A stretch of 64,000 bases of DNA from positions 434,001 to 498,000 of the forward strand of contig CAMJGD010000001.1 in NCBI GenBank assembly GCA_946405135.1. The letters run 5' to 3'. The notes below the pieces were generated by a model. It was not told where the DNA came from. It did no database searches and saw only the letters and a program-made list of their open reading frames with translations. Both the position numbers and the translations under genes were made by a program. Of this stretch, positions 1 to 64,000 are shown in pieces. The stretch's first letter is position 1. Each line of letters opens with the position of its first letter. The DNA comes from an uncultured Clostridiaceae bacterium. GTDB taxonomy: Bacteria; Bacillota; Clostridia; Clostridiales; Clostridiaceae.

Positions 1-19
1 ATAGATAATATAATTTATA

Positions 20-838
20 CTATCTTAATAACTGAAGTACTCCCTGTGGAGCCTGGTTAGCCTGTGCAAGCATTGCCTGAGCAGCCTGTTGAAGTATGTT
101 ATTCTTTGAGAATGACATCATTTCTTTAGCCATATCTACGTCTCTAACTCTGCTTTCAGCTGCCTGTAAGTTTTCTGAAGCATTGTCTAAGTTAGCTATT
201 GTATGCTCTAATCTGTTCTGTAAAGCACCTAAAGCTGATCTTTGAGTAGAAACTGTCTTTATTGCAGTATTAACGCTGCTTATAGCCTTTTGAGCATTAA
301 CATGAGTATCAACTGCAATATCCTTAGTTCCTAGCTTATCGGAATCCATTGAAGTTGCGATTTTTACATTTAATGATAAATCTGCGCTGCTATTTGCACC
401 TATCTGAAGGCTAGCATCTAATGTTCCATTTAATAAATTCTTTTCGTTGAACTGAGTAGTTTTTGCTATTCTATCTATTTCAGTATTTAATGAAGTAAGC
501 TCTGCTTTTATAGCATCTCTATCAACTGTAACGTTAGTATCGTTAGCAGCCTGTACAGTTAGTTCTCTCATTCTCTGAAGAATGCTGTGAGTTTCATTTA
601 AAGCACCTTCTGCTGTCTGTATAAGGGATATACCATCCTGAGCATTTCTTGAAGCTTGATTTAATCCTCTTATCTGAGCTCTCATCTTTTCAGAAATTGA
701 TAGACCAGCTGCGTCATCTCCAGCTCTGTTTATTCTTAAGCCTGAGCTTAATTTCTCCATGGATTTTGCAGCATTTCCGATGTTGATTCCCATATTTCTA
801 TGAGCGTTCATTGCATTAAGATTGTGATTAATAATCAT
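20..838 (-). CDS. hag: Flagellin
   Basis: Subunit of the flagellar filament, exported through the flagellar type III apparatus and polymerised under the FliD cap. The 272 residues show the N-terminal D0/D1 region (opening [15 protein letters not shown], with [18 protein letters not shown] near residues 31-48) and the C-terminal D1/D0 helices ending in LQLLR. Almost no variable D2/D3 segment lies between them, so it is a short flagellin. The start has an SD GGAGG eight bases upstream. It is the only flagellin in the window and sits downstream of the late flagellar operon, with its own sigma-D promoter and a ~140-nt leader carrying a CsrA-type hairpin. Identification is secure. Confidence 0.98.
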
Positions 839-844
839 TACAAA

Positions 845-880
845 TTCCTCCTTGATTTTTGTTTTTAGACATCCTTGTCT
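845..880 (-). promoter_or_regulatory. Putative CsrA-binding sites in hag leader (upstream hairpin plus SD)
   Basis: On the minus strand 880-867 reads AGACAAGGATGTCT: a 5-bp stem AGACA/TGTCT presenting AGGA in the loop. It contains ACAAGGATGT, which matches the SELEX CsrA consensus (RUACARGGAUGU) over ten bases. A second GGA lies in the SD (AAGGAGGA, 853-846), about 20 nt downstream. This two-site layout is the one known from B. subtilis hag, where a CsrA dimer bridges both sites and blocks translation. csrA and fliW are in this window. The sequence is seen directly; regulation is inferred. Confidence 0.75.
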
Positions 881-902
881 TTTATTTGATATTTTTATAA
901 TA

Positions 903-918
903 AAGTCTAATTAGACTT
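903..918. repeat. 16-bp perfect palindrome in the hag leader
   Basis: AAGTCTAATTAGACTT reads the same on both strands. It lies inside the transcribed hag leader, between the sigma-D promoter and the CsrA-type hairpin, so it could fold as an RNA stem or bind a dimeric protein. There is no T-run on either side, so it does not look like a terminator. Function unknown. Confidence 0.5.
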
Positions 919-984
919 ATTACCTTTTACTGATCAGTTATTTTAAAATACACTTTATAGCAAATTTTATTTACTACAGTATAT

Positions 985-1011
985 ATATCGGAAGCATAAA
1001 ACAATACTTTA
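985..1011 (-). promoter_or_regulatory. Sigma-D (sigma-28) promoter of hag
   Basis: On the minus strand TAAA (1011-1008), 16 bases, then CCGATAT (991-985). The -10 element is identical to the known sigma-28 consensus CCGATAT and the -35 matches TAAA; spacing is 16 rather than the usual 15. It points at hag and predicts a leader of about 140 nt. Two weaker relatives with the same spacing precede flgM and the fapA-like gene. Confidence 0.85.
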
Positions 1012-1028
1012 CACTAAAATATAACTTT

Positions 1029-1373
1029 TCATATTTTTTTGTTAAAATATATAGAGTCTACAGCAAATCTTTTATTATAGCTCTTATTAGCTGTTTTTAT
1101 TTCGTTTAAATTGTCCATTTCTTTTCTGTATTCCAGTTTTTTTCTATTCATAATCTCTGTTAATCTTTTTTGCAAAGGCATTATATCAAATTCCTTACAA
1201 AAACCTATGAATTCATCCTGAGTATAATTAAGATTTTCCATATGTTCTATAATATTTTGTCTTGAATCTAAAATTTTTTCAAGAGCATCTAGATCATCTT
1301 TTTCTACTAAAGCTATAGCTTTTAGTGTTTTTTCTTTGTAATCTAATAGGCATGTTTTAAGTTCTTCATACAT
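1029..1373 (-). CDS. fliT: FliT-like flagellar protein
   Basis: Small helical protein of 114 residues, last gene of the late flagellar operon, 16 bp after fliD. Size, position beside fliS and fliD, and an all-helical charged sequence fit the FliT family of export chaperones for the FliD cap; sequence similarity within this family is weak, so the name rests partly on context. An upstream in-frame TTG exists, but the ATG at 1373 has the better spacing to the SD AGGTG (8 nt). No catalytic motif, signal peptide or membrane segment. Confidence 0.7.
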   Translation of the reverse strand: MYEELKTCLLDYKEKTLKAIALVEKDDLDALEKILDSRQNIIEHMENLNYTQDEFIGFCKEFDIMPLQKRLTEIMNRKKLEYRKEMDNLNEIKTANKSYNKRFAVDSIYFNKKI

Positions 1374-1389
1374 TAGCAAAACACCTCAT

Positions 1390-3264
1390 TTACTTCTGAC
1401 CACCGCCAAATTGTTGAGCAAACCAAGCAGATTGAGAGTTCATTCTTTCCATAGCTTTTTCAAGTTGTGCAAATTGAAGATAATATTTATTTTCTCTGTC
1501 TGCTAACTTTGCTTCCATTTCGCTAATCCTTTTATCTCTCTTTTTTAAATCTTCAGATAATATATTGTTAGTATTTGTAAAATCGCCTTTTATTCCAGCT
1601 TTATTTAATAAAACTCCTTTACCTGAAGTGGTTCTCGTATAGTCTTCTAATATATCATTAATTCTTTGGAAAATGCCTTCTTCATTGTATCTGGTAGTTC
1701 TATTAGCATTTGGCATTGAACCATCGTATCTTGGATAAGATGTAGACTTTTTAGTAAATATTTCCGCTACTTTATCCCCTTTTGTTTTTAAAGCTTCTTT
1801 AAGTTTTACTTCATCTATAATTATCTTTCCATTGTCAAGATAATTACTGGATGTGTCTAATCCTATATCTCTAAGAGACAATCCTGTTCCTTCAACTTGA
1901 TCAAAAAAGGATCTTCTTAAGGAATTTAACATATTGCTTAAATCCGGATCGTTTCTTATCAATCCTTCTTTAGCTTTATCTTCCCAACTCTTAATGTCAT
2001 TTTCTTTCATATCCTTTTTCTGTTCTTCTGTTAAAGGCAGATATTTATATTGCCTTTTTTCAGTTATCTTCTTATTTATATCATCTATAAGCTTATTATA
2101 ATCATCTATAAAGGATTTAATCTTATTGAAAGATTCATCTATATTTTGAGTTAATGAAAACTTAGTAGTTCCTGTGCCAGCAGTATTTAATGTATAAGTT
2201 ACTCCATCTACTTCAAAAGTATTTTGTGGTTTTAAATAAGTACTGCTTGTACCATCAGGTCCTTTAACAGTTACTTCAGCATCTTTTCCAGTTTTAGCTT
2301 TATTACTTACACCAAATAAAGTGTTTAAAAAATCTCCAGATATATCTTCTACACTCAATGAAGCACTTGCACCTGTTTCATTAGATTCTATAGAGAATTT
2401 CTTATTGGCAGTACTATAGGACATTTTAACCCCTGCTTTTGAATTTATATCACTTATAAGCTGATCTATGGTCTTATCCTTATCTGCGACTTTAAAGTCA
2501 TAAGTAAAATCTTTACCATTTATTTTGAAACTTACACTAGTTTTTAATGGATCTATTATATCTGTTACTTTTGCGGTTCCCTTCATACTAATTTCAAAAT
2601 TATCATAAGCTCCAATCACTGAAGAAGCATTTCCGTATATGCTTATTTGATCTTCAGAAGTAGATTTAAAAACCATTTTTCCATCAGCATTTTTATCTAC
2701 AGTTAACGTATTAATACCAATATCTTTTAATTTATCATTAACATTTTTTACTAAATTATCAATATCTGATGTTCCTGAATCTAATGTAATAGTTTTTACT
2801 GTATTTCCAATTCTTATATTTAGTGTATCATTGACTCCTGTTTCTATCTTTTCATTTTTAGGGTTAATATTTTTATCAAACGGTGCACTCGCTACTGTTA
2901 CTACATTAATATTTTTCATACCTTCTAGCTTTGCAGGCTCTGCCAAATATTTTACAGTAACTTCATAATCACCAGTTTTAGCTGTAGCCCCTGCACTAAC
3001 TTTTAATGAATTATTGGTTATTCCATCTACATTAAAAGCAGCAATAGAATTTGAAGAAAGCATGTATTTATCACTTTTTAAAATATCAAAGTAATTCTTT
3101 TTAAAAGAATTAGTATTTTCTATTATGTCTCTATAAAGATCCTGCCTCCATTGTACTATCTGTCTATCCTGCTTCATCTTATCTACTCGCATCACATAGG
3201 GTTTCATCATCTGCTTTATCATGTTATCTGTATCTAAACCTGTAGCTAATCCAGTTATTCTCAT
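1390..3264 (-). CDS. fliD: Flagellar filament cap protein FliD (HAP2)
   Basis: Forms the pentameric cap at the filament tip and assists flagellin polymerisation. The 624-residue protein opens with the family's MRITGLATGLDTDNMIKQMM, has beta-rich middle repeats typical of the exposed domains, and ends with a long amphipathic C-terminal region (~560-620) ending in QQFGGGQK. It is somewhat longer than B. subtilis FliD (~500), from expansion of the middle domains. Strong SD (AAGGAGGA) before the ATG. Follows fliS by 25 bp in the flgM operon. Confidence 0.97.
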   Translation of the reverse strand: MRITGLATGLDTDNMIKQMMKPYVMRVDKMKQDRQIVQWRQDLYRDIIENTNSFKKNYFDILKSDKYMLSSNSIAAFNVDGITNNSLKVSAGATAKTGDYEVTVKYLAEPAKLEGMKNINVVTVASAPFDKNINPKNEKIETGVNDTLNIRIGNTVKTITLDSGTSDIDNLVKNVNDKLKDIGINTLTVDKNADGKMVFKSTSEDQISIYGNASSVIGAYDNFEISMKGTAKVTDIIDPLKTSVSFKINGKDFTYDFKVADKDKTIDQLISDINSKAGVKMSYSTANKKFSIESNETGASASLSVEDISGDFLNTLFGVSNKAKTGKDAEVTVKGPDGTSSTYLKPQNTFEVDGVTYTLNTAGTGTTKFSLTQNIDESFNKIKSFIDDYNKLIDDINKKITEKRQYKYLPLTEEQKKDMKENDIKSWEDKAKEGLIRNDPDLSNMLNSLRRSFFDQVEGTGLSLRDIGLDTSSNYLDNGKIIIDEVKLKEALKTKGDKVAEIFTKKSTSYPRYDGSMPNANRTTRYNEEGIFQRINDILEDYTRTTSGKGVLLNKAGIKGDFTNTNNILSEDLKKRDKRISEMEAKLADRENKYYLQFAQLEKAMERMNSQSAWFAQQFGGGQK

Positions 3265-3289
3265 CTACTCTTCCTCCTTATAAATTTTT

Positions 3290-3673
3290 TTATTCTCTTT
3301 TTGATAGTTTGTAAGCTTCGTACCAAGTATCTCTTACCTCTTCTATTAAAGGTATTACTTGATCTAAAATATCTGCATCTTTTTTCGTATTAGCTTGTAC
3401 CAATTTAAAATTAATAAATTCATACACTGACATGAGCTGTTTTGCCCACTGCCCACCTTTATTTACATCTAAGGTAGCCATAAGCTCCAAAAATATATCT
3501 TGAGTCTTTACTATATTCTGATGAGCTTTAAGTATATCTTTATCTAAGATAGCTTGTTTTCCCATTTTAGAAAATTTCACTGCTCCATCTACAAGCATTA
3601 ATAACAGTTGCTCTTTAGATGCATAATTTACACTATTGTTTTTGTATACATTATACGCATTGTTTGTATACAT
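3290..3673 (-). CDS. fliS: Flagellin export chaperone FliS
   Basis: Binds the C-terminal D0 helix of flagellin in the cytoplasm and prevents premature polymerisation; in the FliW-CsrA circuit it also speeds flagellin secretion. The 127 residues show the hallmark pattern YxxxSxxYASKEQLLLMLVDGAVKF near the N-terminus and the helical bundle up to the C-terminal DTWYEAYKLSK. Located between an unknown operon member and fliD. Length and motifs are normal for the family. Confidence 0.97.
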   Translation of the reverse strand: MYTNNAYNVYKNNSVNYASKEQLLLMLVDGAVKFSKMGKQAILDKDILKAHQNIVKTQDIFLELMATLDVNKGGQWAKQLMSVYEFINFKLVQANTKKDADILDQVIPLIEEVRDTWYEAYKLSKRE

Positions 3674-3686
3674 TTTCTAAGACCTC

Positions 3687-4001
3687 CTATTTTCTTGTAT
3701 CCAAAAATACTCCTTTGTAGGTTTCTTTAGAATTTGATTCTTTTTCAACTGTTGCTTCAATTTCTATACTTTCTACTTTAACTGCATTTATGGTTATTTT
3801 TTTGTCTTTTTTTACATACTTAGATAAACTAAATTTCTCATCAGAGTCTTGGTTATATTCTTTAGAGTTTTCTCTTTTATTCTTATCATTTTTATCTGTA
3901 TTTACCCTAATATCCTTTTTAGAATGAACCTTACCTTCTCTTGTTTCGTCATTTATCTTTTGCCTAAGTTCTGGTTCAATTTTGTTTAACCTGAACTCCA
4001 C
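3687..4001 (-). CDS. Unknown small charged protein in the flagellar operon
   Basis: I do not recognise a family. The 104 residues are highly charged and low in hydrophobics (many Lys, Asp, Glu, Asn), with no signal peptide, membrane helix or cysteine, so it is probably cytoplasmic and partly disordered. Residues ~60-90 (KKITINAVKVESIEIEATVE) could form beta strands. It lies 24 bp after flaG and 13 bp before fliS in the same direction, so it is co-expressed with late flagellar genes. Possible roles are an export substrate, chaperone or regulator; nothing in the sequence decides among them. Confidence 0.75.
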   Translation of the reverse strand: MEFRLNKIEPELRQKINDETREGKVHSKKDIRVNTDKNDKNKRENSKEYNQDSDEKFSLSKYVKKDKKITINAVKVESIEIEATVEKESNSKETYKGVFLDTRK

Positions 4002-4025
4002 AACAATTCCTCCTAAACTTTAGGT

Positions 4026-4379
4026 TTAAGCCTTTTTATCTATTAAAACTCCAACCATTTCGCACATTTTTGCTACCATGTCTAATATCTTTTTAGGTGG
4101 TATCTCCATTATTACTTCTTTTGTATCATCTTTTACTATCTTTATCATTACATCTTTTAACTTGTCATGAACCTCATATTCTGCATGAACCTTGTCATCT
4201 TCTAAAAATTTATTTAGTTTATCTATTGAATTATTTAATTTTTGCTCTGTAATCTTTTCATCTTTATTATTCTTTTGTTCTTGACTGTTTTTCATATATT
4301 CAGAATTCTGTATCACATTTTCTTTCATCGTAATGTCAATGCCAGTGTGTCTTCCTTGACCTAATTTGCTAACTTCCAT
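4026..4379 (-). CDS. flaG: FlaG family protein
   Basis: FlaG proteins influence filament length and are encoded near fliD/fliS. The C-terminal half (residues ~55-115) has the FlaG domain: a LNKFLEDDKVHAEYEVHD stretch, then a VMIKIVKDDTKEVIMEIPPKKILDM block matching the family's 'V.v.D..TgEVIRqIPpe..l' pattern. The N-terminal ~50 residues are polar and variable. Length 117 is normal. In the operon between csrA (27 bp upstream) and the unknown 104-residue protein. Confidence 0.93.
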   Translation of the reverse strand: MEVSKLGQGRHTGIDITMKENVIQNSEYMKNSQEQKNNKDEKITEQKLNNSIDKLNKFLEDDKVHAEYEVHDKLKDVMIKIVKDDTKEVIMEIPPKKILDMVAKMCEMVGVLIDKKA

Positions 4380-4406
4380 ATTAACACCTCTTAAGAATAG
4401 AATATA

Positions 4407-4622
4407 TTATTTTTTAATATTCTTTATTATACTTATATCAAACTTGGAGGCTTCCTTATTTTCCTCCCCTACTTCCTTGTACAGCTCTTTTCTTAAAATT
4501 CTTACATCTTTTGGAGCAGATATAGCTAATTTTACTGATCCATCATCCACTTTAATCACTGTGATTTCTATATTATCTCCTAGAAGTATTGATTCACCTT
4601 TTTTTCTTGTTATTACAAGCAT
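4407..4622 (-). CDS. csrA: Carbon storage/translational regulator CsrA
   Basis: RNA-binding dimer that represses translation by covering GGA-containing sites at ribosome-binding sites. The 71 residues begin [20 protein letters not shown] and carry the conserved [19 protein letters not shown] segment with the RNA-contacting L-R-K-E region. It starts 4 bp after fliW, the usual Gram-positive pairing in which FliW antagonises CsrA. A likely target is the hag leader in this window, which has a near-consensus CsrA hairpin plus a GGA at the SD. Confidence 0.98.
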
Positions 4623-4626
4623 TAAA

Positions 4627-5052
4627 TCACTCCCTAAAAAGAGGATATTTTATAAGATAATCTTCTCTATCTAATATTATTTGTTCCCCTAATCGATTTT
4701 TAATATTTATTATCATAGGAGCTTTAAGGTTTATAGTTATATCTTTTATATTGCTATTTAGTGTAACTGTATTTACTACTAATACATCCTCTTCCTTTTC
4801 TATACTTAACTCTGAAATGACTTCATCATTCAAACTAAGCTCATACTCTTTAATTATTTCGAAAGGTGAAGTCACTACAAATCCTACTTCCGAATCCTCT
4901 ATAGAGTGTAATATACTGAATAAATCATTATCTTTTACAGGTAAAAGTACAAATTTATTAAGGTATTCAAACCCAGGTAATCCTTTTTTAAAGTATATTA
5001 TGTCTTTTTCTTCAAATTGGATTTCACCATGATATTTTGTATTAAATTTCAT
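4627..5052 (-). CDS. fliW: Flagellar assembly factor FliW
   Basis: FliW binds flagellin or CsrA; when flagellin is exported, freed FliW sequesters CsrA and releases hag translation. The 141-residue protein has the family's opening ([20 protein letters not shown], then FKKGLPGFE), a central [20 protein letters not shown] and a C-terminal [19 protein letters not shown] segment. Normal length. Lies between flgL and csrA with a 4-bp gap to csrA, implying co-translation. Confidence 0.97.
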
Positions 5053-5089
5053 AATTTGCCTCCTATAATAAAATCCATAGAGATAAAAC

Positions 5090-6064
5090 TTATCTTAAAA
5101 AGTCTAAAAGTGAAGGCTGAATTATTTTGGCACTAGTCTGCAAAGAGGCCATATATACAGTCTGCATAGTAGCAAACTCCATAGACTTTTCAGTAAAATC
5201 AATATCTTCTGTCTTAGATAGTATATCTGTCATATTGAAATTTTCCTCTATATTTCTATCCTTTGCAGAATCCATCCTATTCTGCTTAGCTCCAACTTCA
5301 GAACGAACTTTCAATATATTATTTAATGCATCTGTTATGCCTTGAAGATCTTTACCATTTAAAGCTTGAGTATCAGCTGGCTTATCACTGTCTAGATGAG
5401 CAGTTATATTATTAAATAAATTCATAATATTTACCGGAGCACCTTTTTCATTGTTAAATTCTATAACTTCATTAGCTGTAACATTATATTCTATATATAC
5501 CCCTTGGGAAACTTCTACTTTCATTTTAGAAGTTATCATTGAATATTCATCTGATGGTGATGTTAATGTATTTCCATTTCTATCTTTATATACAAGTTGG
5601 TTATTTCCTTTTGTATCCTTTTCTGTACCCATAGGCTTTGCTGTAGTTCTAGTTCCAGCAAATACATATTTTCCATCAAAATTTGTATTTAATATTTGCG
5701 AAAATTCGCCTATTTTTTCATTTATCTCATCTTTGATGGCTTTTCTTTCAGATGACCCATAGGCAGCATTACCTGCAGATACTAAAAGTTCTCTAATCCT
5801 ATGAAGTACATTTCCAGCTTGACCTAATGCGGTATCTGTAGTATCTAAAAAATTAATGGTATCTTTTATATTTTCATTGTACTGCTTATTTGCTCCTATA
5901 TCCGAATGAAGCTGCATAGCTCTAGCTACTTTAAAAGGATCATCAGATGGTCTTCTTATTTCCTTACCAGAAGTAAGCTGTTCATGCATAGTTTTCATGT
6001 TATCCAGATTATTTCTCATATCTTTTAAAAAATTATAAGAAAGCATCTTATTTGTAACTCTCAT
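5090..6064 (-). CDS. flgL: Hook-filament junction protein FlgL (HAP3)
   Basis: Second junction protein between hook and filament, flagellin-like at both ends. The 324 residues begin MRVTNKMLSYNFLKDMRNNL, include SGKEIRRPSDDPFKVARAM (flagellin-like N-domain), and finish with a C-terminal flagellin-like helix. The frame is open 20 codons further upstream, but the ATG at 6064 has the SD (AAGGAG) and matches the family N-terminus. Follows flgK with an 85-bp gap. Confidence 0.95.
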   Translation of the reverse strand: MRVTNKMLSYNFLKDMRNNLDNMKTMHEQLTSGKEIRRPSDDPFKVARAMQLHSDIGANKQYNENIKDTINFLDTTDTALGQAGNVLHRIRELLVSAGNAAYGSSERKAIKDEINEKIGEFSQILNTNFDGKYVFAGTRTTAKPMGTEKDTKGNNQLVYKDRNGNTLTSPSDEYSMITSKMKVEVSQGVYIEYNVTANEVIEFNNEKGAPVNIMNLFNNITAHLDSDKPADTQALNGKDLQGITDALNNILKVRSEVGAKQNRMDSAKDRNIEENFNMTDILSKTEDIDFTEKSMEFATMQTVYMASLQTSAKIIQPSLLDFLR

Positions 6065-6149
6065 TAAAACCACTCCTTGTTTTAATTCATAGTGTAAATC
6101 TTTAATACATTGTGAACAGTTCACAGTTACAGTTTTTAGCTGCTAGTTT

Positions 6150-7898
6150 TTATCTCTTTAACCCATTTATTACTACATCTAGTAGTTCATCTACAGTTGA
6201 TATAATTTTTGCATTTGCTTGGTAAGCATGCTGGAACTGTATAAGATTTGCCACTTCTTCATCTAATGAAACTCCAGACACACTCATTCTAGACTCATTG
6301 AAACTATCTAGTAAATCTAATTTGTTTTTTACAGTCTTCTTTGCCTGCTGAGATTGTACCCCTAATCTATCCACAGTGTCTTTAAAATACCCATCCATCT
6401 TTATGCCAGCCACATTGCTTTTTATCATTAAATCTGCTGTAAATCCACCATTTTTGTTTATAAGATCATCTCTTGAATTTATTGCTGTTCCACCTGTTCC
6501 ACCAATATCTTGAATCATAAGATATGTATCCTTTAATGCTGCAATGGCTAAAGCCCTAGTGTTATCTGACTCTCCTGAAGCATTCTCTTTTTTTGCATTT
6601 ATAAGCATAACATCTTTTAATATATCTTCATTTACTGTTATATTTCCTGCATTTATATCCGTGTCATCTGCTACTGCGTCTTTATTAACAAAAAACAATC
6701 TATAATTTAGGTCAGCACTGTCAATTCCTACAGTATGAATAGCATTTACTGACCAAGCTAAAGCTTTAGCTAGTCTGTTTACCTGTTCTATATAGCTGTT
6801 TACATCATTTTGTATAGACATTAATCCTTTTAAAGTTCCATCCTTAGGCTTAAAGCAAGCTGTCATTATTTTATCTTTATCAGTTTTTCCACCTTTATCT
6901 ACGATATCTTTAACTGCAGCATTTTTGTCATCTTTACCAACAATATTTCCATCTTTATCTGTCCAAAGTACTCTACATTCATTTAGAGATTTAATATCAT
7001 CGTCAGTTAATTTATCTACTTCAATTTCTCTTTTAAATTTATCGCTTTCTTTGTTTCCAAACTGATAATAAGTTATTTTTACTTTTCCATCAGCCTGTTT
7101 TTCTCCTATAGTATCTATATAAGACAATCTATACACATCTTTTTCATTTTCTATAGCTTTTACCATAGGTAATCCATCATTACCAGGCTTAACATCTATT
7201 CCTTCATAAGCTTTTTTATCTATTTCTATATTAAACTTCTGGCTCAATTCATCTAAAAGAAGATCTCTCTTATCCATGAGGTCATTAGGCATTTTCCCTG
7301 CTACCTTTACTGCCATTATCTCTTGGTTTAAGCTATCTATTTGATCCAATATATTATTTATTTCAAACACATTGCTTTTTATAAGCTCTTGAGCATTGCT
7401 CTGCAACTTATTTAATTGGTTATAGGAATGATTTAATGCATCTGCAAGAGTTTTTGATTTTTGAGCTACTACTGTTCTAGAATAAGAGCTTTCAGGATGC
7501 TTGGCTAGCTCATTCCAAGAATTGTAAAATTCTGTCATTAAACTTGAAATTCCTGTATCTGTAGGCTCATTTAATATGCTCTCAAGTTCATACAAAAATT
7601 TATATCTAGTATCATAATTGGAATAAGTACTAAGTTCCGTTCTTACTTGAAAATCAAGAAAAGCATCCCTTATTCTCTCTATAGCTGATATTTGAGCTCC
7701 AGTTCCTAGTTGTCCTGGTTCTGCTACATTATGAATGCTTGGCATTCCAAATGGTCTTGTAGTTTCTATTTTTGCTCTCTGCCTGGAGTACCCCTCTGTG
7801 TTAGCATTAGCTATATTGTGAGAAGTTACATCTATAGCTTTTTGCTGTACAAACATACCTCGTTTAGATATATTTAAAGTTCCAAATAAACCTGACAT
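6150..7898 (-). CDS. flgK: Hook-filament junction protein FlgK (HAP1)
   Basis: First junction protein added to the hook. The 582-residue sequence has the rod/hook-family N-terminus (SKRGMFVQQKAIDVTSHNIA, then NANTEGYSRQR), a long coiled D1 region, variable central domains (~240-480), and the conserved C-terminus VSLDEEVANLIQFQHAYQAN, then AKIISTVDELLDVVI. Slightly longer than the B. subtilis protein (~507) through the central region. Preceded by flgN at 12 bp, its export chaperone. Confidence 0.97.
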   Translation of the reverse strand: MSGLFGTLNISKRGMFVQQKAIDVTSHNIANANTEGYSRQRAKIETTRPFGMPSIHNVAEPGQLGTGAQISAIERIRDAFLDFQVRTELSTYSNYDTRYKFLYELESILNEPTDTGISSLMTEFYNSWNELAKHPESSYSRTVVAQKSKTLADALNHSYNQLNKLQSNAQELIKSNVFEINNILDQIDSLNQEIMAVKVAGKMPNDLMDKRDLLLDELSQKFNIEIDKKAYEGIDVKPGNDGLPMVKAIENEKDVYRLSYIDTIGEKQADGKVKITYYQFGNKESDKFKREIEVDKLTDDDIKSLNECRVLWTDKDGNIVGKDDKNAAVKDIVDKGGKTDKDKIMTACFKPKDGTLKGLMSIQNDVNSYIEQVNRLAKALAWSVNAIHTVGIDSADLNYRLFFVNKDAVADDTDINAGNITVNEDILKDVMLINAKKENASGESDNTRALAIAALKDTYLMIQDIGGTGGTAINSRDDLINKNGGFTADLMIKSNVAGIKMDGYFKDTVDRLGVQSQQAKKTVKNKLDLLDSFNESRMSVSGVSLDEEVANLIQFQHAYQANAKIISTVDELLDVVINGLKR

Positions 7899-7910
7899 AT
7901 ATACACCTCG

Positions 7911-8321
7911 TTATTTTTGTATTTTACCTGTAATTTTATAAGTATTAAATTCTCTACTTGGATTTATTAGTCTTAATATTTGATTGGTATAAGATAAGCT
8001 CTGCTTTAAAATTAATTCATTATCATCTTTCTGAAGTATAACTTCTTCCAATAGCTTTTTTATATTTCTATAATTAGTATCTAACTCTTCATCACCTAGG
8101 GAATCAATGACTTTACTCATGGAATCTTCCTTTATAAGGTTTCTCCTTTTTACTTCCTGCTGTGCAACTTCTTTGTTACACTCTTGTATTTCATCTATTA
8201 AAGCTTCTAACCCAAATATATCTTTTTTTAGCACGAGCTCATACTGTTTTTCTAATAGTGCAAGAAGTTTCTTTAATGCTTCTATTTCATCTAGCATTAT
8301 GTTATTGAGTTCTTCTTTCAT
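7911..8321 (-). CDS. flgN: Flagellar export chaperone FlgN
   Basis: Small helical chaperone for FlgK and FlgL. The 136 residues are predicted almost entirely alpha-helical, with a leucine/charged pattern (ALKKLLALLEKQYELVLKKD) typical of the FlgN family, and a C-terminal SYTNQILRLINPS segment. Its place between flgM and flgK supports the call; gaps are 3 bp and 12 bp. No signal peptide or membrane helix. Confidence 0.9.
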   Translation of the reverse strand: MKEELNNIMLDEIEALKKLLALLEKQYELVLKKDIFGLEALIDEIQECNKEVAQQEVKRRNLIKEDSMSKVIDSLGDEELDTNYRNIKKLLEEVILQKDDNELILKQSLSYTNQILRLINPSREFNTYKITGKIQK

Positions 8322-8324
8322 AAT

Positions 8325-8600
8325 TTACAGCTCTCTCCCTCGCATTATATCTATCATTCTTTTTGCTATCAATTCTGGATTTGGTTTATAAATACCTTTA
8401 GTTATTTGATTTTTTATTTTTTCTACTTTTTCTGTATTATCTATATTAGGTATTTCTAAAGCTAAATTGCTTAAGCTCTTTCCTAAATCAGATATTTCAA
8501 GAGAATCATTTTTCTTTTCTAACTTGTTAGTAGTTAAGTTTTTCTTATTATCATTATAAATTTTTATAATATTAGTTGAACCTACTGGTTTAATATTCAT
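8325..8600 (-). CDS. flgM: Anti-sigma-28 factor FlgM
   Basis: Holds sigma-D inactive until the hook is complete. The 91-residue protein has an N-terminal MNIKPVGSTNIIKIYN and a C-terminal region (~45-91) with the helix-forming pattern DNTEKVEKIKNQITKGIYKP and NPELIAKRMID, as in FlgM family members. First gene of the flgM-flgN-flgK-flgL-fliW-csrA-flaG-x-fliS-fliD-fliT operon; a sigma-D-like promoter is 110 bp upstream, so the anti-sigma factor is itself in the late class. sigD is not in the window. Confidence 0.93.
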   Translation of the reverse strand: MNIKPVGSTNIIKIYNDNKKNLTTNKLEKKNDSLEISDLGKSLSNLALEIPNIDNTEKVEKIKNQITKGIYKPNPELIAKRMIDIMRGREL

Positions 8601-8656
8601 TTAAACGCCCTCCAAATTTAATTCCTTGAATAAAATTCACTTAAAATTATATTCCC

Positions 8657-8700
8657 TTGGTTCACCTGAAGTAATACTTCAATTCAAACAAAGGAACCAA
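8657..8700. repeat. Nested inverted repeats in the flgM leader
   Basis: Outer arms TTGGTTC (8657-8663) and GAACCAA (8694-8700); inside them TGAAGTA-A-TACTTCA (8667-8681), an inverted repeat with one central base. Both lie between the candidate sigma-D -10 element and the flgM start, so they would be in the transcript. No T-run follows on the minus strand, so a terminator is unlikely. They could be a protein operator or an RNA stem; no known match. Confidence 0.5.
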
Positions 8701-8709
8701 CTTACTTTA

Positions 8710-8736
8710 TTATCGAAAAAACCTTAATAAAGTTTA
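8710..8736 (-). promoter_or_regulatory. Candidate sigma-D promoter of the flgM operon
   Basis: Minus strand: TAAA (8736-8733), 16 bases, TCGATAA (8716-8710), matching the sigma-28 -10 CCGATAT at 5 of 7 positions. Spacing is identical to the hag promoter. Position about 110 bp before flgM and after the fliY terminator fits the start of the late flagellar operon. Confidence 0.6.
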
Positions 8737-8782
8737 TACCTTAATATTCATATTTTATGCCTCCATAAAAAATGTACATATA

Positions 8783-8833
8783 AATAAAAGAGCTTGCACC
8801 TTCGAATATTTAATTTACTTAAAAGTGCAAACT
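8783..8833 (-). terminator. Terminator after fliY
   Basis: Minus strand: arms GAGTTTGCACTTTT and GAAGGTGCAAGCTC separated by about 17 bases, followed by TTTTATTT. It lies 48 bp after the fliY stop and closes the chemotaxis operon. The loop is longer than usual. Confidence 0.75.
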
Positions 8834-8881
8834 CCTTTAGTTCCTCTATTAGCTTAATTAAAAACTTTTTCTCTCGCAAAC

Positions 8882-10009
8882 TTAATTGCCTAAAGTTTTT
8901 ACTCTTTCTGCATTGCTGACTATACTAGTTATTCTTACTCCAAAATTTTCATCTACCACAACTACTTCTCCATAGGCCACCCTTTTACCATTTACTAAAA
9001 TCTCTACAGGCTCTTCTGCTAATTTATCAAGTTCTATTAGAGAGCCAGTTCCTAGATTTAATATATCTTTTATAGATTTTTTGGTCTTTCCTAACACTAC
9101 AGATATTTCTAAAGGCACATCAAGGATAAGATCTATATTCTTACTGCTATGAGTAGCTGTAGTTTCATTAAGTGGCTGGAAAGATGCTGGATGAACTTCT
9201 ACTGTAGGCATAGGCCTTTCTATAGGTTTTTCATATATAACCTCATCTTGGCTCTGAATTACAGGAGCTTTTTCATTAATCATTTGACTGACCTCTCGTT
9301 CATTTACTACGGGACTTTCTACTTCTTGTCCCATCATTATAGATACTATCTTTTTACCTGTACCTATAGGCAACAACTGCATTATGGTGCTATCAACCAA
9401 ATCACCAATGATCATGCTAAAAGAAACTTTTATTATCTGCTCATCGTCAGACATATCGTCAAGAAGTGGTTCTGTGGTATCTCTCCATATTTTAGATTCA
9501 GGAGGAGATATATTAACCTCTCTTGAAAACATAGTAGCCATTGAGGTTGCTGCTGAACCTATCATCTGATTCATAGCTTCTGAAACAGCACTTACCTCGA
9601 TTTCAGACAAATCCTGTGAAACTTGTTTACCATCTCCACCCATCATGAGACTAGATATAACAGAGGCATCTGTAGTCTTCATTACAAGAAGATTCTTTCC
9701 TACTATACCGCTGGTAAACTTAACTTCTAAAGCTATATTAGGTATCTGAAAACTATTTTTCAATTCTCCAATAGTAGTTATAGTTACTATAGGAGTAGTT
9801 ATATTTACTGGTTGATTTATAATTTGAGAAAGAGCTGTTGATGCAGATCCCATGGATATGTTTCCTACTTCTCCTAGAAGATCTTTATCTATGTCAGTTA
9901 AAACTTCTTCTTTACTTTCATTCTCTTCTATCTTATCATTACTTGAAGTGTTTGAACCTCCATTTAATAGAGAATCTATTTCTTCCTGCGAAAGAAATCC
10001 ATTACTCAT
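8882..10009 (-). CDS. fliY: Flagellar switch phosphatase FliY
   Basis: Switch-complex component with CheY-P phosphatase activity, found in Gram-positive bacteria and spirochetes. Residues ~1-15 carry a FliM-like CheY-binding segment (LSQEEIDSLL). Two CheC-type active-site helices follow, one in LLGEVGNISMGSASTAL and one in VSEAMNQMIGSAAT, each with the E-x-x-N pair. A proline-rich linker leads to the C-terminal FliN (SpoA) domain at ~290-375. The ATG at 10009 is preferred over one four codons upstream, because the latter has no spaced SD. It overlaps the fliM stop by 8 bp (ATGAGTAA), which suggests translational coupling. Confidence 0.96.
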   Translation of the reverse strand: MSNGFLSQEEIDSLLNGGSNTSSNDKIEENESKEEVLTDIDKDLLGEVGNISMGSASTALSQIINQPVNITTPIVTITTIGELKNSFQIPNIALEVKFTSGIVGKNLLVMKTTDASVISSLMMGGDGKQVSQDLSEIEVSAVSEAMNQMIGSAATSMATMFSREVNISPPESKIWRDTTEPLLDDMSDDEQIIKVSFSMIIGDLVDSTIMQLLPIGTGKKIVSIMMGQEVESPVVNEREVSQMINEKAPVIQSQDEVIYEKPIERPMPTVEVHPASFQPLNETTATHSSKNIDLILDVPLEISVVLGKTKKSIKDILNLGTGSLIELDKLAEEPVEILVNGKRVAYGEVVVVDENFGVRITSIVSNAERVKTLGN

Positions 10010-10997
10010 AGCTTTCCACATCCTTATCTATAATATCTAATACTGATACTCCCATGTTTTTTCCTATTACACCTGGTTTAGCATAAAAACTTTCTTCTCC
10101 CTCAATGAGAAGTTCTACCGGGCTATTGCATTTATTATCTAAAGTTATTATATCTCCTACATTCAATTTTAAGAAATCATCTACGGTTACAGATGTCTTA
10201 CCTAACAACGCCATCAAAGATACATCTACAATATCTAATCTCTTTCTTAGCTTTTCTCTTGATTCTTTAAGTATTCCTTCATCATTCTGCTGGAACCAGT
10301 ATTGTACCACAAGCTTATCTAATACTTTTTCTATACTTAAATAAGGGATACATAAATTTATAAAAGTATTATTTTTTCCCATCTCCACTGAAAAAGTTAT
10401 AAGTGCAACCGGCTCATTTGGTGCTAAGGTTTGATTTAAAGCAGGGTTTGTCTCAAGTCCTTCAATTTCTGGCTGAACTTCTAGTACGTCTTCCCAAGCT
10501 AACTTTAGATTCCCTATGAGCCCCTTGTTAACTTGTTTAATAATGTTCTTATCTATATCTGTAAACTCTCTCATCTTATACTTTCTATCACCATTACCAC
10601 CAAGCAATATATCTGTAACTTGAAATACAAATTGTGGATTGGTTTCAAATAAAATAGAACCATTTAAAGGCGGCATTTTAAATATAGTTAAAATAGTAGG
10701 ATTAGGAATAGAATGTATAAATTCTTCATAAGTTATCTGTTCTACAGATTCTATTTTTACTTTTACATTTGTTCTTACCTGAGCAGTCAAATAGTTAGAT
10801 ATTATCCTTGCATAATTATCATGAATAAGTTCCAAAGTTCTTATATGATCTTTGGAAAACTTTTGAGGACTCCTAAAATCATAAGGCTTTACCTTTTGCT
10901 TTTCATCATCCTTTGGAAGCTCATCCGGCACTATTTCGCCGGATGATAAGGCAGATAGCAAGGCATCTATTTCACTCTGAGATAGTACTTCTGCCAT
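10002..10997 (-). CDS. fliM: Flagellar motor switch protein FliM
   Basis: C-ring protein that binds phosphorylated CheY and sets the direction of rotation. The 331 residues show the N-terminal CheY-binding peptide LSQSEIDALLSAL, the central CheC-like domain without the phosphatase residues (KFSKDHIRTLELIHDNYARI; PPLNGSILFETNPQFVFQ) and the C-terminal SpoA/FliN-like domain (~255-325). Immediately upstream of and overlapping fliY. Length normal. Confidence 0.97.
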   Translation of the reverse strand: MAEVLSQSEIDALLSALSSGEIVPDELPKDDEKQKVKPYDFRSPQKFSKDHIRTLELIHDNYARIISNYLTAQVRTNVKVKIESVEQITYEEFIHSIPNPTILTIFKMPPLNGSILFETNPQFVFQVTDILLGGNGDRKYKMREFTDIDKNIIKQVNKGLIGNLKLAWEDVLEVQPEIEGLETNPALNQTLAPNEPVALITFSVEMGKNNTFINLCIPYLSIEKVLDKLVVQYWFQQNDEGILKESREKLRKRLDIVDVSLMALLGKTSVTVDDFLKLNVGDIITLDNKCNSPVELLIEGEESFYAKPGVIGKNMGVSVLDIIDKDVESYE

Positions 10998-11015
10998 ACA
11001 ATTCCCTCATTTCTT

Positions 11016-11417
11016 TTAATTTGTTAGTAATTTATCAATATCTATAAGTGTAACTATCCTATCTTTAAAATTTAAAACACCTTTTATATAAGATTTTTTC
11101 TTATCATCTTCAACTTTTTCAATGATAGCTTCATCTACTTCAAGCACTTCATCTACCTGATCTACGGTGATACCAACTTGTTCTTCTTGCATATTTAGTA
11201 TAATTATATTACTTTGGTTTTCTTCTTTTTTAGGTACATCAAGCAAAAGATTTATATCTAAAAGTGATATTATACTTCCTCTCAAATTTATAAGTCCTTT
11301 TATATGGCTTGGGGCTTTAGGGACCTTAGTTATTTCCATAATGTCATTTATACCTTGAATCTTTGATGTCTCAACAGCAAACTGTTCATCATTCAATTTA
11401 AAAATCACTATCTGCAT
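11016..11417 (-). CDS. cheW: Chemotaxis coupling protein CheW (first copy)
   Basis: Couples chemoreceptors to CheA. The 133 residues form a single CheW domain, with family patterns FAVETSKIQGI, IKGLINLRGSIISLLDINLL and GVLNFKDRIVTLIDIDKLL. Lies between cheY and fliM. The window holds a second, divergent CheW-domain protein (16920-17369), so one may serve a different receptor class or have a CheV-like role; neither has a receiver domain. Confidence 0.95.
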   Translation of the reverse strand: MQIVIFKLNDEQFAVETSKIQGINDIMEITKVPKAPSHIKGLINLRGSIISLLDINLLLDVPKKEENQSNIIILNMQEEQVGITVDQVDEVLEVDEAIIEKVEDDKKKSYIKGVLNFKDRIVTLIDIDKLLTN

Positions 11418-11432
11418 ATTAAAAGCCTCCTT

Positions 11433-11792
11433 CTAACCTATTACCTTTCTTATAGCTTCCAAAACTCTGTCTGCTTGAAATGGCTTAACTATAAAATCTC
11501 TAGCTCCTGCTCTTATAGCATCCATAACCATGGTTTGCTGTCCCATAGCACTGCACATTATTATTTTTGCTCCTGGATCGAAGGCTTTTATCTGCTTCAC
11601 AGCTTCGATTCCATCCATATCTGGCATAGTAATGTCCATAGTAACTACATCTGGACTTTCCTTTTTGTATATTTCTACAGCTTTTATTCCATTACTTGCC
11701 TCACCTATTACTTCAAATCCATTTTTCTCTAATATATCTTTTATCATCATCCTCATAAAAGCAGCATCATCAACAATTAATACTCTAGCCAT
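11433..11792 (-). CDS. cheY: Chemotaxis response regulator CheY
   Basis: Single receiver domain of 119 residues that, when phosphorylated by CheA, binds FliM/FliY. Acidic pocket D8/D9, phospho-acceptor D53 (in VVTMDITMPDMDG), conserved Ser at ~81 (MCSAMG) and Lys103 (IVKPF) are all present. No output domain. Lies between cheC and the first cheW, near its phosphatases CheC and FliY. Confidence 0.97.
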   Translation of the reverse strand: MARVLIVDDAAFMRMMIKDILEKNGFEVIGEASNGIKAVEIYKKESPDVVTMDITMPDMDGIEAVKQIKAFDPGAKIIMCSAMGQQTMVMDAIRAGARDFIVKPFQADRVLEAIRKVIG

Positions 11793-11810
11793 TTTTTAAT
11801 ACCTCCAACA

Positions 11811-12416
11811 TTATATTACTCCTAATGCATTTAAAATTTTTTCTAATGAACCGGGCATTGGTACATAATAAAAATGCCCACCAATTTTCTTTGTTGAATC
11901 ATCATTTAAAAACATTGTCTCTATATCAAGTACACTATCATCAAACTGTCCTGACTCTATAAATGTAGTTGATAATATAGCTCCTAGCATATCATACGCC
12001 ACCGCTGGCACCGATGGCATTATCACCAAATTAGTTAATTTTGCTATGGCATTCATATATGAACCTGATATTATATTACCTACTTCACAAAGCACTGAAT
12101 TTCCCATTTCGCTAATCTCTTCATCTCTGTTTCCAGTAAGTAGCTCTATTATATTGAGAGCTACCTCTTTTTCAAATACAAATAAAATATTCCCAGGTGT
12201 ATCTCCTAAAACTCTAACTATAACTCCTACCACAATCTCTTCTCCACCTATCCTGGAGAAAATCTCTTCGAAAGGAACTATATTTACAGCAGGCACGGTC
12301 ATGTCTACTTTTCTGTTTAAAAGCTGTGATAGAGCTGTGGCAGCATTTCCTGCTCCTATATTTCCTACTTCCTTAAGTGCATCTAATTGTACTGCATTAA
12401 ATAGTAAATAACTCAA
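11811..12416 (-). CDS. cheC: CheY-P phosphatase CheC
   Basis: Adaptation phosphatase that dephosphorylates CheY-P and binds CheD. The 201 residues contain two CheC helices with the E-x-x-N pairs (LKEVGNIGAGNAATALSQLL near residue 14, and LCEVGNIISGSYMNAIAKL near 110), as in B. subtilis CheC. Translation starts at TTG, 6 bases after a full SD (GAGGTGAT). cheD is in the same operon. Placed between cheA and cheY. Confidence 0.95.
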   Translation of the reverse strand: MSYLLFNAVQLDALKEVGNIGAGNAATALSQLLNRKVDMTVPAVNIVPFEEIFSRIGGEEIVVGVIVRVLGDTPGNILFVFEKEVALNIIELLTGNRDEEISEMGNSVLCEVGNIISGSYMNAIAKLTNLVIMPSVPAVAYDMLGAILSTTFIESGQFDDSVLDIETMFLNDDSTKKIGGHFYYVPMPGSLEKILNALGVI

Positions 12417-12462
12417 TTGTTTATCACCTCACTTAATAATTCCTCCACAGAAATTAATGATA

Positions 12463-14535
12463 CTAAACAAAAGCTGCTACATCAAGTATCAATGTAACTA
12501 ATCCGTCGCCTAAAATAGTAGCACCTATGTACTCTTTTAATCCCTGCAAAGTCTTACCTAAAGGTTTTATAACTATTTCCTGCTGCCCTAGCAATGAGTC
12601 TACTAAAAGGCCCACAGTCTTTTCTCCTACATTAACTATAACAATAAAGTTTTTTGAGCTATCAGAGCTTTCTAATCCTATCTTTTCATTAACTCTAATG
12701 AGAGGTATTACATTTTCTCTATAAATTATAACTTCTCTATTGTTAGTTTTCTTTATCATATCTTCTTTGTAAGCTATTACCCTATCTATATATCCTAAAG
12801 ATATAGCCATAGTTTCTGTACCCACTTTAACAAGAAGAGCTTGAATTATTTGTAAGGTTAGTGGAAGCTTAATTATGAATGCAGATCCTTTTTCCATCTC
12901 ACTTATTACATCTACTGTACCACCAAGAGCAGCTATTTTAGTCTTAACTACATCCATACCTACGCCTCTACCAGAAATATCTGTTACTTTATCATTAGTA
13001 CTAAATCCTTGTAAAAATATCAAATTTCTTATATCATTATCATTCATACCTTCAGTACTGATTCCATTGCTCTCCGCCTTAGCTCTAACTTTTTCTACAT
13101 CTATACCTTTACCATCATCTTCTACCTTTATGACAGCTTTGGTTCCTTCCTGATATGCAATGAGCTTAATCTTACCTACAGGATCTTTTCCTTTAGCTAT
13201 TCTCTCTTCTTTAGATTCAATTCCATGGTCTGCTGCATTTCTTATAAGATGTATAAGAGGTTCCCCTATTTCATCTATTACTGTTCTGTCTAGCTCAGTA
13301 TCCTGACCTTGTATAATAAGTTCCATTTCCTTATTAAGCTCAACTGAAAGATCTCTTATCATCCTTGGAAATCTATTAAATACCACATCAAGTGGAAGCA
13401 TTCTTATTTTCATAACTAAATCCTGTAAATCAGAAGTAGTTCTTGCTACTTGCTCTAAAGTTTCATTAAGATCTGCCAATCTATAATTACCGCTTATCTG
13501 TTCTAGCCTTGTCCTATGAATAACTAACTCTGATACCATGTTCATGAATTTATCCAATCTTTCAAGATCAACTCTTACAGATTGATGAGCTTTTTTATGC
13601 ACACCGGTACTTTCCTTTGATTCTTTGTTAGCTGAAGCCTTGCTATTTGAACTTTTGCGAGCTTCATGAGCCTTATTTGGTTTTTCAATTTCTTTTTCTT
13701 TTAATTGTTCTGAGGAAACAACTTTTGAATTTACCTCTTCTACTTTTTTTACCTTATCATTATTTAATTCGATTAAACTTACAGAAACTTTATCTACTTC
13801 CGAAATATTTAAAACTAAATCATGAATTTCTTTATCTGTATGCATAGTCAAGTAAACTAAAGATATTTTAAATTCAAAGTTTTCATTTTCTATATCTTCT
13901 GCTCCAGGTATGGATTTTATTATTTCTCCATTTTCCTCTAGAGTTTTAAATATTAAAAATGCTCTAGCTGATTTAAGTAGGGTATTTTCACTTAAATTTA
14001 TATCTATCTGTTGAGCATAATATCCTTTATCTTGTGCCTGTTTTATAACATTTATATCATATTCATTCAATTCCATTTTTTCTTTTATTTCATTCTGATT
14101 AAAAGTATTATTATCATTATTATCTTGAGGATGGGCTTCTGTAATCTCTTCTACATGACCTACAGCCACAGCTTCTAACTGATTAATTATATCATCTATA
14201 TCTATAACTTCATCTATATCATCTGAGATATTGTTGACCATTTTTTCTAAAGTATCCAAGCACTCAAACAATACTGTAACTACTTTTTGAGTTACTTTTA
14301 ATTCTCCATCTCTAAATTTTGATAATACATCTTCCATTTTGTGAGTTAATTCTGCCATCTGATTGAATCCCATAGTAGCAGCCATACCTTTTATGGTGTG
14401 AGCTACTCTGAATATTTCATTTAATTTATCTATATCTTCTGGATTTTGCTCTAGCTGAAGTAAAGATTCATTTAAAACCTGTAAATTATCCATGGATTCT
14501 TCTAAAAACATAGACATATATTGTTGTGTATCCAT
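12463..14535 (-). CDS. cheA: Chemotaxis histidine kinase CheA
   Basis: Receptor-coupled kinase that phosphorylates CheY and CheB. The 690 residues contain an N-terminal HPt domain with phospho-accepting His46 (FRVAHTIKGMAATMG), a variable P2 region (~165-255), and a Lys/Ser-rich linker (~270-315). Then come the dimerisation domain, the ATPase domain (N box LIRNAADHGIES; G boxes VEDDGKGID and GRGVGMDVVKTKI) and a C-terminal CheW-like domain (~555-690). Normal length and domain order. Confidence 0.98.
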   Translation of the reverse strand: MDTQQYMSMFLEESMDNLQVLNESLLQLEQNPEDIDKLNEIFRVAHTIKGMAATMGFNQMAELTHKMEDVLSKFRDGELKVTQKVVTVLFECLDTLEKMVNNISDDIDEVIDIDDIINQLEAVAVGHVEEITEAHPQDNNDNNTFNQNEIKEKMELNEYDINVIKQAQDKGYYAQQIDINLSENTLLKSARAFLIFKTLEENGEIIKSIPGAEDIENENFEFKISLVYLTMHTDKEIHDLVLNISEVDKVSVSLIELNNDKVKKVEEVNSKVVSSEQLKEKEIEKPNKAHEARKSSNSKASANKESKESTGVHKKAHQSVRVDLERLDKFMNMVSELVIHRTRLEQISGNYRLADLNETLEQVARTTSDLQDLVMKIRMLPLDVVFNRFPRMIRDLSVELNKEMELIIQGQDTELDRTVIDEIGEPLIHLIRNAADHGIESKEERIAKGKDPVGKIKLIAYQEGTKAVIKVEDDGKGIDVEKVRAKAESNGISTEGMNDNDIRNLIFLQGFSTNDKVTDISGRGVGMDVVKTKIAALGGTVDVISEMEKGSAFIIKLPLTLQIIQALLVKVGTETMAISLGYIDRVIAYKEDMIKKTNNREVIIYRENVIPLIRVNEKIGLESSDSSKNFIVIVNVGEKTVGLLVDSLLGQQEIVIKPLGKTLQGLKEYIGATILGDGLVTLILDVAAFV

Positions 14536-14547
14536 ATTATACCCTCC

Positions 14548-15315
14548 TTATAGCTTCTTATATATAAATGTAGAAGCTTTTTCAAAACCATAATCTCTAT
14601 AGTTATAAATGCTTTCAGTAGCTCCTACAAAGAGAAATCCTCCCTTTCTAAGTGAACTACTAAATTTTTTATATATTTCATTTTTAATATCCTGATTAAA
14701 ATATATAACCACATTTCTGCATACTATAAGATCAAAATTATTTTCATATTTGTCCATAATAAGATCATGTTTTTTAAACGTAACCATATTTTTAATTTTT
14801 TCATCTAATAAATAACTATCTCCATGTATTTTAAAGTACTTGTCCATGTATTCCTTTTTTACATTTTTAACTTCCGAATATGTATATTCTCCTTTTTTAG
14901 CCCGTTCTAAGATAGTCGTATCGATATCTGTAGCAAGTATATAATGCTTTGTAAAATGGGTCATATCATCTAACATCATAGATAAAGAATAAGGTTCTGC
15001 TCCTATGGAGCATGCAGCACTCCATACCCTAAGAGGCTTGTTTTCTGTTAATAATTCTCTTTTAATATTTATCTTTAGATCTTCAAATATTTCAGGATTT
15101 CTAAAAAATTCTGTTACATTTATTGTTATAAAATCTAAAAATTTTTGTCTTTGAGCACTGTCCTTCTTTAATAAAGCTACATACTCATCTACAGTGCTTA
15201 CCCCTACTCTTGACATAAGACTTAAAATTCTTCTATGAAGCTGATTAGATTTATATGCTGACAAATCTATACCAAATTCTTTAAGTGCCCACTGTTCAAA
15301 TTGTATTAAATCCAT
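14548..15315 (-). CDS. cheR: Chemoreceptor methyltransferase CheR
   Basis: S-adenosylmethionine-dependent methylation of receptor glutamates. The 255 residues have an N-terminal helical domain (MDLIQFEQWALKEFGIDL) and a Rossmann methyltransferase domain with FITINVTEFFRNPEIF, WSAACSIGAEPYSLSM (SAM loop; most homologues read CSTGEEPYS here) and LIVCRNVVIYFNQD. Between cheB (2 bp upstream) and cheA (12 bp downstream). Confidence 0.97.
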   Translation of the reverse strand: MDLIQFEQWALKEFGIDLSAYKSNQLHRRILSLMSRVGVSTVDEYVALLKKDSAQRQKFLDFITINVTEFFRNPEIFEDLKINIKRELLTENKPLRVWSAACSIGAEPYSLSMMLDDMTHFTKHYILATDIDTTILERAKKGEYTYSEVKNVKKEYMDKYFKIHGDSYLLDEKIKNMVTFKKHDLIMDKYENNFDLIVCRNVVIYFNQDIKNEIYKKFSSSLRKGGFLFVGATESIYNYRDYGFEKASTFIYKKL

Positions 15316-15317
15316 AG

Positions 15318-16406
15318 CTACCTCCTAGTATTCATTAACAATTTAACTATTTCTACAGGTATCTGTTCTATAGGAAGGACTTCATCTACCTTGCCAGTTT
15401 CATATGTAGCCTTAGGCATTCCATAAATAGTACATGTAGATTGATCTTCTGAAATGGTTATTCCTCCACCGTTTTTTATGGTTACAGTTCCATCAGCTCC
15501 ATCTCTTCCCATACCTGTGAGTACAACACTTATTATATTGCTTCCATAAACTTTAGCTGCAGATACAAATAATTTATCTACAGCAGGCCTTACTCCCCAT
15601 ATAGGTGGTTCTAAAGTTAAATGTATCTTTTTATCTGTTCCTACTTCCATATGATATCCACCTGGGGCTATGTAAACTATATTTTTATTTATTAAATCAC
15701 CTTCAGCTGCCTCTAGCACTTTAATATCGCTATTACCATCTAATCTATCTGCAAAAGCTTTGGTAAATCCCGCAGGCATATGCTGCACTACAAAAACTGG
15801 TACTCCTAAATCTTTAGGTAAAGCTGTTATTACTGTATACAAAGCTTTCGGTCCACCAGTAGAAGCTCCAATTACTACAGCTTCTATATTATTAGAAAAA
15901 TTTTTTCTCTTTTCTTTAAAATTATCATTTTGGTATATGTCTTGCCTTTTAATAGTTTCATTTTTACTAATAGAATAACTGCCTTTACTTTGCTTGTTCA
16001 TGCTTTTACTAGAAGCTAGTCGTATCTTTTGTACTAGGTCGCTTTTAACTTTATTTATATCCAAAGATATAGTTCCTGAAGGTTTAGGAATAAAATCAAA
16101 AGCCCCCGCCTCCAAACATTCCATGGTAAGTTCAGTACCCTTTGTGGATATACTACTTAACATTATTACGGGTATATCAAAGTTTTTTCTTTTCATTTCT
16201 TTAAGTGCTGTTATTCCATCCATTTTAGGCATTTCTACATCAAGTGTTATGGTATCTGGAGAATTTTTTTCAAGTTTACTTAAAAGTTCTTCTCCATTCC
16301 TTGCTGTATCTATAACTTCCATATCTGTTTCTTCATTTATCATATCTGATATTATTTTTCTCATTAATGCAGAATCATCTACAACAATAACTTTAATCTT
16401 ATTCAA
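15318..16406 (-). CDS. cheB: Chemotaxis methylesterase/deamidase CheB
   Basis: Receiver-controlled methylesterase that demethylates receptors. N-terminal receiver domain with phospho-acceptor D56 (TITLDVEMPKMDG), a linker of ~40 polar residues, then the esterase domain with the catalytic triad in GASTGGPKAL (Ser), QHMPAGFT (His) and GMGRDGADG (Asp). No ATG fits the beginning. The TTG at 16406 gives the family N-terminus MNKIKVIVVDDS with the GGAG SD about 10 nt upstream; a TTG two codons earlier (16412) is the alternative. Confidence 0.96.
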   Translation of the reverse strand: MNKIKVIVVDDSALMRKIISDMINEETDMEVIDTARNGEELLSKLEKNSPDTITLDVEMPKMDGITALKEMKRKNFDIPVIMLSSISTKGTELTMECLEAGAFDFIPKPSGTISLDINKVKSDLVQKIRLASSKSMNKQSKGSYSISKNETIKRQDIYQNDNFKEKRKNFSNNIEAVVIGASTGGPKALYTVITALPKDLGVPVFVVQHMPAGFTKAFADRLDGNSDIKVLEAAEGDLINKNIVYIAPGGYHMEVGTDKKIHLTLEPPIWGVRPAVDKLFVSAAKVYGSNIISVVLTGMGRDGADGTVTIKNGGGITISEDQSTCTIYGMPKATYETGKVDEVLPIEQIPVEIVKLLMNTRR

Positions 16407-16421
16407 CCACAATCAACTCCA

Positions 16422-16910
16422 TCATAGTTCTTTAATACCCATGCCCACTGTTTTTATCTGAACTATTCCAGTAGATGTATCAAATATCATAGTTCTTCCT
16501 TTATTACCACCTATATCACTACCAATAATAGGTATACTAAGCTTCTTAAGAGCTTCTCCTACCGCTATACCATTTCTATTTCCTATATCCATGGTCATCT
16601 TCTGATCTGAAAAATTAAACATAGAAGCACCACCAGCAATTTTAGCTTTCATATTACGTTTTACTGCCCCATTTTTTTTCATCTTTTCTATCAACATAGG
16701 AATAGCTAAATCTGCAAATTTTAAAGGATTAGTTACATTACTAAATTGTGTGCTATCTGGAAGCATTATGTGTGCTAATCCTCCTATACCAGCTGATCTA
16801 TCATACAAAGCAATCCCTATGCAGGAACCTAATCCTACAGTAATAAGACGCCCTGGAGAAAAAACAATGTTTAAATCTGCAATTCCTACCCTAACTTCAT
16901 TGACTTCCAT
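16422..16910 (-). CDS. cheD: Chemoreceptor glutamine deamidase CheD
   Basis: Deamidates receptor glutamines and stimulates CheC. The 162 residues show the catalytic Cys in TVGLGSCIGIALYD, the His in GGLAHIMLPDS, and the Thr-containing KTVGMGIKEL end. Its presence with CheC and FliY indicates a B. subtilis-type adaptation system. 9 bp after the second cheW. Confidence 0.97.
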   Translation of the reverse strand: MEVNEVRVGIADLNIVFSPGRLITVGLGSCIGIALYDRSAGIGGLAHIMLPDSTQFSNVTNPLKFADLAIPMLIEKMKKNGAVKRNMKAKIAGGASMFNFSDQKMTMDIGNRNGIAVGEALKKLSIPIIGSDIGGNKGRTMIFDTSTGIVQIKTVGMGIKEL

Positions 16911-16919
16911 ATTTGCACC

Positions 16920-17369
16920 TTAAACTATTAATTGCTTTTCTTCTTCAGTAAGTATGCTTCCAAGATTTAAGAATATCAGTATTTTTTTATCTATCTTTAT
17001 TAATCCTTTTATATATCTCTTTGAAATGGTAGTAGCGATTTCTGGTGGATTTTCAATATCTTTTGTATTTACATCTCTAACTTCAGATACTATATCAACT
17101 ATTATTCCTATTTTATTTTCTTCCTGTTTAACTACTATAATTTTTGAATCTTTATTATCTATCTTAGAAGGTAAATTAAATCTTTTGGATAAACTTACCA
17201 CAGGTAATATGCTTCCTTCATAATTTATTACTCCTTCTACAAAATCCGGTGCATCAGGTAGTACTGTAGGTTCTTCAAAACCAAGTATCCTTTCTATTTC
17301 CATTATATTTGTTGCATAGTATTCACCATTTAGGCTGAAAATAAGAATTTTAATCTCTTTTTCATTCAT
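16920..17369 (-). CDS. cheW: CheW-domain protein (second copy)
   Basis: A second CheW-type coupling protein of 149 residues (EYYATNIMEIERILGFEEPT; FVEGVINYEGSILPVVSL; GLIKIDKKILIFLNLGSIL). It is divergent from the other copy, slightly longer, and ends in a Glu/Lys-rich tail (LTEEEKQLIV). It directly follows the fapA-like gene and precedes cheD. It could serve a separate receptor set. Confidence 0.93.
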   Translation of the reverse strand: MNEKEIKILIFSLNGEYYATNIMEIERILGFEEPTVLPDAPDFVEGVINYEGSILPVVSLSKRFNLPSKIDNKDSKIIVVKQEENKIGIIVDIVSEVRDVNTKDIENPPEIATTISKRYIKGLIKIDKKILIFLNLGSILTEEEKQLIV

Positions 17370-17381
17370 TAAAAAATCCTC

Positions 17382-19331
17382 CTATAATTTTAGTGTATCC
17401 ACGGTTATTTCGCCTTTGTCATCCATATAAGCATGTACATTTCTACAAGGCACATCAATAGTTTCTTCTCTATCACCTACTACAAATATAGTATTTTGAT
17501 AGGCTACATCTGCCCATATATGTCCTTTGCTTTCTACCATAAGCTTTGTGGAAACTCCTCCTGTACTTCCAACAGTTTTGCACTTTATATCATTTTTAGC
17601 TTTTATTACTCCCCCTCTTGCTACACTACCTTCCCCATCAAAAAACACAGAATCATTAGCAGTAATATTTGATACATATTCTCCTTTTCCTGTGATATAA
17701 ATACTTCCCGAACTGTTTATATTAGAATCTTGACAGTAAGAAATAGACACATTTACAGGTAAACTTAAAGATAACTTTAGAGCTTCGCTCTTTCTTTCAA
17801 CAAGAGAAATAATATCATCTATTTCGCCAAAATGCTTTATATTTAAAGGAGCTAATCCTATAAGTTTCTCTTTAATCATATTAATTAACTCTTCATTATC
17901 ATCATTCTCTAAAATAGAATCTCTTATTATACTAGCACAAATCTTTGGTATATTTTTAAACTTATTTTCTATTAGAGCCTTAATGACCTCTCCATCACCA
18001 GCATCTCTTCCCAAAAGATTAAACTTTTTTATCTCCATTACAGTATCCATAAGTTCTTTCAGTGACTTATTCATAGCATTTAAATCATTGAGATACTGAA
18101 GTTTAATTACATCATTACCTCCGCCATATATTTTTGAAAGTATAACATTCCCTTTAATTATAATGTCGCCTTTTCCTATTATTTCAGCAGATTCTACATT
18201 TTTATCAATAATAACAGTATTTCCTGCTTTTACCTTCATACCTTCTGTAACTGCACCATGTATAGATATATCTCCTGCAAAATCTACATTACCTGTCTTT
18301 AAATTTACATCAGAATTTATCTCATATACTTGATTTACATAAAAAACTCCATTTTTTACACAAGGTTTTCCATCTATGGATGCTATAATTTTATTTCCTT
18401 CTACTAATTCACAGCCATTTCCTGCTCTAAAGGTTATCCTTTTAGCAGCTTTATGCTTTATAGCCTCTCCCTTTACATTTATCCCATCTTCACCAGTTTT
18501 TCCATCTATCTTTACTGCTAATAGTTCTCCTTTTGTTACTGCTTCTACAGCTCCAATATTTTTATAATCTACTCTGCCGTTATAATCCTCTTTTAATCTA
18601 CTTTTATTATATATAGCAAATTTAACATCTATTTCATCAGGCTCATCATCAATTGCTGATTTTCCTTCAGCTATAAGAATACTCCTTATATTTTTTTCTT
18701 TAGTACACTTTTTTAAGTTTTCCTCTATGATTCCACAATTTATATTAGCCTTCTTTAACTCATTCCTTAGTTCCTCTACAGTATAAATAGGTGGATAAGT
18801 TTCATTTGAGATTTCAGTTTTTAAAACTAAATCTTTAGTTTCAGGTGAGTCCTGAAGCTTATATTCGTTTTGAGGCTCATAACTTATGTCCATAAAAGCT
18901 TTCATGTTATCTCGTGATATTGATATGTTTAAATTTCTTTTAGCAGTTTCTTCTGGAAATCTTACTTCTATAGCATTATGTTCGAAAACCTGGACTTTTG
19001 ATGTTATCTCTGTTCCATCTACTATAAAAACTATTTTATCTCCAGGTATAATTTCCGCAGGCATACCATCATCTTTAGGATTCTTAACAATTAAAACTCC
19101 ATCTTTTACATAAACTGATCCATCTTTAATTTTTAAATCCTCTGAAATCTGCTGTTTCTGGTCTTGCATTTCAAAGTCATTAGCTACCTCTATAGTACAA
19201 CTTTTTCTAAATAATAATTTATTTTGTTCCAAAATATTATACTGTATGTTTTCTACGGCAATATCAAGTTCATTACTTGCCAGTTCCAGACATTTTTCAA
19301 GAGTAGTTGAAGTATAAATCTTTTTGTTCAT
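17382..19331 (-). CDS. FapA family (DUF342) protein
   Basis: A 649-residue protein of the FapA/DUF342 family, often encoded in flagellar or chemotaxis operons of Firmicutes; its biochemical role is not settled. Residues ~1-50 resemble a Jag-N/KH-associated domain. Residues ~95-400 contain the FapA core, with GVNVKGEAIKHKAAKRI and a right-handed beta-helix-like, glycine-rich region (GDISIHGAVTEGMKVKAG; SAEIIGKGDIIIKGNVI). A helical segment lies at ~410-520, with a second beta-helical part to the end. No signal peptide or membrane helix. First gene of the chemotaxis operon, behind sigma-A-like and sigma-D-like promoters. Confidence 0.88.
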   Translation of the reverse strand: MNKKIYTSTTLEKCLELASNELDIAVENIQYNILEQNKLLFRKSCTIEVANDFEMQDQKQQISEDLKIKDGSVYVKDGVLIVKNPKDDGMPAEIIPGDKIVFIVDGTEITSKVQVFEHNAIEVRFPEETAKRNLNISISRDNMKAFMDISYEPQNEYKLQDSPETKDLVLKTEISNETYPPIYTVEELRNELKKANINCGIIEENLKKCTKEKNIRSILIAEGKSAIDDEPDEIDVKFAIYNKSRLKEDYNGRVDYKNIGAVEAVTKGELLAVKIDGKTGEDGINVKGEAIKHKAAKRITFRAGNGCELVEGNKIIASIDGKPCVKNGVFYVNQVYEINSDVNLKTGNVDFAGDISIHGAVTEGMKVKAGNTVIIDKNVESAEIIGKGDIIIKGNVILSKIYGGGNDVIKLQYLNDLNAMNKSLKELMDTVMEIKKFNLLGRDAGDGEVIKALIENKFKNIPKICASIIRDSILENDDNEELINMIKEKLIGLAPLNIKHFGEIDDIISLVERKSEALKLSLSLPVNVSISYCQDSNINSSGSIYITGKGEYVSNITANDSVFFDGEGSVARGGVIKAKNDIKCKTVGSTGGVSTKLMVESKGHIWADVAYQNTIFVVGDREETIDVPCRNVHAYMDDKGEITVDTLKL

Positions 19332-19379
19332 AGCTTCTTCTCCCTTATCATGTAATAATTATTTATAAATATTACTTAA

Positions 19380-19408
19380 AGTATATCACAAATAATACCT
19401 TTTTTTAA
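19380..19408 (-). promoter_or_regulatory. Candidate sigma-A promoter of the fapA-like/che operon
   Basis: Minus strand: TTAAAA (19408-19403), 17 bases, TATACT (19385-19380), with TG one base before the -10, giving an extended -10 (TGATATACT). About 50 bp upstream of the start codon. The -35 is weak (3 of 6). Confidence 0.5.
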
Positions 19409-19431
19409 TATTTTATTGCACTACTTATTAT

Positions 19432-19458
19432 TTATCGTTGTTTTTTATAATCACTTTA
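19432..19458 (-). promoter_or_regulatory. Candidate sigma-D promoter of the fapA-like/che operon
   Basis: Minus strand: TAAA (19458-19455), 16 bases, ACGATAA (19438-19432), 5 of 7 to CCGATAT. Spacing, and the -35 extension TAAAGT, are the same as at hag. With the sigma-A-like promoter just downstream, the che operon may be dually controlled. Confidence 0.5.
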
Positions 19459-19485
19459 TAAATTTTATTATAATTGGTAATAAAT

Positions 19486-20328
19486 TTACTTTAGATAAAT
19501 ATGTTTTCTGGAATATTCTGTATATTTTTGTATTTTATATTCATATAAATTCATTAATTTATTAATAATGTAATTATTAGGAGAATTATACTCTATATTA
19601 TCTATTTCAGATATTGGAAGAATTTTAGGAGAAGTACCTGATATAAATGCACCATCCATATATATTATCTCCTCTGCATTAATCTTTTCTTCTACTATTT
19701 TTAAATCATTTTCTCTGCAGAGTTCTAGTATAACTTCTCTAGTAACCCCAGGTAACACTGTCTCTACTGGTGATGTAAGTAAAGTATCCTCTTTTACCAT
19801 AAATATATTTGATCTGCTTCCTTCTGTAATATATCCAGCATTATCTACTAAAATAGCTTCATAAGCCCCTTCTTCCTCTATTTTCCTATTTACTTTTTGT
19901 CTAAAATTATCGTTTACAATTTTAGCATTAGGATTATCTCTTTCGCCCTTGTAAAGTATAGTTTTTACTCCTTTTTTATACTCTTCATCTTTAGGATAGT
20001 GATGAGGTATATAATATAAGGTGATATTTTCCTCATCTTTATCTGCATTTATTACAATTTTTATATTTCCATTCACCTTATCGTTGGCATCAATAAGCTT
20101 AAGCATATTATTTAAAAAAGTTTCTTCAGAATAATTGAACTCCTTATTTATAAGAGCCATAGATTTTTTCATTCTGTGCACATGTTTCTCATAAAATAAA
20201 GGAATTCCATCTATAACTCTAAGAACTTCATATACATTTACAGCACTCATAACTTTTGTTTCATCAAAATCTTTAGAACTTTTAAGTTCACCATTTTGTA
20301 AATAGCACCCCTGTACATTAAACACCAT
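19486..20328 (-). CDS. Class IV aminotransferase (branched-chain aminotransferase/ADC lyase type)
   Basis: PLP-dependent fold-type IV enzyme of 280 residues. A KIVNDNFRQKVN segment puts a Lys 18 residues before the Gly of EEEGAYEAILVDNAGYITEG, where the family's PLP lysine belongs. The cofactor-binding ITEGSRSNIFMV and LPGVTREVILEL follow. The family includes IlvE, D-amino-acid transaminase and PabC, and the sequence does not clearly choose among them; with no folate or branched-chain genes nearby, substrate is open. The ATG at 20328 has an SD GGAG 8 nt away; an in-frame GTG lies three codons upstream. Confidence 0.88.
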   Translation of the reverse strand: MVFNVQGCYLQNGELKSSKDFDETKVMSAVNVYEVLRVIDGIPLFYEKHVHRMKKSMALINKEFNYSEETFLNNMLKLIDANDKVNGNIKIVINADKDEENITLYYIPHHYPKDEEYKKGVKTILYKGERDNPNAKIVNDNFRQKVNRKIEEEGAYEAILVDNAGYITEGSRSNIFMVKEDTLLTSPVETVLPGVTREVILELCRENDLKIVEEKINAEEIIYMDGAFISGTSPKILPISEIDNIEYNSPNNYIINKLMNLYEYKIQKYTEYSRKHIYLK

Positions 20329-20350
20329 TTTAATCACTCCACTATATAAG

Positions 20351-21001
20351 TTATTTCCATTTTAGTATTTCAATACCACTGCTTTTTTTTCTATAATTTA
20401 TAAGATATGCGTTTCCAACTAAATCAAAAAGAGGCTTATCTGATAAGGAATCAGAAAACATGTAGGAATTTTTAAAATCTACTTTTATATTGTCTCTAAC
20501 CAATTCTTCTTTTAGTCTTCTAACCTTTTCGTAACCCTTACAATTTTCTCCTACCATTCTTCTGCTATAGACTCCTTTTTCCATCACAAATCTAGTGCCT
20601 ACTACTTTATCTACCTCTTTTATGGCATAAAGCTCCCTTAAATAAAATTCAGGAGAAGCTGAAATTAAATATATTTTATATCCATCCGCTTTTAATTTTT
20701 TCATCATATCTATGGCATCTTTATATAAAATTTTGCTTAACCTTTTTTGATAAAATTCTTTTACTAGTCTTTGCATATCTTCTTCTTTCATACCATCTAT
20801 AAATTTAAGGAATGTTTCTTTAGTTCTTTTTTCATCAAATACTCCTATTATATACATCAATCCAGAAAATATAGTTCTTGGCAAATACTTTATATTTGAA
20901 GGTTTTTTGTATATCATAAACTTAAAAAGCTCCATAAGGGTCTCTTTTCTGGTTAATGTATAGTCTACATCAAATATGGCTAATCTTTCTATTTCTATCA
21001 C
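20351..21001 (-). CDS. HAD-IB family phosphatase (SerB-like)
   Basis: Haloacid-dehalogenase phosphatase of subfamily IB, about 216 residues. Motif I is AIFDVDYTL (DxD), motif II SASPEFYL, motif III around GENCKGYEKVRRL, motif IV FSDSLSDKPLF. A helical cap lies between motifs I and II, as in CicA/SerB-like enzymes. Natural substrate unknown. The start is odd: GTG at 21001 abuts the SD (AAGGAGTG), while the codon 8 nt after GGAG is ATA (20992-20990), placed exactly as the ATG of the next gene. Precedes the aminotransferase by 22 bp. Confidence 0.88.
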   Translation of the reverse strand: MIEIERLAIFDVDYTLTRKETLMELFKFMIYKKPSNIKYLPRTIFSGLMYIIGVFDEKRTKETFLKFIDGMKEEDMQRLVKEFYQKRLSKILYKDAIDMMKKLKADGYKIYLISASPEFYLRELYAIKEVDKVVGTRFVMEKGVYSRRMVGENCKGYEKVRRLKEELVRDNIKVDFKNSYMFSDSLSDKPLFDLVGNAYLINYRKKSSGIEILKWK

Positions 21002-21018
21002 TCCTTTTAAAATGTCCT

Positions 21019-21050
21019 AAAAAAAAGCCGCTGCACGGAGCAGCAGCTTT
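21019..21050 (-). terminator. Terminator after the DUF1292 gene
   Basis: Minus strand: AAGCTGCTGC-TCCGT-GCAGCGGCTT followed by a run of T. A GC-rich stem directly after the DUF1292 stop codon, so the HAD gene downstream must be transcribed by read-through or from a promoter in the remaining few bases. Confidence 0.9.
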
Positions 21051-21056
21051 ATATTG

Positions 21057-21404
21057 TTATTCTTCTTCGTTTAATAAAGATTCATAATAAGATGATACTT
21101 CGTTAAATTCATCATCATCAGGAATTACAAGTTCTCCATCTTCGCCTACTGCTTTGAATAGATAAACTGATCCATCATTAGGATTTTGAACTAAAATATA
21201 TTGATTATCTTTATATTCAAATCCATCTACTACTTCGCATGGAACTACATTTCCATCTTCATCTTCCAAATCTACAACAAAAGATTCGAATTCATGATCT
21301 TCGCAACCGCAACCGCATCCTTCATGATCCTGGCAGTCACATTGATGTTCATGAGCTTCTTCGTTGCAGCCACAACCACAGCTTTTTAATTCTTCATTAT
21401 TCAT
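21057..21404 (-). CDS. DUF1292 protein with Cys/His-rich N-terminal extension
   Basis: The C-terminal ~75 residues form a DUF1292 domain (FVVDLEDEDGNVVPCEVVDG, then FEYKDNQYILVQ), common in Firmicutes and of unknown function. The N-terminus is unusual: residues 9-37 contain eight Cys and four His (CGCGC, HEH, CDC, CGCGC, EDHE), suggesting binding of several metal ions or a cluster. The whole protein is strongly acidic. SD GAGGG about 10 nt before the ATG. It is followed by a strong terminator and appears mono-cistronic. Confidence 0.88.
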   Translation of the reverse strand: MNNEELKSCGCGCNEEAHEHQCDCQDHEGCGCGCEDHEFESFVVDLEDEDGNVVPCEVVDGFEYKDNQYILVQNPNDGSVYLFKAVGEDGELVIPDDDEFNEVSSYYESLLNEEE

Positions 21405-21552
21405 ATATTCTCTGCCCTCTATTTAAGTAATATATAGAAGTACAGATTTTCACCTCCTTAAGTATTATGTATTAATTCTACCCTTAAATGCAAAATATTA
21501 AAAGTGTTTTTTGATAAAAAGTAAAAAAATATAACAAAATCACCCATGATTA

Positions 21553-21588
21553 AAAAAGGTTCCTCAGAAATAAATCTGAAGAACCTTT
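21553..21588 (-). terminator. Terminator after nifJ
   Basis: Minus strand: AAAGGTTCTTCAGA-TTTATT-TCTGAGGAACCTTTTTT. The stem of about 13 bp begins a few bases after the nifJ stop. A-runs on the other side would let it work on the plus strand too. Confidence 0.92.
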
Positions 21589-21591
21589 CTA

Positions 21592-24500
21592 TTATTGAGC
21601 TGCAAGTTTCTTATAAGTTTCTAATCTTTCTTTAGCATCTTTTTCAGTTTTAGCAAATAATTCTTCTGCTATATCTGGGAATGACTTCTGTAATGAAGCA
21701 TATCTTACTTCTCCTAATAAGAAGTCTCTGAAAGATGCAGTTGGTTCTTTTGAATCTAAGGAGAATGGATTCTTTCCGCTATCTTTTAGTGTTGGGTTAT
21801 ATCTATATAGAGCCCAATATCCACATTCAACAGCTTTTTTAGATTCTAACTGGCTGTTACCCATACCAGCTTTTAATCCATGGTTTATACATGGAGCATA
21901 TGCTATTATCAAAGATGGTCCTTCATAAGCTTCAGCCTCAGCTATAGCTTTTAGTGCCTGATTCTTATCTGCTCCCATGGATATTTGAGCTACATATACA
22001 TAACCATAGCTCATAGCCATCATACCAAGGTCTTTCTTCTTAGTTCTCTTACCTGATGCAGCAAACTTAGCTATTGCAGCAGTTGGAGTGGATTTTGAAG
22101 ACTGTCCACCTGTATTTGAGTAAACTTCTGTATCAAATACAAGAACATTTATATCTTCTCCTGAAGCAAGAACATGATCTAGTCCGCCATATCCTATATC
22201 GTAAGCCCAACCATCTCCACCGAATACCCAGTGAGATCTCTTGGTTAAGAAATCTTTATTCTTTAATATCTCTTCTACGAATTCATTCTTATTTTCTTTT
22301 TCTAAAGCAGCAACTACTTTCTTTGCTCTATCTCTTGTACCTTCTCCGCTATTTATATGCTCTAACCAGTCATTTAATACTGCTTTAGCGCTTTCGCTTA
22401 TATCACTAGCTACAGCATTTTTAACTGTTTCAGCTAATTTTTCTCTTATAGCATTAACACCTAAGAACATACCCATTCCAAATTCAGCATTATCTTCAAA
22501 TAATGAGTTAGCCCAAGCTGGACCATAGCCTTCATGGTTCTTAGTGTATGGCATTGAAGGAGCAGATCCTCCCCAAATAGATGAACATCCTGTAGCATTT
22601 GCTACCATCATTCTATCTCCAAATAATTGAGTTACAAGCTTAGCATATGGAGTTTCTCCACAGCCTGCACAAGCTCCTGAGAACTCAAGAAGTGGCTGTT
22701 CAAATTGGCTTCCCTTTACGGAATTCTTGCCCATTGGGTTAGCCTTTGGTGATAACGCTACTGCATAATCCCAATTTCCACTTTCATGCAATTGAGTATC
22801 TAAAGGTTTCATTACTAATGCTTTTTCAGGTGCTGGACAGACTTGAGCACAGTTTCCACAGCCTGTACAATCTAATGGACTTATCTGAATTGCAAAGTTT
22901 AATCCTTCAAAAGTTTTTCCTCCAACTGCTTTCTTACTTCTGAAAGTTTCTGGAGCATTTTTAACTTCTTCCTCATTTAATAAGAATGGTCTTATTGCAG
23001 CATGAGGACATACATATGAACACTGATTACACTGTATACATTTATCTATCTGCCATTCAGGAACATTTATAGCTATTCCTCTCTTTTCATAAGCAGCTGT
23101 TCCGTTTTGGAATGTTCCATTTTCCATACCATTAAATGCACTTACAGGAAGTTTATCTCCTTCAAGTCTATTCATTGGCTCAACTATATTCTTTATGAAT
23201 TTTGGAACTTCTTTCTCTGCTTTTGTGTCTGTATCTACAGCATTTTTCCAGTCTGCAGGAACTTCTATCTTAACTAATGATTCAATTCCTTTATCTATAG
23301 CAGCATGGTTCATGTCTACAACTTTTTGTCCTTTCTTTCCATAGGACTTAACCACAGCTTCTTTTAAATATTTAGTAGCATCTTCTATTGGAATTATGTT
23401 TGCTAATTGGAAGAATGCTGACTGCATTATCATGTTTATTCTTCCACCTAATCCAATTTCCTGTGCTATCTTAACAGCATTTAATGTATAGAATTGAATG
23501 TTGTTTTCAGCTATATATTTCTTATAGGAAGCTGGTAATTTTTCATTTAATTCTTCTGGAGTCCAGATAGTGTTAAGTAAGAACTTTCCACCGTTCTTTA
23601 ATCCATCAAGCACAAAATATTTGAAAACATAAGCTTGGTTATGACAAGCTATGAAATCTGCTTTGTTTATTAAATATGGGGATTTGATTGGTGTTTTACC
23701 AAATCTTAAGTGAGAAACTGTTACTCCACCAGACTTCTTAGAGTCATAAGCAAAGTACCCTTGAGCATACATGTCTGTATGGTCACCTATTATCTTTATA
23801 GCACTCTTGTTAGCTCCAACAGTACCATCGGATCCAAGTCCCCAGAACTTACATGCCTTAGTTCCTTCTGGAGTAGTATCTATATCACATTCTGGTAATG
23901 GAAGTGATTTATTAGTAACATCATCAACTATAGCTATAGTAAATCCATCCATTGGTTCATCTTTAGCTAAGTTTTCATATACACTTACTATATGAGCTGG
24001 AACAGTATCTTTTGATCCAAGTCCATATCTTCCTCCAACTATTACTGGAGCATTTTCTTTTCCATAGAATGCATTTTTAACATCTAGGTATAATGGTTCT
24101 CCAGCAGCACCTGGCTCTTTAGTTCTATCAAGAACAGCTATCTTCTTAACTGAAGCTGGTATAACCTTTAATAAATGTTCAATAGAGAATGGTCTGTACA
24201 ATCTTACCTTAACTAGTCCAACTTTATTGCCATTTGCATTTAAATGATCTATAGTTTCTTCTATTAAGTCAGTTACAGAACCCATTGCTATGATTACTCT
24301 GTCTGCATCTGGTGCTCCATAGTAATCGAAACAATGATATTCTCTTCCAGTTAATTTAGTTATTTCAGCCATATAGCTTTCAACTATTGCTGGAACTGCT
24401 TCATAGAATTTGTTAACTGCTTCTCTTTCCTGGAAATATATATCTGGATTTTGAGCTGTTCCTCTTGTTACTGGATGATCTGGGTTTAGAGCATCTCTTC

Positions 24501-25107
24501 TGAATGCTTCTACTGCATCCATATCGCAAAGTTTAGCAAGCTCATCATATTCTAAAACTTCTACTTTTTGTATTTCATGAGAAGTTCTAAATCCATCAAA
24601 GAAGTTTAAGAATGGTATTTTTGATTTAATAGCAGTTAAATGAGCAACTGCAGATAAATCCATAACTTCCTGTACTGATCCTTCAGCAAGCATTGCAAAA
24701 CCAGTCTGTCTTGCTGCCATAACGTCTTGATGATCACCAAATATATTTAAAGAACTTGTAGCAAGTGCTCTAGCAGATACATGGAATACTCCTGGAAGTA
24801 ATTCTCCAGATATCTTATACATATTTGGAATCATAAGTAATAATCCTTGAGATGCTGTAAAAGTTGTTGTTAATGCTCCTGCCTGTAAGGAACCATGTAC
24901 TGCACCAGCAGCACCTGCTTCTGACTGCATCTCCATTACCTTAACAGTTTGTCCAAATATATTTTTTCTTCCTTGAGCTGTCCACTCATCAATGTTTTCT
25001 GCCATTGGTGATGATGGTGTAATAGGATAAATAGCCGCTACATCAGTAAAAGCATAGGCAATATGTGCTGCAGCAGTATTTCCATCCATTGTTTTCATAT
25101 TTCTCAT
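21592..25107 (-). CDS. nifJ: Pyruvate:ferredoxin (flavodoxin) oxidoreductase
   Basis: Converts pyruvate and CoA to acetyl-CoA and CO2 while reducing ferredoxin or flavodoxin, the central oxidative step of clostridial fermentation. Single-chain homodimer type, 1171 residues. It has the N-terminal pyruvate-binding domain (AAAHIAYAFTDVAAIYPITP), the CoA-binding region and two ferredoxin-type [4Fe-4S] motifs (CIQCNQCSYVCPH; CTGCGNCAQVCP). The cluster site ACAGCGETPYAKL and the TPP site (GDGWAYDIGYGGLDHVL; FDTEVYSNTGGQ) follow. SD GAGAGG. A flavodoxin gene, its possible electron acceptor, lies upstream in the same direction. Confidence 0.98.
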   Translation of the reverse strand: MRNMKTMDGNTAAAHIAYAFTDVAAIYPITPSSPMAENIDEWTAQGRKNIFGQTVKVMEMQSEAGAAGAVHGSLQAGALTTTFTASQGLLLMIPNMYKISGELLPGVFHVSARALATSSLNIFGDHQDVMAARQTGFAMLAEGSVQEVMDLSAVAHLTAIKSKIPFLNFFDGFRTSHEIQKVEVLEYDELAKLCDMDAVEAFRRDALNPDHPVTRGTAQNPDIYFQEREAVNKFYEAVPAIVESYMAEITKLTGREYHCFDYYGAPDADRVIIAMGSVTDLIEETIDHLNANGNKVGLVKVRLYRPFSIEHLLKVIPASVKKIAVLDRTKEPGAAGEPLYLDVKNAFYGKENAPVIVGGRYGLGSKDTVPAHIVSVYENLAKDEPMDGFTIAIVDDVTNKSLPLPECDIDTTPEGTKACKFWGLGSDGTVGANKSAIKIIGDHTDMYAQGYFAYDSKKSGGVTVSHLRFGKTPIKSPYLINKADFIACHNQAYVFKYFVLDGLKNGGKFLLNTIWTPEELNEKLPASYKKYIAENNIQFYTLNAVKIAQEIGLGGRINMIMQSAFFQLANIIPIEDATKYLKEAVVKSYGKKGQKVVDMNHAAIDKGIESLVKIEVPADWKNAVDTDTKAEKEVPKFIKNIVEPMNRLEGDKLPVSAFNGMENGTFQNGTAAYEKRGIAINVPEWQIDKCIQCNQCSYVCPHAAIRPFLLNEEEVKNAPETFRSKKAVGGKTFEGLNFAIQISPLDCTGCGNCAQVCPAPEKALVMKPLDTQLHESGNWDYAVALSPKANPMGKNSVKGSQFEQPLLEFSGACAGCGETPYAKLVTQLFGDRMMVANATGCSSIWGGSAPSMPYTKNHEGYGPAWANSLFEDNAEFGMGMFLGVNAIREKLAETVKNAVASDISESAKAVLNDWLEHINSGEGTRDRAKKVVAALEKENKNEFVEEILKNKDFLTKRSHWVFGGDGWAYDIGYGGLDHVLASGEDINVLVFDTEVYSNTGGQSSKSTPTAAIAKFAASGKRTKKKDLGMMAMSYGYVYVAQISMGADKNQALKAIAEAEAYEGPSLIIAYAPCINHGLKAGMGNSQLESKKAVECGYWALYRYNPTLKDSGKNPFSLDSKEPTASFRDFLLGEVRYASLQKSFPDIAEELFAKTEKDAKERLETYKKLAAQ

Positions 25108-25193
25108 AGCTTCTGACCTCTCTTTCGATTTATTGATTGTGTAAATTGTATATAAATTTATTTAATTAAGCAAATTTAATTATTTACATGGCA

Positions 25194-25226
25194 TTTAGCT
25201 TTAAAAGACCCGCCTTTAAAGCTAAA
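25194..25226 (-). promoter_or_regulatory. Stem-loop in the nifJ leader
   Basis: Arms TTTAGCTTTAAA and TTTAAAGCTAAA (12 bp, perfect) around a GC-rich loop (GGCGGGTCT on the minus strand). It lies between the nifJ promoter and start codon, with no T-run, so it is not a standard terminator. It could be an operator, an RNA-stability element or a translation control; no known family recognised. Confidence 0.5.
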
Positions 25227-25266
25227 CATCAAAATGTCAATGCTTAAAATTAAATCACAATATTAT

Positions 25267-25295
25267 ATTATAATAGATTGTTAAAAAATTGTCTA
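25267..25295 (-). promoter_or_regulatory. Candidate nifJ promoter (sigma-A)
   Basis: Minus strand: TAGACA (25295-25290), 17 bases, TATAAT (25272-25267). The -10 is perfect and the -35 differs from TTGACA by one base. It starts right after the flavodoxin stop and gives nifJ a leader of about 150 nt. Confidence 0.75.
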
Positions 25296-25304
25296 ATATC
25301 ATTG

Positions 25305-25730
25305 TTACTGTGCTAATATCTTACCTAGCTCTTTTGCCTTTGCTAATTCATCGTTACTTGGTGATTCTTTTACAGCTAAATCTCCTATAACATCGAATCC
25401 ATATTCCTTCATTCTTACTGTCCAATCCTTTATGAATTGTCCCTCATCCCAACCATAAGATCCAAAAAGAACTAACTTTTTGCCATTGTTAGGTAATAGC
25501 TTGAATTGATTAATAAATGGTTCCATCTCTAACTGTTCAATCCTGTTATTGTCCATAGATGGACTTCCAAAAGCAACAGCATCTGCTGAGGTTACATCTT
25601 CCACCTTAGCTTCTGATACTATTTTTATGTTTACATCTGCTCCTGCTTCTTTTGCACCTTTTGAAATGTGATCTGCCAAAACTTCTACATTTCCTCCATT
25701 GCTCCAATAAATAATTGCTACTTTTTTCAT
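25305..25730 (-). CDS. Flavodoxin
   Basis: Small FMN-binding electron carrier of 141 residues. The phosphate-binding loop is IIYWSNGGNVEVLAD, a variant of the usual T/S-x-T-G-x-T with Asn-Gly-Gly, as in short-chain clostridial flavodoxins. FMN-flanking loops GSPSMDNNRIEQ and FGSYGWDEGQF are clear. It can replace ferredoxin as acceptor of pyruvate:ferredoxin oxidoreductase under iron limitation, consistent with its place just upstream of nifJ. SD GAGGTGAG. Confidence 0.95.
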   Translation of the reverse strand: MKKVAIIYWSNGGNVEVLADHISKGAKEAGADVNIKIVSEAKVEDVTSADAVAFGSPSMDNNRIEQLEMEPFINQFKLLPNNGKKLVLFGSYGWDEGQFIKDWTVRMKEYGFDVIGDLAVKESPSNDELAKAKELGKILAQ

Positions 25731-25811
25731 AATCTCACCTCTTTTTTTTATAATTTTAAGGCAATAATGATAAAATTGAGCACTTTATCCGATATTAATC
25801 ATTACAGATTT

Positions 25812-25839
25812 ATTATATACTAATCTTTATATTTTGCAA
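25812..25839 (-). promoter_or_regulatory. Candidate flavodoxin promoter
   Basis: Minus strand: TTGCAA (25839-25834), 16 bases, TATAAT (25817-25812), about 80 bp before the start codon. I looked for a Fur-type box around it and saw no convincing one. Confidence 0.55.
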
Positions 25840-25902
25840 GTTTTATGTGCTTTATAATAGTTCATTTGTAAAAAAAATATATATATTTGTACCTCTTTAG
25901 CT

Positions 25903-27420
25903 TTATTTTTCATATAGTAATGTTCTAATATGATCTAGGAAATCATCTTTTGATATATTTTCTATATTTTCTATGGAATTTACATACCTTATGATTTTCG
26001 CCTTTATATTATCTGTTTCCTCAATCTTCTCATTTATATAATATTTATCCCCAAGCTGCATAGTTCTTACTTTATAACCACTAGAAACTGCCAGCTCTTT
26101 AAAACTTTCCTGGGATTCTTTATCACCATGCACCAAAAGTATTTCTTTAGGAATAGTCTTAAATGCCTTAATCCAATTTATTAGACCATTTCTATCTGCA
26201 TGTCCAGATAGGCCTTGCAAATTATATATTTTAGCATTTACCGCTATTTCTTCCCCAAATATTTTTACTTTTCTTGCACCCTCTAAAATAGTTCTTCCCA
26301 AAGTGCCTTCAGCCTGATAGCCTACAAATACTATAGAACATTCTTTTCTCCAAAGATTATGTTTAAGATGATGCTTTATTCTCCCTGCTTCACACATGCC
26401 ACTAGCTGATACTATAACTGCTCCACTTTGTATTTTATTAATTTTTACAGAATCTTCAGGTGATTCAGAAAATATAAGTCCCTCAAACTTAAAAGGATTA
26501 TCTCCTTCAAGCATAAGCTCTTTAGCTTCTTCATCAAAGTCATCCATATGATGCTCGAACACTCTAGTAGATTGAACTGCAAGCGGGCTATCTACATATA
26601 CCTTTATATCTTTTAATAATTCACTTTCCACGTATCTATTTAGAATATATATTATTTCTTGAGTTCTTCCTACAGAAAAAGATGGTATTACTACATTTCC
26701 TCCCTCTTTAATAGTTTGTTTTATTATATCTATAAGCTCTTTAAACTCATCATATACTTTTACATGTTCTCTATCTCCATAAGTAGTTTCCATTATTACA
26801 TAGTCCGCATAATCTATAGTAGTTGGATCATTTAATATAGGGATATTTGTATTGCCAAGGTCCCCAGTATATACTATTTTAAGCTCCTCATTTTCAGGTT
26901 CTTTTATGTAAAGTTCTACTATGGAAGCTCCTAAAAGATGACCAGCATCTTTAAAACAAACTTTAAATCCATCAAATAACTCTATAATCTTCCCGTAGCT
27001 AAAACCCTTAAAAAGATAAGAGGAAAGTTCCGCAATTTTTGCTGTATATAGTGGTTCTATGGTATCAAGACCTTGTCTTGTTCTCTTTCGATTCTTCCAC
27101 TCTGCTTCCATCTCCTGTATGTGACCGCTATCTTCTAGCATAATTCTACATAAATCTTTAGTAGCTTCCGTACAAATAACTTCTCCTTTAAAACCTTTTT
27201 TGTAAAGCAGAGGAATCCTTCCACTATGGTCTATATGAGCATGAGATAAAATTACATAATCTATCTCTTTAGGATTGAAAGGAAAATTTTCATTTCCCCT
27301 TTCCTTTTCATCTCTTCCTTGATACATTCCGCAATCTAAAAGTATAGTCTTATCCTTAACTTTCATTATGTGACAAGATCCAGTAACACATCCGGCAGCT
27401 CCATAAAATTCTATGTTCAT
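25903..27420 (-). CDS. Beta-CASP metallo-beta-lactamase-fold RNase-like protein
   Basis: 505 residues with the MBL zinc site LSHAHIDHSGR (HxHxDH) near residue 55, a later His in KDAGHLLGAS and an Asp in VYTGDLG. A beta-CASP insertion and the C-terminal zinc motif GLSGHADRNGLINWI with LLVHGDKESQ (RMMBL) follow. This arrangement is the CPSF73-like beta-CASP nuclease family, acting on RNA; it is not RNase J by layout. Start ATG at 27420 (SD GGAGG); a TTG five codons earlier overlaps the SD. A terminator-like multi-stem lies only ~27 nt upstream, so expression may depend on read-through. Confidence 0.92.
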   Translation of the reverse strand: MNIEFYGAAGCVTGSCHIMKVKDKTILLDCGMYQGRDEKERGNENFPFNPKEIDYVILSHAHIDHSGRIPLLYKKGFKGEVICTEATKDLCRIMLEDSGHIQEMEAEWKNRKRTRQGLDTIEPLYTAKIAELSSYLFKGFSYGKIIELFDGFKVCFKDAGHLLGASIVELYIKEPENEELKIVYTGDLGNTNIPILNDPTTIDYADYVIMETTYGDREHVKVYDEFKELIDIIKQTIKEGGNVVIPSFSVGRTQEIIYILNRYVESELLKDIKVYVDSPLAVQSTRVFEHHMDDFDEEAKELMLEGDNPFKFEGLIFSESPEDSVKINKIQSGAVIVSASGMCEAGRIKHHLKHNLWRKECSIVFVGYQAEGTLGRTILEGARKVKIFGEEIAVNAKIYNLQGLSGHADRNGLINWIKAFKTIPKEILLVHGDKESQESFKELAVSSGYKVRTMQLGDKYYINEKIEETDNIKAKIIRYVNSIENIENISKDDFLDHIRTLLYEK

Positions 27421-27446
27421 TATATTGCCCTCCAATTTATATTAAT

Positions 27447-27537
27447 AAAAAAATTCACAATTAAGGAAGGTTTTCTTCCGCAAAGCTTTATAAAATTAAT
27501 TAACTTGGAAGTTTATAAAGCTCTCCTTAGCTGTGAA
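27447..27537 (-). terminator. Large multi-stem terminator or attenuator before the beta-CASP gene
   Basis: Outer arms at 27454-27467 and 27524-27537 pair over 14 positions with one mismatch (TTCACA/TGTGAA, AAGGA/TCCTT). Inside them are a perfect 11-bp stem AGCTTTATAAA/TTTATAAAGCT (27484-27494, 27512-27522) and a competing GGAAG/CTTCC hairpin (27465-27479). On the minus strand the outer stem is followed by seven T. It lies between the murG stop and the next start. Confidence 0.7.
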
Positions 27538-27547
27538 CTTATAAAAT

Positions 27548-28615
27548 CTATTTTGAATATTTAAGTATTATTTTCATAATATTATCTACTCCATTTTTTA
27601 CCGGACTATTTTTCATGCTTTCTATATATTTTTCTCTATTCTTATAAAGTTCATTTAAGGATTTTATAAACAATTCATCTTTTAAATCCTCTTCTTGAAT
27701 TACCATGCTATATCCAGCCTTTTCAAAAGAAGCTGCATTTAATATCTGATCCCCTCTACTGGATTTTTTTGAAAGTGGAATCAATAAATTTGGTTTTTTA
27801 AGTGCTAAAAGCTCATATATAACATTAGCCCCTGCTCTTGATATTACTACATCTGCAGCATTCATTATATTTGGAAGTTCTTCTGAAACATATTCAAATT
27901 GCCTATACCCTATAACTTTGTTAAGCCCTGTATCTATATTGCCTTTTCCACAAACATGAATGATATCATATTTACTTGTTAGCTCTTTTATATTTTTTCT
28001 TACTAAATCATTTATATATTTAGAACCGAGGCTTCCTCCTATTATTAAAAGCACTGGTTTATGTCCTTTAAATCCACAGTATTTTAATCCTGTGATTCTT
28101 TCACCTTTAAGAAGTTCTTCTCTTATAGGTGTTCCTGTAAGAATTCCTTTACCTTCTTTAATATAATTAAGTGACTCTGGAAATGTAACACATAATTTAG
28201 TACAATAGGGGGCAGATAACTTATTGGCAAGCCCTGGGGTTAAATCTGATTCGTGAGCTATCACAGGAATCTTATTAAGGTGAGCCCCTATTACCACAGG
28301 TACGGATACAAAACCACCTTTTGAAAATACTATGTCTGGCCTTTCTTTTTTTATTATTTTTTTAGCTTCTAATATCCCCTTTATCACTTTAAAAGGGTCT
28401 GAAAAGTTCTTAATATCAAAGTACCTTCTAAGCTTCCCGCTAGAAATAGCATAATAAGTTATATGCTCTTTTTCTATTATATCCCTTTCTATTCCCTCTT
28501 TACTTCCTATATATTTTATCTCATATCCATTTTCTTTTAACTTAGGTATCAATGCCAAGTTAGGAGTCACATGACCTGCCGATCCGCCACCTGTCATGAT
28601 TATCTTTTTTCCCAA
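27548..28615 (-). CDS. murG: Undecaprenyl-PP-MurNAc-pentapeptide GlcNAc transferase MurG
   Basis: Peripheral membrane glycosyltransferase that makes lipid II for peptidoglycan. The 355 residues have the N-terminal loop [14 protein letters not shown], the second G-loop [15 protein letters not shown], and the C-terminal UDP-GlcNAc pocket ([20 protein letters not shown], then [16 protein letters not shown]). Length normal. It stands apart from a mur/fts cluster, downstream of a PAS histidine kinase. Confidence 0.97.
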
Positions 28616-28703
28616 AAAATCATCTCCTTATCCAATTCTGCCTTAAAATTATCACTTTTTTTTGGATAAAAGTCAACAAACAGCTTTATATTTTACAAGG
28701 ATA

Positions 28704-30773
28704 TTATCCCACATCTGAAAACTCTATGTTTATTTTATCATTCATATTTTCATTTACCATACTATGTTTGCTAGAAAAACTGGTTCCTATAAGCTTTTTA
28801 TTAAAGGTTATGCTAAATTCACTTCCTAAGTCCACTTTACTTTTAACTCCTATAGTTCCACCCATAAGTTCAACTAACTTTTTTACTAGTGATAATCCAA
28901 TGCCTGTACCTTCTGCTCTCCTAGATAAAGAGCTATTAACCTGTGCAAATCTATCAAATATTGATTCTATTTTATCTTCAGGAATTCCTATGCCTTCATC
29001 CTTTACCATGAGGCATACAGAATCTTCCATTATATTTAAAGATACTAATATAGTTTTCCCTTCTGGCGTAAATTTTATAGCATTTGAAAGTAAGTTAAGC
29101 AATATCTTTTCATATTTTTCTTTATCTAAACAGACCTCCATTTCTTCTTCATTAGTGTCAAATATAAGATCTATACCTTTACTAACCGCATAAGAGTTAA
29201 CTGAAGTAACTATAAATTCCGTAACACTTACAATATCAAAATTTATAGGATTTAATGTAAGAAAACCTGCTTCTGCTTTAGATATATCAAGTATATTATT
29301 TATTAACTTTAAAAGTCTGCTGCAGTTTTGGTTTATTCTTCTAAGAGTTTTATCTACATTAGCTGTTATTTCATTTTCATATATATCATATGCAAGTTGT
29401 AGTGAAGAATAGATTATAGTAAGTGGAGTTCTAAGCTCATGAGATATAACCGTAAAAAATTCGTCCTTAAGTTTCGTAACCTTTTCCAATTCCATATTAT
29501 GATTTATTTCTTCTGTTATATCTGAAGCATGAATGTGTATTCTATTCATCAATCCATTTCTGTCTTGATAAGGCTTAAACTTTATCTTATAGTACCTATC
29601 TTCCCCATGTAAATCCTTTATCCGATAGGGTGAACAATTGTATTCCCTGCCTATCAGTCCAGAAAATTCTATCATTTCTAAAAGACTTCTCCCATTATCA
29701 TTATCCAGCAGGCTTTTAAGGCTTCTATTTACTATACTCGTCTTAATATCTTTATGCACTAAAGAATTTATAAAGGTCTCAAATTTTTTGTTTGCAAATC
29801 TGGTATTTAGATCAGGATAGTCTAAAACCGCTATAGGTATATCCATAGTATTAATAACATCTTTTATAAAATTTGCCTGTTCTTCAGCATATAGTTCATG
29901 TTCTTTTAGATCTGTAACATCTTTCAAAGTGATTATAGTATATAAGAGCTGATTTTTCATGCTAATTATAGGACTGCTATTAAACTCAATATACTTAAAA
30001 CTACCTGTATCTTTTTCTGTCAACTTTACTACAAGACTTTTTACTGTAAACACATTCTTAAAGTATTCATTATATATATTATACACAAAGTCTGCCTCAC
30101 CATTGCTGTTATCAATTTCATATTTTTTTATTATATTAGTGTAATGAATAATATCCTTTGCCTCTGCATCGATTATAGAATATACTGATTTATTGCAAAA
30201 ACTAAACTTGCCATTAGAATCTAAAACTATTAAACCTTCTGAAATATTATTTATTACATCTTTTAAGTGCATTAAATGCTGTTTTTCTCTATCTCTCAAT
30301 ATTTCTATAATGTCACACTTAGTCTTTAGTTCTGTAGATATACTGATAAATTGTTCTCTTTCTTTTTTTATCCTCATACTTTTCATATATTCCTTAGTAA
30401 TATCAGACATATATACAATTGCTCCATTAATTTCTTTATCATTACCATAAATTGGATAAACATTTAAATCTAGATATTTTTGCTTGCCACTTTGTATCTG
30501 TTCCATTATCATGTTCTTTGTTTCTATACCATTATTTAAAGCACTATATATAGGGTTATTTTCCTGAGAAAACAGATTGACATTACATTCTATTCCATTT
30601 AATTTAAATATATCATATATATTCATATTTTCTAATCCATTATAATCTAGTTTACATAATTCTAGAGCACTACTATTTATATAATTTATATCTCCATTTG
30701 TATCCATTATGTATATACAATAAGGCAAAGCATCTATTAAAGATTGTATAGATTTTTCTCCCATTGTTCCCAT
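28704..30773 (-). CDS. Cytoplasmic multi-PAS sensor histidine kinase
   Basis: 689 residues without signal peptide or membrane helix. PAS-type domains at about 5-125 (SLIDALPYCIYIMDTNGDIN), ~175-285 (INNISEGLIVLDSNGKFSF) and ~300-425, the first with a PAC-like end (NGAIVYMSDITKEYM). Then HisKA with His445 (FTVISHELRTPL) and HATPase with LLNLLSNAIKFTPEGK, VKDEGIGIPEDK and RAEGTGIGLSLVKKL. It autophosphorylates in response to an unknown internal signal. No response regulator adjoins it, so it is an orphan here; phosphorelay or sporulation input is possible but unproven. Confidence 0.93.
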   Translation of the reverse strand: MGTMGEKSIQSLIDALPYCIYIMDTNGDINYINSSALELCKLDYNGLENMNIYDIFKLNGIECNVNLFSQENNPIYSALNNGIETKNMIMEQIQSGKQKYLDLNVYPIYGNDKEINGAIVYMSDITKEYMKSMRIKKEREQFISISTELKTKCDIIEILRDREKQHLMHLKDVINNISEGLIVLDSNGKFSFCNKSVYSIIDAEAKDIIHYTNIIKKYEIDNSNGEADFVYNIYNEYFKNVFTVKSLVVKLTEKDTGSFKYIEFNSSPIISMKNQLLYTIITLKDVTDLKEHELYAEEQANFIKDVINTMDIPIAVLDYPDLNTRFANKKFETFINSLVHKDIKTSIVNRSLKSLLDNDNGRSLLEMIEFSGLIGREYNCSPYRIKDLHGEDRYYKIKFKPYQDRNGLMNRIHIHASDITEEINHNMELEKVTKLKDEFFTVISHELRTPLTIIYSSLQLAYDIYENEITANVDKTLRRINQNCSRLLKLINNILDISKAEAGFLTLNPINFDIVSVTEFIVTSVNSYAVSKGIDLIFDTNEEEMEVCLDKEKYEKILLNLLSNAIKFTPEGKTILVSLNIMEDSVCLMVKDEGIGIPEDKIESIFDRFAQVNSSLSRRAEGTGIGLSLVKKLVELMGGTIGVKSKVDLGSEFSITFNKKLIGTSFSSKHSMVNENMNDKINIEFSDVG

Positions 30774-30888
30774 ACTATTACCCCTTTAAATAATTCTTAA
30801 ATAAACTATTCTTTAAATGTAGGTTATTTCCTCCTAATTTTACAATTTATTTTTCATGTTATTTTAAATAAATATAATACATTTCAGC

Positions 30889-30927
30889 AAAAAAAGACAA
30901 AATGAATACAAATTTTGTCCTTTTTTG
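30889..30927. terminator. Terminator between recJ and the PAS kinase gene
   Basis: GGACAAAAT / ATTTTGTCT arms flanked by A-runs and T-runs on both sides. It lies about 33 bp after the recJ stop on the minus strand and about 115 bp upstream of the kinase start. T-runs fit minus-strand termination of recJ. Confidence 0.8.
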
Positions 30928-30959
30928 TGATTAGCTTGAAATTGATATTTAGATTAAAT

Positions 30960-32732
30960 TTATATAGCTTTTCTAAAGCTTATTATTTGCAACTGAATAT
31001 TTTTTCTATCCATATATTCATTGATATCTACATTAAAAACTATATCTAAAGCTACCTTATTTCTACTCCCGCTATAGACCTTATCTAATTCTTCTTTACC
31101 ATATTCCTCTGTTATGAGATTTTCAAATTTCTCTATATCATTAAAAATAACAGCCTCCATTCTAGTATTATCAATAGATTCAACAATTAATTTCAGTACA
31201 TTTTTATTTTTTCCTAAAATGTCTCCTTTTTTTAACTTGATTCTTTTTTCTGCAAAAATGGGTTTAGAATTTCCTTTTCCAAAAGGCTGAAGGCTATTTA
31301 TGTTTTCTGCTAACCTTAAAGAAATATCCTCAAAGGGCATTTTTGCATCTATTACTATTTTAGGCACTATATCTTCTTCTGTTAATGAACAAATATCATT
31401 AATGCGTTTTCTGAAAATATCCACATTTTCTTCTTTAAGACTAAGTCCCGCTGCCATAGGGTGTCCACCAAACTTATCCAAAAGATCTTTGCATTTTAAT
31501 AATTCTTCAAATATATTATAATTTTCAATGGATCTTGCTGACCCTTTTACTCCTTCCTTGGATTTTGTCAATACTATAACTGGTAAATTATATTTTTCTC
31601 TTATTCTGCCTGCTATAATTCCTGCTATACTTTCATGCAATTCAGGTATATAAATTACAAGCACCTTTTGATCTTTTAATTCACTGTTTTCTATAATATC
31701 AACAGCTTTATTAACTCCTTCACTAGTCATATCTTGTCTTTCTTCATTTAGTTCATGAAGTTTTTTAGCTAAGTGTGCCGCTTCCTCATAATCTGCAGAT
31801 AAAAGTAATTTAAGAGAAAGCTCAGCATTTTCTAATCTTCCTGTAGCATTAATGCATGGTCCTATAACAAATCCTAAATGATAGGCATTTATTTTATCTT
31901 TCTGAAGTCCTGTCTCTTCAATTAAAGCACTTATGCCTAGATTTTCAGTTCTATTTATCATTTTCAGTCCTTCTTTAACTATTATCCTATTTTCCCCTAT
32001 CAGATCCACTACATCACAAACTGTTGCAATAGCTGCAAACTCAATATATCTTTCAGCTTTTTTTCTATCTATACCCAATTCTTTGTAAATGCATTGTACA
32101 AATTTAAATGCTACCACAGCCCCGCATAATTTTTTAAAAGGATAAGTACAATCTCGCTGTTTAGGATTAATTACTGCATCTGCTTCTGGAATAATAAACT
32201 CTCTATTACCATTTTCCCTTTCTACAAAAGGTATATCATGATGATCTGTAACTATTATTTGCATGCCTAACTCTCTAGCAAGCCTAACTTGATTTAAAGC
32301 TGCTATACCATTATCACAAGTAATTATAAGGGATATATCGTTTTCTTTTGCTTTTCTTATGATGCTTTCATTTATACCATAGCCTTCAGTTATTCTATCT
32401 GGTATATGATAGGATACTTCTGCTCCTATATCCTTTAATGCAGAATATAATATATAAGAACTTATAACTCCATCTACGTCATAATCTCCTACAATAAGTA
32501 TATTTTTTTTGTTTCGGAGGTTCTCCTTGAAAATCTTCAAAGCTTTATCCATATCCTTCATAAGACTTCCATCATATAAATCTTTTAAAGTTCCTTTAGT
32601 AAATTTTTTTGCATCCTCTAAGGAATAAATATCTCGATTTACCAATATCTTTGCTATTACTTCTTCTACTCCTAGCTGTTTTGCAAGACCTAATGTGTTT
32701 GCTTTAACATTTCTAATCATCCACTTTTCCAT
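30960..32732 (-). CDS. recJ: Single-stranded-DNA-specific exonuclease RecJ
   Basis: 5'-3' ssDNA exonuclease of recombination and mismatch repair. The 590 residues show the DHH motifs GDYDVDGVISSYIL, ITCDNGIAA, VTDHHDIP and CINATGRL, the DHHA1 GGHPMAAGLSL motif, and a C-terminal OB-fold domain. Length is short-normal for Firmicutes, which often have a ~780-residue form. Downstream of an M16 peptidase gene (30-bp gap). Confidence 0.96.
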   Translation of the reverse strand: MEKWMIRNVKANTLGLAKQLGVEEVIAKILVNRDIYSLEDAKKFTKGTLKDLYDGSLMKDMDKALKIFKENLRNKKNILIVGDYDVDGVISSYILYSALKDIGAEVSYHIPDRITEGYGINESIIRKAKENDISLIITCDNGIAALNQVRLARELGMQIIVTDHHDIPFVERENGNREFIIPEADAVINPKQRDCTYPFKKLCGAVVAFKFVQCIYKELGIDRKKAERYIEFAAIATVCDVVDLIGENRIIVKEGLKMINRTENLGISALIEETGLQKDKINAYHLGFVIGPCINATGRLENAELSLKLLLSADYEEAAHLAKKLHELNEERQDMTSEGVNKAVDIIENSELKDQKVLVIYIPELHESIAGIIAGRIREKYNLPVIVLTKSKEGVKGSARSIENYNIFEELLKCKDLLDKFGGHPMAAGLSLKEENVDIFRKRINDICSLTEEDIVPKIVIDAKMPFEDISLRLAENINSLQPFGKGNSKPIFAEKRIKLKKGDILGKNKNVLKLIVESIDNTRMEAVIFNDIEKFENLITEEYGKEELDKVYSGSRNKVALDIVFNVDINEYMDRKNIQLQIISFRKAI

Positions 32733-32762
32733 GTTTTATATCACCTACATATAGTTCCATAT

Positions 32763-33974
32763 TTATTTTATAATCTGTATAGTTCTATTTTTTAATATCT
32801 TATAGACTGTATTTTTAATTATTTCCCAGGACATAGGTTGAATTTCATAGATTCCTTTGAATAATATGTCAGCATTATTATACATTATCTCATAGGTGCA
32901 TAGTTCTTTTGCCAATTGTATTGATCTTTCTATACTTAATTCTCTTTTTAATTTTAGTCTTTTTATAAGAACATCTGTGCTGACATAATATTCTTCTATA
33001 CACTTTTCTAAATCATTTAATTTAGAATCTATTATATTCAAAACTCTGTCTACTCTATCTTTTGAAGTACTTACATTTATGGTAAATAATTTTATGCCTT
33101 TTTCATTTTTTACCTTAGTGAATACATCATAAGCAAGTCCTTCTTTAGTTCTTATATAATCATATAAAACACTGCTAACTCCTTCACCAAAAAACATACT
33201 AAAAGCATTTAAACATTCTATTTCTTCTTGTGACAAAAAGCTTATATCAAAACAATATTGTATTTTAGCTCCCTCTAATCCTTTAGCCCCTTTGGTGAAA
33301 ATTCCCAATTTATTAGTTTCATAGCATATTTTACTCCTAGTAGCACTGCCGCTTTTTAAGTCTTTAAAATTATTCTGAACCCTTTGAACTACTTCTTCTT
33401 TGCTAAGAGATGTCACTACAGAAATAACACAATTATCAGCACAATAATACTTTTTATAATATTCTTTAAGTTCTTCTAGAGTAATTGCTTTTACACTTTC
33501 CTCAGTTCCTATAATTATATCCTTTATTCTTCTATTTTTAAAGCAATTATATAAAAGTTCATCTTCGCAGAATTGATAGAAATCCTCTTTCCATTCCTTA
33601 AGTTCCTGCAGTATTACATTTATCTCTTCTTGAAATCCTTCTTCTGAAAGCTTAGCATTCAAAATTATATCAGAATATAATGAAAAAGCTTCATTAAAGT
33701 CTGATGATAGAGATGTACCGTAATAGATAGCATAGGGAAAATTAGTCATAGCATTATTAAATCCAAAAAGCTTATCACAAAGCTCATTTATTTCTTTTTC
33801 AGTTTTTGTATAAGTTCCTTTAAAAAGCATATGTTCTAAAGCATGAGCCACACCTAAATTAAAGTTCTCTTCTCTAAGGGCACCTGCATCAAAACCTATG
33901 CAAAAAGAAGTCAAACTTCCTTTTCTATATTCATATATAAGTTTTACTCCATTTTTTAATAAAATTTTTTCCAT
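32763..33974 (-). CDS. M16 family (insulinase-like) zinc peptidase
   Basis: 403-residue metallopeptidase with the inverted zinc motif HxxEH at residues 44-48 (VAHALEHMLFKGT) and the distal Glu near residue 124 (NVILQELKEW). The second, inactive half-domain follows (~170-390), with the M16 R/Y-like segment VLYDYIRTKEGLAYDVF. Cytoplasmic by sequence (no signal). Related Firmicute proteins (YmxG/MlpA) process peptides; the substrate here is unknown. Between recJ and the divergent gtrA. Confidence 0.93.
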   Translation of the reverse strand: MEKILLKNGVKLIYEYRKGSLTSFCIGFDAGALREENFNLGVAHALEHMLFKGTYTKTEKEINELCDKLFGFNNAMTNFPYAIYYGTSLSSDFNEAFSLYSDIILNAKLSEEGFQEEINVILQELKEWKEDFYQFCEDELLYNCFKNRRIKDIIIGTEESVKAITLEELKEYYKKYYCADNCVISVVTSLSKEEVVQRVQNNFKDLKSGSATRSKICYETNKLGIFTKGAKGLEGAKIQYCFDISFLSQEEIECLNAFSMFFGEGVSSVLYDYIRTKEGLAYDVFTKVKNEKGIKLFTINVSTSKDRVDRVLNIIDSKLNDLEKCIEEYYVSTDVLIKRLKLKRELSIERSIQLAKELCTYEIMYNNADILFKGIYEIQPMSWEIIKNTVYKILKNRTIQIIK

Positions 33975-34035
33975 AATTTTGTCTCTCCTATGTATTTTTT
34001 ATAAAATGTTGATATAATATAATGTGGGTGATGAT

Positions 34036-34455
34036 ATGAATAAAGTTAACGCAAAAGAAACTATTTGGGAGCTAATAAAATATGCATTAATAGGCACCGT
34101 AAATTTTTTGCTGGATATGGTAGTAGTAAATATATTAATGTATATCTTTCAGATATACAAAGGGTATACTCTTGTTTTTTTTAATGTGATATCATTTTTT
34201 GTTTATTCAACTAATGGATATTTTATGAATAAAAAATATACATTTAAAAGCAACGAAAGTTCATATCCTAAATACATAACTGTACTTGCCATTTCCATGC
34301 TGCTTGACAGCCTTATGTTTTCAACTCTTACTCTATATAATGTTTTTGGATTAAATAAAGTGCTTTGGGCTAATATATCCAAGCTAATTGCCTTTGCAAC
34401 TACAGGTACATTATGTTTTATAGTAAACAAATTTGTGGTATTTAAAAAGGAATAA
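34036..34455 (+). CDS. GtrA-family membrane protein
   Basis: 139-residue integral membrane protein with four predicted helices (about 12-32, 37-57, 75-97 and 108-130). It has the GtrA/DPMS pattern IKYALIGTVNFLLDMVVVNI at the start and KLIAFATTGTLCFIVNKFVVF at the end. Such proteins are proposed flippases of polyprenyl-linked sugars in wall or glycan synthesis. The ATG at 34036 follows GGGTGAT; a GTG four codons earlier is unlikely. The only plus-strand gene between 19 and 43 kb; no partner glycosyltransferase adjoins it. Confidence 0.9.
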   Translation: MNKVNAKETIWELIKYALIGTVNFLLDMVVVNILMYIFQIYKGYTLVFFNVISFFVYSTNGYFMNKKYTFKSNESSYPKYITVLAISMLLDSLMFSTLTLYNVFGLNKVLWANISKLIAFATTGTLCFIVNKFVVFKKE

Positions 34456-34486
34456 ATAGCTTATACTTTTTATAAACATAAAAATA

Positions 34487-34521
34487 GGTTAAGGAAAAGC
34501 TTATGTGTTCTTTCCTTAACC
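34487..34521. terminator. Bidirectional terminator between gtrA and the DJ-1 gene
   Basis: Arms GGTTAAGGAAA / TTTCCTTAACC around a short loop. T-rich sequence follows on the plus strand (TTAATTTTATTT) and ATTTTTATG on the minus strand. It sits between the convergent gtrA and the DJ-1 family gene. Confidence 0.9.
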
Positions 34522-34527
34522 TTAATT

Positions 34528-35082
34528 TTATTTATAAAGTGAATAGAGCATAGAATCTTTTAACTCTTCTGATTGATTTTCTAGGCCAAGTTTTTTTAAT
34601 ATTTCATAAGCAAACTTTAGAGCTGTAGCCGGTCCTCTGCTAGTTAATATGTTCATGTCTGAAACCACTTCATCCTCTTTATAAATACAATTACCAAGCA
34701 TATCTTTAAAGGAAGGATATGAGGTTATACTCCTTCCAGAAGTTATTCCTGCTTCTTCAAATACTATAGGTGCAGCACAGATAGCCGCAACTAGCTTACC
34801 ATTTGCAAAAAATTCTTTTACTATTTCAATAACTCTTAAATTTTCTTTCAGATTATTAGCTCCAGGCATTCCCCCTGGCAATATTACAGCATCATAGGAG
34901 TTTATTTCTATATCCTGTATGTTTTTATCGGTTTTTATAACAATGCCATGAGCGCCTTCTACAAATTCATCTTTTAGGCTGCACATATCACATTCTACTT
35001 CAGCTCTTCTTAAAACATCCACCACTGTAAGAGCTTCTATTTCTTCAAAACCTTCCGCAAAAAAAACTATTACTTTTTTCAT
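34528..35082 (-). CDS. DJ-1/PfpI family protein
   Basis: 184 residues of the DJ-1 (YajL/ThiJ-like) branch. Conserved GFEEIEALTVVDVLRRA with the acidic Glu near residue 14, and the nucleophile Cys102 in AAICAAPIVFEEAG, after the LPGGMPGANNL loop. Members are linked to glyoxal/methylglyoxal or oxidative-stress protection; activity here is not shown. No signal peptide. Downstream of glpP by 21 bp. Confidence 0.95.
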   Translation of the reverse strand: MKKVIVFFAEGFEEIEALTVVDVLRRAEVECDMCSLKDEFVEGAHGIVIKTDKNIQDIEINSYDAVILPGGMPGANNLKENLRVIEIVKEFFANGKLVAAICAAPIVFEEAGITSGRSITSYPSFKDMLGNCIYKEDEVVSDMNILTSRGPATALKFAYEILKKLGLENQSEELKDSMLYSLYK

Positions 35083-35103
35083 ACATAAAGCCTCCTTTTA
35101 TAC

Positions 35104-35676
35104 TTAGAGATTCCAAAGTTCCTGACTCGTAGTAGAAATAGCTAATGCTCCTGCCCCAAGAGCATCCATCACATCTTTTTTAGTGCTTACTAATCCCCCA
35201 GCTATTATGGGAATATCTAGTTTGTCTACCATGTTCTTTATTATCTTGCTTACTACTCCAGGCATTACCTCAACCGCATTAGGTTTTACATCCTGTATAT
35301 TTTTAATAGCAGTACTTATAGATAAAGAATCTACCATAAATACCCTTTGTATTGCATAAAGTCCAAGGGCTTTGGCATGTTTTATATTTGATGGTTTTGT
35401 AGTAAGTATTCCATAGGGTTTTACATATTCCTTTATAAATTCTATGCCTAAGTGATCTCCTCTTAAACCTTCTATAAGGTCTATGTGCACAAAAACTAAC
35501 TTATTACTTTTAGTCAGCTTTTCACATATAGAATGTATATTCATTATATTTCCATAAAGTACAAAAACTATTAGTGCTTTGCTATCTAATACTGACTTTA
35601 ATCCTTCTTCATCTCTTATGGCTGCTACTACAGGGTTCTCTATAAGGCTTTCTTGAATATCAAACAAATCCTCCAT
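35104..35676 (-). CDS. glpP: Glycerol-3-phosphate responsive antiterminator GlpP
   Basis: RNA-binding regulator with a TIM-barrel fold, of 190 residues. Conserved N-terminal ENPVVAAIRDEEGLKSVL, VHIDLIEGLRGDHLGIEFI, ILTTKPSNIKHAKALGL and VEVMPGVVSKI; C-terminal IIAGGLVSTKKDVMDALGAG (phosphate pocket). In Bacillus it binds glycerol-3-P and prevents termination in front of glpD and glpFK. No glp gene or leader lies in the window, so it acts on targets elsewhere. Starts 15 bp after parC. Confidence 0.95.
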   Translation of the reverse strand: MEDLFDIQESLIENPVVAAIRDEEGLKSVLDSKALIVFVLYGNIMNIHSICEKLTKSNKLVFVHIDLIEGLRGDHLGIEFIKEYVKPYGILTTKPSNIKHAKALGLYAIQRVFMVDSLSISTAIKNIQDVKPNAVEVMPGVVSKIIKNMVDKLDIPIIAGGLVSTKKDVMDALGAGALAISTTSQELWNL

Positions 35677-35691
35677 GATAACCTCCTTTGT

Positions 35692-38637
35692 TTATTTTTT
35701 TAGCTTTACACGTTTTATGTAATCTCCCATAACTACAAGCATGAGGTTTGTGCCTCTTCCAGCTCTATTTTGTAATTTTATATCTTCTACAGCTATACTC
35801 TTCTCTTCACCGGTTTGGGATTTTAAAATAAGTTCTTTATAATTTTTTAAGAGAATTATTTTATCACTATTATAACATACTTCTTCTGTAAAAATACTTG
35901 AATTTTCTATAACTGTTCCAAAAATAACTTCATCATCATCTTTTAAGCTAATGGCTGTAACTCCCGAAGCTACTCTTCCCATTTCATTTATACTGCTTGC
36001 TTCAAACTTTATAGCCATAGCTTTTTTAGATACTACAATTACATTTCCACTATCCTTCAATCCAAAAGTTATTGATATCAACTTATCTCCATCACTTTTA
36101 TACTTATAACAAGGAATACTCATATAATCCCCTGCAAATTCTCTTATGTCTGTTCTTTTCACTAGTCCATTTTTAGTAAAAAAGTAAACCTGAATCTCTT
36201 TCTCTTCTTTTTTTACCGATATTATATTTAATATTTTTTCATTTTCAGCATCAAAATCATCTACTATATCATTTAAGTTAACAGACCTCTGCTTTAGATG
36301 AATAAGCTTATAAGATGGTATGTTATAGCATATAGCCTTGTCAGTAAATATTAGCAGTTTTTCTGAAGTAGTAGTAAAGGCCTTCATTAAAGATTTTTTA
36401 CCTCTCATCTCACTAGGTTCTAAGACCTTTACATTCCCTTTATTATCAATGGATACATTGAATTCGCCATATTCATATTGTTTTACGTATTGAGCTTCTA
36501 TAATCTCATCTTTGTTACATAAAGTACATAATGGTGATGCAAGCACATTTCTATCACTAGATTCAAGCTGTGGCTCTTCTACCGTAAATTCTAGCCCTTT
36601 TTCAGTATTTATATGAATAAATTCTCTTTCTTCATTTCTATGCTTAAAGTTTACATGAGATAATTTTTCATCTTCTCTTAACTTTAATGCCATAAGCTTA
36701 GAATAGTTGGTATAGAACTTGTCTAAAGAGGTCTTTTTTATATTTCCTAAACTAGTTAAAAATATAAAATCTTTTTGCAAAGAAAAATCTTCTATAGAAT
36801 ATGCAGCTACAATTTTTTCTTGTTCAAGATCTAATCCTCTTATCAAAGAATCTAACCTTTCACCCTTATCCTTCCATCTACATTCAGGTATGGCATTTAC
36901 TTTAAGTTGATACATATTACCCATATCAGTAAAAAATATCACTGCATCTTTTGTGTTAGATTGGAATAAAAATTTTGCAAAATCCCCTTCTCTATATTCA
37001 ATGTCACCGGTATCACTACTCAATCGATTATAGGATTTTAAAGGAACTCTTTTTATAAATCCATCTTTAGATAAAGTAATCATTACATCTTCTATAATTA
37101 AAAGCTCCTCTATATCTATTTTAGCTTCACTTTCATCTTCTACGATTTCTGTTCTTCTTAGATTACCGTGTTTTTCCTTTACTTCTAAAAGCTCTTTTTT
37201 TATTACATTTAATAGCTCTTTTTCATTTTCTAAAATTTTCTTCAATCTTTTGATTTCCTTTGATAATTCTTTATACTCTTTTTCAAATACTTTAATTTCA
37301 AGTCCTGTAAGCCTATAAAGCATTAACTCTAATATAGCTTCAGATTGCTTTCCAGTAAATCCAAAGGATGAAATTAAGTTATCCGAAGCATCCTTCTTGG
37401 ACTTTGAAGACCTTATAGTAGCTATTATTTCATCCATAATAGATATGGCTTTTATAAAACCTTCAACTATATGAAATCTATTTTCAGCAGCTTCTAACTC
37501 CCTTTCAGTTCTTCTTCTAATGACTTCCTTCTGATGAGTTAAATAGTAATTTAATATAGATTTTAGTCCTAAAGTTTCAGGCTTTCCATCTGCTAAAGCT
37601 ACCATATTAAAGTTTAGGTTGCATTGAAGTTCTGTCTTTTTAAACAGATATTTTAGTATCTTATCTGCTGTTTCTTCATCTGCAGACTTTTTAAGTTCTA
37701 TAACAGCTCTTATACCTTCCCTATCAGATTCGTCTCTTATATCTGTTATAGCATCTAAAGCTTTCACATGTTTTTTGTCACCAGTCATATCAGATATATT
37801 CTGAAGAATTTTAGCTTTATTTTTTCTATAAGGAAATTCTGTTATTACTATACCTAGCCTGCCATTTTCAAGTTTTTCTATAGAGGTTTTAGCTCTTAAA
37901 GTAACTTTCCCCTCTCCTGTTTCATATGCAGAAAGAAGAGAATTCTTACCTATGATTATTCCTCCTGTAGGTAAATCTGGCCCTTTTATGTAATGCATAA
38001 GCTCTTCTGTAGTGAGGTTCGGATTATCTATAATAGCTGCAGCTGCATCAATAACTTCTTTTAAATTATGAGGTGGAATATTAGTAGCAAGTCCAACAGC
38101 TATACCAAAAGCACCATTTACTAAAAGATTAGGATATCGGCTTGGTAAAACTTTAGGTTCTATTTCTGTATCTGAATAGTTAGGAACCATATCCACTACA
38201 CCTTTTTCTATATCTCTTACCATTTCTAGAGCTATAGGAGTAAGCCTTGCTTCCGTATAACGCATAGCTGCTGCTCCATCTCCATCCATGCTTCCCCAGT
38301 TTCCATGTCCATCAATTAGCGGTTCTCTTGTACTAAAGTCTTGGGCTAATATAACCATGGAATCATATACTGAAGCATCCCCATGTGGATGAAATTTTCC
38401 TAATATATCTCCAACTATTCTTGCTGATTTGTGGTAAGGTTTATCTGGAAAAGATTTAAGAAGATATGCACCATATATTATCCTTCTATGAACAGGTTTT
38501 AATCCATCCCGTACATCTGGAAGTGCTCTATCTTTTGCTACTTCCACTGCATAAGGAAGATAATTTTCAGGCATAGCTTCTTCTATAGGTACATCTATAA
38601 TATTATTATCTTTTGGAATATCTAGCTTCTTACCCAT
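35692..38637 (-). CDS. parC: Type II topoisomerase subunit A (topoisomerase IV ParC-like)
   Basis: DNA-breakage/reunion subunit, 981 residues. Tower and active site: catalytic Tyr127 in AAAMRYTEARLTPI, upstream HPHGDASVYDSM and GNWGSMDGDG. The C-terminal beta-pinwheel (~510-970) is long. No clean GyrA box (QRRGGKG) is visible, and it partners with an adjacent ParE, so I call ParC. At the main quinolone site (E. coli GyrA Ser83) the residue is Ala88. The start at 38637 has the AGGTGA SD; an upstream in-frame ATG has none. Confidence 0.9.
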   Translation of the reverse strand: MGKKLDIPKDNNIIDVPIEEAMPENYLPYAVEVAKDRALPDVRDGLKPVHRRIIYGAYLLKSFPDKPYHKSARIVGDILGKFHPHGDASVYDSMVILAQDFSTREPLIDGHGNWGSMDGDGAAAMRYTEARLTPIALEMVRDIEKGVVDMVPNYSDTEIEPKVLPSRYPNLLVNGAFGIAVGLATNIPPHNLKEVIDAAAAIIDNPNLTTEELMHYIKGPDLPTGGIIIGKNSLLSAYETGEGKVTLRAKTSIEKLENGRLGIVITEFPYRKNKAKILQNISDMTGDKKHVKALDAITDIRDESDREGIRAVIELKKSADEETADKILKYLFKKTELQCNLNFNMVALADGKPETLGLKSILNYYLTHQKEVIRRRTERELEAAENRFHIVEGFIKAISIMDEIIATIRSSKSKKDASDNLISSFGFTGKQSEAILELMLYRLTGLEIKVFEKEYKELSKEIKRLKKILENEKELLNVIKKELLEVKEKHGNLRRTEIVEDESEAKIDIEELLIIEDVMITLSKDGFIKRVPLKSYNRLSSDTGDIEYREGDFAKFLFQSNTKDAVIFFTDMGNMYQLKVNAIPECRWKDKGERLDSLIRGLDLEQEKIVAAYSIEDFSLQKDFIFLTSLGNIKKTSLDKFYTNYSKLMALKLREDEKLSHVNFKHRNEEREFIHINTEKGLEFTVEEPQLESSDRNVLASPLCTLCNKDEIIEAQYVKQYEYGEFNVSIDNKGNVKVLEPSEMRGKKSLMKAFTTTSEKLLIFTDKAICYNIPSYKLIHLKQRSVNLNDIVDDFDAENEKILNIISVKKEEKEIQVYFFTKNGLVKRTDIREFAGDYMSIPCYKYKSDGDKLISITFGLKDSGNVIVVSKKAMAIKFEASSINEMGRVASGVTAISLKDDDEVIFGTVIENSSIFTEEVCYNSDKIILLKNYKELILKSQTGEEKSIAVEDIKLQNRAGRGTNLMLVVMGDYIKRVKLKK

Positions 38638-38730
38638 TATAATTTCACCTTCCTTTGTCATTACATTTTGCTATGATAAAATACTATTCATTTTCATTTA
38701 TATTAAATAATATTTTTTACATATTTTAGT

Positions 38731-40686
38731 TTAAAATTCAGCATATTTATACATATAAATTTTTCTAGGCTCCACTATATCCCCCATAAGAAGTGATACC
38801 ATTTTCTCCGCTTTAGCTGCATCCTCTATGGTAACTCTATGAAGCACTCTGGTTTCAGGGTTTAATGTGGTATCCCAAAGCTGGTCTGGATTCATCTCTC
38901 CTAAACCTTTATATCTCTGTATAAGCGATCCCTTCCCAATTTCTTTCTTTGCTGCATTAAGTTCTTCATCACTATAGGCATACCTATGTATCTCTCCCTT
39001 TTTTCCTGTCTTATACACTTTATAGAGAGGAGGCTGCCCGATAAACAAATGTCCATTGGTAATTAGTGGTCTCATATACCTATATATATAGGTCATCCAT
39101 AGGGTTCTTATATGATACCCATCCACATCTGCATCGCTTAATATTATTATTTTGTCATACTTAAGTTCTTCTTCTTTGTAATTTTCTAAGGTTCCAGTGC
39201 CTACAGCTGTATTAAATATTTTAAGTTCTTCACTAGCTAACACATTTTCTAGTTTTTGTTTTTCTGTATTCATTATTTTACCTTTAGAAGGCATTATAGT
39301 CTGAAATCTTCTATCCCTAGCCTGTTTAGCACTTCCACCTGCAGAATCTCCCTCTACTACAATAAACTCGTTAAAACTTCTATCTTTCAAAGTACATACT
39401 GCTATTTTTCCTGCAAGAGGCGCTGCGCCCTTACCTATTTTCTTTTTTTCCGCCTCATTTATCTTTTTAATCTTTTCTCTTCTGGCTGCAGCATCTAATG
39501 CATTGTTTATTATGCCTTGGGCCATTTCTTTATTGTCTTCTATCCATTCTCCTAATTTATTATAAGTCAGTTCATTCATCATGGTATAAGCTTCATTGTT
39601 ACCTAATTTAGTCTTAGTTTGTCCTTCAAAAATAGGATTTGTTATCTTTACTCTTAGTATGGCTGTCATTCCTTCTCTTAAGTCATCACCTTCAAACTCC
39701 TTATCCTTTTCCTTTATCAAATTAAGCTTTTTTGCCCAATCTTTAAAAGCCCTAGTCATCCCTGTTTTAAATCCAGTTTCATGAGTTCCCGCCTCAGTAG
39801 TAGGTATATTATTTACATAGCTTGCTATATATTCCGTAGAAGAATCCGTAAATTGTATACAGACTTCTGCATATATATTAACACCTGCTATGCTCTTTTC
39901 TCCCTCAAAAATTATAGGTGTTTCATGTATAGGTATTTTACTTTCATTGAGATATTCAATGAAATCTAATAAACCTCTTTCGGAAAAATATTCTTTCTTT
40001 ATAGGTTCTTCTTTTCTATTATCTATCAGCTCTAATGCTATACCTTTATTCTGAAAAGCAAGTTCCTGAAGTCTTTCATCGATTATATCAAATTTAAAAT
40101 CTGTAGTAGTAAATACATTATTATCAGGAAGGAACGTAACCTTTGTACCTGTAGCAGAACTATTTCCTATAACTTCAAGAGGAGTTACAGGAATTCCTGG
40201 CATCTTTCGTTTTAAATCTTTATCAAATGCATACTCAAATCTTTGCCTATATATTTTACCATTTTGATAAACCTCTACCTCCAGCCATTCTGATAAAGCA
40301 TTTACTACCGCAGAACCTACACCATGAAGTCCGCCGGAAGTTTTATAATTTTTATTATTAAATTTTCCTCCCGTATGAAGTTCTGTAAAAACCATTTCCA
40401 CACCGGATTTCTTCTTTATTGGATGTATACCTGTAGGTATACCTCTTCCATTATCTATTATTGTAACAGTTTTATCTTTATTTAATATAATAGTAGCTTT
40501 GTTGCCAAAACCATTTGAAATCTCATCTATAGAATTATCTAATATTTCCCATATACAGTGATGTAATCCTTTAGATCCTGTAGATCCTATATACATACCC
40601 GGTCTAATTCTAACAGGTTCAAGTTTTTCTAAAGACGTTAGATCTGTAACATCATAAGAATTATGATTTTTATTATCTAGCTCCAT
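38731..40686 (-). CDS. parE: Type II topoisomerase subunit B (topoisomerase IV ParE-like)
   Basis: ATPase subunit, 651 residues: GHKL motifs DNSIDEISNGFGNKA, DNGRGIPTGIH and SGGLHGVGSAVVNAL, then the transducer domain. The TOPRIM acidic residues lie in VVEGDSAGGSAKQARD and LSDADVDGYHIRTLW, with the C-terminal QRYKGLGEMNPDQLW. Length fits ParE/GyrB. Pairs with parC 93 bp downstream; preceded by a consensus promoter and a ~150-nt leader with inverted repeats. Confidence 0.93.
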   Translation of the reverse strand: MELDNKNHNSYDVTDLTSLEKLEPVRIRPGMYIGSTGSKGLHHCIWEILDNSIDEISNGFGNKATIILNKDKTVTIIDNGRGIPTGIHPIKKKSGVEMVFTELHTGGKFNNKNYKTSGGLHGVGSAVVNALSEWLEVEVYQNGKIYRQRFEYAFDKDLKRKMPGIPVTPLEVIGNSSATGTKVTFLPDNNVFTTTDFKFDIIDERLQELAFQNKGIALELIDNRKEEPIKKEYFSERGLLDFIEYLNESKIPIHETPIIFEGEKSIAGVNIYAEVCIQFTDSSTEYIASYVNNIPTTEAGTHETGFKTGMTRAFKDWAKKLNLIKEKDKEFEGDDLREGMTAILRVKITNPIFEGQTKTKLGNNEAYTMMNELTYNKLGEWIEDNKEMAQGIINNALDAAARREKIKKINEAEKKKIGKGAAPLAGKIAVCTLKDRSFNEFIVVEGDSAGGSAKQARDRRFQTIMPSKGKIMNTEKQKLENVLASEELKIFNTAVGTGTLENYKEEELKYDKIIILSDADVDGYHIRTLWMTYIYRYMRPLITNGHLFIGQPPLYKVYKTGKKGEIHRYAYSDEELNAAKKEIGKGSLIQRYKGLGEMNPDQLWDTTLNPETRVLHRVTIEDAAKAEKMVSLLMGDIVEPRKIYMYKYAEF

Positions 40687-40842
40687 ATTATCCGTTACGT
40701 AAAACGACCTATAAAACTCTTCAAAAATACTACAAAAATAATTTTCTAATATTCTTTACAAGTTTTATACTGATATTTGTTTTAACGTAACTCCTCCCTT
40801 CTCTGTTTTTCCCTAACATTGCCATCACATGTTAACTTATTC

Positions 40843-40871
40843 ATTATAGTCTTTAACAAAGATGATGTCAA
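40843..40871 (-). promoter_or_regulatory. Consensus sigma-A promoter of parE-parC
   Basis: Minus strand: TTGACA (40871-40866), 17 bases, TATAAT (40848-40843), a perfect match to the consensus at both hexamers with optimal spacing. It gives parE a leader of roughly 150 nt. A LexA-like palindrome overlaps its -35 by two bases. Confidence 0.9.
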
Positions 40872-40881
40872 ACGTATGTTC
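40870..40881 (-). promoter_or_regulatory. LexA-like (SOS) box at the parE promoter
   Basis: Minus strand GAACATACGTTT matches the Bacillus-type LexA box GAACATATGTTC at 10 of 12 positions and overlaps the -35 element, where a repressor would block polymerase. It departs from the consensus at two positions, one of them central, so it may be weak. Confidence 0.45.
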
Positions 40882-41069
40882 TTATTTTTTCTACCTGTAA
40901 CAACACAAAATTATAACATATATAAAAGAAAATTTGTATTAAAAATCATACCAGATTACTTTTTATATTCTTTAATTATATTTTTTAAATTACAATTTGC
41001 ATAGTTTATTACTTTATTATAATTTTGAATTTTATAGTTGAGCAGCACAACTTATTTTTATATAACAAA

Positions 41070-41116
41070 AGCTTGCAGCTAATATAAATTCCACCAAATT
41101 TATCATAGCTCAAGCT
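41070..41116 (-). terminator. Terminator after the glycosyltransferase gene
   Basis: Long stem of about 19 bp with small bulges: AGCTTG...TATAAATT paired with AATTTAT...CAAGCT around a CCACC loop (plus-strand reading). TTTTGTTATATAAAAA follows on the minus strand. It lies 20 bp after the stop codon of the gene at 41136. Confidence 0.75.
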
Positions 41117-41135
41117 CCTTTTTGGGTAAATATAT

Positions 41136-42527
41136 TCATACCTCATAAATGCCTATCTGTCTTACATGCTTTGTATGATCCCACTCCTTATTATTTTTAT
41201 TTAATATTCCTTGAATAGTTATAGGTATCCAAGTTAAAGTATATACTCCATAGAGCAAATACCATAGAAATATTTTGCAGGATTTTTCTCCAACCAAAGA
41301 AACATTTAAGGCTAGGAATGCTAAAATATAGCCTATATGGGCTAATGCTATGGTAATAAATGCAACATCACTGTCAATGAAATAGCTAAATAAAAATATG
41401 TTTAAAGAATATACTCCAAATAAGCAAAACATTTTTTTTGAAAGCTTTTTATCCAATAGAAGCACAAAAGGTGTAAGCAGAAATTGCAGTACACTAAATA
41501 TTTTACATATATAATCCGGAAATAGATAATTGATAATAAATATATGGAGCCCATGAGAAGCAGTATTCTGAGCTAATGTCAGTAAAAAGGATGCTCCTAA
41601 AAGCAGCACCACAAAAGGCTGTATTACATATAAGGCACAGTCAAAAGCTACGTAATCCCTTTCTTTGAAAGCTTTTTTAATTAATTTCGTAAAAAATCTT
41701 GAAGATACATCTGCAAATCCTTGCATCCATCGCTTTCTCTGCTTCCAAGACTGCTTTAATGTGAGAGGTTTTTCATCATAAACTACAGCTTCGTGAGCCC
41801 ACCCCACCTTATAACCATTAAGTACAAGCTTACAAGTAAATTCAAGGTCTTCTGTAAGGCAGGTAGCTCCCCAGCCTAGTTTCTTAAGTATTTCAGTATC
41901 CACTACAAAGCCTGTTCCCCCTATCTGATTGGATAATCCTAAATTATTTCTAGCAAGTTGAAATAATCTATTAGCAGACCAGAAAGATATGGAATAGGCT
42001 TCTGTAATCCAAGAGTCATGGGGATTTTTACTATCTATATATCCTTGTACTACCTTATACCCTTCACAAAGATATCCATTCATCTCCATTAAAAAATTTT
42101 TAGATACTAGATTATCAGCATCAAATATTGCCACAGCATCATACTTTTTATTCATTTTAAATATCTTAGAAAACATCCATTCTAAGGCATAACCTTTTCC
42201 TCTTTTTTCTTTGCTGAATCTCTCATAAACATTTACGCCAAATTTTCTAGCAATCTGTGCAGTTTTATCATTACAATTATCTGCTATAACAAATATATCA
42301 TACATATTTTCAGGATAATTCAGACCTTTTAAACTTTCTACTATTTTATCTATAACAACTTCTTCATTATGAGCAGCAACTATTAATGCAAAAGTCTTTT
42401 TAGGCTCATAGGAGACTCTCCTTTTCTTTTTATACATGCCAAAAAGAGATAGTATCAGGTAATAAGACATCAATATAAAAACAAAGATTTGAAATATAGC
42501 AGTTAAATTAAATATATGTTTTTTCAT
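41136..42527 (-). CDS. Membrane-bound family 2 glycosyltransferase
   Basis: 463 residues. One N-terminal membrane helix (~6-25), a GT-A domain (LIVAAHNEEVVIDKIVESL; DxD in VAIFDADNL; TED in CLTEDLEFTC; QxxRW-type KQRKRWMQG), then four to five C-terminal helices (~290-440). The D,D,D,QxxRW signature marks processive or polysaccharide-type GT2 enzymes such as cellulose/hyaluronan synthase relatives. Product unknown. Start ATG at 42527 has GGAAGG 8 nt upstream; a TTG seven codons earlier is unlikely. Appears mono-cistronic. Confidence 0.9.
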   Translation of the reverse strand: MKKHIFNLTAIFQIFVFILMSYYLILSLFGMYKKKRRVSYEPKKTFALIVAAHNEEVVIDKIVESLKGLNYPENMYDIFVIADNCNDKTAQIARKFGVNVYERFSKEKRGKGYALEWMFSKIFKMNKKYDAVAIFDADNLVSKNFLMEMNGYLCEGYKVVQGYIDSKNPHDSWITEAYSISFWSANRLFQLARNNLGLSNQIGGTGFVVDTEILKKLGWGATCLTEDLEFTCKLVLNGYKVGWAHEAVVYDEKPLTLKQSWKQRKRWMQGFADVSSRFFTKLIKKAFKERDYVAFDCALYVIQPFVVLLLGASFLLTLAQNTASHGLHIFIINYLFPDYICKIFSVLQFLLTPFVLLLDKKLSKKMFCLFGVYSLNIFLFSYFIDSDVAFITIALAHIGYILAFLALNVSLVGEKSCKIFLWYLLYGVYTLTWIPITIQGILNKNNKEWDHTKHVRQIGIYEV

Positions 42528-42724
42528 AATATCAACCTTCCTGTACAAAATCTTTTACATTATAATACTTCTGTATCTTTCTACACTATTTTTATAGATT
42601 TCAATATAATTTCATTAAATTTATTATTCCCATAAAACAAAAAATAATAGATTTTATTTGTCCCACTTATGAAATTTAATACAATTTAATAGTGCGAAAG
42701 AGAAAAATACCAAATTGTTTCAAT

Positions 42725-42763
42725 AAAAAAACCTTCAGTTCATTATGAATCGAAGGTTTTTTT
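42725..42763. terminator. Terminator after the 152-residue coiled-coil gene
   Basis: AAAAAAACCTTC and GAAGGTTTTTTT arms with a ~15-base loop, directly following the stop of the gene at 42766. A- and T-runs on both sides make it usable in either direction. Confidence 0.9.
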
Positions 42764-42765
42764 AA

Positions 42766-43224
42766 TTATTTTATTATCCTAAAATGTATCTTTATAATAT
42801 TATCTACCCTAGTGATTACTGCGCTATAATTATAAGCACTTAAAATTTCATCCAAAGCTTTGCTATATTTTCCATTTATTAAATATACCGCTATACCATC
42901 CTTTGTAATAAAGTTATAGCAGCCATTACATTTTTTTATATACAGATTGTCCCACTCTTTTACAGTAAACCCTTTGTTTTCTGCATCAAAAATAATTCCT
43001 TGAGTAGTCAAAATATCTAAAAGCCTATAATACTGTTTATTAGTATTATTTAATTGAATTTTTAATTGCTCTAACCTATTTAAATTTTTATCAATTTGAA
43101 TTTTTTCTTCTTCTATTTTTATTTCTATTTTATTTTTCTTATCTTCTAAGGTTTTAGCTTCACTTTCTTTTGAGCTATGTTGCTGCTCTAATAATTTTGT
43201 AAAAAAACTTCTTATAATACTCAT
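42766..43224 (-). CDS. Unknown coiled-coil protein (152 residues)
   Basis: Family not recognised. Residues 1-14 form an amphipathic helix (SIIRSFFTKLLEQ). Residues ~18-70 form a strongly charged coiled coil. Residues ~75-152 form a small mixed alpha/beta domain with two Cys (KKCNGCYNF), ending KIHFRIIK. No signal peptide. The ATG at 43224 has the AGGAG SD; the frame is open 16 codons further but has no SD there. Divergent from another small coiled-coil gene whose start is only 60 bp away. Confidence 0.75.
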   Translation of the reverse strand: MSIIRSFFTKLLEQQHSSKESEAKTLEDKKNKIEIKIEEEKIQIDKNLNRLEQLKIQLNNTNKQYYRLLDILTTQGIIFDAENKGFTVKEWDNLYIKKCNGCYNFITKDGIAVYLINGKYSKALDEILSAYNYSAVITRVDNIIKIHFRIIK

Positions 43225-43284
43225 GGCACACTCCTTGATTAAAATATATAATTTAATGTAAAATATGGTCATGGAGGATATATT

Positions 43285-43581
43285 ATGGATGAATTTATAA
43301 AAATTATAACAGATTTATTTTGCAAAATTAAAGTAACTATAAAGAAATTTATAAAAGAGGCTTATCATTTTAATCAGCAAAAAAGTACTCTTAATAATAT
43401 GTATTCTCATCTAATAGCCAGCAGAAAAAAAGAATTAGAAGAAACTCAAAGCAAATTAAAGGAATTAAAACAGCAAAATTCAAAAGTACTAAAGGAAATT
43501 GAATTACTAAATCATGATATAAAAAATAAAACTTTTATTTTAGAAAGTCTTCAAGAACTTGTGGCAAGAAGACTTGATTAA
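43285..43581 (+). CDS. Unknown coiled-coil protein (98 residues)
   Basis: Family not recognised. N-terminal amphipathic/hydrophobic helix (IIKTIDLF-like: EFIKIITDLFCKIKVTIKKF) followed by a continuous Glu/Lys/Leu coiled coil from ~40 to the end (KELEETQSKLKELKQQNSK). Good SD (GGAGG) before ATG. It resembles its divergent neighbour in layout (short amphipathic helix, then coiled coil), so the two may form a hetero-oligomer. No link to transport or wall genes can be shown. Confidence 0.75.
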   Translation: MDEFIKIITDLFCKIKVTIKKFIKEAYHFNQQKSTLNNMYSHLIASRKKELEETQSKLKELKQQNSKVLKEIELLNHDIKNKTFILESLQELVARRLD

Positions 43582-43708
43582 ATTATACCTCTAACTAATA
43601 AATAATTTTTAATTTTAATATTGTAAAAAGTTATATTTTATATGATAATTAATATATAATAATTATTATTAATTAATTATGAAATTTATGTAGTAATCAG
43701 GAGGTATC

Positions 43709-44515
43709 ATGAAAAAGAATGTATATTTAATTATAACTGTAGTCTTATGCTTAACACTTTTTGCAGGTTGCGGTAAAAAAGATGCATCAAAGGATAAAAA
43801 GGAATTAGTAGTTGGAATGGAACTGGCATATCCGCCTTTTGAGACAATAGATGAAAAAGGTAATCCTACAGGTATAAGCGTAGAGCTAGCAAAAGATCTT
43901 GGTAAATACTTAGGTAAAGAAATAAGAATAGAAAACATGGCTTATAATGGTCTTTTACCTTCCCTTGAATCAAAAAAAATAGATATAATAATATCTTCCA
44001 TGACTATAACACCGGAAAGGCAAAAATCTATAGATTTTTCAGAGCCTTATGCTAAAACCGCTCTAGCACTATTAATAAATAAAAATTCACCGGTTAATGA
44101 GTCTAAAGATCTAAATGTCAAAGGTAGAAAAATAGCCGTTAAAAAAGGAACTACAGGTCATATGTATGCAGAAAAAAATCTTAAAAATGCTGAAATAATG
44201 GTTTTTGATAAGGAAAGTGCCTGCGTACTAGAGGTTGTACAAGGAAAGGCAGATGCTTTTATTTATGATCAGATGACTATATATAAAAACTGGCAGCAGT
44301 ATAAAGATTCTACAAAAGCTAATCTAAATCCCATAGCAAATAATTTTGAAAACTGGGGTATAGGCATTAGAAAAAATGATGATGAATTAAAAAATCAGAT
44401 TAATAAATTTTTAGAGGATTATAAAAAGAATGGCGGCTTTGAAAAGTTAGGAGATAAATATTTATCTGACCAGAAAAAGACTTTTAAAGAATTAGGTATA
44501 CCATTTTTCTTCTAA
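43709..44515 (+). CDS. Amino-acid ABC transporter substrate-binding lipoprotein
   Basis: Family 3 solute-binding protein of 268 residues. N-terminal lipoprotein signal with the lipobox LFAG-Cys21, so it is anchored on the outer face of the membrane. Conserved VVGMELAYPPFETIDEKGN start of the mature domain, then SMTITPERQKSIDFSEPYA and VKKGTTGHMYAEKN. The family binds polar amino acids (Gln, Arg, Cys and others); the specificity is not readable from sequence. Followed by permease and ATPase genes after a terminator-like hairpin. Confidence 0.95.
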   Translation: MKKNVYLIITVVLCLTLFAGCGKKDASKDKKELVVGMELAYPPFETIDEKGNPTGISVELAKDLGKYLGKEIRIENMAYNGLLPSLESKKIDIIISSMTITPERQKSIDFSEPYAKTALALLINKNSPVNESKDLNVKGRKIAVKKGTTGHMYAEKNLKNAEIMVFDKESACVLEVVQGKADAFIYDQMTIYKNWQQYKDSTKANLNPIANNFENWGIGIRKNDDELKNQINKFLEDYKKNGGFEKLGDKYLSDQKKTFKELGIPFFF

Positions 44516-44545
44516 AATTTATATAAAATTAAATATGTACATGCC

Positions 44546-44573
44546 AGCACAGAAAATTCTATTTTTCTGTGCT
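44546..44573 (+). terminator. Intra-operon terminator after the binding-protein gene
   Basis: AGCACAGAAAA / TTTTCTGTGCT (11 bp), then ATTTATTC, 30 bp after the stop codon and 35 bp before the permease start. It probably works as a partial terminator, yielding more binding protein than membrane components, as in other such operons. Confidence 0.75.
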
Positions 44574-44608
44574 ATTTATTCAAAATTTTTTTGAAAGGAC
44601 TAATTTAC

Positions 44609-45403
44609 ATGAACAATAAAAAAAATAATATTTTCTTTAGAAATGAAAACAGTGAACATTTAACCAAAACACAAAAAATCATAAATATATCTTTGGTTTT
44701 ACTAGCTCTGATTTTAATACTTATATATTCCTTTAATAAATTAGATTATAATATGAGACTTGAAACCATATATCAATATAGACACAGATTTTTCACTGGA
44801 TTTTTGATGACCATAGCTATAAGTTTCTTTGCTTTAATATTAAGTTTAATCATAGGAACATTATTTGCCTTTGCAAGCAAATCTAAATTTCTCCCTCTTT
44901 ACTATTTAAGCAGAGTTTATGTAGAACTTATAAGAGGTACTCCTCTTTTGGTACAAATATATGTATTTTACTATATCATAGCTACAGCTTTTAATATGGA
45001 AAACAAATATGTGCTTGGAGTAATAATATTGTCCGTATTTACTGGTGCCTATGTATGTGAAATTTTAAGAGCCGGCATTGAAAGTATAGATAAAACCCAA
45101 ATAGAAACTGCTCGTTCCTTGGGATTTACTACTTATCAAAGATACAAATTTATCATAATACCACAGGTAATAAAGAGGATTCTCCCTCCTTTAGCTGGCC
45201 AATTTCTTTCATTAATTAAAGATTCTTCTTTATTATCTGTAATTGCTGTAAGTGAGCTAACAAAAAATGTACAAGAAGTAGATTCCATAAATTTTGCTAC
45301 TCTTGAAAACTATATGATACTAGCCATACTATACTTAATTTTAACTTTGCCTGTATCTAATTTATCTAAAAGACTGGAAAGGAAGTTCAATTATGAAAAT
45401 TAG
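44609..45403 (+). CDS. Amino-acid ABC transporter permease
   Basis: 264-residue inner-membrane subunit of the HisMQ family with an extra hydrophilic N-terminal ~20 residues. About five helices (36-52, 72-97, 108-128, 140-165, 230-250). The EAA loop IETARSLGFTTYQRYKFIII and RGTPLLVQIYVFYY are present. The ATG at 44609 is preferred to a TTG six codons upstream, which lies in the SD region (GAAAGGA). It overlaps the ATPase gene by 11 bp. Confidence 0.94.
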   Translation: MNNKKNNIFFRNENSEHLTKTQKIINISLVLLALILILIYSFNKLDYNMRLETIYQYRHRFFTGFLMTIAISFFALILSLIIGTLFAFASKSKFLPLYYLSRVYVELIRGTPLLVQIYVFYYIIATAFNMENKYVLGVIILSVFTGAYVCEILRAGIESIDKTQIETARSLGFTTYQRYKFIIIPQVIKRILPPLAGQFLSLIKDSSLLSVIAVSELTKNVQEVDSINFATLENYMILAILYLILTLPVSNLSKRLERKFNYEN

Positions 45404-46127
45404 CATAAAAAACTTATCAAAATCTTTTGATGGAAAAGTGGTTTTAAATAATCTTAATGTGGAAGTAGAAAATTTTCACTCTTTAGCTATTATAGGTCCC
45501 TCTGGAGGCGGAAAATCTACTTTACTCAGAATAATAGCAGGACTTCAAAATCCTGATCAAGGAGAAATATATATAAATGATAATAAAATCATTTATGATG
45601 AAAAGCTATTAAAAGAGTACAGAAAAACCATAGGAGTAGTATTTCAGTCCTATAATCTTTTTCCGCACCTCACTGCTTTTGAAAATATTGTTCTTCCTTT
45701 AGTAGAAGTACATAAAATTAAAAAAGCGGAAGCTGAAAACATAACAAGCACCCTATTAAATAGATTTCAACTTTCAGAGCATGCTTATAAAAAGCCTTTA
45801 GAGCTTTCAGGCGGTCAGCAGCAAAGAGTTGCTGTAGCAAGAGCCTTAGCCACAAACTCAAAATTTTTGCTATTTGATGAACCCACTTCTGCTCTAGACC
45901 CTGAACTTACTTCAGAGGTTTTAGATATGATAAAAGAATTAGAAAATCAAGACAAAGACTTACTACTAGTAACCCATGAAATGGGCTTTGCAAGACAATC
46001 TTGCGATTATGTGTTATTCATGTATAACGGACAAGTAATAGAACAGGGTAAAAGTGAAGAACTATTTAACAACCCCAAAACTCCAGAATTAAAAAATTTT
46101 TTAAATAAAGTATTAGAATGGAGATAA
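45393..46127 (+). CDS. Amino-acid ABC transporter ATP-binding protein
   Basis: GlnQ/HisP-type ATPase of 244 residues. Walker A GPSGGGKSTLL, Q-loop VVFQSYNLFPH, signature LSGGQQQRVAVARALA, Walker B LLFDEPTSALDPE and the switch His in LLVTHEMGFARQ are all intact. Overlaps the permease gene. The set encodes one binding protein, one permease (presumably a homodimer) and one ATPase, a complete polar amino-acid importer. Confidence 0.96.
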   Translation: MKISIKNLSKSFDGKVVLNNLNVEVENFHSLAIIGPSGGGKSTLLRIIAGLQNPDQGEIYINDNKIIYDEKLLKEYRKTIGVVFQSYNLFPHLTAFENIVLPLVEVHKIKKAEAENITSTLLNRFQLSEHAYKKPLELSGGQQQRVAVARALATNSKFLLFDEPTSALDPELTSEVLDMIKELENQDKDLLLVTHEMGFARQSCDYVLFMYNGQVIEQGKSEELFNNPKTPELKNFLNKVLEWR

Positions 46128-46174
46128 TGTAAGCTGCATATTATGTCTACAACACAGAAATTTCCAGAACATTA

Positions 46175-46203
46175 TTGACAAATCATCTTTACCCATTTAA
46201 ATT
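46175..46203 (+). promoter_or_regulatory. Candidate promoter for the dehydratase-type pair
   Basis: TTGACA (46175-46180), 17 bases, TAAATT (46198-46203). The -35 is perfect and the -10 is 4 of 6. It lies in the 95-bp gap after the ABC ATPase gene, so the next two genes may be expressed independently of the transporter. Confidence 0.6.
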
Positions 46204-46222
46204 AGTAGTTGAGGTGTAAAAT

Positions 46223-47485
46223 ATGGACATAATTAAAACTTATGGAAATTTGATAAAAGAAAAAATCGAAAAACCTGAAAGTGCCTTGAAACTAATAAAA
46301 TTTGGACTTTCCATGGAAAATTTAAGAGTAAATAAATTTCCTGAAAAAGATTTGCCTGAAGCTTTTCAGTACTTAAATCAGATATGCCTTAAATTCATAC
46401 TAGACCCTTTAAAAAATCCAGATAATTCTGCTTGGGTTAATCTATTTGCTCCTTCAGAACTACTGCATGCTTTTAATATATATCCTCTTTCTATAGAAGC
46501 TATGGCATCTTTTTTGTCTGGACTCATGTGTGAAGATACTTTTATAGATTATGCAGAAGAAAAAGGTATTGCTGAAACCTTATGCAGCTATCACAAAGCT
46601 TTTATTGGCATATCAGAATCAAAGGTACTTCCAAAACCTAAATTTGCTCTTACTACTACCAGCATCTGTGATGCTAATACCAATACTTTTAGATATTTAT
46701 CAGCTAAGCAAGGAATACCTTATTTTATTATAGATGTTCCCTATGAATATTCTAAATGTAGTGAAGAATATGTAGTAAAACAGCTTAAAGAAGCCATTTT
46801 AATGATGGAAAATCTTCTAGATAAAAAATTAGATATGGACTTATTAAAAGAAATTATTCAAAGAGAAAATGAAACCACTCTTTACAGAAAAGACTACATA
46901 AAAAATATTGGCAAAAAATATTTTAAAACTACTTTAACACTTGAAATGTACATGCTTTTTACCACTCATATGTTTATGGGTACTGAAGAAACTTTAGAAT
47001 TCTTTAAAAGGTTATCTAAAGAAGTTCAAAATTCTGAAGGGAAAAAAGGTTTAAGTATCTTTTGGGTTCATCTCATACCTTTCTATCATGATATATTAAA
47101 AGGCTATTTCAATTTGAATCCTAAATATCAGCTTTTAGGTTGTGACCTTAATTTTGACTACCTAGAGGAAATGGACTACACAAAACCTTTAAACTCTTTA
47201 GCAAGAAAAATTATACTAAATCATGGTAATGGATATTATACTAGAAAAATAGATTCTCTAATAAATATTTTTAAAGATTTAAATCCTGATGCAGTAATAA
47301 ATTTCTGCCACTGGGGCTGCAAACAATCCAGCGGCGGTGTAATGCTTTTAAAAGAAGAAATGATGAAAAGAGGTATACCTTTTCTCTCTATAGATGGTGA
47401 TGGTGTTGACAGAAGAAACAGTCATTCTGGCCAAATTCAAACCAGATTAGAAGCATTTTTAGAAATGATAGAAAAAAATAATTAG
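46223..47485 (+). CDS. 2-Hydroxyacyl-CoA dehydratase/double-cubane-cluster family subunit
   Basis: 420-residue protein of the HgdB/BcrC superfamily, whose members use [4Fe-4S] or double-cubane clusters for ATP-driven, low-potential reductions such as alpha-hydroxyacyl-CoA dehydration. Seen: FAPSELLHAFNIYPLSIEA (domain 1); TTTSICDANTNTF with Cys149; Cys307; and FCHWGCKQSSGG (Cys362, Cys366), leading to the family's C-terminal GQIQTRLEAFLEM. An Asn stands where relatives usually have a Cys four residues before the Pro of the first motif. No clear CoA-substrate signature; substrate unknown. SD GAGGTG. Followed by the fused activase. Confidence 0.85.
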   Translation: MDIIKTYGNLIKEKIEKPESALKLIKFGLSMENLRVNKFPEKDLPEAFQYLNQICLKFILDPLKNPDNSAWVNLFAPSELLHAFNIYPLSIEAMASFLSGLMCEDTFIDYAEEKGIAETLCSYHKAFIGISESKVLPKPKFALTTTSICDANTNTFRYLSAKQGIPYFIIDVPYEYSKCSEEYVVKQLKEAILMMENLLDKKLDMDLLKEIIQRENETTLYRKDYIKNIGKKYFKTTLTLEMYMLFTTHMFMGTEETLEFFKRLSKEVQNSEGKKGLSIFWVHLIPFYHDILKGYFNLNPKYQLLGCDLNFDYLEEMDYTKPLNSLARKIILNHGNGYYTRKIDSLINIFKDLNPDAVINFCHWGCKQSSGGVMLLKEEMMKRGIPFLSIDGDGVDRRNSHSGQIQTRLEAFLEMIEKNN

Positions 47486-47509
47486 TACAAAGCTTAAGAA
47501 GGTGAATTT

Positions 47510-49327
47510 ATGATAGGTTATGTATGCAAATATACTCCTATAGAAATATTTCAATGTTTTGATGAAGATCCTTTAAAATTGCAGCCTGAAGTTTCAAGTT
47601 TTGATATAGCAGACTCTATTACTCATTCAACCCTGTGCACATATTCAAAAGCAGTAATTGAATATGTGCTGGATAATAAAATAGATAAATTAGTGCTTAC
47701 TAATTGTTGTGACAGCATAAAGAGAAGTTATGATGTACTTAAAGAAAAGGAAGATATAAAATTTATTCACTTTATGGATTTACCAAGAAAACAAGACCCT
47801 CTTTCCATAAATAAATATAAAGATGAAATAAAAAAGCTTATAAAAGCTTATGAAGAATTTTCAGGACTTAAATTCGATTTTAACAAATTTATTTCACTGA
47901 TAGATGCCAAAAGTCCTTTAGATAGTTCTAATGATAAATCCTCATTAAATCTTGCTCTTATGGGTGCTAGGTCTCCCGAGTTTATAAACCGCATGCTGGA
48001 AAGTCATTCAATAAAATCTAGTTATGATTTTACCTGTACCTCTCCTGCTATGAGAAATATGAACTTTGCAGCTAACTATAAAAATCTGTACTCTTCAAAT
48101 TCCAGTAACTATGAAGATGAAATACTATATAGCTATGCAGAAAGTCTTCTTAATATATATCCTTGTATGAGAATGAGTGCTAATGAAAGACGATACAAAG
48201 CATTAGATAAAGCCATAGAAAACATTGATGGTATCATATATCACACTGTAAAATTTTGTGATAACTATTCTTTTGAATATGCATATTTAAAAGATAAGTA
48301 TGATGTTCCTATATTAAAGATAGAAACAGATTATACGGAGCAAAGTGAAGGTCAGATAAAAACCAGATTAGAAGCTTTCATAGAATCCATAGAGGCTAAA
48401 AAGAAAAAAGATTCATTAAATATATCAAAAGGGCCTACTGTATGCAGCATGTGTAAAGGAGAAAATTCTCATTCTAACCATGAAGACTGGAAGAGCTATA
48501 ATATAAAAGCTATGCCATTTATGAGTACAGAATACATTTTAGGCATAGACAGTGGTTCTACTTCCACCAATGCAGTGATAATTGATGAAAATGAAAATAT
48601 TGTATCTTATGCTGTGGTAAGAACTGGTGCAAAAAGCATAGAAAGTGCAAAAAAAGCTTTTCATCTAGTATTGGAAAAAGCTCATTTAAAAGATGAAGAC
48701 ATATCCCTTATAGTATCTACGGGTTATGGAAGGATAAGTATACCCTTTGCTCATATGGATGTGACAGAAATAACCTGTCACGGTAAGGGCGCTTATCACT
48801 TAAATAAAAATGTACGCACTATCATTGATATAGGAGGCCAAGATAGCAAAGTTATAAAAATCGATGAAAGAGGCGATGTTATAGATTTTGCTATGAATGA
48901 TAAATGTGCTGCAGGTACAGGAAGATTTTTAGAAATGATGGCAAAAACTTTAGAAGTACCTTTAGACCATTTAGGAGAAGTATCTTTAAAGTGGAAGGAA
49001 GATATAAAAATAACCAATATGTGTTCTGTATTTGCTGAATCTGAGGTAATATCCCTTATAGCTCAAAACAAAGAAAAATCAGACATAATTCATGGACTTC
49101 ATAATTCCATATCAAATAGAATTGTTTCTCTTTTAGGAAGGACAGGTAAAAAAGGTGCTTACATGATGACTGGCGGGGTAGCTAAAAACCTGGGAGTAAT
49201 AAAAGCCTTAGAAGAAAAACTTGGAGAAAAGATATATGTATATAAACAACCTGAAATTGTAGGGGCTTTAGGTGCAGCTTTAATAGGCTATGAAACCATG
49301 GTATCTAAAATTAAAAAAGCTGAATAG
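47510..49327 (+). CDS. Fusion of a dehydratase-type subunit with an ASKHA-type activase
   Basis: 605 residues, two parts. Residues ~1-295 are a shortened HgdB/BcrC-like subunit: VCKYTPIEIFQCF (Cys6), LTNCCDSIKRSYDVL (Cys66/67), VKFCDNYSFEYAYL (Cys250), ETDYTEQSEGQIKTRLEAF. A linker carries a CxxC (VCSMC, 312-315). Residues ~342-600 are a BadF/HgdC-type ATPase: GIDSGSTSTNAVII, IVSTGYGR, IDIGGQDSKVI, NDKCAAGTGRFLE (Cys466), TNMCSVFAESEV (Cys505). The last two Cys would bridge the inter-subunit [4Fe-4S] cluster. 24 bp after its partner. The function is inferred: ATP-dependent electron injection into the 420-residue protein and/or its own first half. Confidence 0.87.
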   Translation: MIGYVCKYTPIEIFQCFDEDPLKLQPEVSSFDIADSITHSTLCTYSKAVIEYVLDNKIDKLVLTNCCDSIKRSYDVLKEKEDIKFIHFMDLPRKQDPLSINKYKDEIKKLIKAYEEFSGLKFDFNKFISLIDAKSPLDSSNDKSSLNLALMGARSPEFINRMLESHSIKSSYDFTCTSPAMRNMNFAANYKNLYSSNSSNYEDEILYSYAESLLNIYPCMRMSANERRYKALDKAIENIDGIIYHTVKFCDNYSFEYAYLKDKYDVPILKIETDYTEQSEGQIKTRLEAFIESIEAKKKKDSLNISKGPTVCSMCKGENSHSNHEDWKSYNIKAMPFMSTEYILGIDSGSTSTNAVIIDENENIVSYAVVRTGAKSIESAKKAFHLVLEKAHLKDEDISLIVSTGYGRISIPFAHMDVTEITCHGKGAYHLNKNVRTIIDIGGQDSKVIKIDERGDVIDFAMNDKCAAGTGRFLEMMAKTLEVPLDHLGEVSLKWKEDIKITNMCSVFAESEVISLIAQNKEKSDIIHGLHNSISNRIVSLLGRTGKKGAYMMTGGVAKNLGVIKALEEKLGEKIYVYKQPEIVGALGAALIGYETMVSKIKKAE

Positions 49328-49336
49328 ATTTAAATA

Positions 49337-49395
49337 AAAAAACCTCCTTATGACTATACCACGGAATAACCGCTGACTATTTCTAAGGGGGTTTT
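49337..49395. terminator. Bidirectional terminator between the activase fusion and helicase genes
   Basis: AAAACCTCCTTA pairs with TAAGGGGGTTTT around a ~35-base apical part that contains a small CGG/CCG stem and two copies of TGACTAT. T-runs follow on both strands. It lies between the convergent genes ending at 49327 and 49435. Confidence 0.85.
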
Positions 49396-49434
49396 AAACG
49401 CTTTATTATATATCGATAATTACTTCATTATATG

Positions 49435-51012
49435 CTAAGATCTTTTATTTTGTGCTATCTCAATATTTACTTTTCTTCTGTTTAATCTTTTTCCTGAAGA
49501 TTTTTTCATAATAATTTCTGTTAAATCTGAAGGTACATCCATAAAAGTAAATTTTTCTAATATGTCTATATCTCCTATTTCTGATACATCTATCTGAGCT
49601 GTTTCTTGAATAAACTGAAGTAATCTCTTTGGTGTTATGTTATCCATTCTTCCTATGGAGAAAAATAATCTTGAATTAGATTTTAATTCCATGGAATTTT
49701 CATCATACTGAAAAACCATTTCTTTATCAAATATCATTTTCATAAGAGCTGAAGATATATCTACTAAGTCAAACTCATCTTTAAGGCTTTCTATCATAGG
49801 TATAAAATCTGTGTAATTATCTTCCTTTAAAGCATCTTTCACACTACTTACTAAATTATTATATTTTGTTTCAAAGATATCATCTACAGTAGGCACAGTC
49901 TTTTTCTTTATACTGCTCTTAGTAAATCTCTCTATTTGCCTAACCATCATCTGTTCTCTTGAAGTAACTAATGAATAAGCTGTTCCTTCCTTATTAGCTC
50001 TTCCTGTTCTACCTATTCTATGCACATAAGATTCTAAGTCCTGAGGCATATCGTAGTTTATAACATGAGATACATCATGAACATCTATTCCTCTTGCTGC
50101 CACATCTGTAGCTACTAAAAAGTTTAATGAAGTTTCTTTGAATTTTCTTAAGGTATTTATCCTTTGGTTCTGGCTCATATCTCCATGCATACCTTCTACA
50201 TTATATCCTCTTAACTGCATGGCTCCCACTAATTCATCCACACCTTTTTTTGTCTTACAAAATATTATACTGTTTTGTGGTTCATCTGCATCTATTATTC
50301 TGCATAAAGCTTCAAATTTATTGGAATTCTTTACTGGAAAGTAGTACTGTTTAATTTTATCTGCAGTTAAAGTCTTTTTGACTATAGCTATATGCTTTAA
50401 GTCTTCCTTCATATATTTAGAAGCTAATTTTTTTATAGGATCTGGCATAGTAGCTGAAAAAAGCATGGTCTGTCTATGCTCATTGCTATTTTGTATGATA
50501 AATTCAATATCATCAATAAATCCCATATTAAGCATTTCATCCGCTTCATCTATTACTAAAAAGCTTATATCTTTAAAGTTTATGCTCTTTCTATTGATGT
50601 GATCCATGATTCTTCCAGGGGTACCTACTACGATGTTTACTCCATTTCTTAAAGCTCTTATCTGCTTTTCTATGGAATCACCGCCATAAACAGACAATAC
50701 CCTTACTCTAGAATATTTAGCAATACGTTTTAATTCTTCTGTTACCTGTATAGCAAGCTCTCTTGTAGGTGTCAATATTAATGCATCTATGTTATTAGAT
50801 GCTTTCTTTTTAGTTATACAGCTAATTATAGGTGCTCCAAAAGCTAAAGTTTTACCTGTTCCTGTCTGTGCCTGACCTATTAAGTCTCCTCCTTCAAACA
50901 CTTTAGGTATTATCTCTGCTTGTATTTGTGATGGTGCTTCAAAACCCATGTATTCTATGGCTTGTAGCACATTTTTTTCTAAGTTTAATTCATTAAAGTC
51001 TTTTTTAATCAT
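49435..51012 (-). CDS. DEAD-box RNA helicase (DbpA/YxiN-like)
   Basis: ATP-dependent RNA helicase of 525 residues: Q motif PSQIQAEIIP, Walker A AQTGTGKT, PTRELA, Walker B DEAD, SAT (LLFSATMPDP), ARGIDV and HRIGRTGR. The C-terminal ~75 residues (RLFFSIGRMDNITPKRLLQF; FTFMDVPSDLTEIIM) form the DbpA RRM that targets 23S rRNA hairpin 92 in DbpA/YxiN. A likely role in ribosome assembly, often important in the cold. A strong hairpin with five T precedes it by 35 nt, leaving no room for a promoter of its own. Confidence 0.95.
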   Translation of the reverse strand: MIKKDFNELNLEKNVLQAIEYMGFEAPSQIQAEIIPKVFEGGDLIGQAQTGTGKTLAFGAPIISCITKKKASNNIDALILTPTRELAIQVTEELKRIAKYSRVRVLSVYGGDSIEKQIRALRNGVNIVVGTPGRIMDHINRKSINFKDISFLVIDEADEMLNMGFIDDIEFIIQNSNEHRQTMLFSATMPDPIKKLASKYMKEDLKHIAIVKKTLTADKIKQYYFPVKNSNKFEALCRIIDADEPQNSIIFCKTKKGVDELVGAMQLRGYNVEGMHGDMSQNQRINTLRKFKETSLNFLVATDVAARGIDVHDVSHVINYDMPQDLESYVHRIGRTGRANKEGTAYSLVTSREQMMVRQIERFTKSSIKKKTVPTVDDIFETKYNNLVSSVKDALKEDNYTDFIPMIESLKDEFDLVDISSALMKMIFDKEMVFQYDENSMELKSNSRLFFSIGRMDNITPKRLLQFIQETAQIDVSEIGDIDILEKFTFMDVPSDLTEIIMKKSSGKRLNRRKVNIEIAQNKRS

Positions 51013-51047
51013 ATCAAATTCCTTTCTATTTTGGTTTCACATAAAAA

Positions 51048-51074
51048 TGGCTGTTGATCCATTATCAACAGCCA
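51048..51074 (-). terminator. Terminator or attenuator between the zinc-ribbon and helicase genes
   Basis: Arms TGGCTGTTGAT and ATCAACAGCCA (11 bp, perfect), then ATTTTTATG on the minus strand. It follows the zinc-ribbon stop by 20 bp and ends 35 bp before the helicase start, so helicase expression likely relies on read-through. Confidence 0.85.
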
Positions 51075-51093
51075 CTCAAAAGTTTCCTTTTAA

Positions 51094-51261
51094 TTATCTT
51101 CTGAAAGATCTATTGTTATTAGCTTGTTTTCTAGCTCTTCTACAATCTGGGCATCTCTGTGGTTCATTTTCGAATCCTTTTTCTTTGTAAAATGCCTGTT
51201 CTCCTTCAGTGAAAACAAACTCTTTTCCACAATCTTTACATGTTAAAGTCTTATCTGCCAT
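51094..51261 (-). CDS. Small zinc-ribbon protein
   Basis: A 55-residue protein, MADKTLTCKDCGKEF...RRARKQANNNRSFRR. Four Cys form two CxxC knuckles (Cys8/Cys11 and Cys37/Cys40) for one zinc ion. The C-terminal tail is Arg/Lys/Asn-rich, suggesting nucleic-acid or ribosome binding. The family is annotated as zinc-ribbon domain proteins of unknown function. SD AAGGAGA 10 nt before ATG; that SD lies in the 3' arm of a 12-bp hairpin. Upstream of the DbpA-like helicase gene, which suggests an RNA-related job. Confidence 0.88.
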   Translation of the reverse strand: MADKTLTCKDCGKEFVFTEGEQAFYKEKGFENEPQRCPDCRRARKQANNNRSFRR

Positions 51262-51268
51262 ATTAATG

Positions 51269-51331
51269 ATTCTCCTTTTTTATATGAATTTGATCTAATA
51301 AATAAAAATTTTCATTTCCAAAAAGGAGAAT
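51269..51331 (-). promoter_or_regulatory. Hairpin sequestering the zinc-ribbon SD
   Basis: Perfect 12-bp complementarity between ATTCTCCTTTTT (minus strand, 51331-51320) and AAAAAGGAGAAT (51280-51269), the latter containing the SD AAGGAGA of the zinc-ribbon gene. The loop is 39 nt. No T-run follows, so it is not a terminator; folding would hide the ribosome-binding site. An RNA thermosensor or protein/ligand-controlled switch is possible. Confidence 0.65.
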
Positions 51332-51339
51332 GTAAATTT

Positions 51340-51437
51340 CTATGTTATCGGATTCTTTTACTAGAATAACATAACTATATAAATTTTGCAAGTGGAATTT
51401 AGTTAAATTAACTAAAAATTATTTTACTTAAAATAAT
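51340..51437. repeat. Inverted repeats between the histidine kinase and zinc-ribbon genes
   Basis: Three units: a bulged hairpin TATGTTAT...TTCT / AGAATAACATA (51340-51371); a near-perfect palindrome TTTAGTTAA-A-TTAACTAAA (51398-51416); and ATTATTTT-ACTT-AAAATAAT (51418-51437) followed on the minus strand by T5. The last is a plausible AT-only terminator for the kinase gene. The other two lie in the upstream region of the zinc-ribbon gene; function unknown. Confidence 0.5.
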
Positions 51438-51465
51438 GTTTTTTGAATTTATACTTGAATAACTT

Positions 51466-53694
51466 TTACATTTTGGGAAACTCTATAACCACTTTAAACA
51501 AGTCTCCATCTATATTTATATGAAACTTTCCTTTTTGAAGTTCCATAACACTTTTGGATATAGCAAGCCCTAATCCTGATCCTTCTGTATGTCTTGACTT
51601 ATCTCCCCTTTTGAATCTTTCCAATATTTCATCTTCACTATAGTCTATCTCATAAGCAGATATATTCTTTAATGTAAGTACTGCTTTATCTTCCATATCC
51701 TCTAGTTCTATATATACCCTTGTATTTTTCATAGAGTATTTAAGTATGTTAGTTATTTGATTTTCTAAAACTCTCCAAGTCTTCTTGCCATCAACCATAA
51801 CATATATTTTTTCTTTTGGTGCTTTAACCTTAAAATCTAAAGAGGACTCCTTTATCTTCTCATCAAATTCTACCAGTGACTGTTTCGTAAGTGCTACTAT
51901 ATCTACTTTTTCAATATTAAGTTCAAGCTCTCCACTGGCTGCCTTTGATGCCTCAAACAAATCCTCTATAAGTACCTTGAGCCTTTGAGCTTTTCTATCT
52001 AATATTTGAATATAATCTTTTCTTTCTTCAGAAGTTAAATCTTCATTTTTAAGCAAGTCTACATAATTTATTATGGAAGTCAGAGGCGTTTTCAAGTCAT
52101 GAGAAACATTGGTTATAAGTTCTGATTTCATTCTCTCACTTTTCATTTCATTAGATAGAGAGTTTTTTAATCCACTTTTTATATTGTTTATATTATGAGA
52201 TAAATCTTTTAATATCCCTGTTCCATTTTCATCTATTACATAATTCAAATCTCCATTACAGATTGTTGATGAACCAATAACTATTTTATTTAGATAAGTA
52301 GAATACTTAATGATATAAAAAATTGTAAAACCTATATATAAAAATATATACAAAATTGCAGATACACTTAAAACTCCGCTTCCTCTAATTTTATGAAAAG
52401 TTAAAAGTATAAATATGAATATAAAGGTAAGCAGTACAAAAGCTGCTATCTTAAATCCAGTAGACTTTATGATAAATGTTCCTTTTATATAAACTATAAT
52501 TTTATAAATTAGGCTTTTATTTTTTAATACTTCTAATGTGTTAGATTTTCTGTTTGCTTTAGTTAGCAAATTATACTGGAATAAAATTATATAATAACCA
52601 GTAACTAGAATAAAGGTAAGCAGTAAAACTTTGCTTAAATATAAACCTGTACTAAAATTATTAAAAGCCCATATATACAAAATTAGTACCCACAATAACC
52701 AAAGTATAACTTTTGCTTCAATCCATAATTTATCATAAACTCTTTCTATAATACTGCTATTTATGTCTTTTTTATATTTTGCTAGATATATTATACACAA
52801 CAGCATAAGTACTATTGCTACCATCTCTCCAATTATCAGCTTTTTAAAATTACTTTTTTTAATATCGAAATCTGTTTTTCTCAGTGATATTTCATCGCCT
52901 TTTAGATAATCCTTAGAAACAAAATAGGCTGCCTTTGCATTATTATCATTTATCTTTTGAAAAAAGCTGTAATATCTTTTGTTAAACTCTTCAAGTTCCT
53001 CTTTTGATAGATTTGTATCTACTTTTTCAGCTAGGTTCCCTTTTTCATCAAAATCCACTATTATATAAAAATCACTTTTTTCTTTTAACTTATTTATGCT
53101 GTTTTCATTTATATCTTCTTCAATATTAGTTCTCACTTCTTTAGTTTTGTTATTAGTAATAATATAATTTATATTGGGTAAATTTTTTATAGCACTTGAA
53201 TTTCCCATAAATGTTCTATTTGCATTATCTATTAGCTGCTTTTTCAATTCATTTTTGTCTATAATAAATTCTTTTTTTATTTCATCCAGCTGTCTATTTT
53301 TATCTTTTAAAATATTATTAAGCCTCTCATTATCATTATCCTGCTTTGCCATTTCAATTTCAGGGTTAAATTGATTATCTACATCTTTAGCAGCATTATT
53401 ATACAAAAAAATATTTTCATTTAATATATTTTCAATTTCATCTTCCGATATCCATGAAAGCTTTGATATCTCATCTTTATTTTTATAAAATATAAAGTTT
53501 TCAATAGCTGCTCTGTTAAAGTCATTTAAAATAATTTCAAAATCCTTTGTAGCATAAAAATTTTGTTGTTTTACACCCATGTAATAACTATTAGCCATAT
53601 TCTTTCCTAAAACTATTCCTGCTATAATGCTTACTGTCAATATAATAACCACTATAAATCTTAATACTTTACTGTTTTTCAATTTTATAACCAA
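51466..53694 (-). CDS. Membrane sensor histidine kinase
   Basis: 742 residues. N-terminal membrane helix (~12-30), a ~250-residue extracellular, Lys/Asn-rich sensor region, then a cluster of membrane helices (~285-305, 325-345, 352-375, 410-430, 440-465). A HAMP-like stretch is followed by HisKA with His532 (ITNVSHDLKTPLTSI). The HATPase has VLENQITNILKYS (N box) and HTEGSGLGLAISKSVM (G box). Translation starts at TTG inside the response-regulator gene (26-bp overlap; SD AGGTGG). The family resembles cell-envelope sensing kinases; signal unknown. Confidence 0.93.
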   Translation of the reverse strand: MVIKLKNSKVLRFIVVIILTVSIIAGIVLGKNMANSYYMGVKQQNFYATKDFEIILNDFNRAAIENFIFYKNKDEISKLSWISEDEIENILNENIFLYNNAAKDVDNQFNPEIEMAKQDNDNERLNNILKDKNRQLDEIKKEFIIDKNELKKQLIDNANRTFMGNSSAIKNLPNINYIITNNKTKEVRTNIEEDINENSINKLKEKSDFYIIVDFDEKGNLAEKVDTNLSKEELEEFNKRYYSFFQKINDNNAKAAYFVSKDYLKGDEISLRKTDFDIKKSNFKKLIIGEMVAIVLMLLCIIYLAKYKKDINSSIIERVYDKLWIEAKVILWLLWVLILYIWAFNNFSTGLYLSKVLLLTFILVTGYYIILFQYNLLTKANRKSNTLEVLKNKSLIYKIIVYIKGTFIIKSTGFKIAAFVLLTFIFIFILLTFHKIRGSGVLSVSAILYIFLYIGFTIFYIIKYSTYLNKIVIGSSTICNGDLNYVIDENGTGILKDLSHNINNIKSGLKNSLSNEMKSERMKSELITNVSHDLKTPLTSIINYVDLLKNEDLTSEERKDYIQILDRKAQRLKVLIEDLFEASKAASGELELNIEKVDIVALTKQSLVEFDEKIKESSLDFKVKAPKEKIYVMVDGKKTWRVLENQITNILKYSMKNTRVYIELEDMEDKAVLTLKNISAYEIDYSEDEILERFKRGDKSRHTEGSGLGLAISKSVMELQKGKFHINIDGDLFKVVIEFPKM

Positions 53695-54364
53695 GTCCCC
53701 ACACCACCTTTAAATATCTAGGCTCTTTTGGATTTATTTCAATCTTTTCTCTTATTCTTCTAACATGAACCATTACAGTATCTGTGCTGTAGGAAGGTTC
53801 ATTCCACACTATTTCATATATTTCTTCCACAGAAAATACTCTTCCTGGATTTTTCATGAGTAGCTTTAATACCTTATATTCTATGGGAGTTACTTTAACA
53901 ATTTGTCCATCAACTTTTAATTCTTTAGTTACCTCATTTATGGAAAGCCCCCCTACTTTTATAATTTCTTTTTTGAATCCAGTATAATTGCCTAAGTCCA
54001 CATATCTTCTAAGCTGTGATTTTACCCTTGCTATAAGTTCTAAAGGATTAAATGGTTTTGTAATATAGTCATCAGCTCCCATATTAAGTCCTAAAACTTT
54101 ATCGGTATCTTCTGATTTAGCAGATAACATTATTATAGGAATATTTTTTTCCTCTCGTATTTTCATAGTTGTTCTCATTCCATCCATTCCTGGCATCATT
54201 ATATCCATTATAATAAGATGTATATCTTCAGATTTTAATATATCCAAAGCCTCAAAACCATCATAAGCCTTAAATACAGTCATTCCTTCATTTTTAAGAT
54301 AAATCTCTATAGCATCAGTTATTTCCTTTTCATCATCTACTACCATCACATTGTATTGTTCCAT
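53669..54364 (-). CDS. OmpR-family response regulator
   Basis: 231 residues: receiver domain with phospho-acceptor D54 (IIMDIMMPGMDG), Ser/Thr in LSAKSED and Lys in ITKPFNPLE, then a winged-helix DNA-binding domain (~130-230; VTPIEYKVLKLLMKNPGRVF, VMVHVRRIREKI, VWGLGYKIEKQ). Partner of the overlapping kinase downstream. Targets unknown; the divergent intergenic region has no obvious repeat for it. Confidence 0.96.
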   Translation of the reverse strand: MEQYNVMVVDDEKEITDAIEIYLKNEGMTVFKAYDGFEALDILKSEDIHLIIMDIMMPGMDGMRTTMKIREEKNIPIIMLSAKSEDTDKVLGLNMGADDYITKPFNPLELIARVKSQLRRYVDLGNYTGFKKEIIKVGGLSINEVTKELKVDGQIVKVTPIEYKVLKLLMKNPGRVFSVEEIYEIVWNEPSYSTDTVMVHVRRIREKIEINPKEPRYLKVVWGLGYKIEKQ

Positions 54365-54490
54365 GTAAACCGCCCCTTTCCAGTACTCCTAATATTATAT
54401 CATCTCCTTTTCCTGCTTTTCTATATTATATTGTACAATCTAAATCTTACAAAATAGCCTTTCTATTTCTTACAAATTTATTAAAAATTT

Positions 54491-54538
54491 AGAGAGTGTA
54501 AGCAAACTTGAATCTATACAAATCTACTTACACTCTCT
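54491..54538 (-). terminator. Terminator after the DUF5667 gene
   Basis: AGAGAGTGTAAG / CTTACACTCTCT, a perfect 12-bp stem with a 24-base loop, followed on the minus strand by AAATTTTTAATAA. It lies about 70 bp after the stop at 54609. T-run is modest. Confidence 0.65.
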
Positions 54539-54608
54539 TATAATATCTATAATATTAATATTAATATTAATTTAAATTTTTCTATAATGCTTGTACTTTT
54601 TATCTTCG

Positions 54609-55790
54609 CTATTTTTTATTCTTTACTTTCTTCACTGGCTTTTCTTTTTCTTTACTGCTTTGGTTTTGATTTTCTTTTTCCTTGTTTTCTTTAGCTTCAT
54701 TGCTATTAGCTTTTTCATCGCTATTCTTATCTTCTTTTATTGATTTTTTAGATTCTTCTTTTTCTTCTTTTTTTATACTTTTTTCACTCTTCTTTTCTTC
54801 AGATTTATCTAAAGCATTTGAAAATTTATTCTGATTGTCTGACTTTTTTTCAATTTCAGTATTTTCTTTTTTTGATGCTGAATTCTTATCTTTATTAGTT
54901 TTTTCTTCGTCTTTTATATTTTCTTTTGTTTTCTCTTCAACTTTTATTGTAGATTCTTCATTTTTATTATCTTCACCTTTTGTCTCTTTCTTTTGAACAT
55001 CTTTATTTTCATCTTTCTTGTTCTCGTCGTCTTTTTTATTATCTTCTGAGTTATTTGAAGCTTTTTTTCTTGTTTCATTCTTAACTTCAACTGCCTCTTT
55101 ATACTCTTGTTTCTTTGTATCCAAAGCGTCCTGTGCTTGTTTTAATTTTTCCTCTGCTAATTTTATTGCTTCTTCATCACTAGTTTTTTTTGCTTTTTCA
55201 TATTCTATTTTTAATTGTTGATAAGATTTCCTAGCTGCATTAAGTTCATGTCTTTTTTCTACAAACTGTCTTACTGCTTCCTTTTTTTCTTGCTGCATTT
55301 TAATTACTCTATCTAAATTTTCCTTTGCTTTTTCTGGCAAATTATCTTTTATACCATTAAGAAGCTCTATAGACTTTTCAGAAGTATTAAGTACTTCTTT
55401 TGCAATGTTTTCAACCTTTTCTATCTTTTTTTCATCATATTTTTCACTATCATCTAATTTTTCCGAAACTTCATCTAGTTTTTCATCTATTTTTTCCATG
55501 TTGCTTTTATATTCCTCAATACACTCTTCTGCCAGTTTATCCTCATCTTTTTCAGCCATCACTTGGCTTTCTCCTAGTCTTTCCTTTGAAACATCCAATA
55601 AAGTGTTAAGTTTGCTCTCATCTTTAAAAGATAAACTAGTTTTAATATCATCAAAAACTTTATCTATTGGATAAAGAAAACTATCAGGAGTTATTCCTGC
55701 TGCATCCTTAAAGTCTGCATTCTCTGCTGCAAATGAGTTTACACCTAAAGACAATACAAAACAAATTGTAAAAATTAAAGTTTTCTTCAT
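54609..55790 (-). CDS. Secreted DUF5667 protein with a charged low-complexity tail
   Basis: 393 residues. Signal peptide MKKTLIFTICFVLSLGVNSFA, cleavage after SFA. Residues ~25-150 contain a DUF5667-type helical domain (GITPDSFLYPIDKVFDDIKT), with long predicted helices to ~245. The last ~150 residues are almost all Lys, Glu, Asn, Ser and Asp, probably disordered and possibly wall-associated. Start ATG at 55790 (SD AGGAGG). Divergent from sigI-rsgI and preceded by a SigI-type promoter, so it is probably a SigI target. No catalytic motif. Confidence 0.85.
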   Translation of the reverse strand: MKKTLIFTICFVLSLGVNSFAAENADFKDAAGITPDSFLYPIDKVFDDIKTSLSFKDESKLNTLLDVSKERLGESQVMAEKDEDKLAEECIEEYKSNMEKIDEKLDEVSEKLDDSEKYDEKKIEKVENIAKEVLNTSEKSIELLNGIKDNLPEKAKENLDRVIKMQQEKKEAVRQFVEKRHELNAARKSYQQLKIEYEKAKKTSDEEAIKLAEEKLKQAQDALDTKKQEYKEAVEVKNETRKKASNNSEDNKKDDENKKDENKDVQKKETKGEDNKNEESTIKVEEKTKENIKDEEKTNKDKNSASKKENTEIEKKSDNQNKFSNALDKSEEKKSEKSIKKEEKEESKKSIKEDKNSDEKANSNEAKENKEKENQNQSSKEKEKPVKKVKNKK

Positions 55791-55826
55791 ATTATAAAAC
55801 CTCCTCAAAATCTTTTTATACTTTTA

Positions 55827-55855
55827 TACGAAAAATATGAAAAATTTATGGGGGT
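55827..55855 (-). promoter_or_regulatory. SigI-type promoter of the DUF5667 gene
   Basis: Minus strand ACCCCC (55855-55850), 19 bases, CGTA (55830-55827), then the SD and ATG within 40 bp. ACCCCC-like -35 and CGWA-like -10 elements are the reported signature of SigI promoters in Bacillus and Clostridium. C-runs are rare in this AT-rich window, which makes the match notable. Position upstream of a gene divergent from sigI supports it. Confidence 0.7.
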
Positions 55856-55863
55856 ATTAAGTT

Positions 55864-55914
55864 AAATTATATAAAATATTTTATATAATTTTGTATTAAA
55901 TATTTTATATAATT
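55864..55914. repeat. 28-bp AT palindrome plus partial repeat upstream of sigI
   Basis: 55864-55891 is a perfect palindrome of 28 bp with half-arm AAATTATATAAAAT. A 16-bp part of it, AATATTTTATATAATT (55875-55890), recurs at 55899-55914. They lie between the SigI-type promoter of the DUF5667 gene and the sigI start; a weak sigma-A-like promoter (TTGTAT-N17-TATGAT, 55891-55919) overlaps the second copy. AT-only sequence, so partly a composition effect, but 28 bp is long. Confidence 0.5.
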
Positions 55915-55980
55915 ATGATATATTAAACCTAATACTATTTTGATAAAGCATATTAACATGTTTTTTAGCGAGGTGAAAAA

Positions 55981-56667
55981 ATGGAGTTAGATCTGCTAAA
56001 AAGTTCTAACAGAGATGAATTTATAAAAAACAATTTAAATTTTATATATAAAATTTGCAATCAAATATGCAAAAGAAATTTAAGCACAGAAAATGACGAT
56101 GAATTTAGTATAGCAATGATAGCCTTTAATAAGGCTTGTGATTCTTATAATAACAATAAGGGAAATTTTTACTCCTATGCAGCAGTACTTATAAAAAATG
56201 CTCTTATTGATTTTTTTAGAGAATCTTCCAATACGCCAAATCTAGTTTTTAACAATGAAGATACTAGTTTTGATTATATAGACTACAAAACTTCTATGAA
56301 TGAATTTAATCTTCAAGTAGAAAATTTAATGCGGGCTGAAGAAATAAAAATGCTTACTGATGAACTTAATACATATAAAATAAGCTTTCTTGATTTAGTT
56401 AAATATTCTCCAAAACATATAGATACTAGGGACAAGCTTCTAAATATTGCTTTTAAGTGTAGTTCAGATACATACATAACACAGAGTTTAAAGCAAAAAA
56501 AACGGCTTCCCGTTAAGGAAGTTTGCATTTTAACAGGAAGTAATCGAAAATTAGTTGAAACCTGGAGAAAGTATATACTAGCTTTGATTCTAATTCTTTC
56601 CACTAAAGATTATCCTTATATAAAATCCTTCTTAAATATAGAAAAGGCTGGTGAAAATTATGACTAA
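55981..56667 (+). CDS. sigI: RNA polymerase sigma factor SigI
   Basis: 228-residue sigma-70 family factor of the SigI group. Region 2 includes ENDDEFSIAMIAFNKACDSY and NFYSYAAVLIKNALIDFFRE; the C-terminal domain specific to SigI has LPVKEVCILTGSNRKLVETW. SigI responds to heat in Bacillus and to extracellular polysaccharides in cellulolytic clostridia, through RsgI. Overlaps rsgI by 8 bp (ATGACTAA), implying translational coupling. SD GAGGTG. Confidence 0.93.
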   Translation: MELDLLKSSNRDEFIKNNLNFIYKICNQICKRNLSTENDDEFSIAMIAFNKACDSYNNNKGNFYSYAAVLIKNALIDFFRESSNTPNLVFNNEDTSFDYIDYKTSMNEFNLQVENLMRAEEIKMLTDELNTYKISFLDLVKYSPKHIDTRDKLLNIAFKCSSDTYITQSLKQKKRLPVKEVCILTGSNRKLVETWRKYILALILILSTKDYPYIKSFLNIEKAGENYD

Positions 56668-57631
56668 AAAAGGAGTAGTATTAGAAATAAAAGATAATAA
56701 AGCCTTTATAATGACCCCATCTGGAGAATTTTTATGCTTAAAAATTAATGATATCATACCTAAAATAGGCGAAGTATTTGAAGGTGAAATTATATCTGAC
56801 TTTAATAAAAACTATTCTAAAAGAAAAAAATTATTTCTTTTTGCTGCTTCTATTATATTTGCCCTAATTTTATCTGCTGGAACATTTATTTATATAACTC
56901 CTGTATCTGCAATAACAGTTAATATTAACCCTGAGATAAAGCTGGAAAGTAATCGTTGGAACAGGATAGTTAAAATTACCCCTCTCAATGAAGATGGGAA
57001 AAAACTATTAGAAAAAGTAAAAGTAAAAAACAAAAATTTAAATACTGCTATTATGGAAATAGTAAAGGAATGTAAAAAAGAAAATATAATTAATGATGAA
57101 TATATATCTTCTGGTAAGGCTGTACAAATTTATATTCAAGGAAACTATCCTAATAAATCAATTATTAACAATTTAGAAAAACAGCTAACCAATGAAGGAT
57201 TAAAAACAAAAATAATTGATTCAAAGGATAATGAAAAATCTACTGAAGATAAAAAAATTAATATTAATAATAAAAATAGTCTCGAAAAACCTTTAGAAGA
57301 TGAAAAAAAGAAACCTTCTAAACAGCCTGAAGATAAACAAAAGGAATATATTAAAGAAGATAACTCTAAAGACCATGTAAATTCAAAAGCGCCAATAACA
57401 GATAACCCCAATACTCCTTCTAATTTAAAGGACAAAAATGATAATAAAAAAGAAAATACTATTCAAAATAAGCAATATGATAAAACTTCTAAGCAAAACA
57501 ATGATAGTAATAAAAGTAATAATGATAATAATTCTAATTCCAAAAATGATAAAAAGGTACCTAATGCAAATAGTAGCGGCAATAATACTAAGTCAAAAAA
57601 TAATAATGATAAATCACAAAATAAAAGGTAG
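56660..57631 (+). CDS. rsgI: Anti-sigma-I factor RsgI with disordered outer tail
   Basis: 323 residues from the ATG at 56660. Cytoplasmic RsgI-N domain that binds SigI (residues ~2-45: KKGVVLEIKDNKAFIMTPSG), one membrane helix (~58-78), then the conserved external PVSAITVNINPEIKLESNRW. Its Asn-Pro (90-91) is the reported autocleavage site in this family. After a small domain (~95-165) comes a Lys/Asn/Ser-rich tail to the end. No carbohydrate-binding module or enzyme domain is visible, unlike the polysaccharide-sensing clostridial RsgIs. Its last codons lie in the terminator palindrome at 57618. Confidence 0.92.
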   Translation: MTKKGVVLEIKDNKAFIMTPSGEFLCLKINDIIPKIGEVFEGEIISDFNKNYSKRKKLFLFAASIIFALILSAGTFIYITPVSAITVNINPEIKLESNRWNRIVKITPLNEDGKKLLEKVKVKNKNLNTAIMEIVKECKKENIINDEYISSGKAVQIYIQGNYPNKSIINNLEKQLTNEGLKTKIIDSKDNEKSTEDKKININNKNSLEKPLEDEKKKPSKQPEDKQKEYIKEDNSKDHVNSKAPITDNPNTPSNLKDKNDNKKENTIQNKQYDKTSKQNNDSNKSNNDNNSNSKNDKKVPNANSSGNNTKSKNNNDKSQNKR

Positions 57632-57656
57632 AGAAATTATAGTCTCTACCTTTTAT
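57618..57656. terminator. Terminator palindrome, copy 1 (after rsgI)
   Basis: AAAATAAAAGGTAGAGA, a central ATTATAG, TCTCTACCTTTTAT. It contains the rsgI stop codon (AAT AAA AGG TAG) and serves both rsgI and the convergent ABC gene at 57675. A near-identical copy at 61103-61143 closes the WG-repeat gene on the opposite strand. Confidence 0.9.
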
Positions 57657-57674
57657 AATATAGGTTTAATCCTT

Positions 57675-58352
57675 TTAGGTATCAGCTACTATACGTCCGT
57701 CTTTTAAGGTTAATACACGATTACAATAACTAGAAACTTTTGGATCATGGGTAACAATTATTACTGTCTTATTATATGTCTTATTTATATTAACTAAAAG
57801 GTTCATTATATCTTCTCCAGTATTTTGATCTAAAGAACCTGTAGGTTCATCCGCTAATATGATTTCAGGGTTGTTGACTATAGCTCTTGCAATGGCTACT
57901 CTTTGCTGCTGCCCACCAGACAGTTGAGAAGGCTTTTTATTAATAATATCACCAAGGCCAACATTTCTTAAAGTTTCAGCAGATAAAGTTTTTCTTTTTC
58001 TATAAGGAATATTGGCATACATTAGTGGCAAAGATACATTATCTACTATAGAATATTCCTTAATTAATGCGAAATATTGGAATACAAAACCTATATATTT
58101 ATTTCTTACTTTCCAAAGTTCATAACTAGGAATTTGTGATATTTTATTCTCATCAAGAATATACTCTCCTTCAGAAAAGTTATCCATACATCCTAATATA
58201 TTTAGAAGAGTGCTTTTCCCAGCACCAGATGGGCCCATAACTGCTACCATTTCTCCCTTTTCTATATTTAAATCCACCTTATATAAAGCTGATAAATTGG
58301 TTTGTCCATCTTTATATATTTTGCTTATACCTTCTAATTGGATAAGTGCCAT
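57675..58352 (-). CDS. ABC transporter ATP-binding protein (MacB/LolD type)
   Basis: 225-residue ATPase: Walker A GPSGAGKSTLLNILG, Q-loop IGFVFQYFALIKEYS (Q-loop Gln present), signature LSGGQQQRVAIARAIV, Walker B IILADEPTGSLDQN and switch TVIIVTHDPKVSSYC. MacB-type ATPases power FtsX-like permeases for peptide or lipid extrusion, or mechanotransmission. Its start overlaps the second permease's stop by one base. Last gene of the three-gene cassette. Confidence 0.95.
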   Translation of the reverse strand: MALIQLEGISKIYKDGQTNLSALYKVDLNIEKGEMVAVMGPSGAGKSTLLNILGCMDNFSEGEYILDENKISQIPSYELWKVRNKYIGFVFQYFALIKEYSIVDNVSLPLMYANIPYRKRKTLSAETLRNVGLGDIINKKPSQLSGGQQQRVAIARAIVNNPEIILADEPTGSLDQNTGEDIMNLLVNINKTYNKTVIIVTHDPKVSSYCNRVLTLKDGRIVADT

Positions 58353-59641
58353 TATTCAACACCTCCTATTAAATCTTTAGGTGATAATTTTCTCATTTTT
58401 AAAATTGGAAGTACGCATGTTATTATACAAGTTATAAATGCAAAAATAAAATACAATATAATTACAGGTATAGATATTTTAAATCCTCTTGGAAACACAG
58501 AAGTACTATTCGTATATCCCTTCATATTATATTTTTTATAATAAATTAGTATACTTAATGTTGATGAAATAAGAAATAACAATATATTTTCTACTACTAC
58601 AAGATTAATTACTTTTTTCATGCTTCCACCACAAGCAAACCTTATCCCAAATTCTCTTTTTCTTCTGCTTATATAATTAACCATAGTAAATATTATAGAT
58701 ATAGAAGAAAATATTATAATAATTATGGCCAATGCCAAGATATGAAAAATATTTTCATTCATATAGGAAATATCATCTTCCACTACTTTATATATTTCTT
58801 TACAATCTATATCAATATTAAGTTCTTTTGCCTTAGCATTTATATCCTTCATAACTTTACTGCTGGCATCTTTATTTTTAGGCTTTATTATGGTACTTCC
58901 AAAACATAAATATCTCATTATATTATCTGATTCTTCTTCAAGACTTAAAGGATATATTATAAGCATATCTGTTTCTCTAAGATCTTCTACAGTCTCTCCT
59001 GTAGAACCAAGAAATTTATATTTTTCAGGAAGAAAACCTTTTACTCTATATTTTTGAGAATTATTTAGATATATACTATCATTCATAGAATAGAATTCCT
59101 TAAATCCCGCTCCTAATAAAACTCCCTTTTCTTCACTATTTTTTTTACTAAAATCAGCTGATGAAAGTCCCTTCCCTTGTTCTATTGGTATATTAAAAAA
59201 GTTATAAGAATTCTCATTTATTGCTATACATTCTATACATAATTTGCTTTCACTGTATTTACCATTATAAAAAAAGTTTAATTTATTATTTAATTTATCA
59301 TAGTCCAAATTTTTGTCTTTTTCAACAATCCTGAACATGTAAGGCACATAGTTCCCAAAGTCCTCTACATATGGGTTAGACTTTATAAAGTTCATCAATT
59401 CATCTATTTTATTTATAGAAGAATTGATGGCTTTTTCACTAGGTAAAACCTGTTTAGGGTTTATGTATAAATTATTTATATCTATACTATTAGTTATATT
59501 CCTTTTAAACTCTACATTATTATTTTTTATTAAAATCCACTCAATTATAGAATAAAAAGCCATAGATAGTTGTAGTATTAGCAGAATAAATATAATTTTT
59601 TTACTTAATAACATTTTAAACGCTTCTCTAACGGTATCCAT
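58352..59641 (-). CDS. FtsX-like ABC permease (second)
   Basis: 429 residues, MacB/FtsX topology: one N-terminal helix (~13-30), a large external domain (~35-295, Asn/Lys/Asp-rich), then three C-terminal helices (~300-322, 342-362, 390-415) with SRRKREFGIRFACGGSMKKV at the cytoplasmic coupling site. This FtsX motif contacts the ATPase. Substrate unknown. Pairs with the first permease 10 bp upstream to give a hetero-dimer. Confidence 0.9.
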   Translation of the reverse strand: MDTVREAFKMLLSKKIIFILLILQLSMAFYSIIEWILIKNNNVEFKRNITNSIDINNLYINPKQVLPSEKAINSSINKIDELMNFIKSNPYVEDFGNYVPYMFRIVEKDKNLDYDKLNNKLNFFYNGKYSESKLCIECIAINENSYNFFNIPIEQGKGLSSADFSKKNSEEKGVLLGAGFKEFYSMNDSIYLNNSQKYRVKGFLPEKYKFLGSTGETVEDLRETDMLIIYPLSLEEESDNIMRYLCFGSTIIKPKNKDASSKVMKDINAKAKELNIDIDCKEIYKVVEDDISYMNENIFHILALAIIIIIFSSISIIFTMVNYISRRKREFGIRFACGGSMKKVINLVVVENILLFLISSTLSILIYYKKYNMKGYTNSTSVFPRGFKISIPVIILYFIFAFITCIITCVLPILKMRKLSPKDLIGGVE

Positions 59642-59651
59642 ACATATACTC

Positions 59652-60761
59652 CTATTCTTTTAATATTGTAACTATTTTTGTCCTTAATACTAGAGCTGTA
59701 GAAATCGCAGTAATTATCATAATCGTTAACATAAGTAATATAAAAGTTAAAATCATATTTATAGGATTTAAACTAAGTTTAGTGGGAAAAAATACATTAT
59801 AGCGACTTAAAAATATAGGATATAACATGATAGAAATTAAAAAACATATTAAATACAATTCTATCATTTCTGTGAGTATCATTTTATATATTTTATTATT
59901 ACTAGCCCCCAGTGCTGACCTTAATGCTATTTCTTTTTTTCTATCTTCAATCAAAAAATAAATTGCTATAAATATACTTATAAAACATATAGCCCATATT
60001 TTTATTACAAATTTTAATGTTACTTTATTTCTGTACATGAAAATGCTTAATAGATTAGGGGATTTGTCTTCTTTCACAGAGTATTCTGCATCCTTATACT
60101 TATTTATACAATTAATGATGGATTGAACTTGCTCTGAACTTATGACATTACTACTGCTTATTCTAACTTTTAAGAAATTGCTTTCCAGCAAAGATTTTTT
60201 TAAGTCTTCAGGCATTATTTCTATAGGAAGGATAATAGTATTATCCTGCTTTGAATAATAGTTCTTTCTCCCTAATATGCCAGCAACCCAGTATTCCGTA
60301 TTCATTATAGTTATAAATTTTTCTCCGCCTTTATCATAGGTAAACTGTTTAAGATTTTTCCCTATAATTATTCCATTTTTTTTGATAAGCTCCTGATTTT
60401 TATATAGCTTGCCTTCCTCCATTGGATATTTATATGCACTATCTGACACTAATATTTTTGCTGTAGATCTTTTATCTTCTACAGAAACTCCTATATCATT
60501 TAAATATATTTCACAACCTTGAAATACTTTAATATTCTCCAATATCTCCTTTGAATGAGAATTTTCCTTATAGAGTATATCTATGTCAATCAAATATTTT
60601 TCCATACTATCATCCTTAGATGAATAAAACCCCTCTTGCATATCATTTATTCCAAAGAGAAAAAAAACTATGGATATAGTGAATCCTAGCATTAATAATA
60701 ATGTAGCTTCTTTTCTACTGTTCAACATTTTTAAAGTGTTAACTATATTTTTTATGAACAA
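59652..60761 (-). CDS. FtsX-like ABC permease (first)
   Basis: 369 residues with the same topology: an N-terminal helix (~20-38), an external domain (~45-245), and three C-terminal helices (~250-270, 298-320, 330-360). The coupling motif is DRKKEIALRSALGASNNKIY, typical of FtsX/MacB. Start TTG at 60761 with SD AAAGGA; an ATG 11 codons in (MLNSRKEATLLLM) would lose the family's N-terminal segment. First gene of the cassette, downstream of a palindrome-rich region. Confidence 0.88.
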   Translation of the reverse strand: MFIKNIVNTLKMLNSRKEATLLLMLGFTISIVFFLFGINDMQEGFYSSKDDSMEKYLIDIDILYKENSHSKEILENIKVFQGCEIYLNDIGVSVEDKRSTAKILVSDSAYKYPMEEGKLYKNQELIKKNGIIIGKNLKQFTYDKGGEKFITIMNTEYWVAGILGRKNYYSKQDNTIILPIEIMPEDLKKSLLESNFLKVRISSSNVISSEQVQSIINCINKYKDAEYSVKEDKSPNLLSIFMYRNKVTLKFVIKIWAICFISIFIAIYFLIEDRKKEIALRSALGASNNKIYKMILTEMIELYLICFLISIMLYPIFLSRYNVFFPTKLSLNPINMILTFILLMLTIMIITAISTALVLRTKIVTILKE

Positions 60762-61132
60762 AAATATCAGTCCTTTCTAAAGAAATCAGAAAAAAGACTT
60801 TCTCTTTTTAATTATTCAAACAATCTATTGCAAAATCTTATGATTAGGGTGAGATTCATGTACAATTCTCCTATAATAATCTAAATTAAAGCTTTAATTT
60901 AGATTATCATACCATTAATTACTTTATATGTAAATACATATAGAAGCTAATTGCAATTTATGTAAAATTAAGCATTAATTTTATGTAAAATATTAATTTA
61001 TAAGAACTTTATTGGTTAATATTTAAAAATTCTCTAATTTTCAAAAATATTTAAAAAGAGTTTAATTTGCCTCAAATGGCAAAGAACATAGAAAACTATT
61101 TTAAAATAAAAGGTAGAGAGATTATAGTCTCT
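60762..61132. other. Palindrome-rich intergenic region upstream of the ABC cassette
   Basis: About 370 bp without a convincing gene. It holds a 32-bp perfect palindrome (60876-60907, half-arm ATAATCTAAATTAAAG), TATATGTA-AA-TACATATA (60925-60942), TAAAATTAA-GCA-TTAATTTTA (60963-60983) and terminator copy 2 at its left edge as read from the WG gene. A short plus-strand frame at 61067-61267 lies mostly over the terminator and the WG gene and is not credible. Confidence 0.65.
60876..60907. repeat. 32-bp perfect palindrome upstream of the ABC cassette
   Basis: Half-arm ATAATCTAAATTAAAG, perfectly symmetric around an AAGCTT centre. It lies 115 bp before the first permease's start, without a T-run, so an operator or recombination-derived repeat is more likely than a terminator. 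Confidence 0.6.
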
Positions 61133-61143
61133 CTACCTTTTAT
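61103..61143. terminator. Terminator palindrome, copy 2 (after the WG-repeat gene)
   Basis: AAAATAAAAGGTAGAGA, a central GATTATAG, TCTCTCTACCTTTTAT. It carries the WG-repeat gene's last codons (AAT AAA AGG TAG on the minus strand) and stop. Identical to copy 1 at 38 of 39 aligned bases, plus two extra bases. Confidence 0.9.
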
Positions 61144-62884
61144 TAAAACTTCTCCAAAAATCACCTTGCGTATCAATTATGTTCATTATGTCTTTGTAAG
61201 GTATTTTAAAAGTAGGAAATCCTGCTGCATAAGGTGCGATATCATAAGGATAAAAATAAATATATAGTGCATCTTCTGATACATAAAATGGCTGATTCCA
61301 TTTTATTCCTTGATAAGTATCAGGAAATACATAAGAATACTCTGGATAATTTTTAATTTGATTTCCTATGATATCACTTATAACTTTTACATAATCACTG
61401 TATTTTTTAAAAAGATCTTTAAGTTCATAAAACCTTCCTTTTACTAAATCTACATGGGGGTAAACTCTTGAAGGCATACCATGAGCTGCTCCTAATTGAT
61501 AATTATATCCCTCTAACTTCAATACTAATAAGTGTTTCTTAAAAAATTCTATGGTGAAATTTCCTAAATAGTTATAGTCAAGTTGTATATTCCCTTGAAC
61601 AGGCTTTATCTGTGATAACTTCTTAAGAGCCTGATTAACTTTTCTTTCTTCTATTTTATCTAACATACCAATAATCTGAGGATAGTATACTAAATAGTCT
61701 TTATTAGGTTTATATTTTTTCTCTATAACTTTTATATTACTGTTTAGAGGAATAACTTCATTTTGCCTCCATATTAATCTGCCTTGTTTATCATAATAAG
61801 ATATTCTATAATCTACCTCTGCTTTTATTAAACCATTTTTTATAGTTAATACTCCAATGCCACTTATTATAGGTAGTTTCTCTACTTTAGCACCCCTCTT
61901 ATCAATAAAAAATGTGTTTTTATCATCGTATGCTGAAGCAAAACCATGATCATAATTAGATATTCCATAGTATATAAAATCCGTAAATAAATTTCCTTCT
62001 GTATCCCCTATGCCATATTTAGAACCTATATAAGGTTTATCTTTCTCTATAGATTTTCCTACAGCAACTCTATGTTCTCCTAATAACATTATATAATTGT
62101 ACTTAGGTCTTATTGCATAACTCCCATTTTCATCTATAAGTCCATATTGATTTATAATATTTTCTAAATCACTTATATTTACCACACTTCTACTCTCCAT
62201 AAAAGGTTGAACTGATGAAAATTTAGGTTCTATAACTACATTACCTTTTTCATCTATAAAACCAAATTTACCCCCAGTATTTTTCTGAAAAGCCATAAGT
62301 CCATCACTAAGACTACCTACAGAAGCATAATTATACTTATTTAAACTTTCCCCATTAATTCCTATTAATTCATAGTCATAAGGCTTTATCTTTACCACAG
62401 CTTTTCCCTTATTAAAATCGCTGGCATATTGATATTTCGCTGGTATTATCTCCCTACCTAGCTTATCTAGATACCCATAAAGATATTGGTCTTTAGAATA
62501 TACCATACTATATTGAGCACGTCCTTCTTTAAAATCTGATATATAATTATAATTTTTATGGGTTATCTCCTTTCCTTTTTCATCAATCACCTTAAATCCT
62601 TTGTCATTTATAACTATAGCTCTTCCTTCCGAAAATTCACTTATAGAGGTATATTTAGGCTCTACCACATAGCCACCCCATGAATTTATAATTCCATAAA
62701 GATTATTCTTCCTTACAATAGCAAGTCCATTATCTTGAAAATCCAATGCAGAATCATAAGATGGGTTTATCATAATCCTTGCTCTATTATCAATATATCC
62801 CCATTTAATTCCCTTTAGAGTATTAATAGAAGCTGGATACAAATTTATAGTGTTAGTTCCTGAACTTGGAATTTTATACATCAT
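61133..62884 (-). CDS. WG-repeat protein with C-terminal DUF3298
   Basis: 583 residues. About eight WG/YG-type beta repeats (~28-345: KWGYIDNRARIMINPSYDS; LYGIINSWGGYVVEPKYTSI; KFGFIDEKGNVVIEPKFSS). A middle region follows, then a DUF3298-like domain (~440-575: YNYLGNFTIEFFKKHLLVLK; VDLVKGRFYELKDLFKK; LYIYFYPYDIAPYAAG). Such domains are usually outside the membrane, but this N-terminus (MMYKIPSSGTNTINL) has no signal peptide or helix, and an in-frame stop just upstream rules out an extension. Function unknown. Confidence 0.88.
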   Translation of the reverse strand: MMYKIPSSGTNTINLYPASINTLKGIKWGYIDNRARIMINPSYDSALDFQDNGLAIVRKNNLYGIINSWGGYVVEPKYTSISEFSEGRAIVINDKGFKVIDEKGKEITHKNYNYISDFKEGRAQYSMVYSKDQYLYGYLDKLGREIIPAKYQYASDFNKGKAVVKIKPYDYELIGINGESLNKYNYASVGSLSDGLMAFQKNTGGKFGFIDEKGNVVIEPKFSSVQPFMESRSVVNISDLENIINQYGLIDENGSYAIRPKYNYIMLLGEHRVAVGKSIEKDKPYIGSKYGIGDTEGNLFTDFIYYGISNYDHGFASAYDDKNTFFIDKRGAKVEKLPIISGIGVLTIKNGLIKAEVDYRISYYDKQGRLIWRQNEVIPLNSNIKVIEKKYKPNKDYLVYYPQIIGMLDKIEERKVNQALKKLSQIKPVQGNIQLDYNYLGNFTIEFFKKHLLVLKLEGYNYQLGAAHGMPSRVYPHVDLVKGRFYELKDLFKKYSDYVKVISDIIGNQIKNYPEYSYVFPDTYQGIKWNQPFYVSEDALYIYFYPYDIAPYAAGFPTFKIPYKDIMNIIDTQGDFWRSFNKR

Positions 62885-62986
62885 AATAGCTCTTACCTTT
62901 ATGAATTGCTTTTAAAAATATTATATGAAATATTAATGTTATAGGTTACTAAAAATTGATAAAAACATACTTAATTTGCTTCTATG

Positions 62987-63043
62987 CTGCAAAGGGAAAT
63001 CCCTATCAAAGCCATAGAGTTTGATAGGGATTTCCCTTTGCAG
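62987..63043. repeat. Long perfect hairpin upstream of the WG-repeat gene
   Basis: Arms CTGCAAAGGGAAATCCCTAT... (62987-63010) and its complement (63020-63043): 24 bp without a mismatch, loop of 9. The stem extends by four more pairs (one G-T). A T-run (TTTTTT) is 7 bases after it on the plus strand; none on the minus. It lies 94 bp after the malic-enzyme stop, so could terminate that gene, or be a repeat or processed RNA. Confidence 0.7.
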
Positions 63044-63136
63044 TATAAATTTTTTCAAGTACTTCTATTACATTTATTACATTATATTTATCTTTTTAAA
63101 TCAAAGTTTTTCTATTTTGTATTGATGTTAATATAT

Positions 63137-64000
63137 TTAAATACCTAAAAGTTTCTTTGTATGCTCCTCTACCATTTCAGGAGTAACATCTTTTCTTCTT
63201 GCAACACCTGTATCTATAGCTGCTTTTGCAACACCAGCTGCTACCTTTGGCGCTATTCTTAAATCAAAAGCTTCAGGAATAACATATTCTGGCTTTAACT
63301 TTTCTTCTCCTACTAATTCTGCTATAGCATAAGCTGCCGCCATTTTCATTTCATCATTTATCTCAGAAGCACGTACATCAAGAGCTCCTCTAAATATTCC
63401 TGGAAATGCTAATACATTGTTAACCTGATTAGGAAAATCTGATCTTCCTGTGCATACTACTTTAGCTCCTGCCGCTATAGCATCTTCCGGTAATATCTCT
63501 GGATTTGGATTTGCCATAGCCATAATAATAGCATCCCTATTCATAGATTTAACCATTTCTTTTGTAACACAATTTGCAACAGATACTCCTAAAAATACAT
63601 CTGCTCCCTTTAATACTTCAGCTAAATTTCCTTTTACTAAATTCTTATTTGTTATATTAGCCATCTCATCTTTATATTTATTCATTCCTTCTGGTCTTCC
63701 CTTATATATTGCGCCTTTGGAGTCACATAATATAAGATCCTTTGCTCCCATCTTTAAAATCAACTTTGATATAGCTGTTCCTGCAGCACCTGCTCCATTT
63801 ACTACTACTGTTATATCTTCAAATTTCTTATTTACAATTTTTAATGCATTTATAAGGCAAGCAGTTGAAACTACTGCAGTACCATGCTGATCATCATGAA
63901 ATATAGGTATATTTGATATTTGCTTAAGTCTTTCTTCTATTTCAAAACATTCTGGGGCTTTAATATCTTCTAAGTTTACTCCTCCAAAACCAGGCTCCAT
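63137..64000 (-). CDS. NAD-dependent malic enzyme, C-terminal part (cut by window edge)
   Basis: Malate to pyruvate plus CO2 with NAD(P). The visible 288 codons cover the metal/malate segment GFGGVNLEDIKAPECFEIEE, FHDDQHGTAVVSTACLINAL (conserved Asp/His), the nucleotide-binding GAGAAGTAISKL and MANPNPEILPEDA. The C-terminal RIAPKVAAGVAKAAIDTGVA is typical of the ~390-410-residue bacterial form. The 5' end lies beyond 64000; the Met at the edge is an internal residue, not the start. Confidence 0.96.
   Translation of the reverse strand: MEPGFGGVNLEDIKAPECFEIEERLKQISNIPIFHDDQHGTAVVSTACLINALKIVNKKFEDITVVVNGAGAAGTAISKLILKMGAKDLILCDSKGAIYKGRPEGMNKYKDEMANITNKNLVKGNLAEVLKGADVFLGVSVANCVTKEMVKSMNRDAIIMAMANPNPEILPEDAIAAGAKVVCTGRSDFPNQVNNVLAFPGIFRGALDVRASEINDEMKMAAAYAIAELVGEEKLKPEYVIPEAFDLRIAPKVAAGVAKAAIDTGVARRKDVTPEMVEEHTKKLLGI

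Follow-up and report, generated by a model that had tools for sequence, protein, structure and literature searches.

By their sequence, two adjacent genes of an uncultured Clostridiaceae bacterium, here termed A and B, form a widespread and uncharacterized branch of the known BCR-I/HAD/DCCP superfamily. Canonical enzymes of this superfamily consist of three or four proteins, i.e., two iron-sulfur subunits and an ATP-powered electron pump. Here, two genes suffice because the activase is joined to one of the subunits (B). The window that was analyzed comprises 64,000 nucleotides (contig CAMJGD010000001.1 of assembly GCA_946405135.1, positions 434,001 to 498,000 of the forward strand), and all features given with coordinates below lie on its plus strand. 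Gene A (46223 to 47485) encodes an HGD-D family subunit of 420 amino acids, the predicted catalytic [4Fe-4S] subunit with a BzdO/HadB-like fold. Gene B (47510 to 49327) encodes a 605-amino-acid fusion of a compact HGD-D domain of the double-cubane type with an activase. Both open reading frames were recovered with the same coordinates and lengths as in the original prediction, and a plausible ribosome-binding site lies ahead of each. In agreement with membership in the superfamily, HGD-D matches above the Pfam cut-off were obtained for A and B, together with a two-cysteine activase of the BadF/BcrA type.

The catalytic-type subunit and the double-cubane-type domain

Residues 74 to 416 of A matched HGD-D with 214.8 bits (Pfam). 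The AlphaFold model (pLDDT, 94.9) displayed the catalytic-subunit fold, and a Foldseek search matched it to 3o3m_A (TM, 0.80), 8s02_A (0.78), and 9g87_A (0.77). In the alignment, Cys121 (46583 to 46585), Cys149 (46667 to 46669), and Cys366 (47318 to 47320) corresponded to C95, C128, and C380 of BzdO. The invariant Glu92 (46496 to 46498) aligned with BzdO Glu65, the acid adjoining the cluster-bound water (PMC11971306). Exactly three catalytic-cluster cysteines and an acid at the Glu65 position were found in all A homologs. A belongs to the BzdO/HadB type of subunit and has one predicted [4Fe-4S] site. The second acid/base residue of BzdO, His131, is replaced by Asn152, and this asparagine is invariant across the fused clade. 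Among the CoA-channel positions, Tyr97 is kept and Gln274 and Tyr298 are changed, as read from a distant alignment.

Residues 1 to 300 of B (47510 to 48409) constitute an HGD-D domain without the middle helical segment (Pfam; Foldseek). The Pfam match was split into profile positions 1 to 125 and 242 to 342, leaving 126 to 241 unmatched, and Foldseek revealed resemblance of this half to 8s02_B (BzdN), 3o3m_B (HadC), and DCCP. The [8Fe-9S] ligands of BzdN are C36, C73, C100, C263, C293, and C327 (PMC11971306). These positions are occupied in B by Cys6 (47525 to 47527), Cys43 (47636 to 47638), Cys67 (47708 to 47710), Cys176 (48035 to 48037), Cys219 (48164 to 48166), and Cys250 (48257 to 48259), respectively. 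All six were cysteines in every intact aligned fused B as well as in unfused relatives. In the alignment to BzdN, HadC lacked C36 and C263, and MbdN lacked C36, C263, and C293, Cys176 thus having no counterpart in either. The original prediction had listed Cys6, Cys66/67, and Cys250; of these, Cys6, Cys67, and Cys250 held, but the candidate ligands number six, and Cys66 is an extra cysteine conserved within the fused clade. Because all six positions are kept, the assignment to the double-cubane type is firmer than it had been in that prediction. By its ligand positions, the domain would carry an [8Fe-9S] cluster. The double cubane has been argued to store at least two electrons in a reductase and to have been lost in HAD dehydratases (PMC11971306). 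MbdN is part of a reductase and does not have the six cysteines; therefore, the reaction type cannot be strictly read from the cluster type.

The activase domain and its fusion to B

The two halves of B are connected by a linker (residues 301 to 341; 48410 to 48532) that is predicted to be disordered and varies in length and sequence among homologs. A linker metal site is not conserved, as the CxxC of the linker in the window recurred only in three loci (L022, L171, and L178). The ASKHA activase domain (residues 342 to 605; 48533 to 49327) was identified by Pfam (BcrAD_BadFG at residues 344 to 593, 210.8 bits), TIGR00241 (archerase activase; 254.7 bits versus a cut-off of 125.4), and Foldseek. 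Its nearest solved relative was MbdQ (9gai_D; E value, 2.9e-75; TM[target], 0.94), and HgdC and HadI were matched as well. The activase cluster cysteines, Cys466 (48905 to 48907) and Cys505 (49022 to 49024), were invariant in the alignment. With Pfam and TIGR00241 matches over their cut-offs, the predicted architecture of a shortened dehydratase-like domain followed by a complete activase with both cluster cysteines was confirmed.

The fusion occurred in a single frame in 34 of 207 Clostridiaceae genomes, with lengths of about 550 to 620 amino acids, and was also present in Lachnospiraceae, Coriobacteriia, and one spirochete. Culturable clostridia with fused homologs include C. tyrobutyricum, C. 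luticellarii, and C. ganghwense. The gene order, A followed by B-activase, was constant among fused homologs; the copies of two Clostridiaceae genomes (L175 and L183) were disrupted. A literature search for this fusion or for YjiL/YjiM function yielded nothing useful, and a mention in the DCCP papers (PNAS 2018, 2022; ChemBioChem 2020) is possible.

Gene context, proposed function, and alternatives

Beyond close relatives, no conserved neighbor emerged from 30 named loci, from 35 loci of Clostridiaceae, or from 24 loci screened for unfused sets. As originally predicted, CoA ligase, CoA-transferase, enoyl-CoA reductase, and electron-transfer flavoprotein were not recognized among the Pfam-scanned and eye-read neighbors of the pair. 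Since no neighbor of any kind is conserved, their absence constitutes weak evidence for a non-CoA substrate. Several candidate partners were rejected. The amino acid ABC transporter genes located just upstream of A in the window are not adjacent to homologs elsewhere. Arginine biosynthesis, MTA-salvage, TtcA-like, radical SAM, thiohydantoin desulfurase, and lipoate/dihydrolipoyl genes were each limited to one small group. A gene for an activase-DUF2229 protein of 1,430 amino acids adjoins the pair in L011 and L152 (one species) and lies nearby in L018, but the family is present in 192 of 205 sampled Clostridiaceae, so its co-occurrence with A and B is uninformative.

The pair had been proposed to be separated from the transporter by its own promoter at 46175. 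A sigma-70-like candidate is indeed present (TTGACA-17-TAAATT, 46175 to 46203; 10 of 12 matches), but the region contained 20 promoter-like sites versus 20.7 ± 4.5 in shuffled sequence, and no terminator was found 3′ of the transporter. The candidate is therefore only plausible, and co-transcription with the transporter is possible. An Rfam search of the window for riboswitches returned zero matches, and inspection by eye of the regions 5′ of homologs revealed no motif.

We consider it probable that A and B make up an ATP-driven reductase of the superfamily that is self-contained and free-standing. This reading is based on the six [8Fe-9S] positions kept in B, the three cysteines and the acid in A, the catalytic fold of A, the complete activase, and the monophyly of the A, B, and activase clades. 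The asparagine at the BzdO His131 position and the lack of a neighbor pointing to a substrate count against it. In the proposed mechanism, two B chains would dimerize through their activase domains, which would share a [4Fe-4S] cluster held by two cysteines from each. This dimer would accept single electrons from ferredoxin or flavodoxin, and ATP hydrolysis would lower their potential. The electrons would pass to the double cubane of the N-terminal domain of B, which would hold at least two, and onward to a [4Fe-4S]-OH2 site of A (C121/C149/C366), where the substrate would be reduced with Glu92 as the putative proton donor. The flexible linker would keep donor and acceptor in a single particle of predicted composition (A·B-activase)2. 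More tentatively, this particle may be nitrogenase-like, with the donor tethered to an electron-storing double-cubane domain and a small non-CoA substrate being reduced. If so, A and B would serve strict anaerobes as a general-purpose low-potential reductase and would stand apart from every CoA-dependent member of the superfamily.

Trees of A, B, and the activase each recovered one clade outside HadBC, MbdNO, BzdNO, and DCCP, in a sampling that covered part of the full-length characterized HgdA/B, FldB/C, LcdA/B, and BcrB/C and with uncertain placement of long branches. The nearest relatives of A were uncharacterized unfused three-gene sets (95/82). An assignment to DCCP was rejected: B (104 bits) and A (69 bits) scored under the cut-off of 350 for NF040772, B fell outside the DCCP group, and A has only three ligand cysteines.

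A 2-hydroxyacyl-CoA dehydratase for amino acid fermentation, which would eliminate water and use one electron for many turnovers, is an unlikely alternative. It would accord with the HadB-type fold of A, and the upstream transporter would provide the substrate; amino acid fermentation is common in Clostridia (PMC11574389). However, the HadB model (cut-off, 750) gave 80 bits and the HadC model (cut-off, 700) gave 39 bits, and a tree uniting the fused A with HadB was rejected (p-AU, 1e-5). In addition, HadC is missing two of the six cysteines of B, CoA-transferase, ligase, and electron-transfer flavoprotein were not recognized nearby, and homologs elsewhere do not have the transporter as a neighbor. 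The pair was thus not firmly placed with a known hydroxyacyl-CoA dehydratase and, as predicted, is distinct from HadB/HadC. The combination of double-cubane-type and [4Fe-4S] subunits as in BzdNO, the best solved activase relative MbdQ, and the kept Glu65 and Tyr97 positions would also fit an enzyme resembling class I benzoyl-CoA reductase, with an aromatic or unsaturated acyl-CoA as its substrate. We regard this as improbable, since the bzdN and bzdO models (20 and 61 bits versus 453.8 and 448.6) and likewise bcrB and bcrC remained far under their cut-offs. Grouping of A with MbdO (p-AU, 0.0008) and with BzdO (p-AU, 0.026, with long branches) was rejected, His131, Gln274, and Tyr298 are changed in the distant alignment, and the B-linked activases must form a homodimer, whereas MbdPQ consists of two different chains. 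Even less probable is a function in the reductive activation of another metalloprotein, comparable to that of RamA-type activators for corrinoid proteins and without a small-molecule substrate. The free-standing genes, nonconserved neighbors, and self-contained ATP-driven donor would suit such a role, but A appears to keep a substrate-type [4Fe-4S] pocket with its invariant Glu92, and gene position connects the pair to no target protein. Finally, the disrupted L175 and L183 copies notwithstanding, a sequencing or assembly artifact or a decaying remnant is refuted by one open frame across these Clostridiaceae and other lineages, differing linkers, and invariant ligand residues.

The enzymatic Birch reduction is presently limited by its restriction to CoA esters, and the physiological role of DCCP has been called unclear (PMC11971306). 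With two genes and a built-in donor, A and B are a far simpler expression object than the four-subunit BCRs. They could tell whether aromatic degradation is the only setting in which a double cubane has a [4Fe-4S] partner, and they raise the structural question of how a homodimeric activase works with each half tethered to its own acceptor.

Comparison with known systems

Like the bzd-type class I benzoyl-CoA reductase BzdNO(PQ) (8s02, 8s1t, and 8s2r), the pair combines a six-cysteine double-cubane subunit (BzdN; here B) with a catalytic subunit of the three-cysteine, [4Fe-4S]-OH2 type (BzdO; here A) and an ASKHA activase, and Glu65 is retained as Glu92. It differs in the fused activase, the missing middle helical segment of B, the His131-to-Asn exchange, the low bzd model scores, the separate clade, and the lack of recognized benzoate genes nearby. 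The double-cubane cluster protein system DCCP:DCCP-R (6eno, 7yyl, and 7yzm) likewise pairs a six-cysteine domain with an activase, but both subunits of the DCCP homodimer contain a double cubane, whereas here the two subunits are unlike, A is a catalytic-type subunit with three ligand cysteines, and the activase is part of B. Two true DCCPs are encoded elsewhere in the same genome (NF040772, 521 and 532 bits). With the 2-hydroxyacyl-CoA dehydratases HadBC-HadI and HgdAB-HgdC (3o3m, 4eht, and 1hux), the pair shares the HGD-D heterodimer plus activase and the HadB fold of A; unlike in B, two of the six cysteines are missing in HadC, the activase of these dehydratases is separate, and A lies outside the HadB group. 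The activase-DUF2229 proteins of about 1,430 amino acids, one of which occurs in this genome with no A partner adjoining, offer a precedent for joining an activase and a dehydratase-related domain in one chain, but, unlike B, they comprise two ASKHA repeats and DUF2229. In the unfused three-gene sets (L051, L063, L078, and L129 to L141), A-type, B-type, and activase genes are neighbors and B has six cysteines where aligned, but the activase is a separate gene and the order is B-A-activase or activase-B-A.

Domain organization and distribution of the fused pair

Gene A (46223-47485, plus strand, 420 amino acids) is followed in tandem by gene B (47510-49327, plus strand, 605 amino acids), each with a plausible ribosome-binding site ahead of it; a hairpin-like sequence was seen by eye after B (about 49337-49400). 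A consists of a single HGD-D domain (Pfam PF06050, 214.8 bits). Its AlphaFold model (pLDDT of 94.9) was closest to the catalytic subunits HadB (3o3m_A, TM of 0.80), BzdO (0.78), and MbdO (0.77), with the double-cubane cluster proteins (DCCPs) behind them (0.70 to 0.73). In B, Pfam placed an HGD-D domain in two stretches within residues 1 to 295, leaving out profile positions 126 to 241, after which comes an activase of the BadF/BcrA type that is complete (PF01869, 210.8 bits; TIGR00241, 254.7 bits versus a cutoff of 125.4). The model of B (overall pLDDT of 83.5) comprised two modules with a disordered joint (residues 304 to 338). The predicted activase fold matched MbdQ (TM by target of 0.94), HgdC, and HadI, and the predicted N-terminal half matched BzdN, HadC, and DCCP folds with TM by target of about 0.5 to 0.6, in line with the middle helices missing from the domain.

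The fusion is real and not an artifact: one open frame of about 550 to 620 amino acids was found in 34 of 207 Clostridiaceae genomes. Named carriers of the fused gene include Clostridium ganghwense, C. luticellarii, C. tyrobutyricum, C. tepidiprofundi, and C. bovifaecis. A wider class sample yielded the fused gene in 9 of 391 genomes, a count that takes in the present one, and it also occurred outside the Clostridiaceae in Lachnospiraceae, Family XIII, Coriobacteriia (Ellagibacter and Curtanaerobium), and a spirochaete MAG. A lay directly upstream of fused B at all loci complete enough to judge. Two genomes carried disrupted copies. At L175 (8153-11140, Clostridiaceae), A is frameshifted and B and the activase occupy separate frames, reflecting secondary fission, decay, or an assembly error; at L183, B is broken. 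The linker of B varies in length and sequence among species. In the window (48410-48532), it contains a CxxC motif and several histidines (VCSMCKGENSHSNHED); a conserved linker CxxC was rejected, as a similar VCxxC occurred only in L022, L171, and L178.

Complete cluster ligand sets and monophyly

In the benzoyl-CoA-reductase-type BzdNO structure, BzdN binds an [8Fe-9S] double cubane through C36/73/100/263/293/327, and BzdO binds a catalytic [4Fe-4S]-OH2 cluster through C95/128/380, with its Glu65 and His131 adjoining the cluster-bound water (PMC11971306). The original prediction had spotted three ligand positions in B; alignment to BzdN gives cysteines at all six (C6, C43, C67, C176, C219, and C250). 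This set was kept in every other fused B aligned and in the unfused relatives aligned with them (L051, L063, and L078). HadC lacks equivalents of BzdN C36 and C263, and MbdN lacks those of C36, C263, and C293. C66, next to C67, is an extra cysteine invariant in the fused alignment; the activase cysteines C466 and C505 are invariant too. The ligand cysteines of A are limited to those of the catalytic cluster (C121, C149, and C366); the three are invariant among 29 sequences, together with E92, D150, and others. E92 aligns with BzdO Glu65 and is kept in every A as well as in HadB and MbdO; the BzdO His131 position is Asn152 across the whole fused clade.

In a maximum-likelihood tree, fused A formed one clade (100/100) adjoining the A proteins from three-gene sets with an unfused activase (95/82), and HadB, BzdO, MbdO, and DCCP were separate from both (98/95). 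Constrained trees grouping fused A with HadB (p-AU of 1e-5), MbdO (0.0008), or BzdO (0.026) were rejected, the last being the weakest result because the reference rows have long branches. Quick trees likewise recovered one clade each for fused B (SH-aLRT of 100) and the fused activases (support of 100), a pattern consistent with one fusion event that later spread both vertically and laterally. Fused B was not placed with DCCP, its exact sister being left unresolved by the tree. The trees set the A/B system apart from HadB, BzdO, MbdO, and DCCP.

Gene neighborhoods and predicted electron path

Whereas the fused locus has A in front and then B and activase in one gene, the unfused order is activase-B-A at L078 and B-A-activase at L051 and most of L131 to L141. 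Directly ahead of the unfused set of L141 (6767-9739) lies a gene for a TtcA-like PP-loop protein, which at 193 bits does not reach the cutoff of 272. At L078 (5233-10200), the genes after the set resemble those for thiohydantoin desulfurase (DUF917 type) and AroM. Radical SAM genes flank the L063 set (2815-8535) on both sides, and a related one lies near those of L130 and L137.

In the window, an amino acid ABC transporter (43709-46127) lies upstream of A, with a DEAD-box helicase gene in convergent orientation and a two-component system downstream of B. The transporter was absent beside other copies, and the proposed survey of fused homologues found no conserved partner, no neighbor gene being kept across the homologue loci compared. 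Therefore, the pair looks free-standing, and its neighborhood points to no substrate. Pyruvate:ferredoxin oxidoreductase and a flavodoxin-like open reading frame, farther off (21595-25730), would be obvious general electron donors.

Judging from the superfamily (PMC11971306; PMC11574389), one [4Fe-4S] cluster would sit between two activase domains, so that two B chains would have to pair; the natural particle would be A2B2. ATP hydrolysis would charge B's double cubane with electrons, of which it could store two or more. A would then receive them at its [4Fe-4S] site, and the substrate there could draw protons from Glu92 and from the water bound to the cluster. At the sequence level, the six-cysteine set of B argues for net reduction, not dehydration, because HAD dehydratases have lost half of the double cubane (PMC11971306); MbdN indicates that this link is not strict.

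Comparison with known systems

The same genome encodes two true DCCPs, one beside its own activase (L186, 5320-7419) and a second at L187 (7219-8385), scoring 521 and 532 bits, respectively, for NF040772 versus a cutoff of 350. Another HGD-D pair of this genome, then a separate activase, occurs at L185 (5829-9402); one subunit is unusually long (518 amino acids) and matches no NCBIfam model. A DCCP-type gene pair with activase at L039 (2099-11000) has, by eye, YedE-type transporter-, cysteine desulfurase-, TusA/YedF-, and selenophosphate synthetase-like neighbors, making a selenium or sulfur link possible for DCCPs.

The ~1,430-amino-acid activase-DUF2229 proteins are an earlier case of an activase-fused chain. 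L188 of the own genome (6466-9416) carries an apparent split version of this giant protein, made up of an activase (333 amino acids), a 365-amino-acid protein with weak HGD-D similarity, and DUF2229 with an HGD-D tail (312 amino acids). No description of an A plus B-activase system was found in the literature searched, to which the DCCP papers themselves did not belong. The cluster set of A/B is like that of BzdNO, and the predicted double cubane and activase are common to the DCCP system. All curated equivalog models failed by wide margins, and DCCPs are defined by six ligands in both subunits, of which A falls short. These scores, the too few ligands of A, and the separation in the trees place A/B outside both BzdNO and DCCP. 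A/B is a real, conserved, uncharacterized system, of interest for its compact architecture and the question of its substrate.
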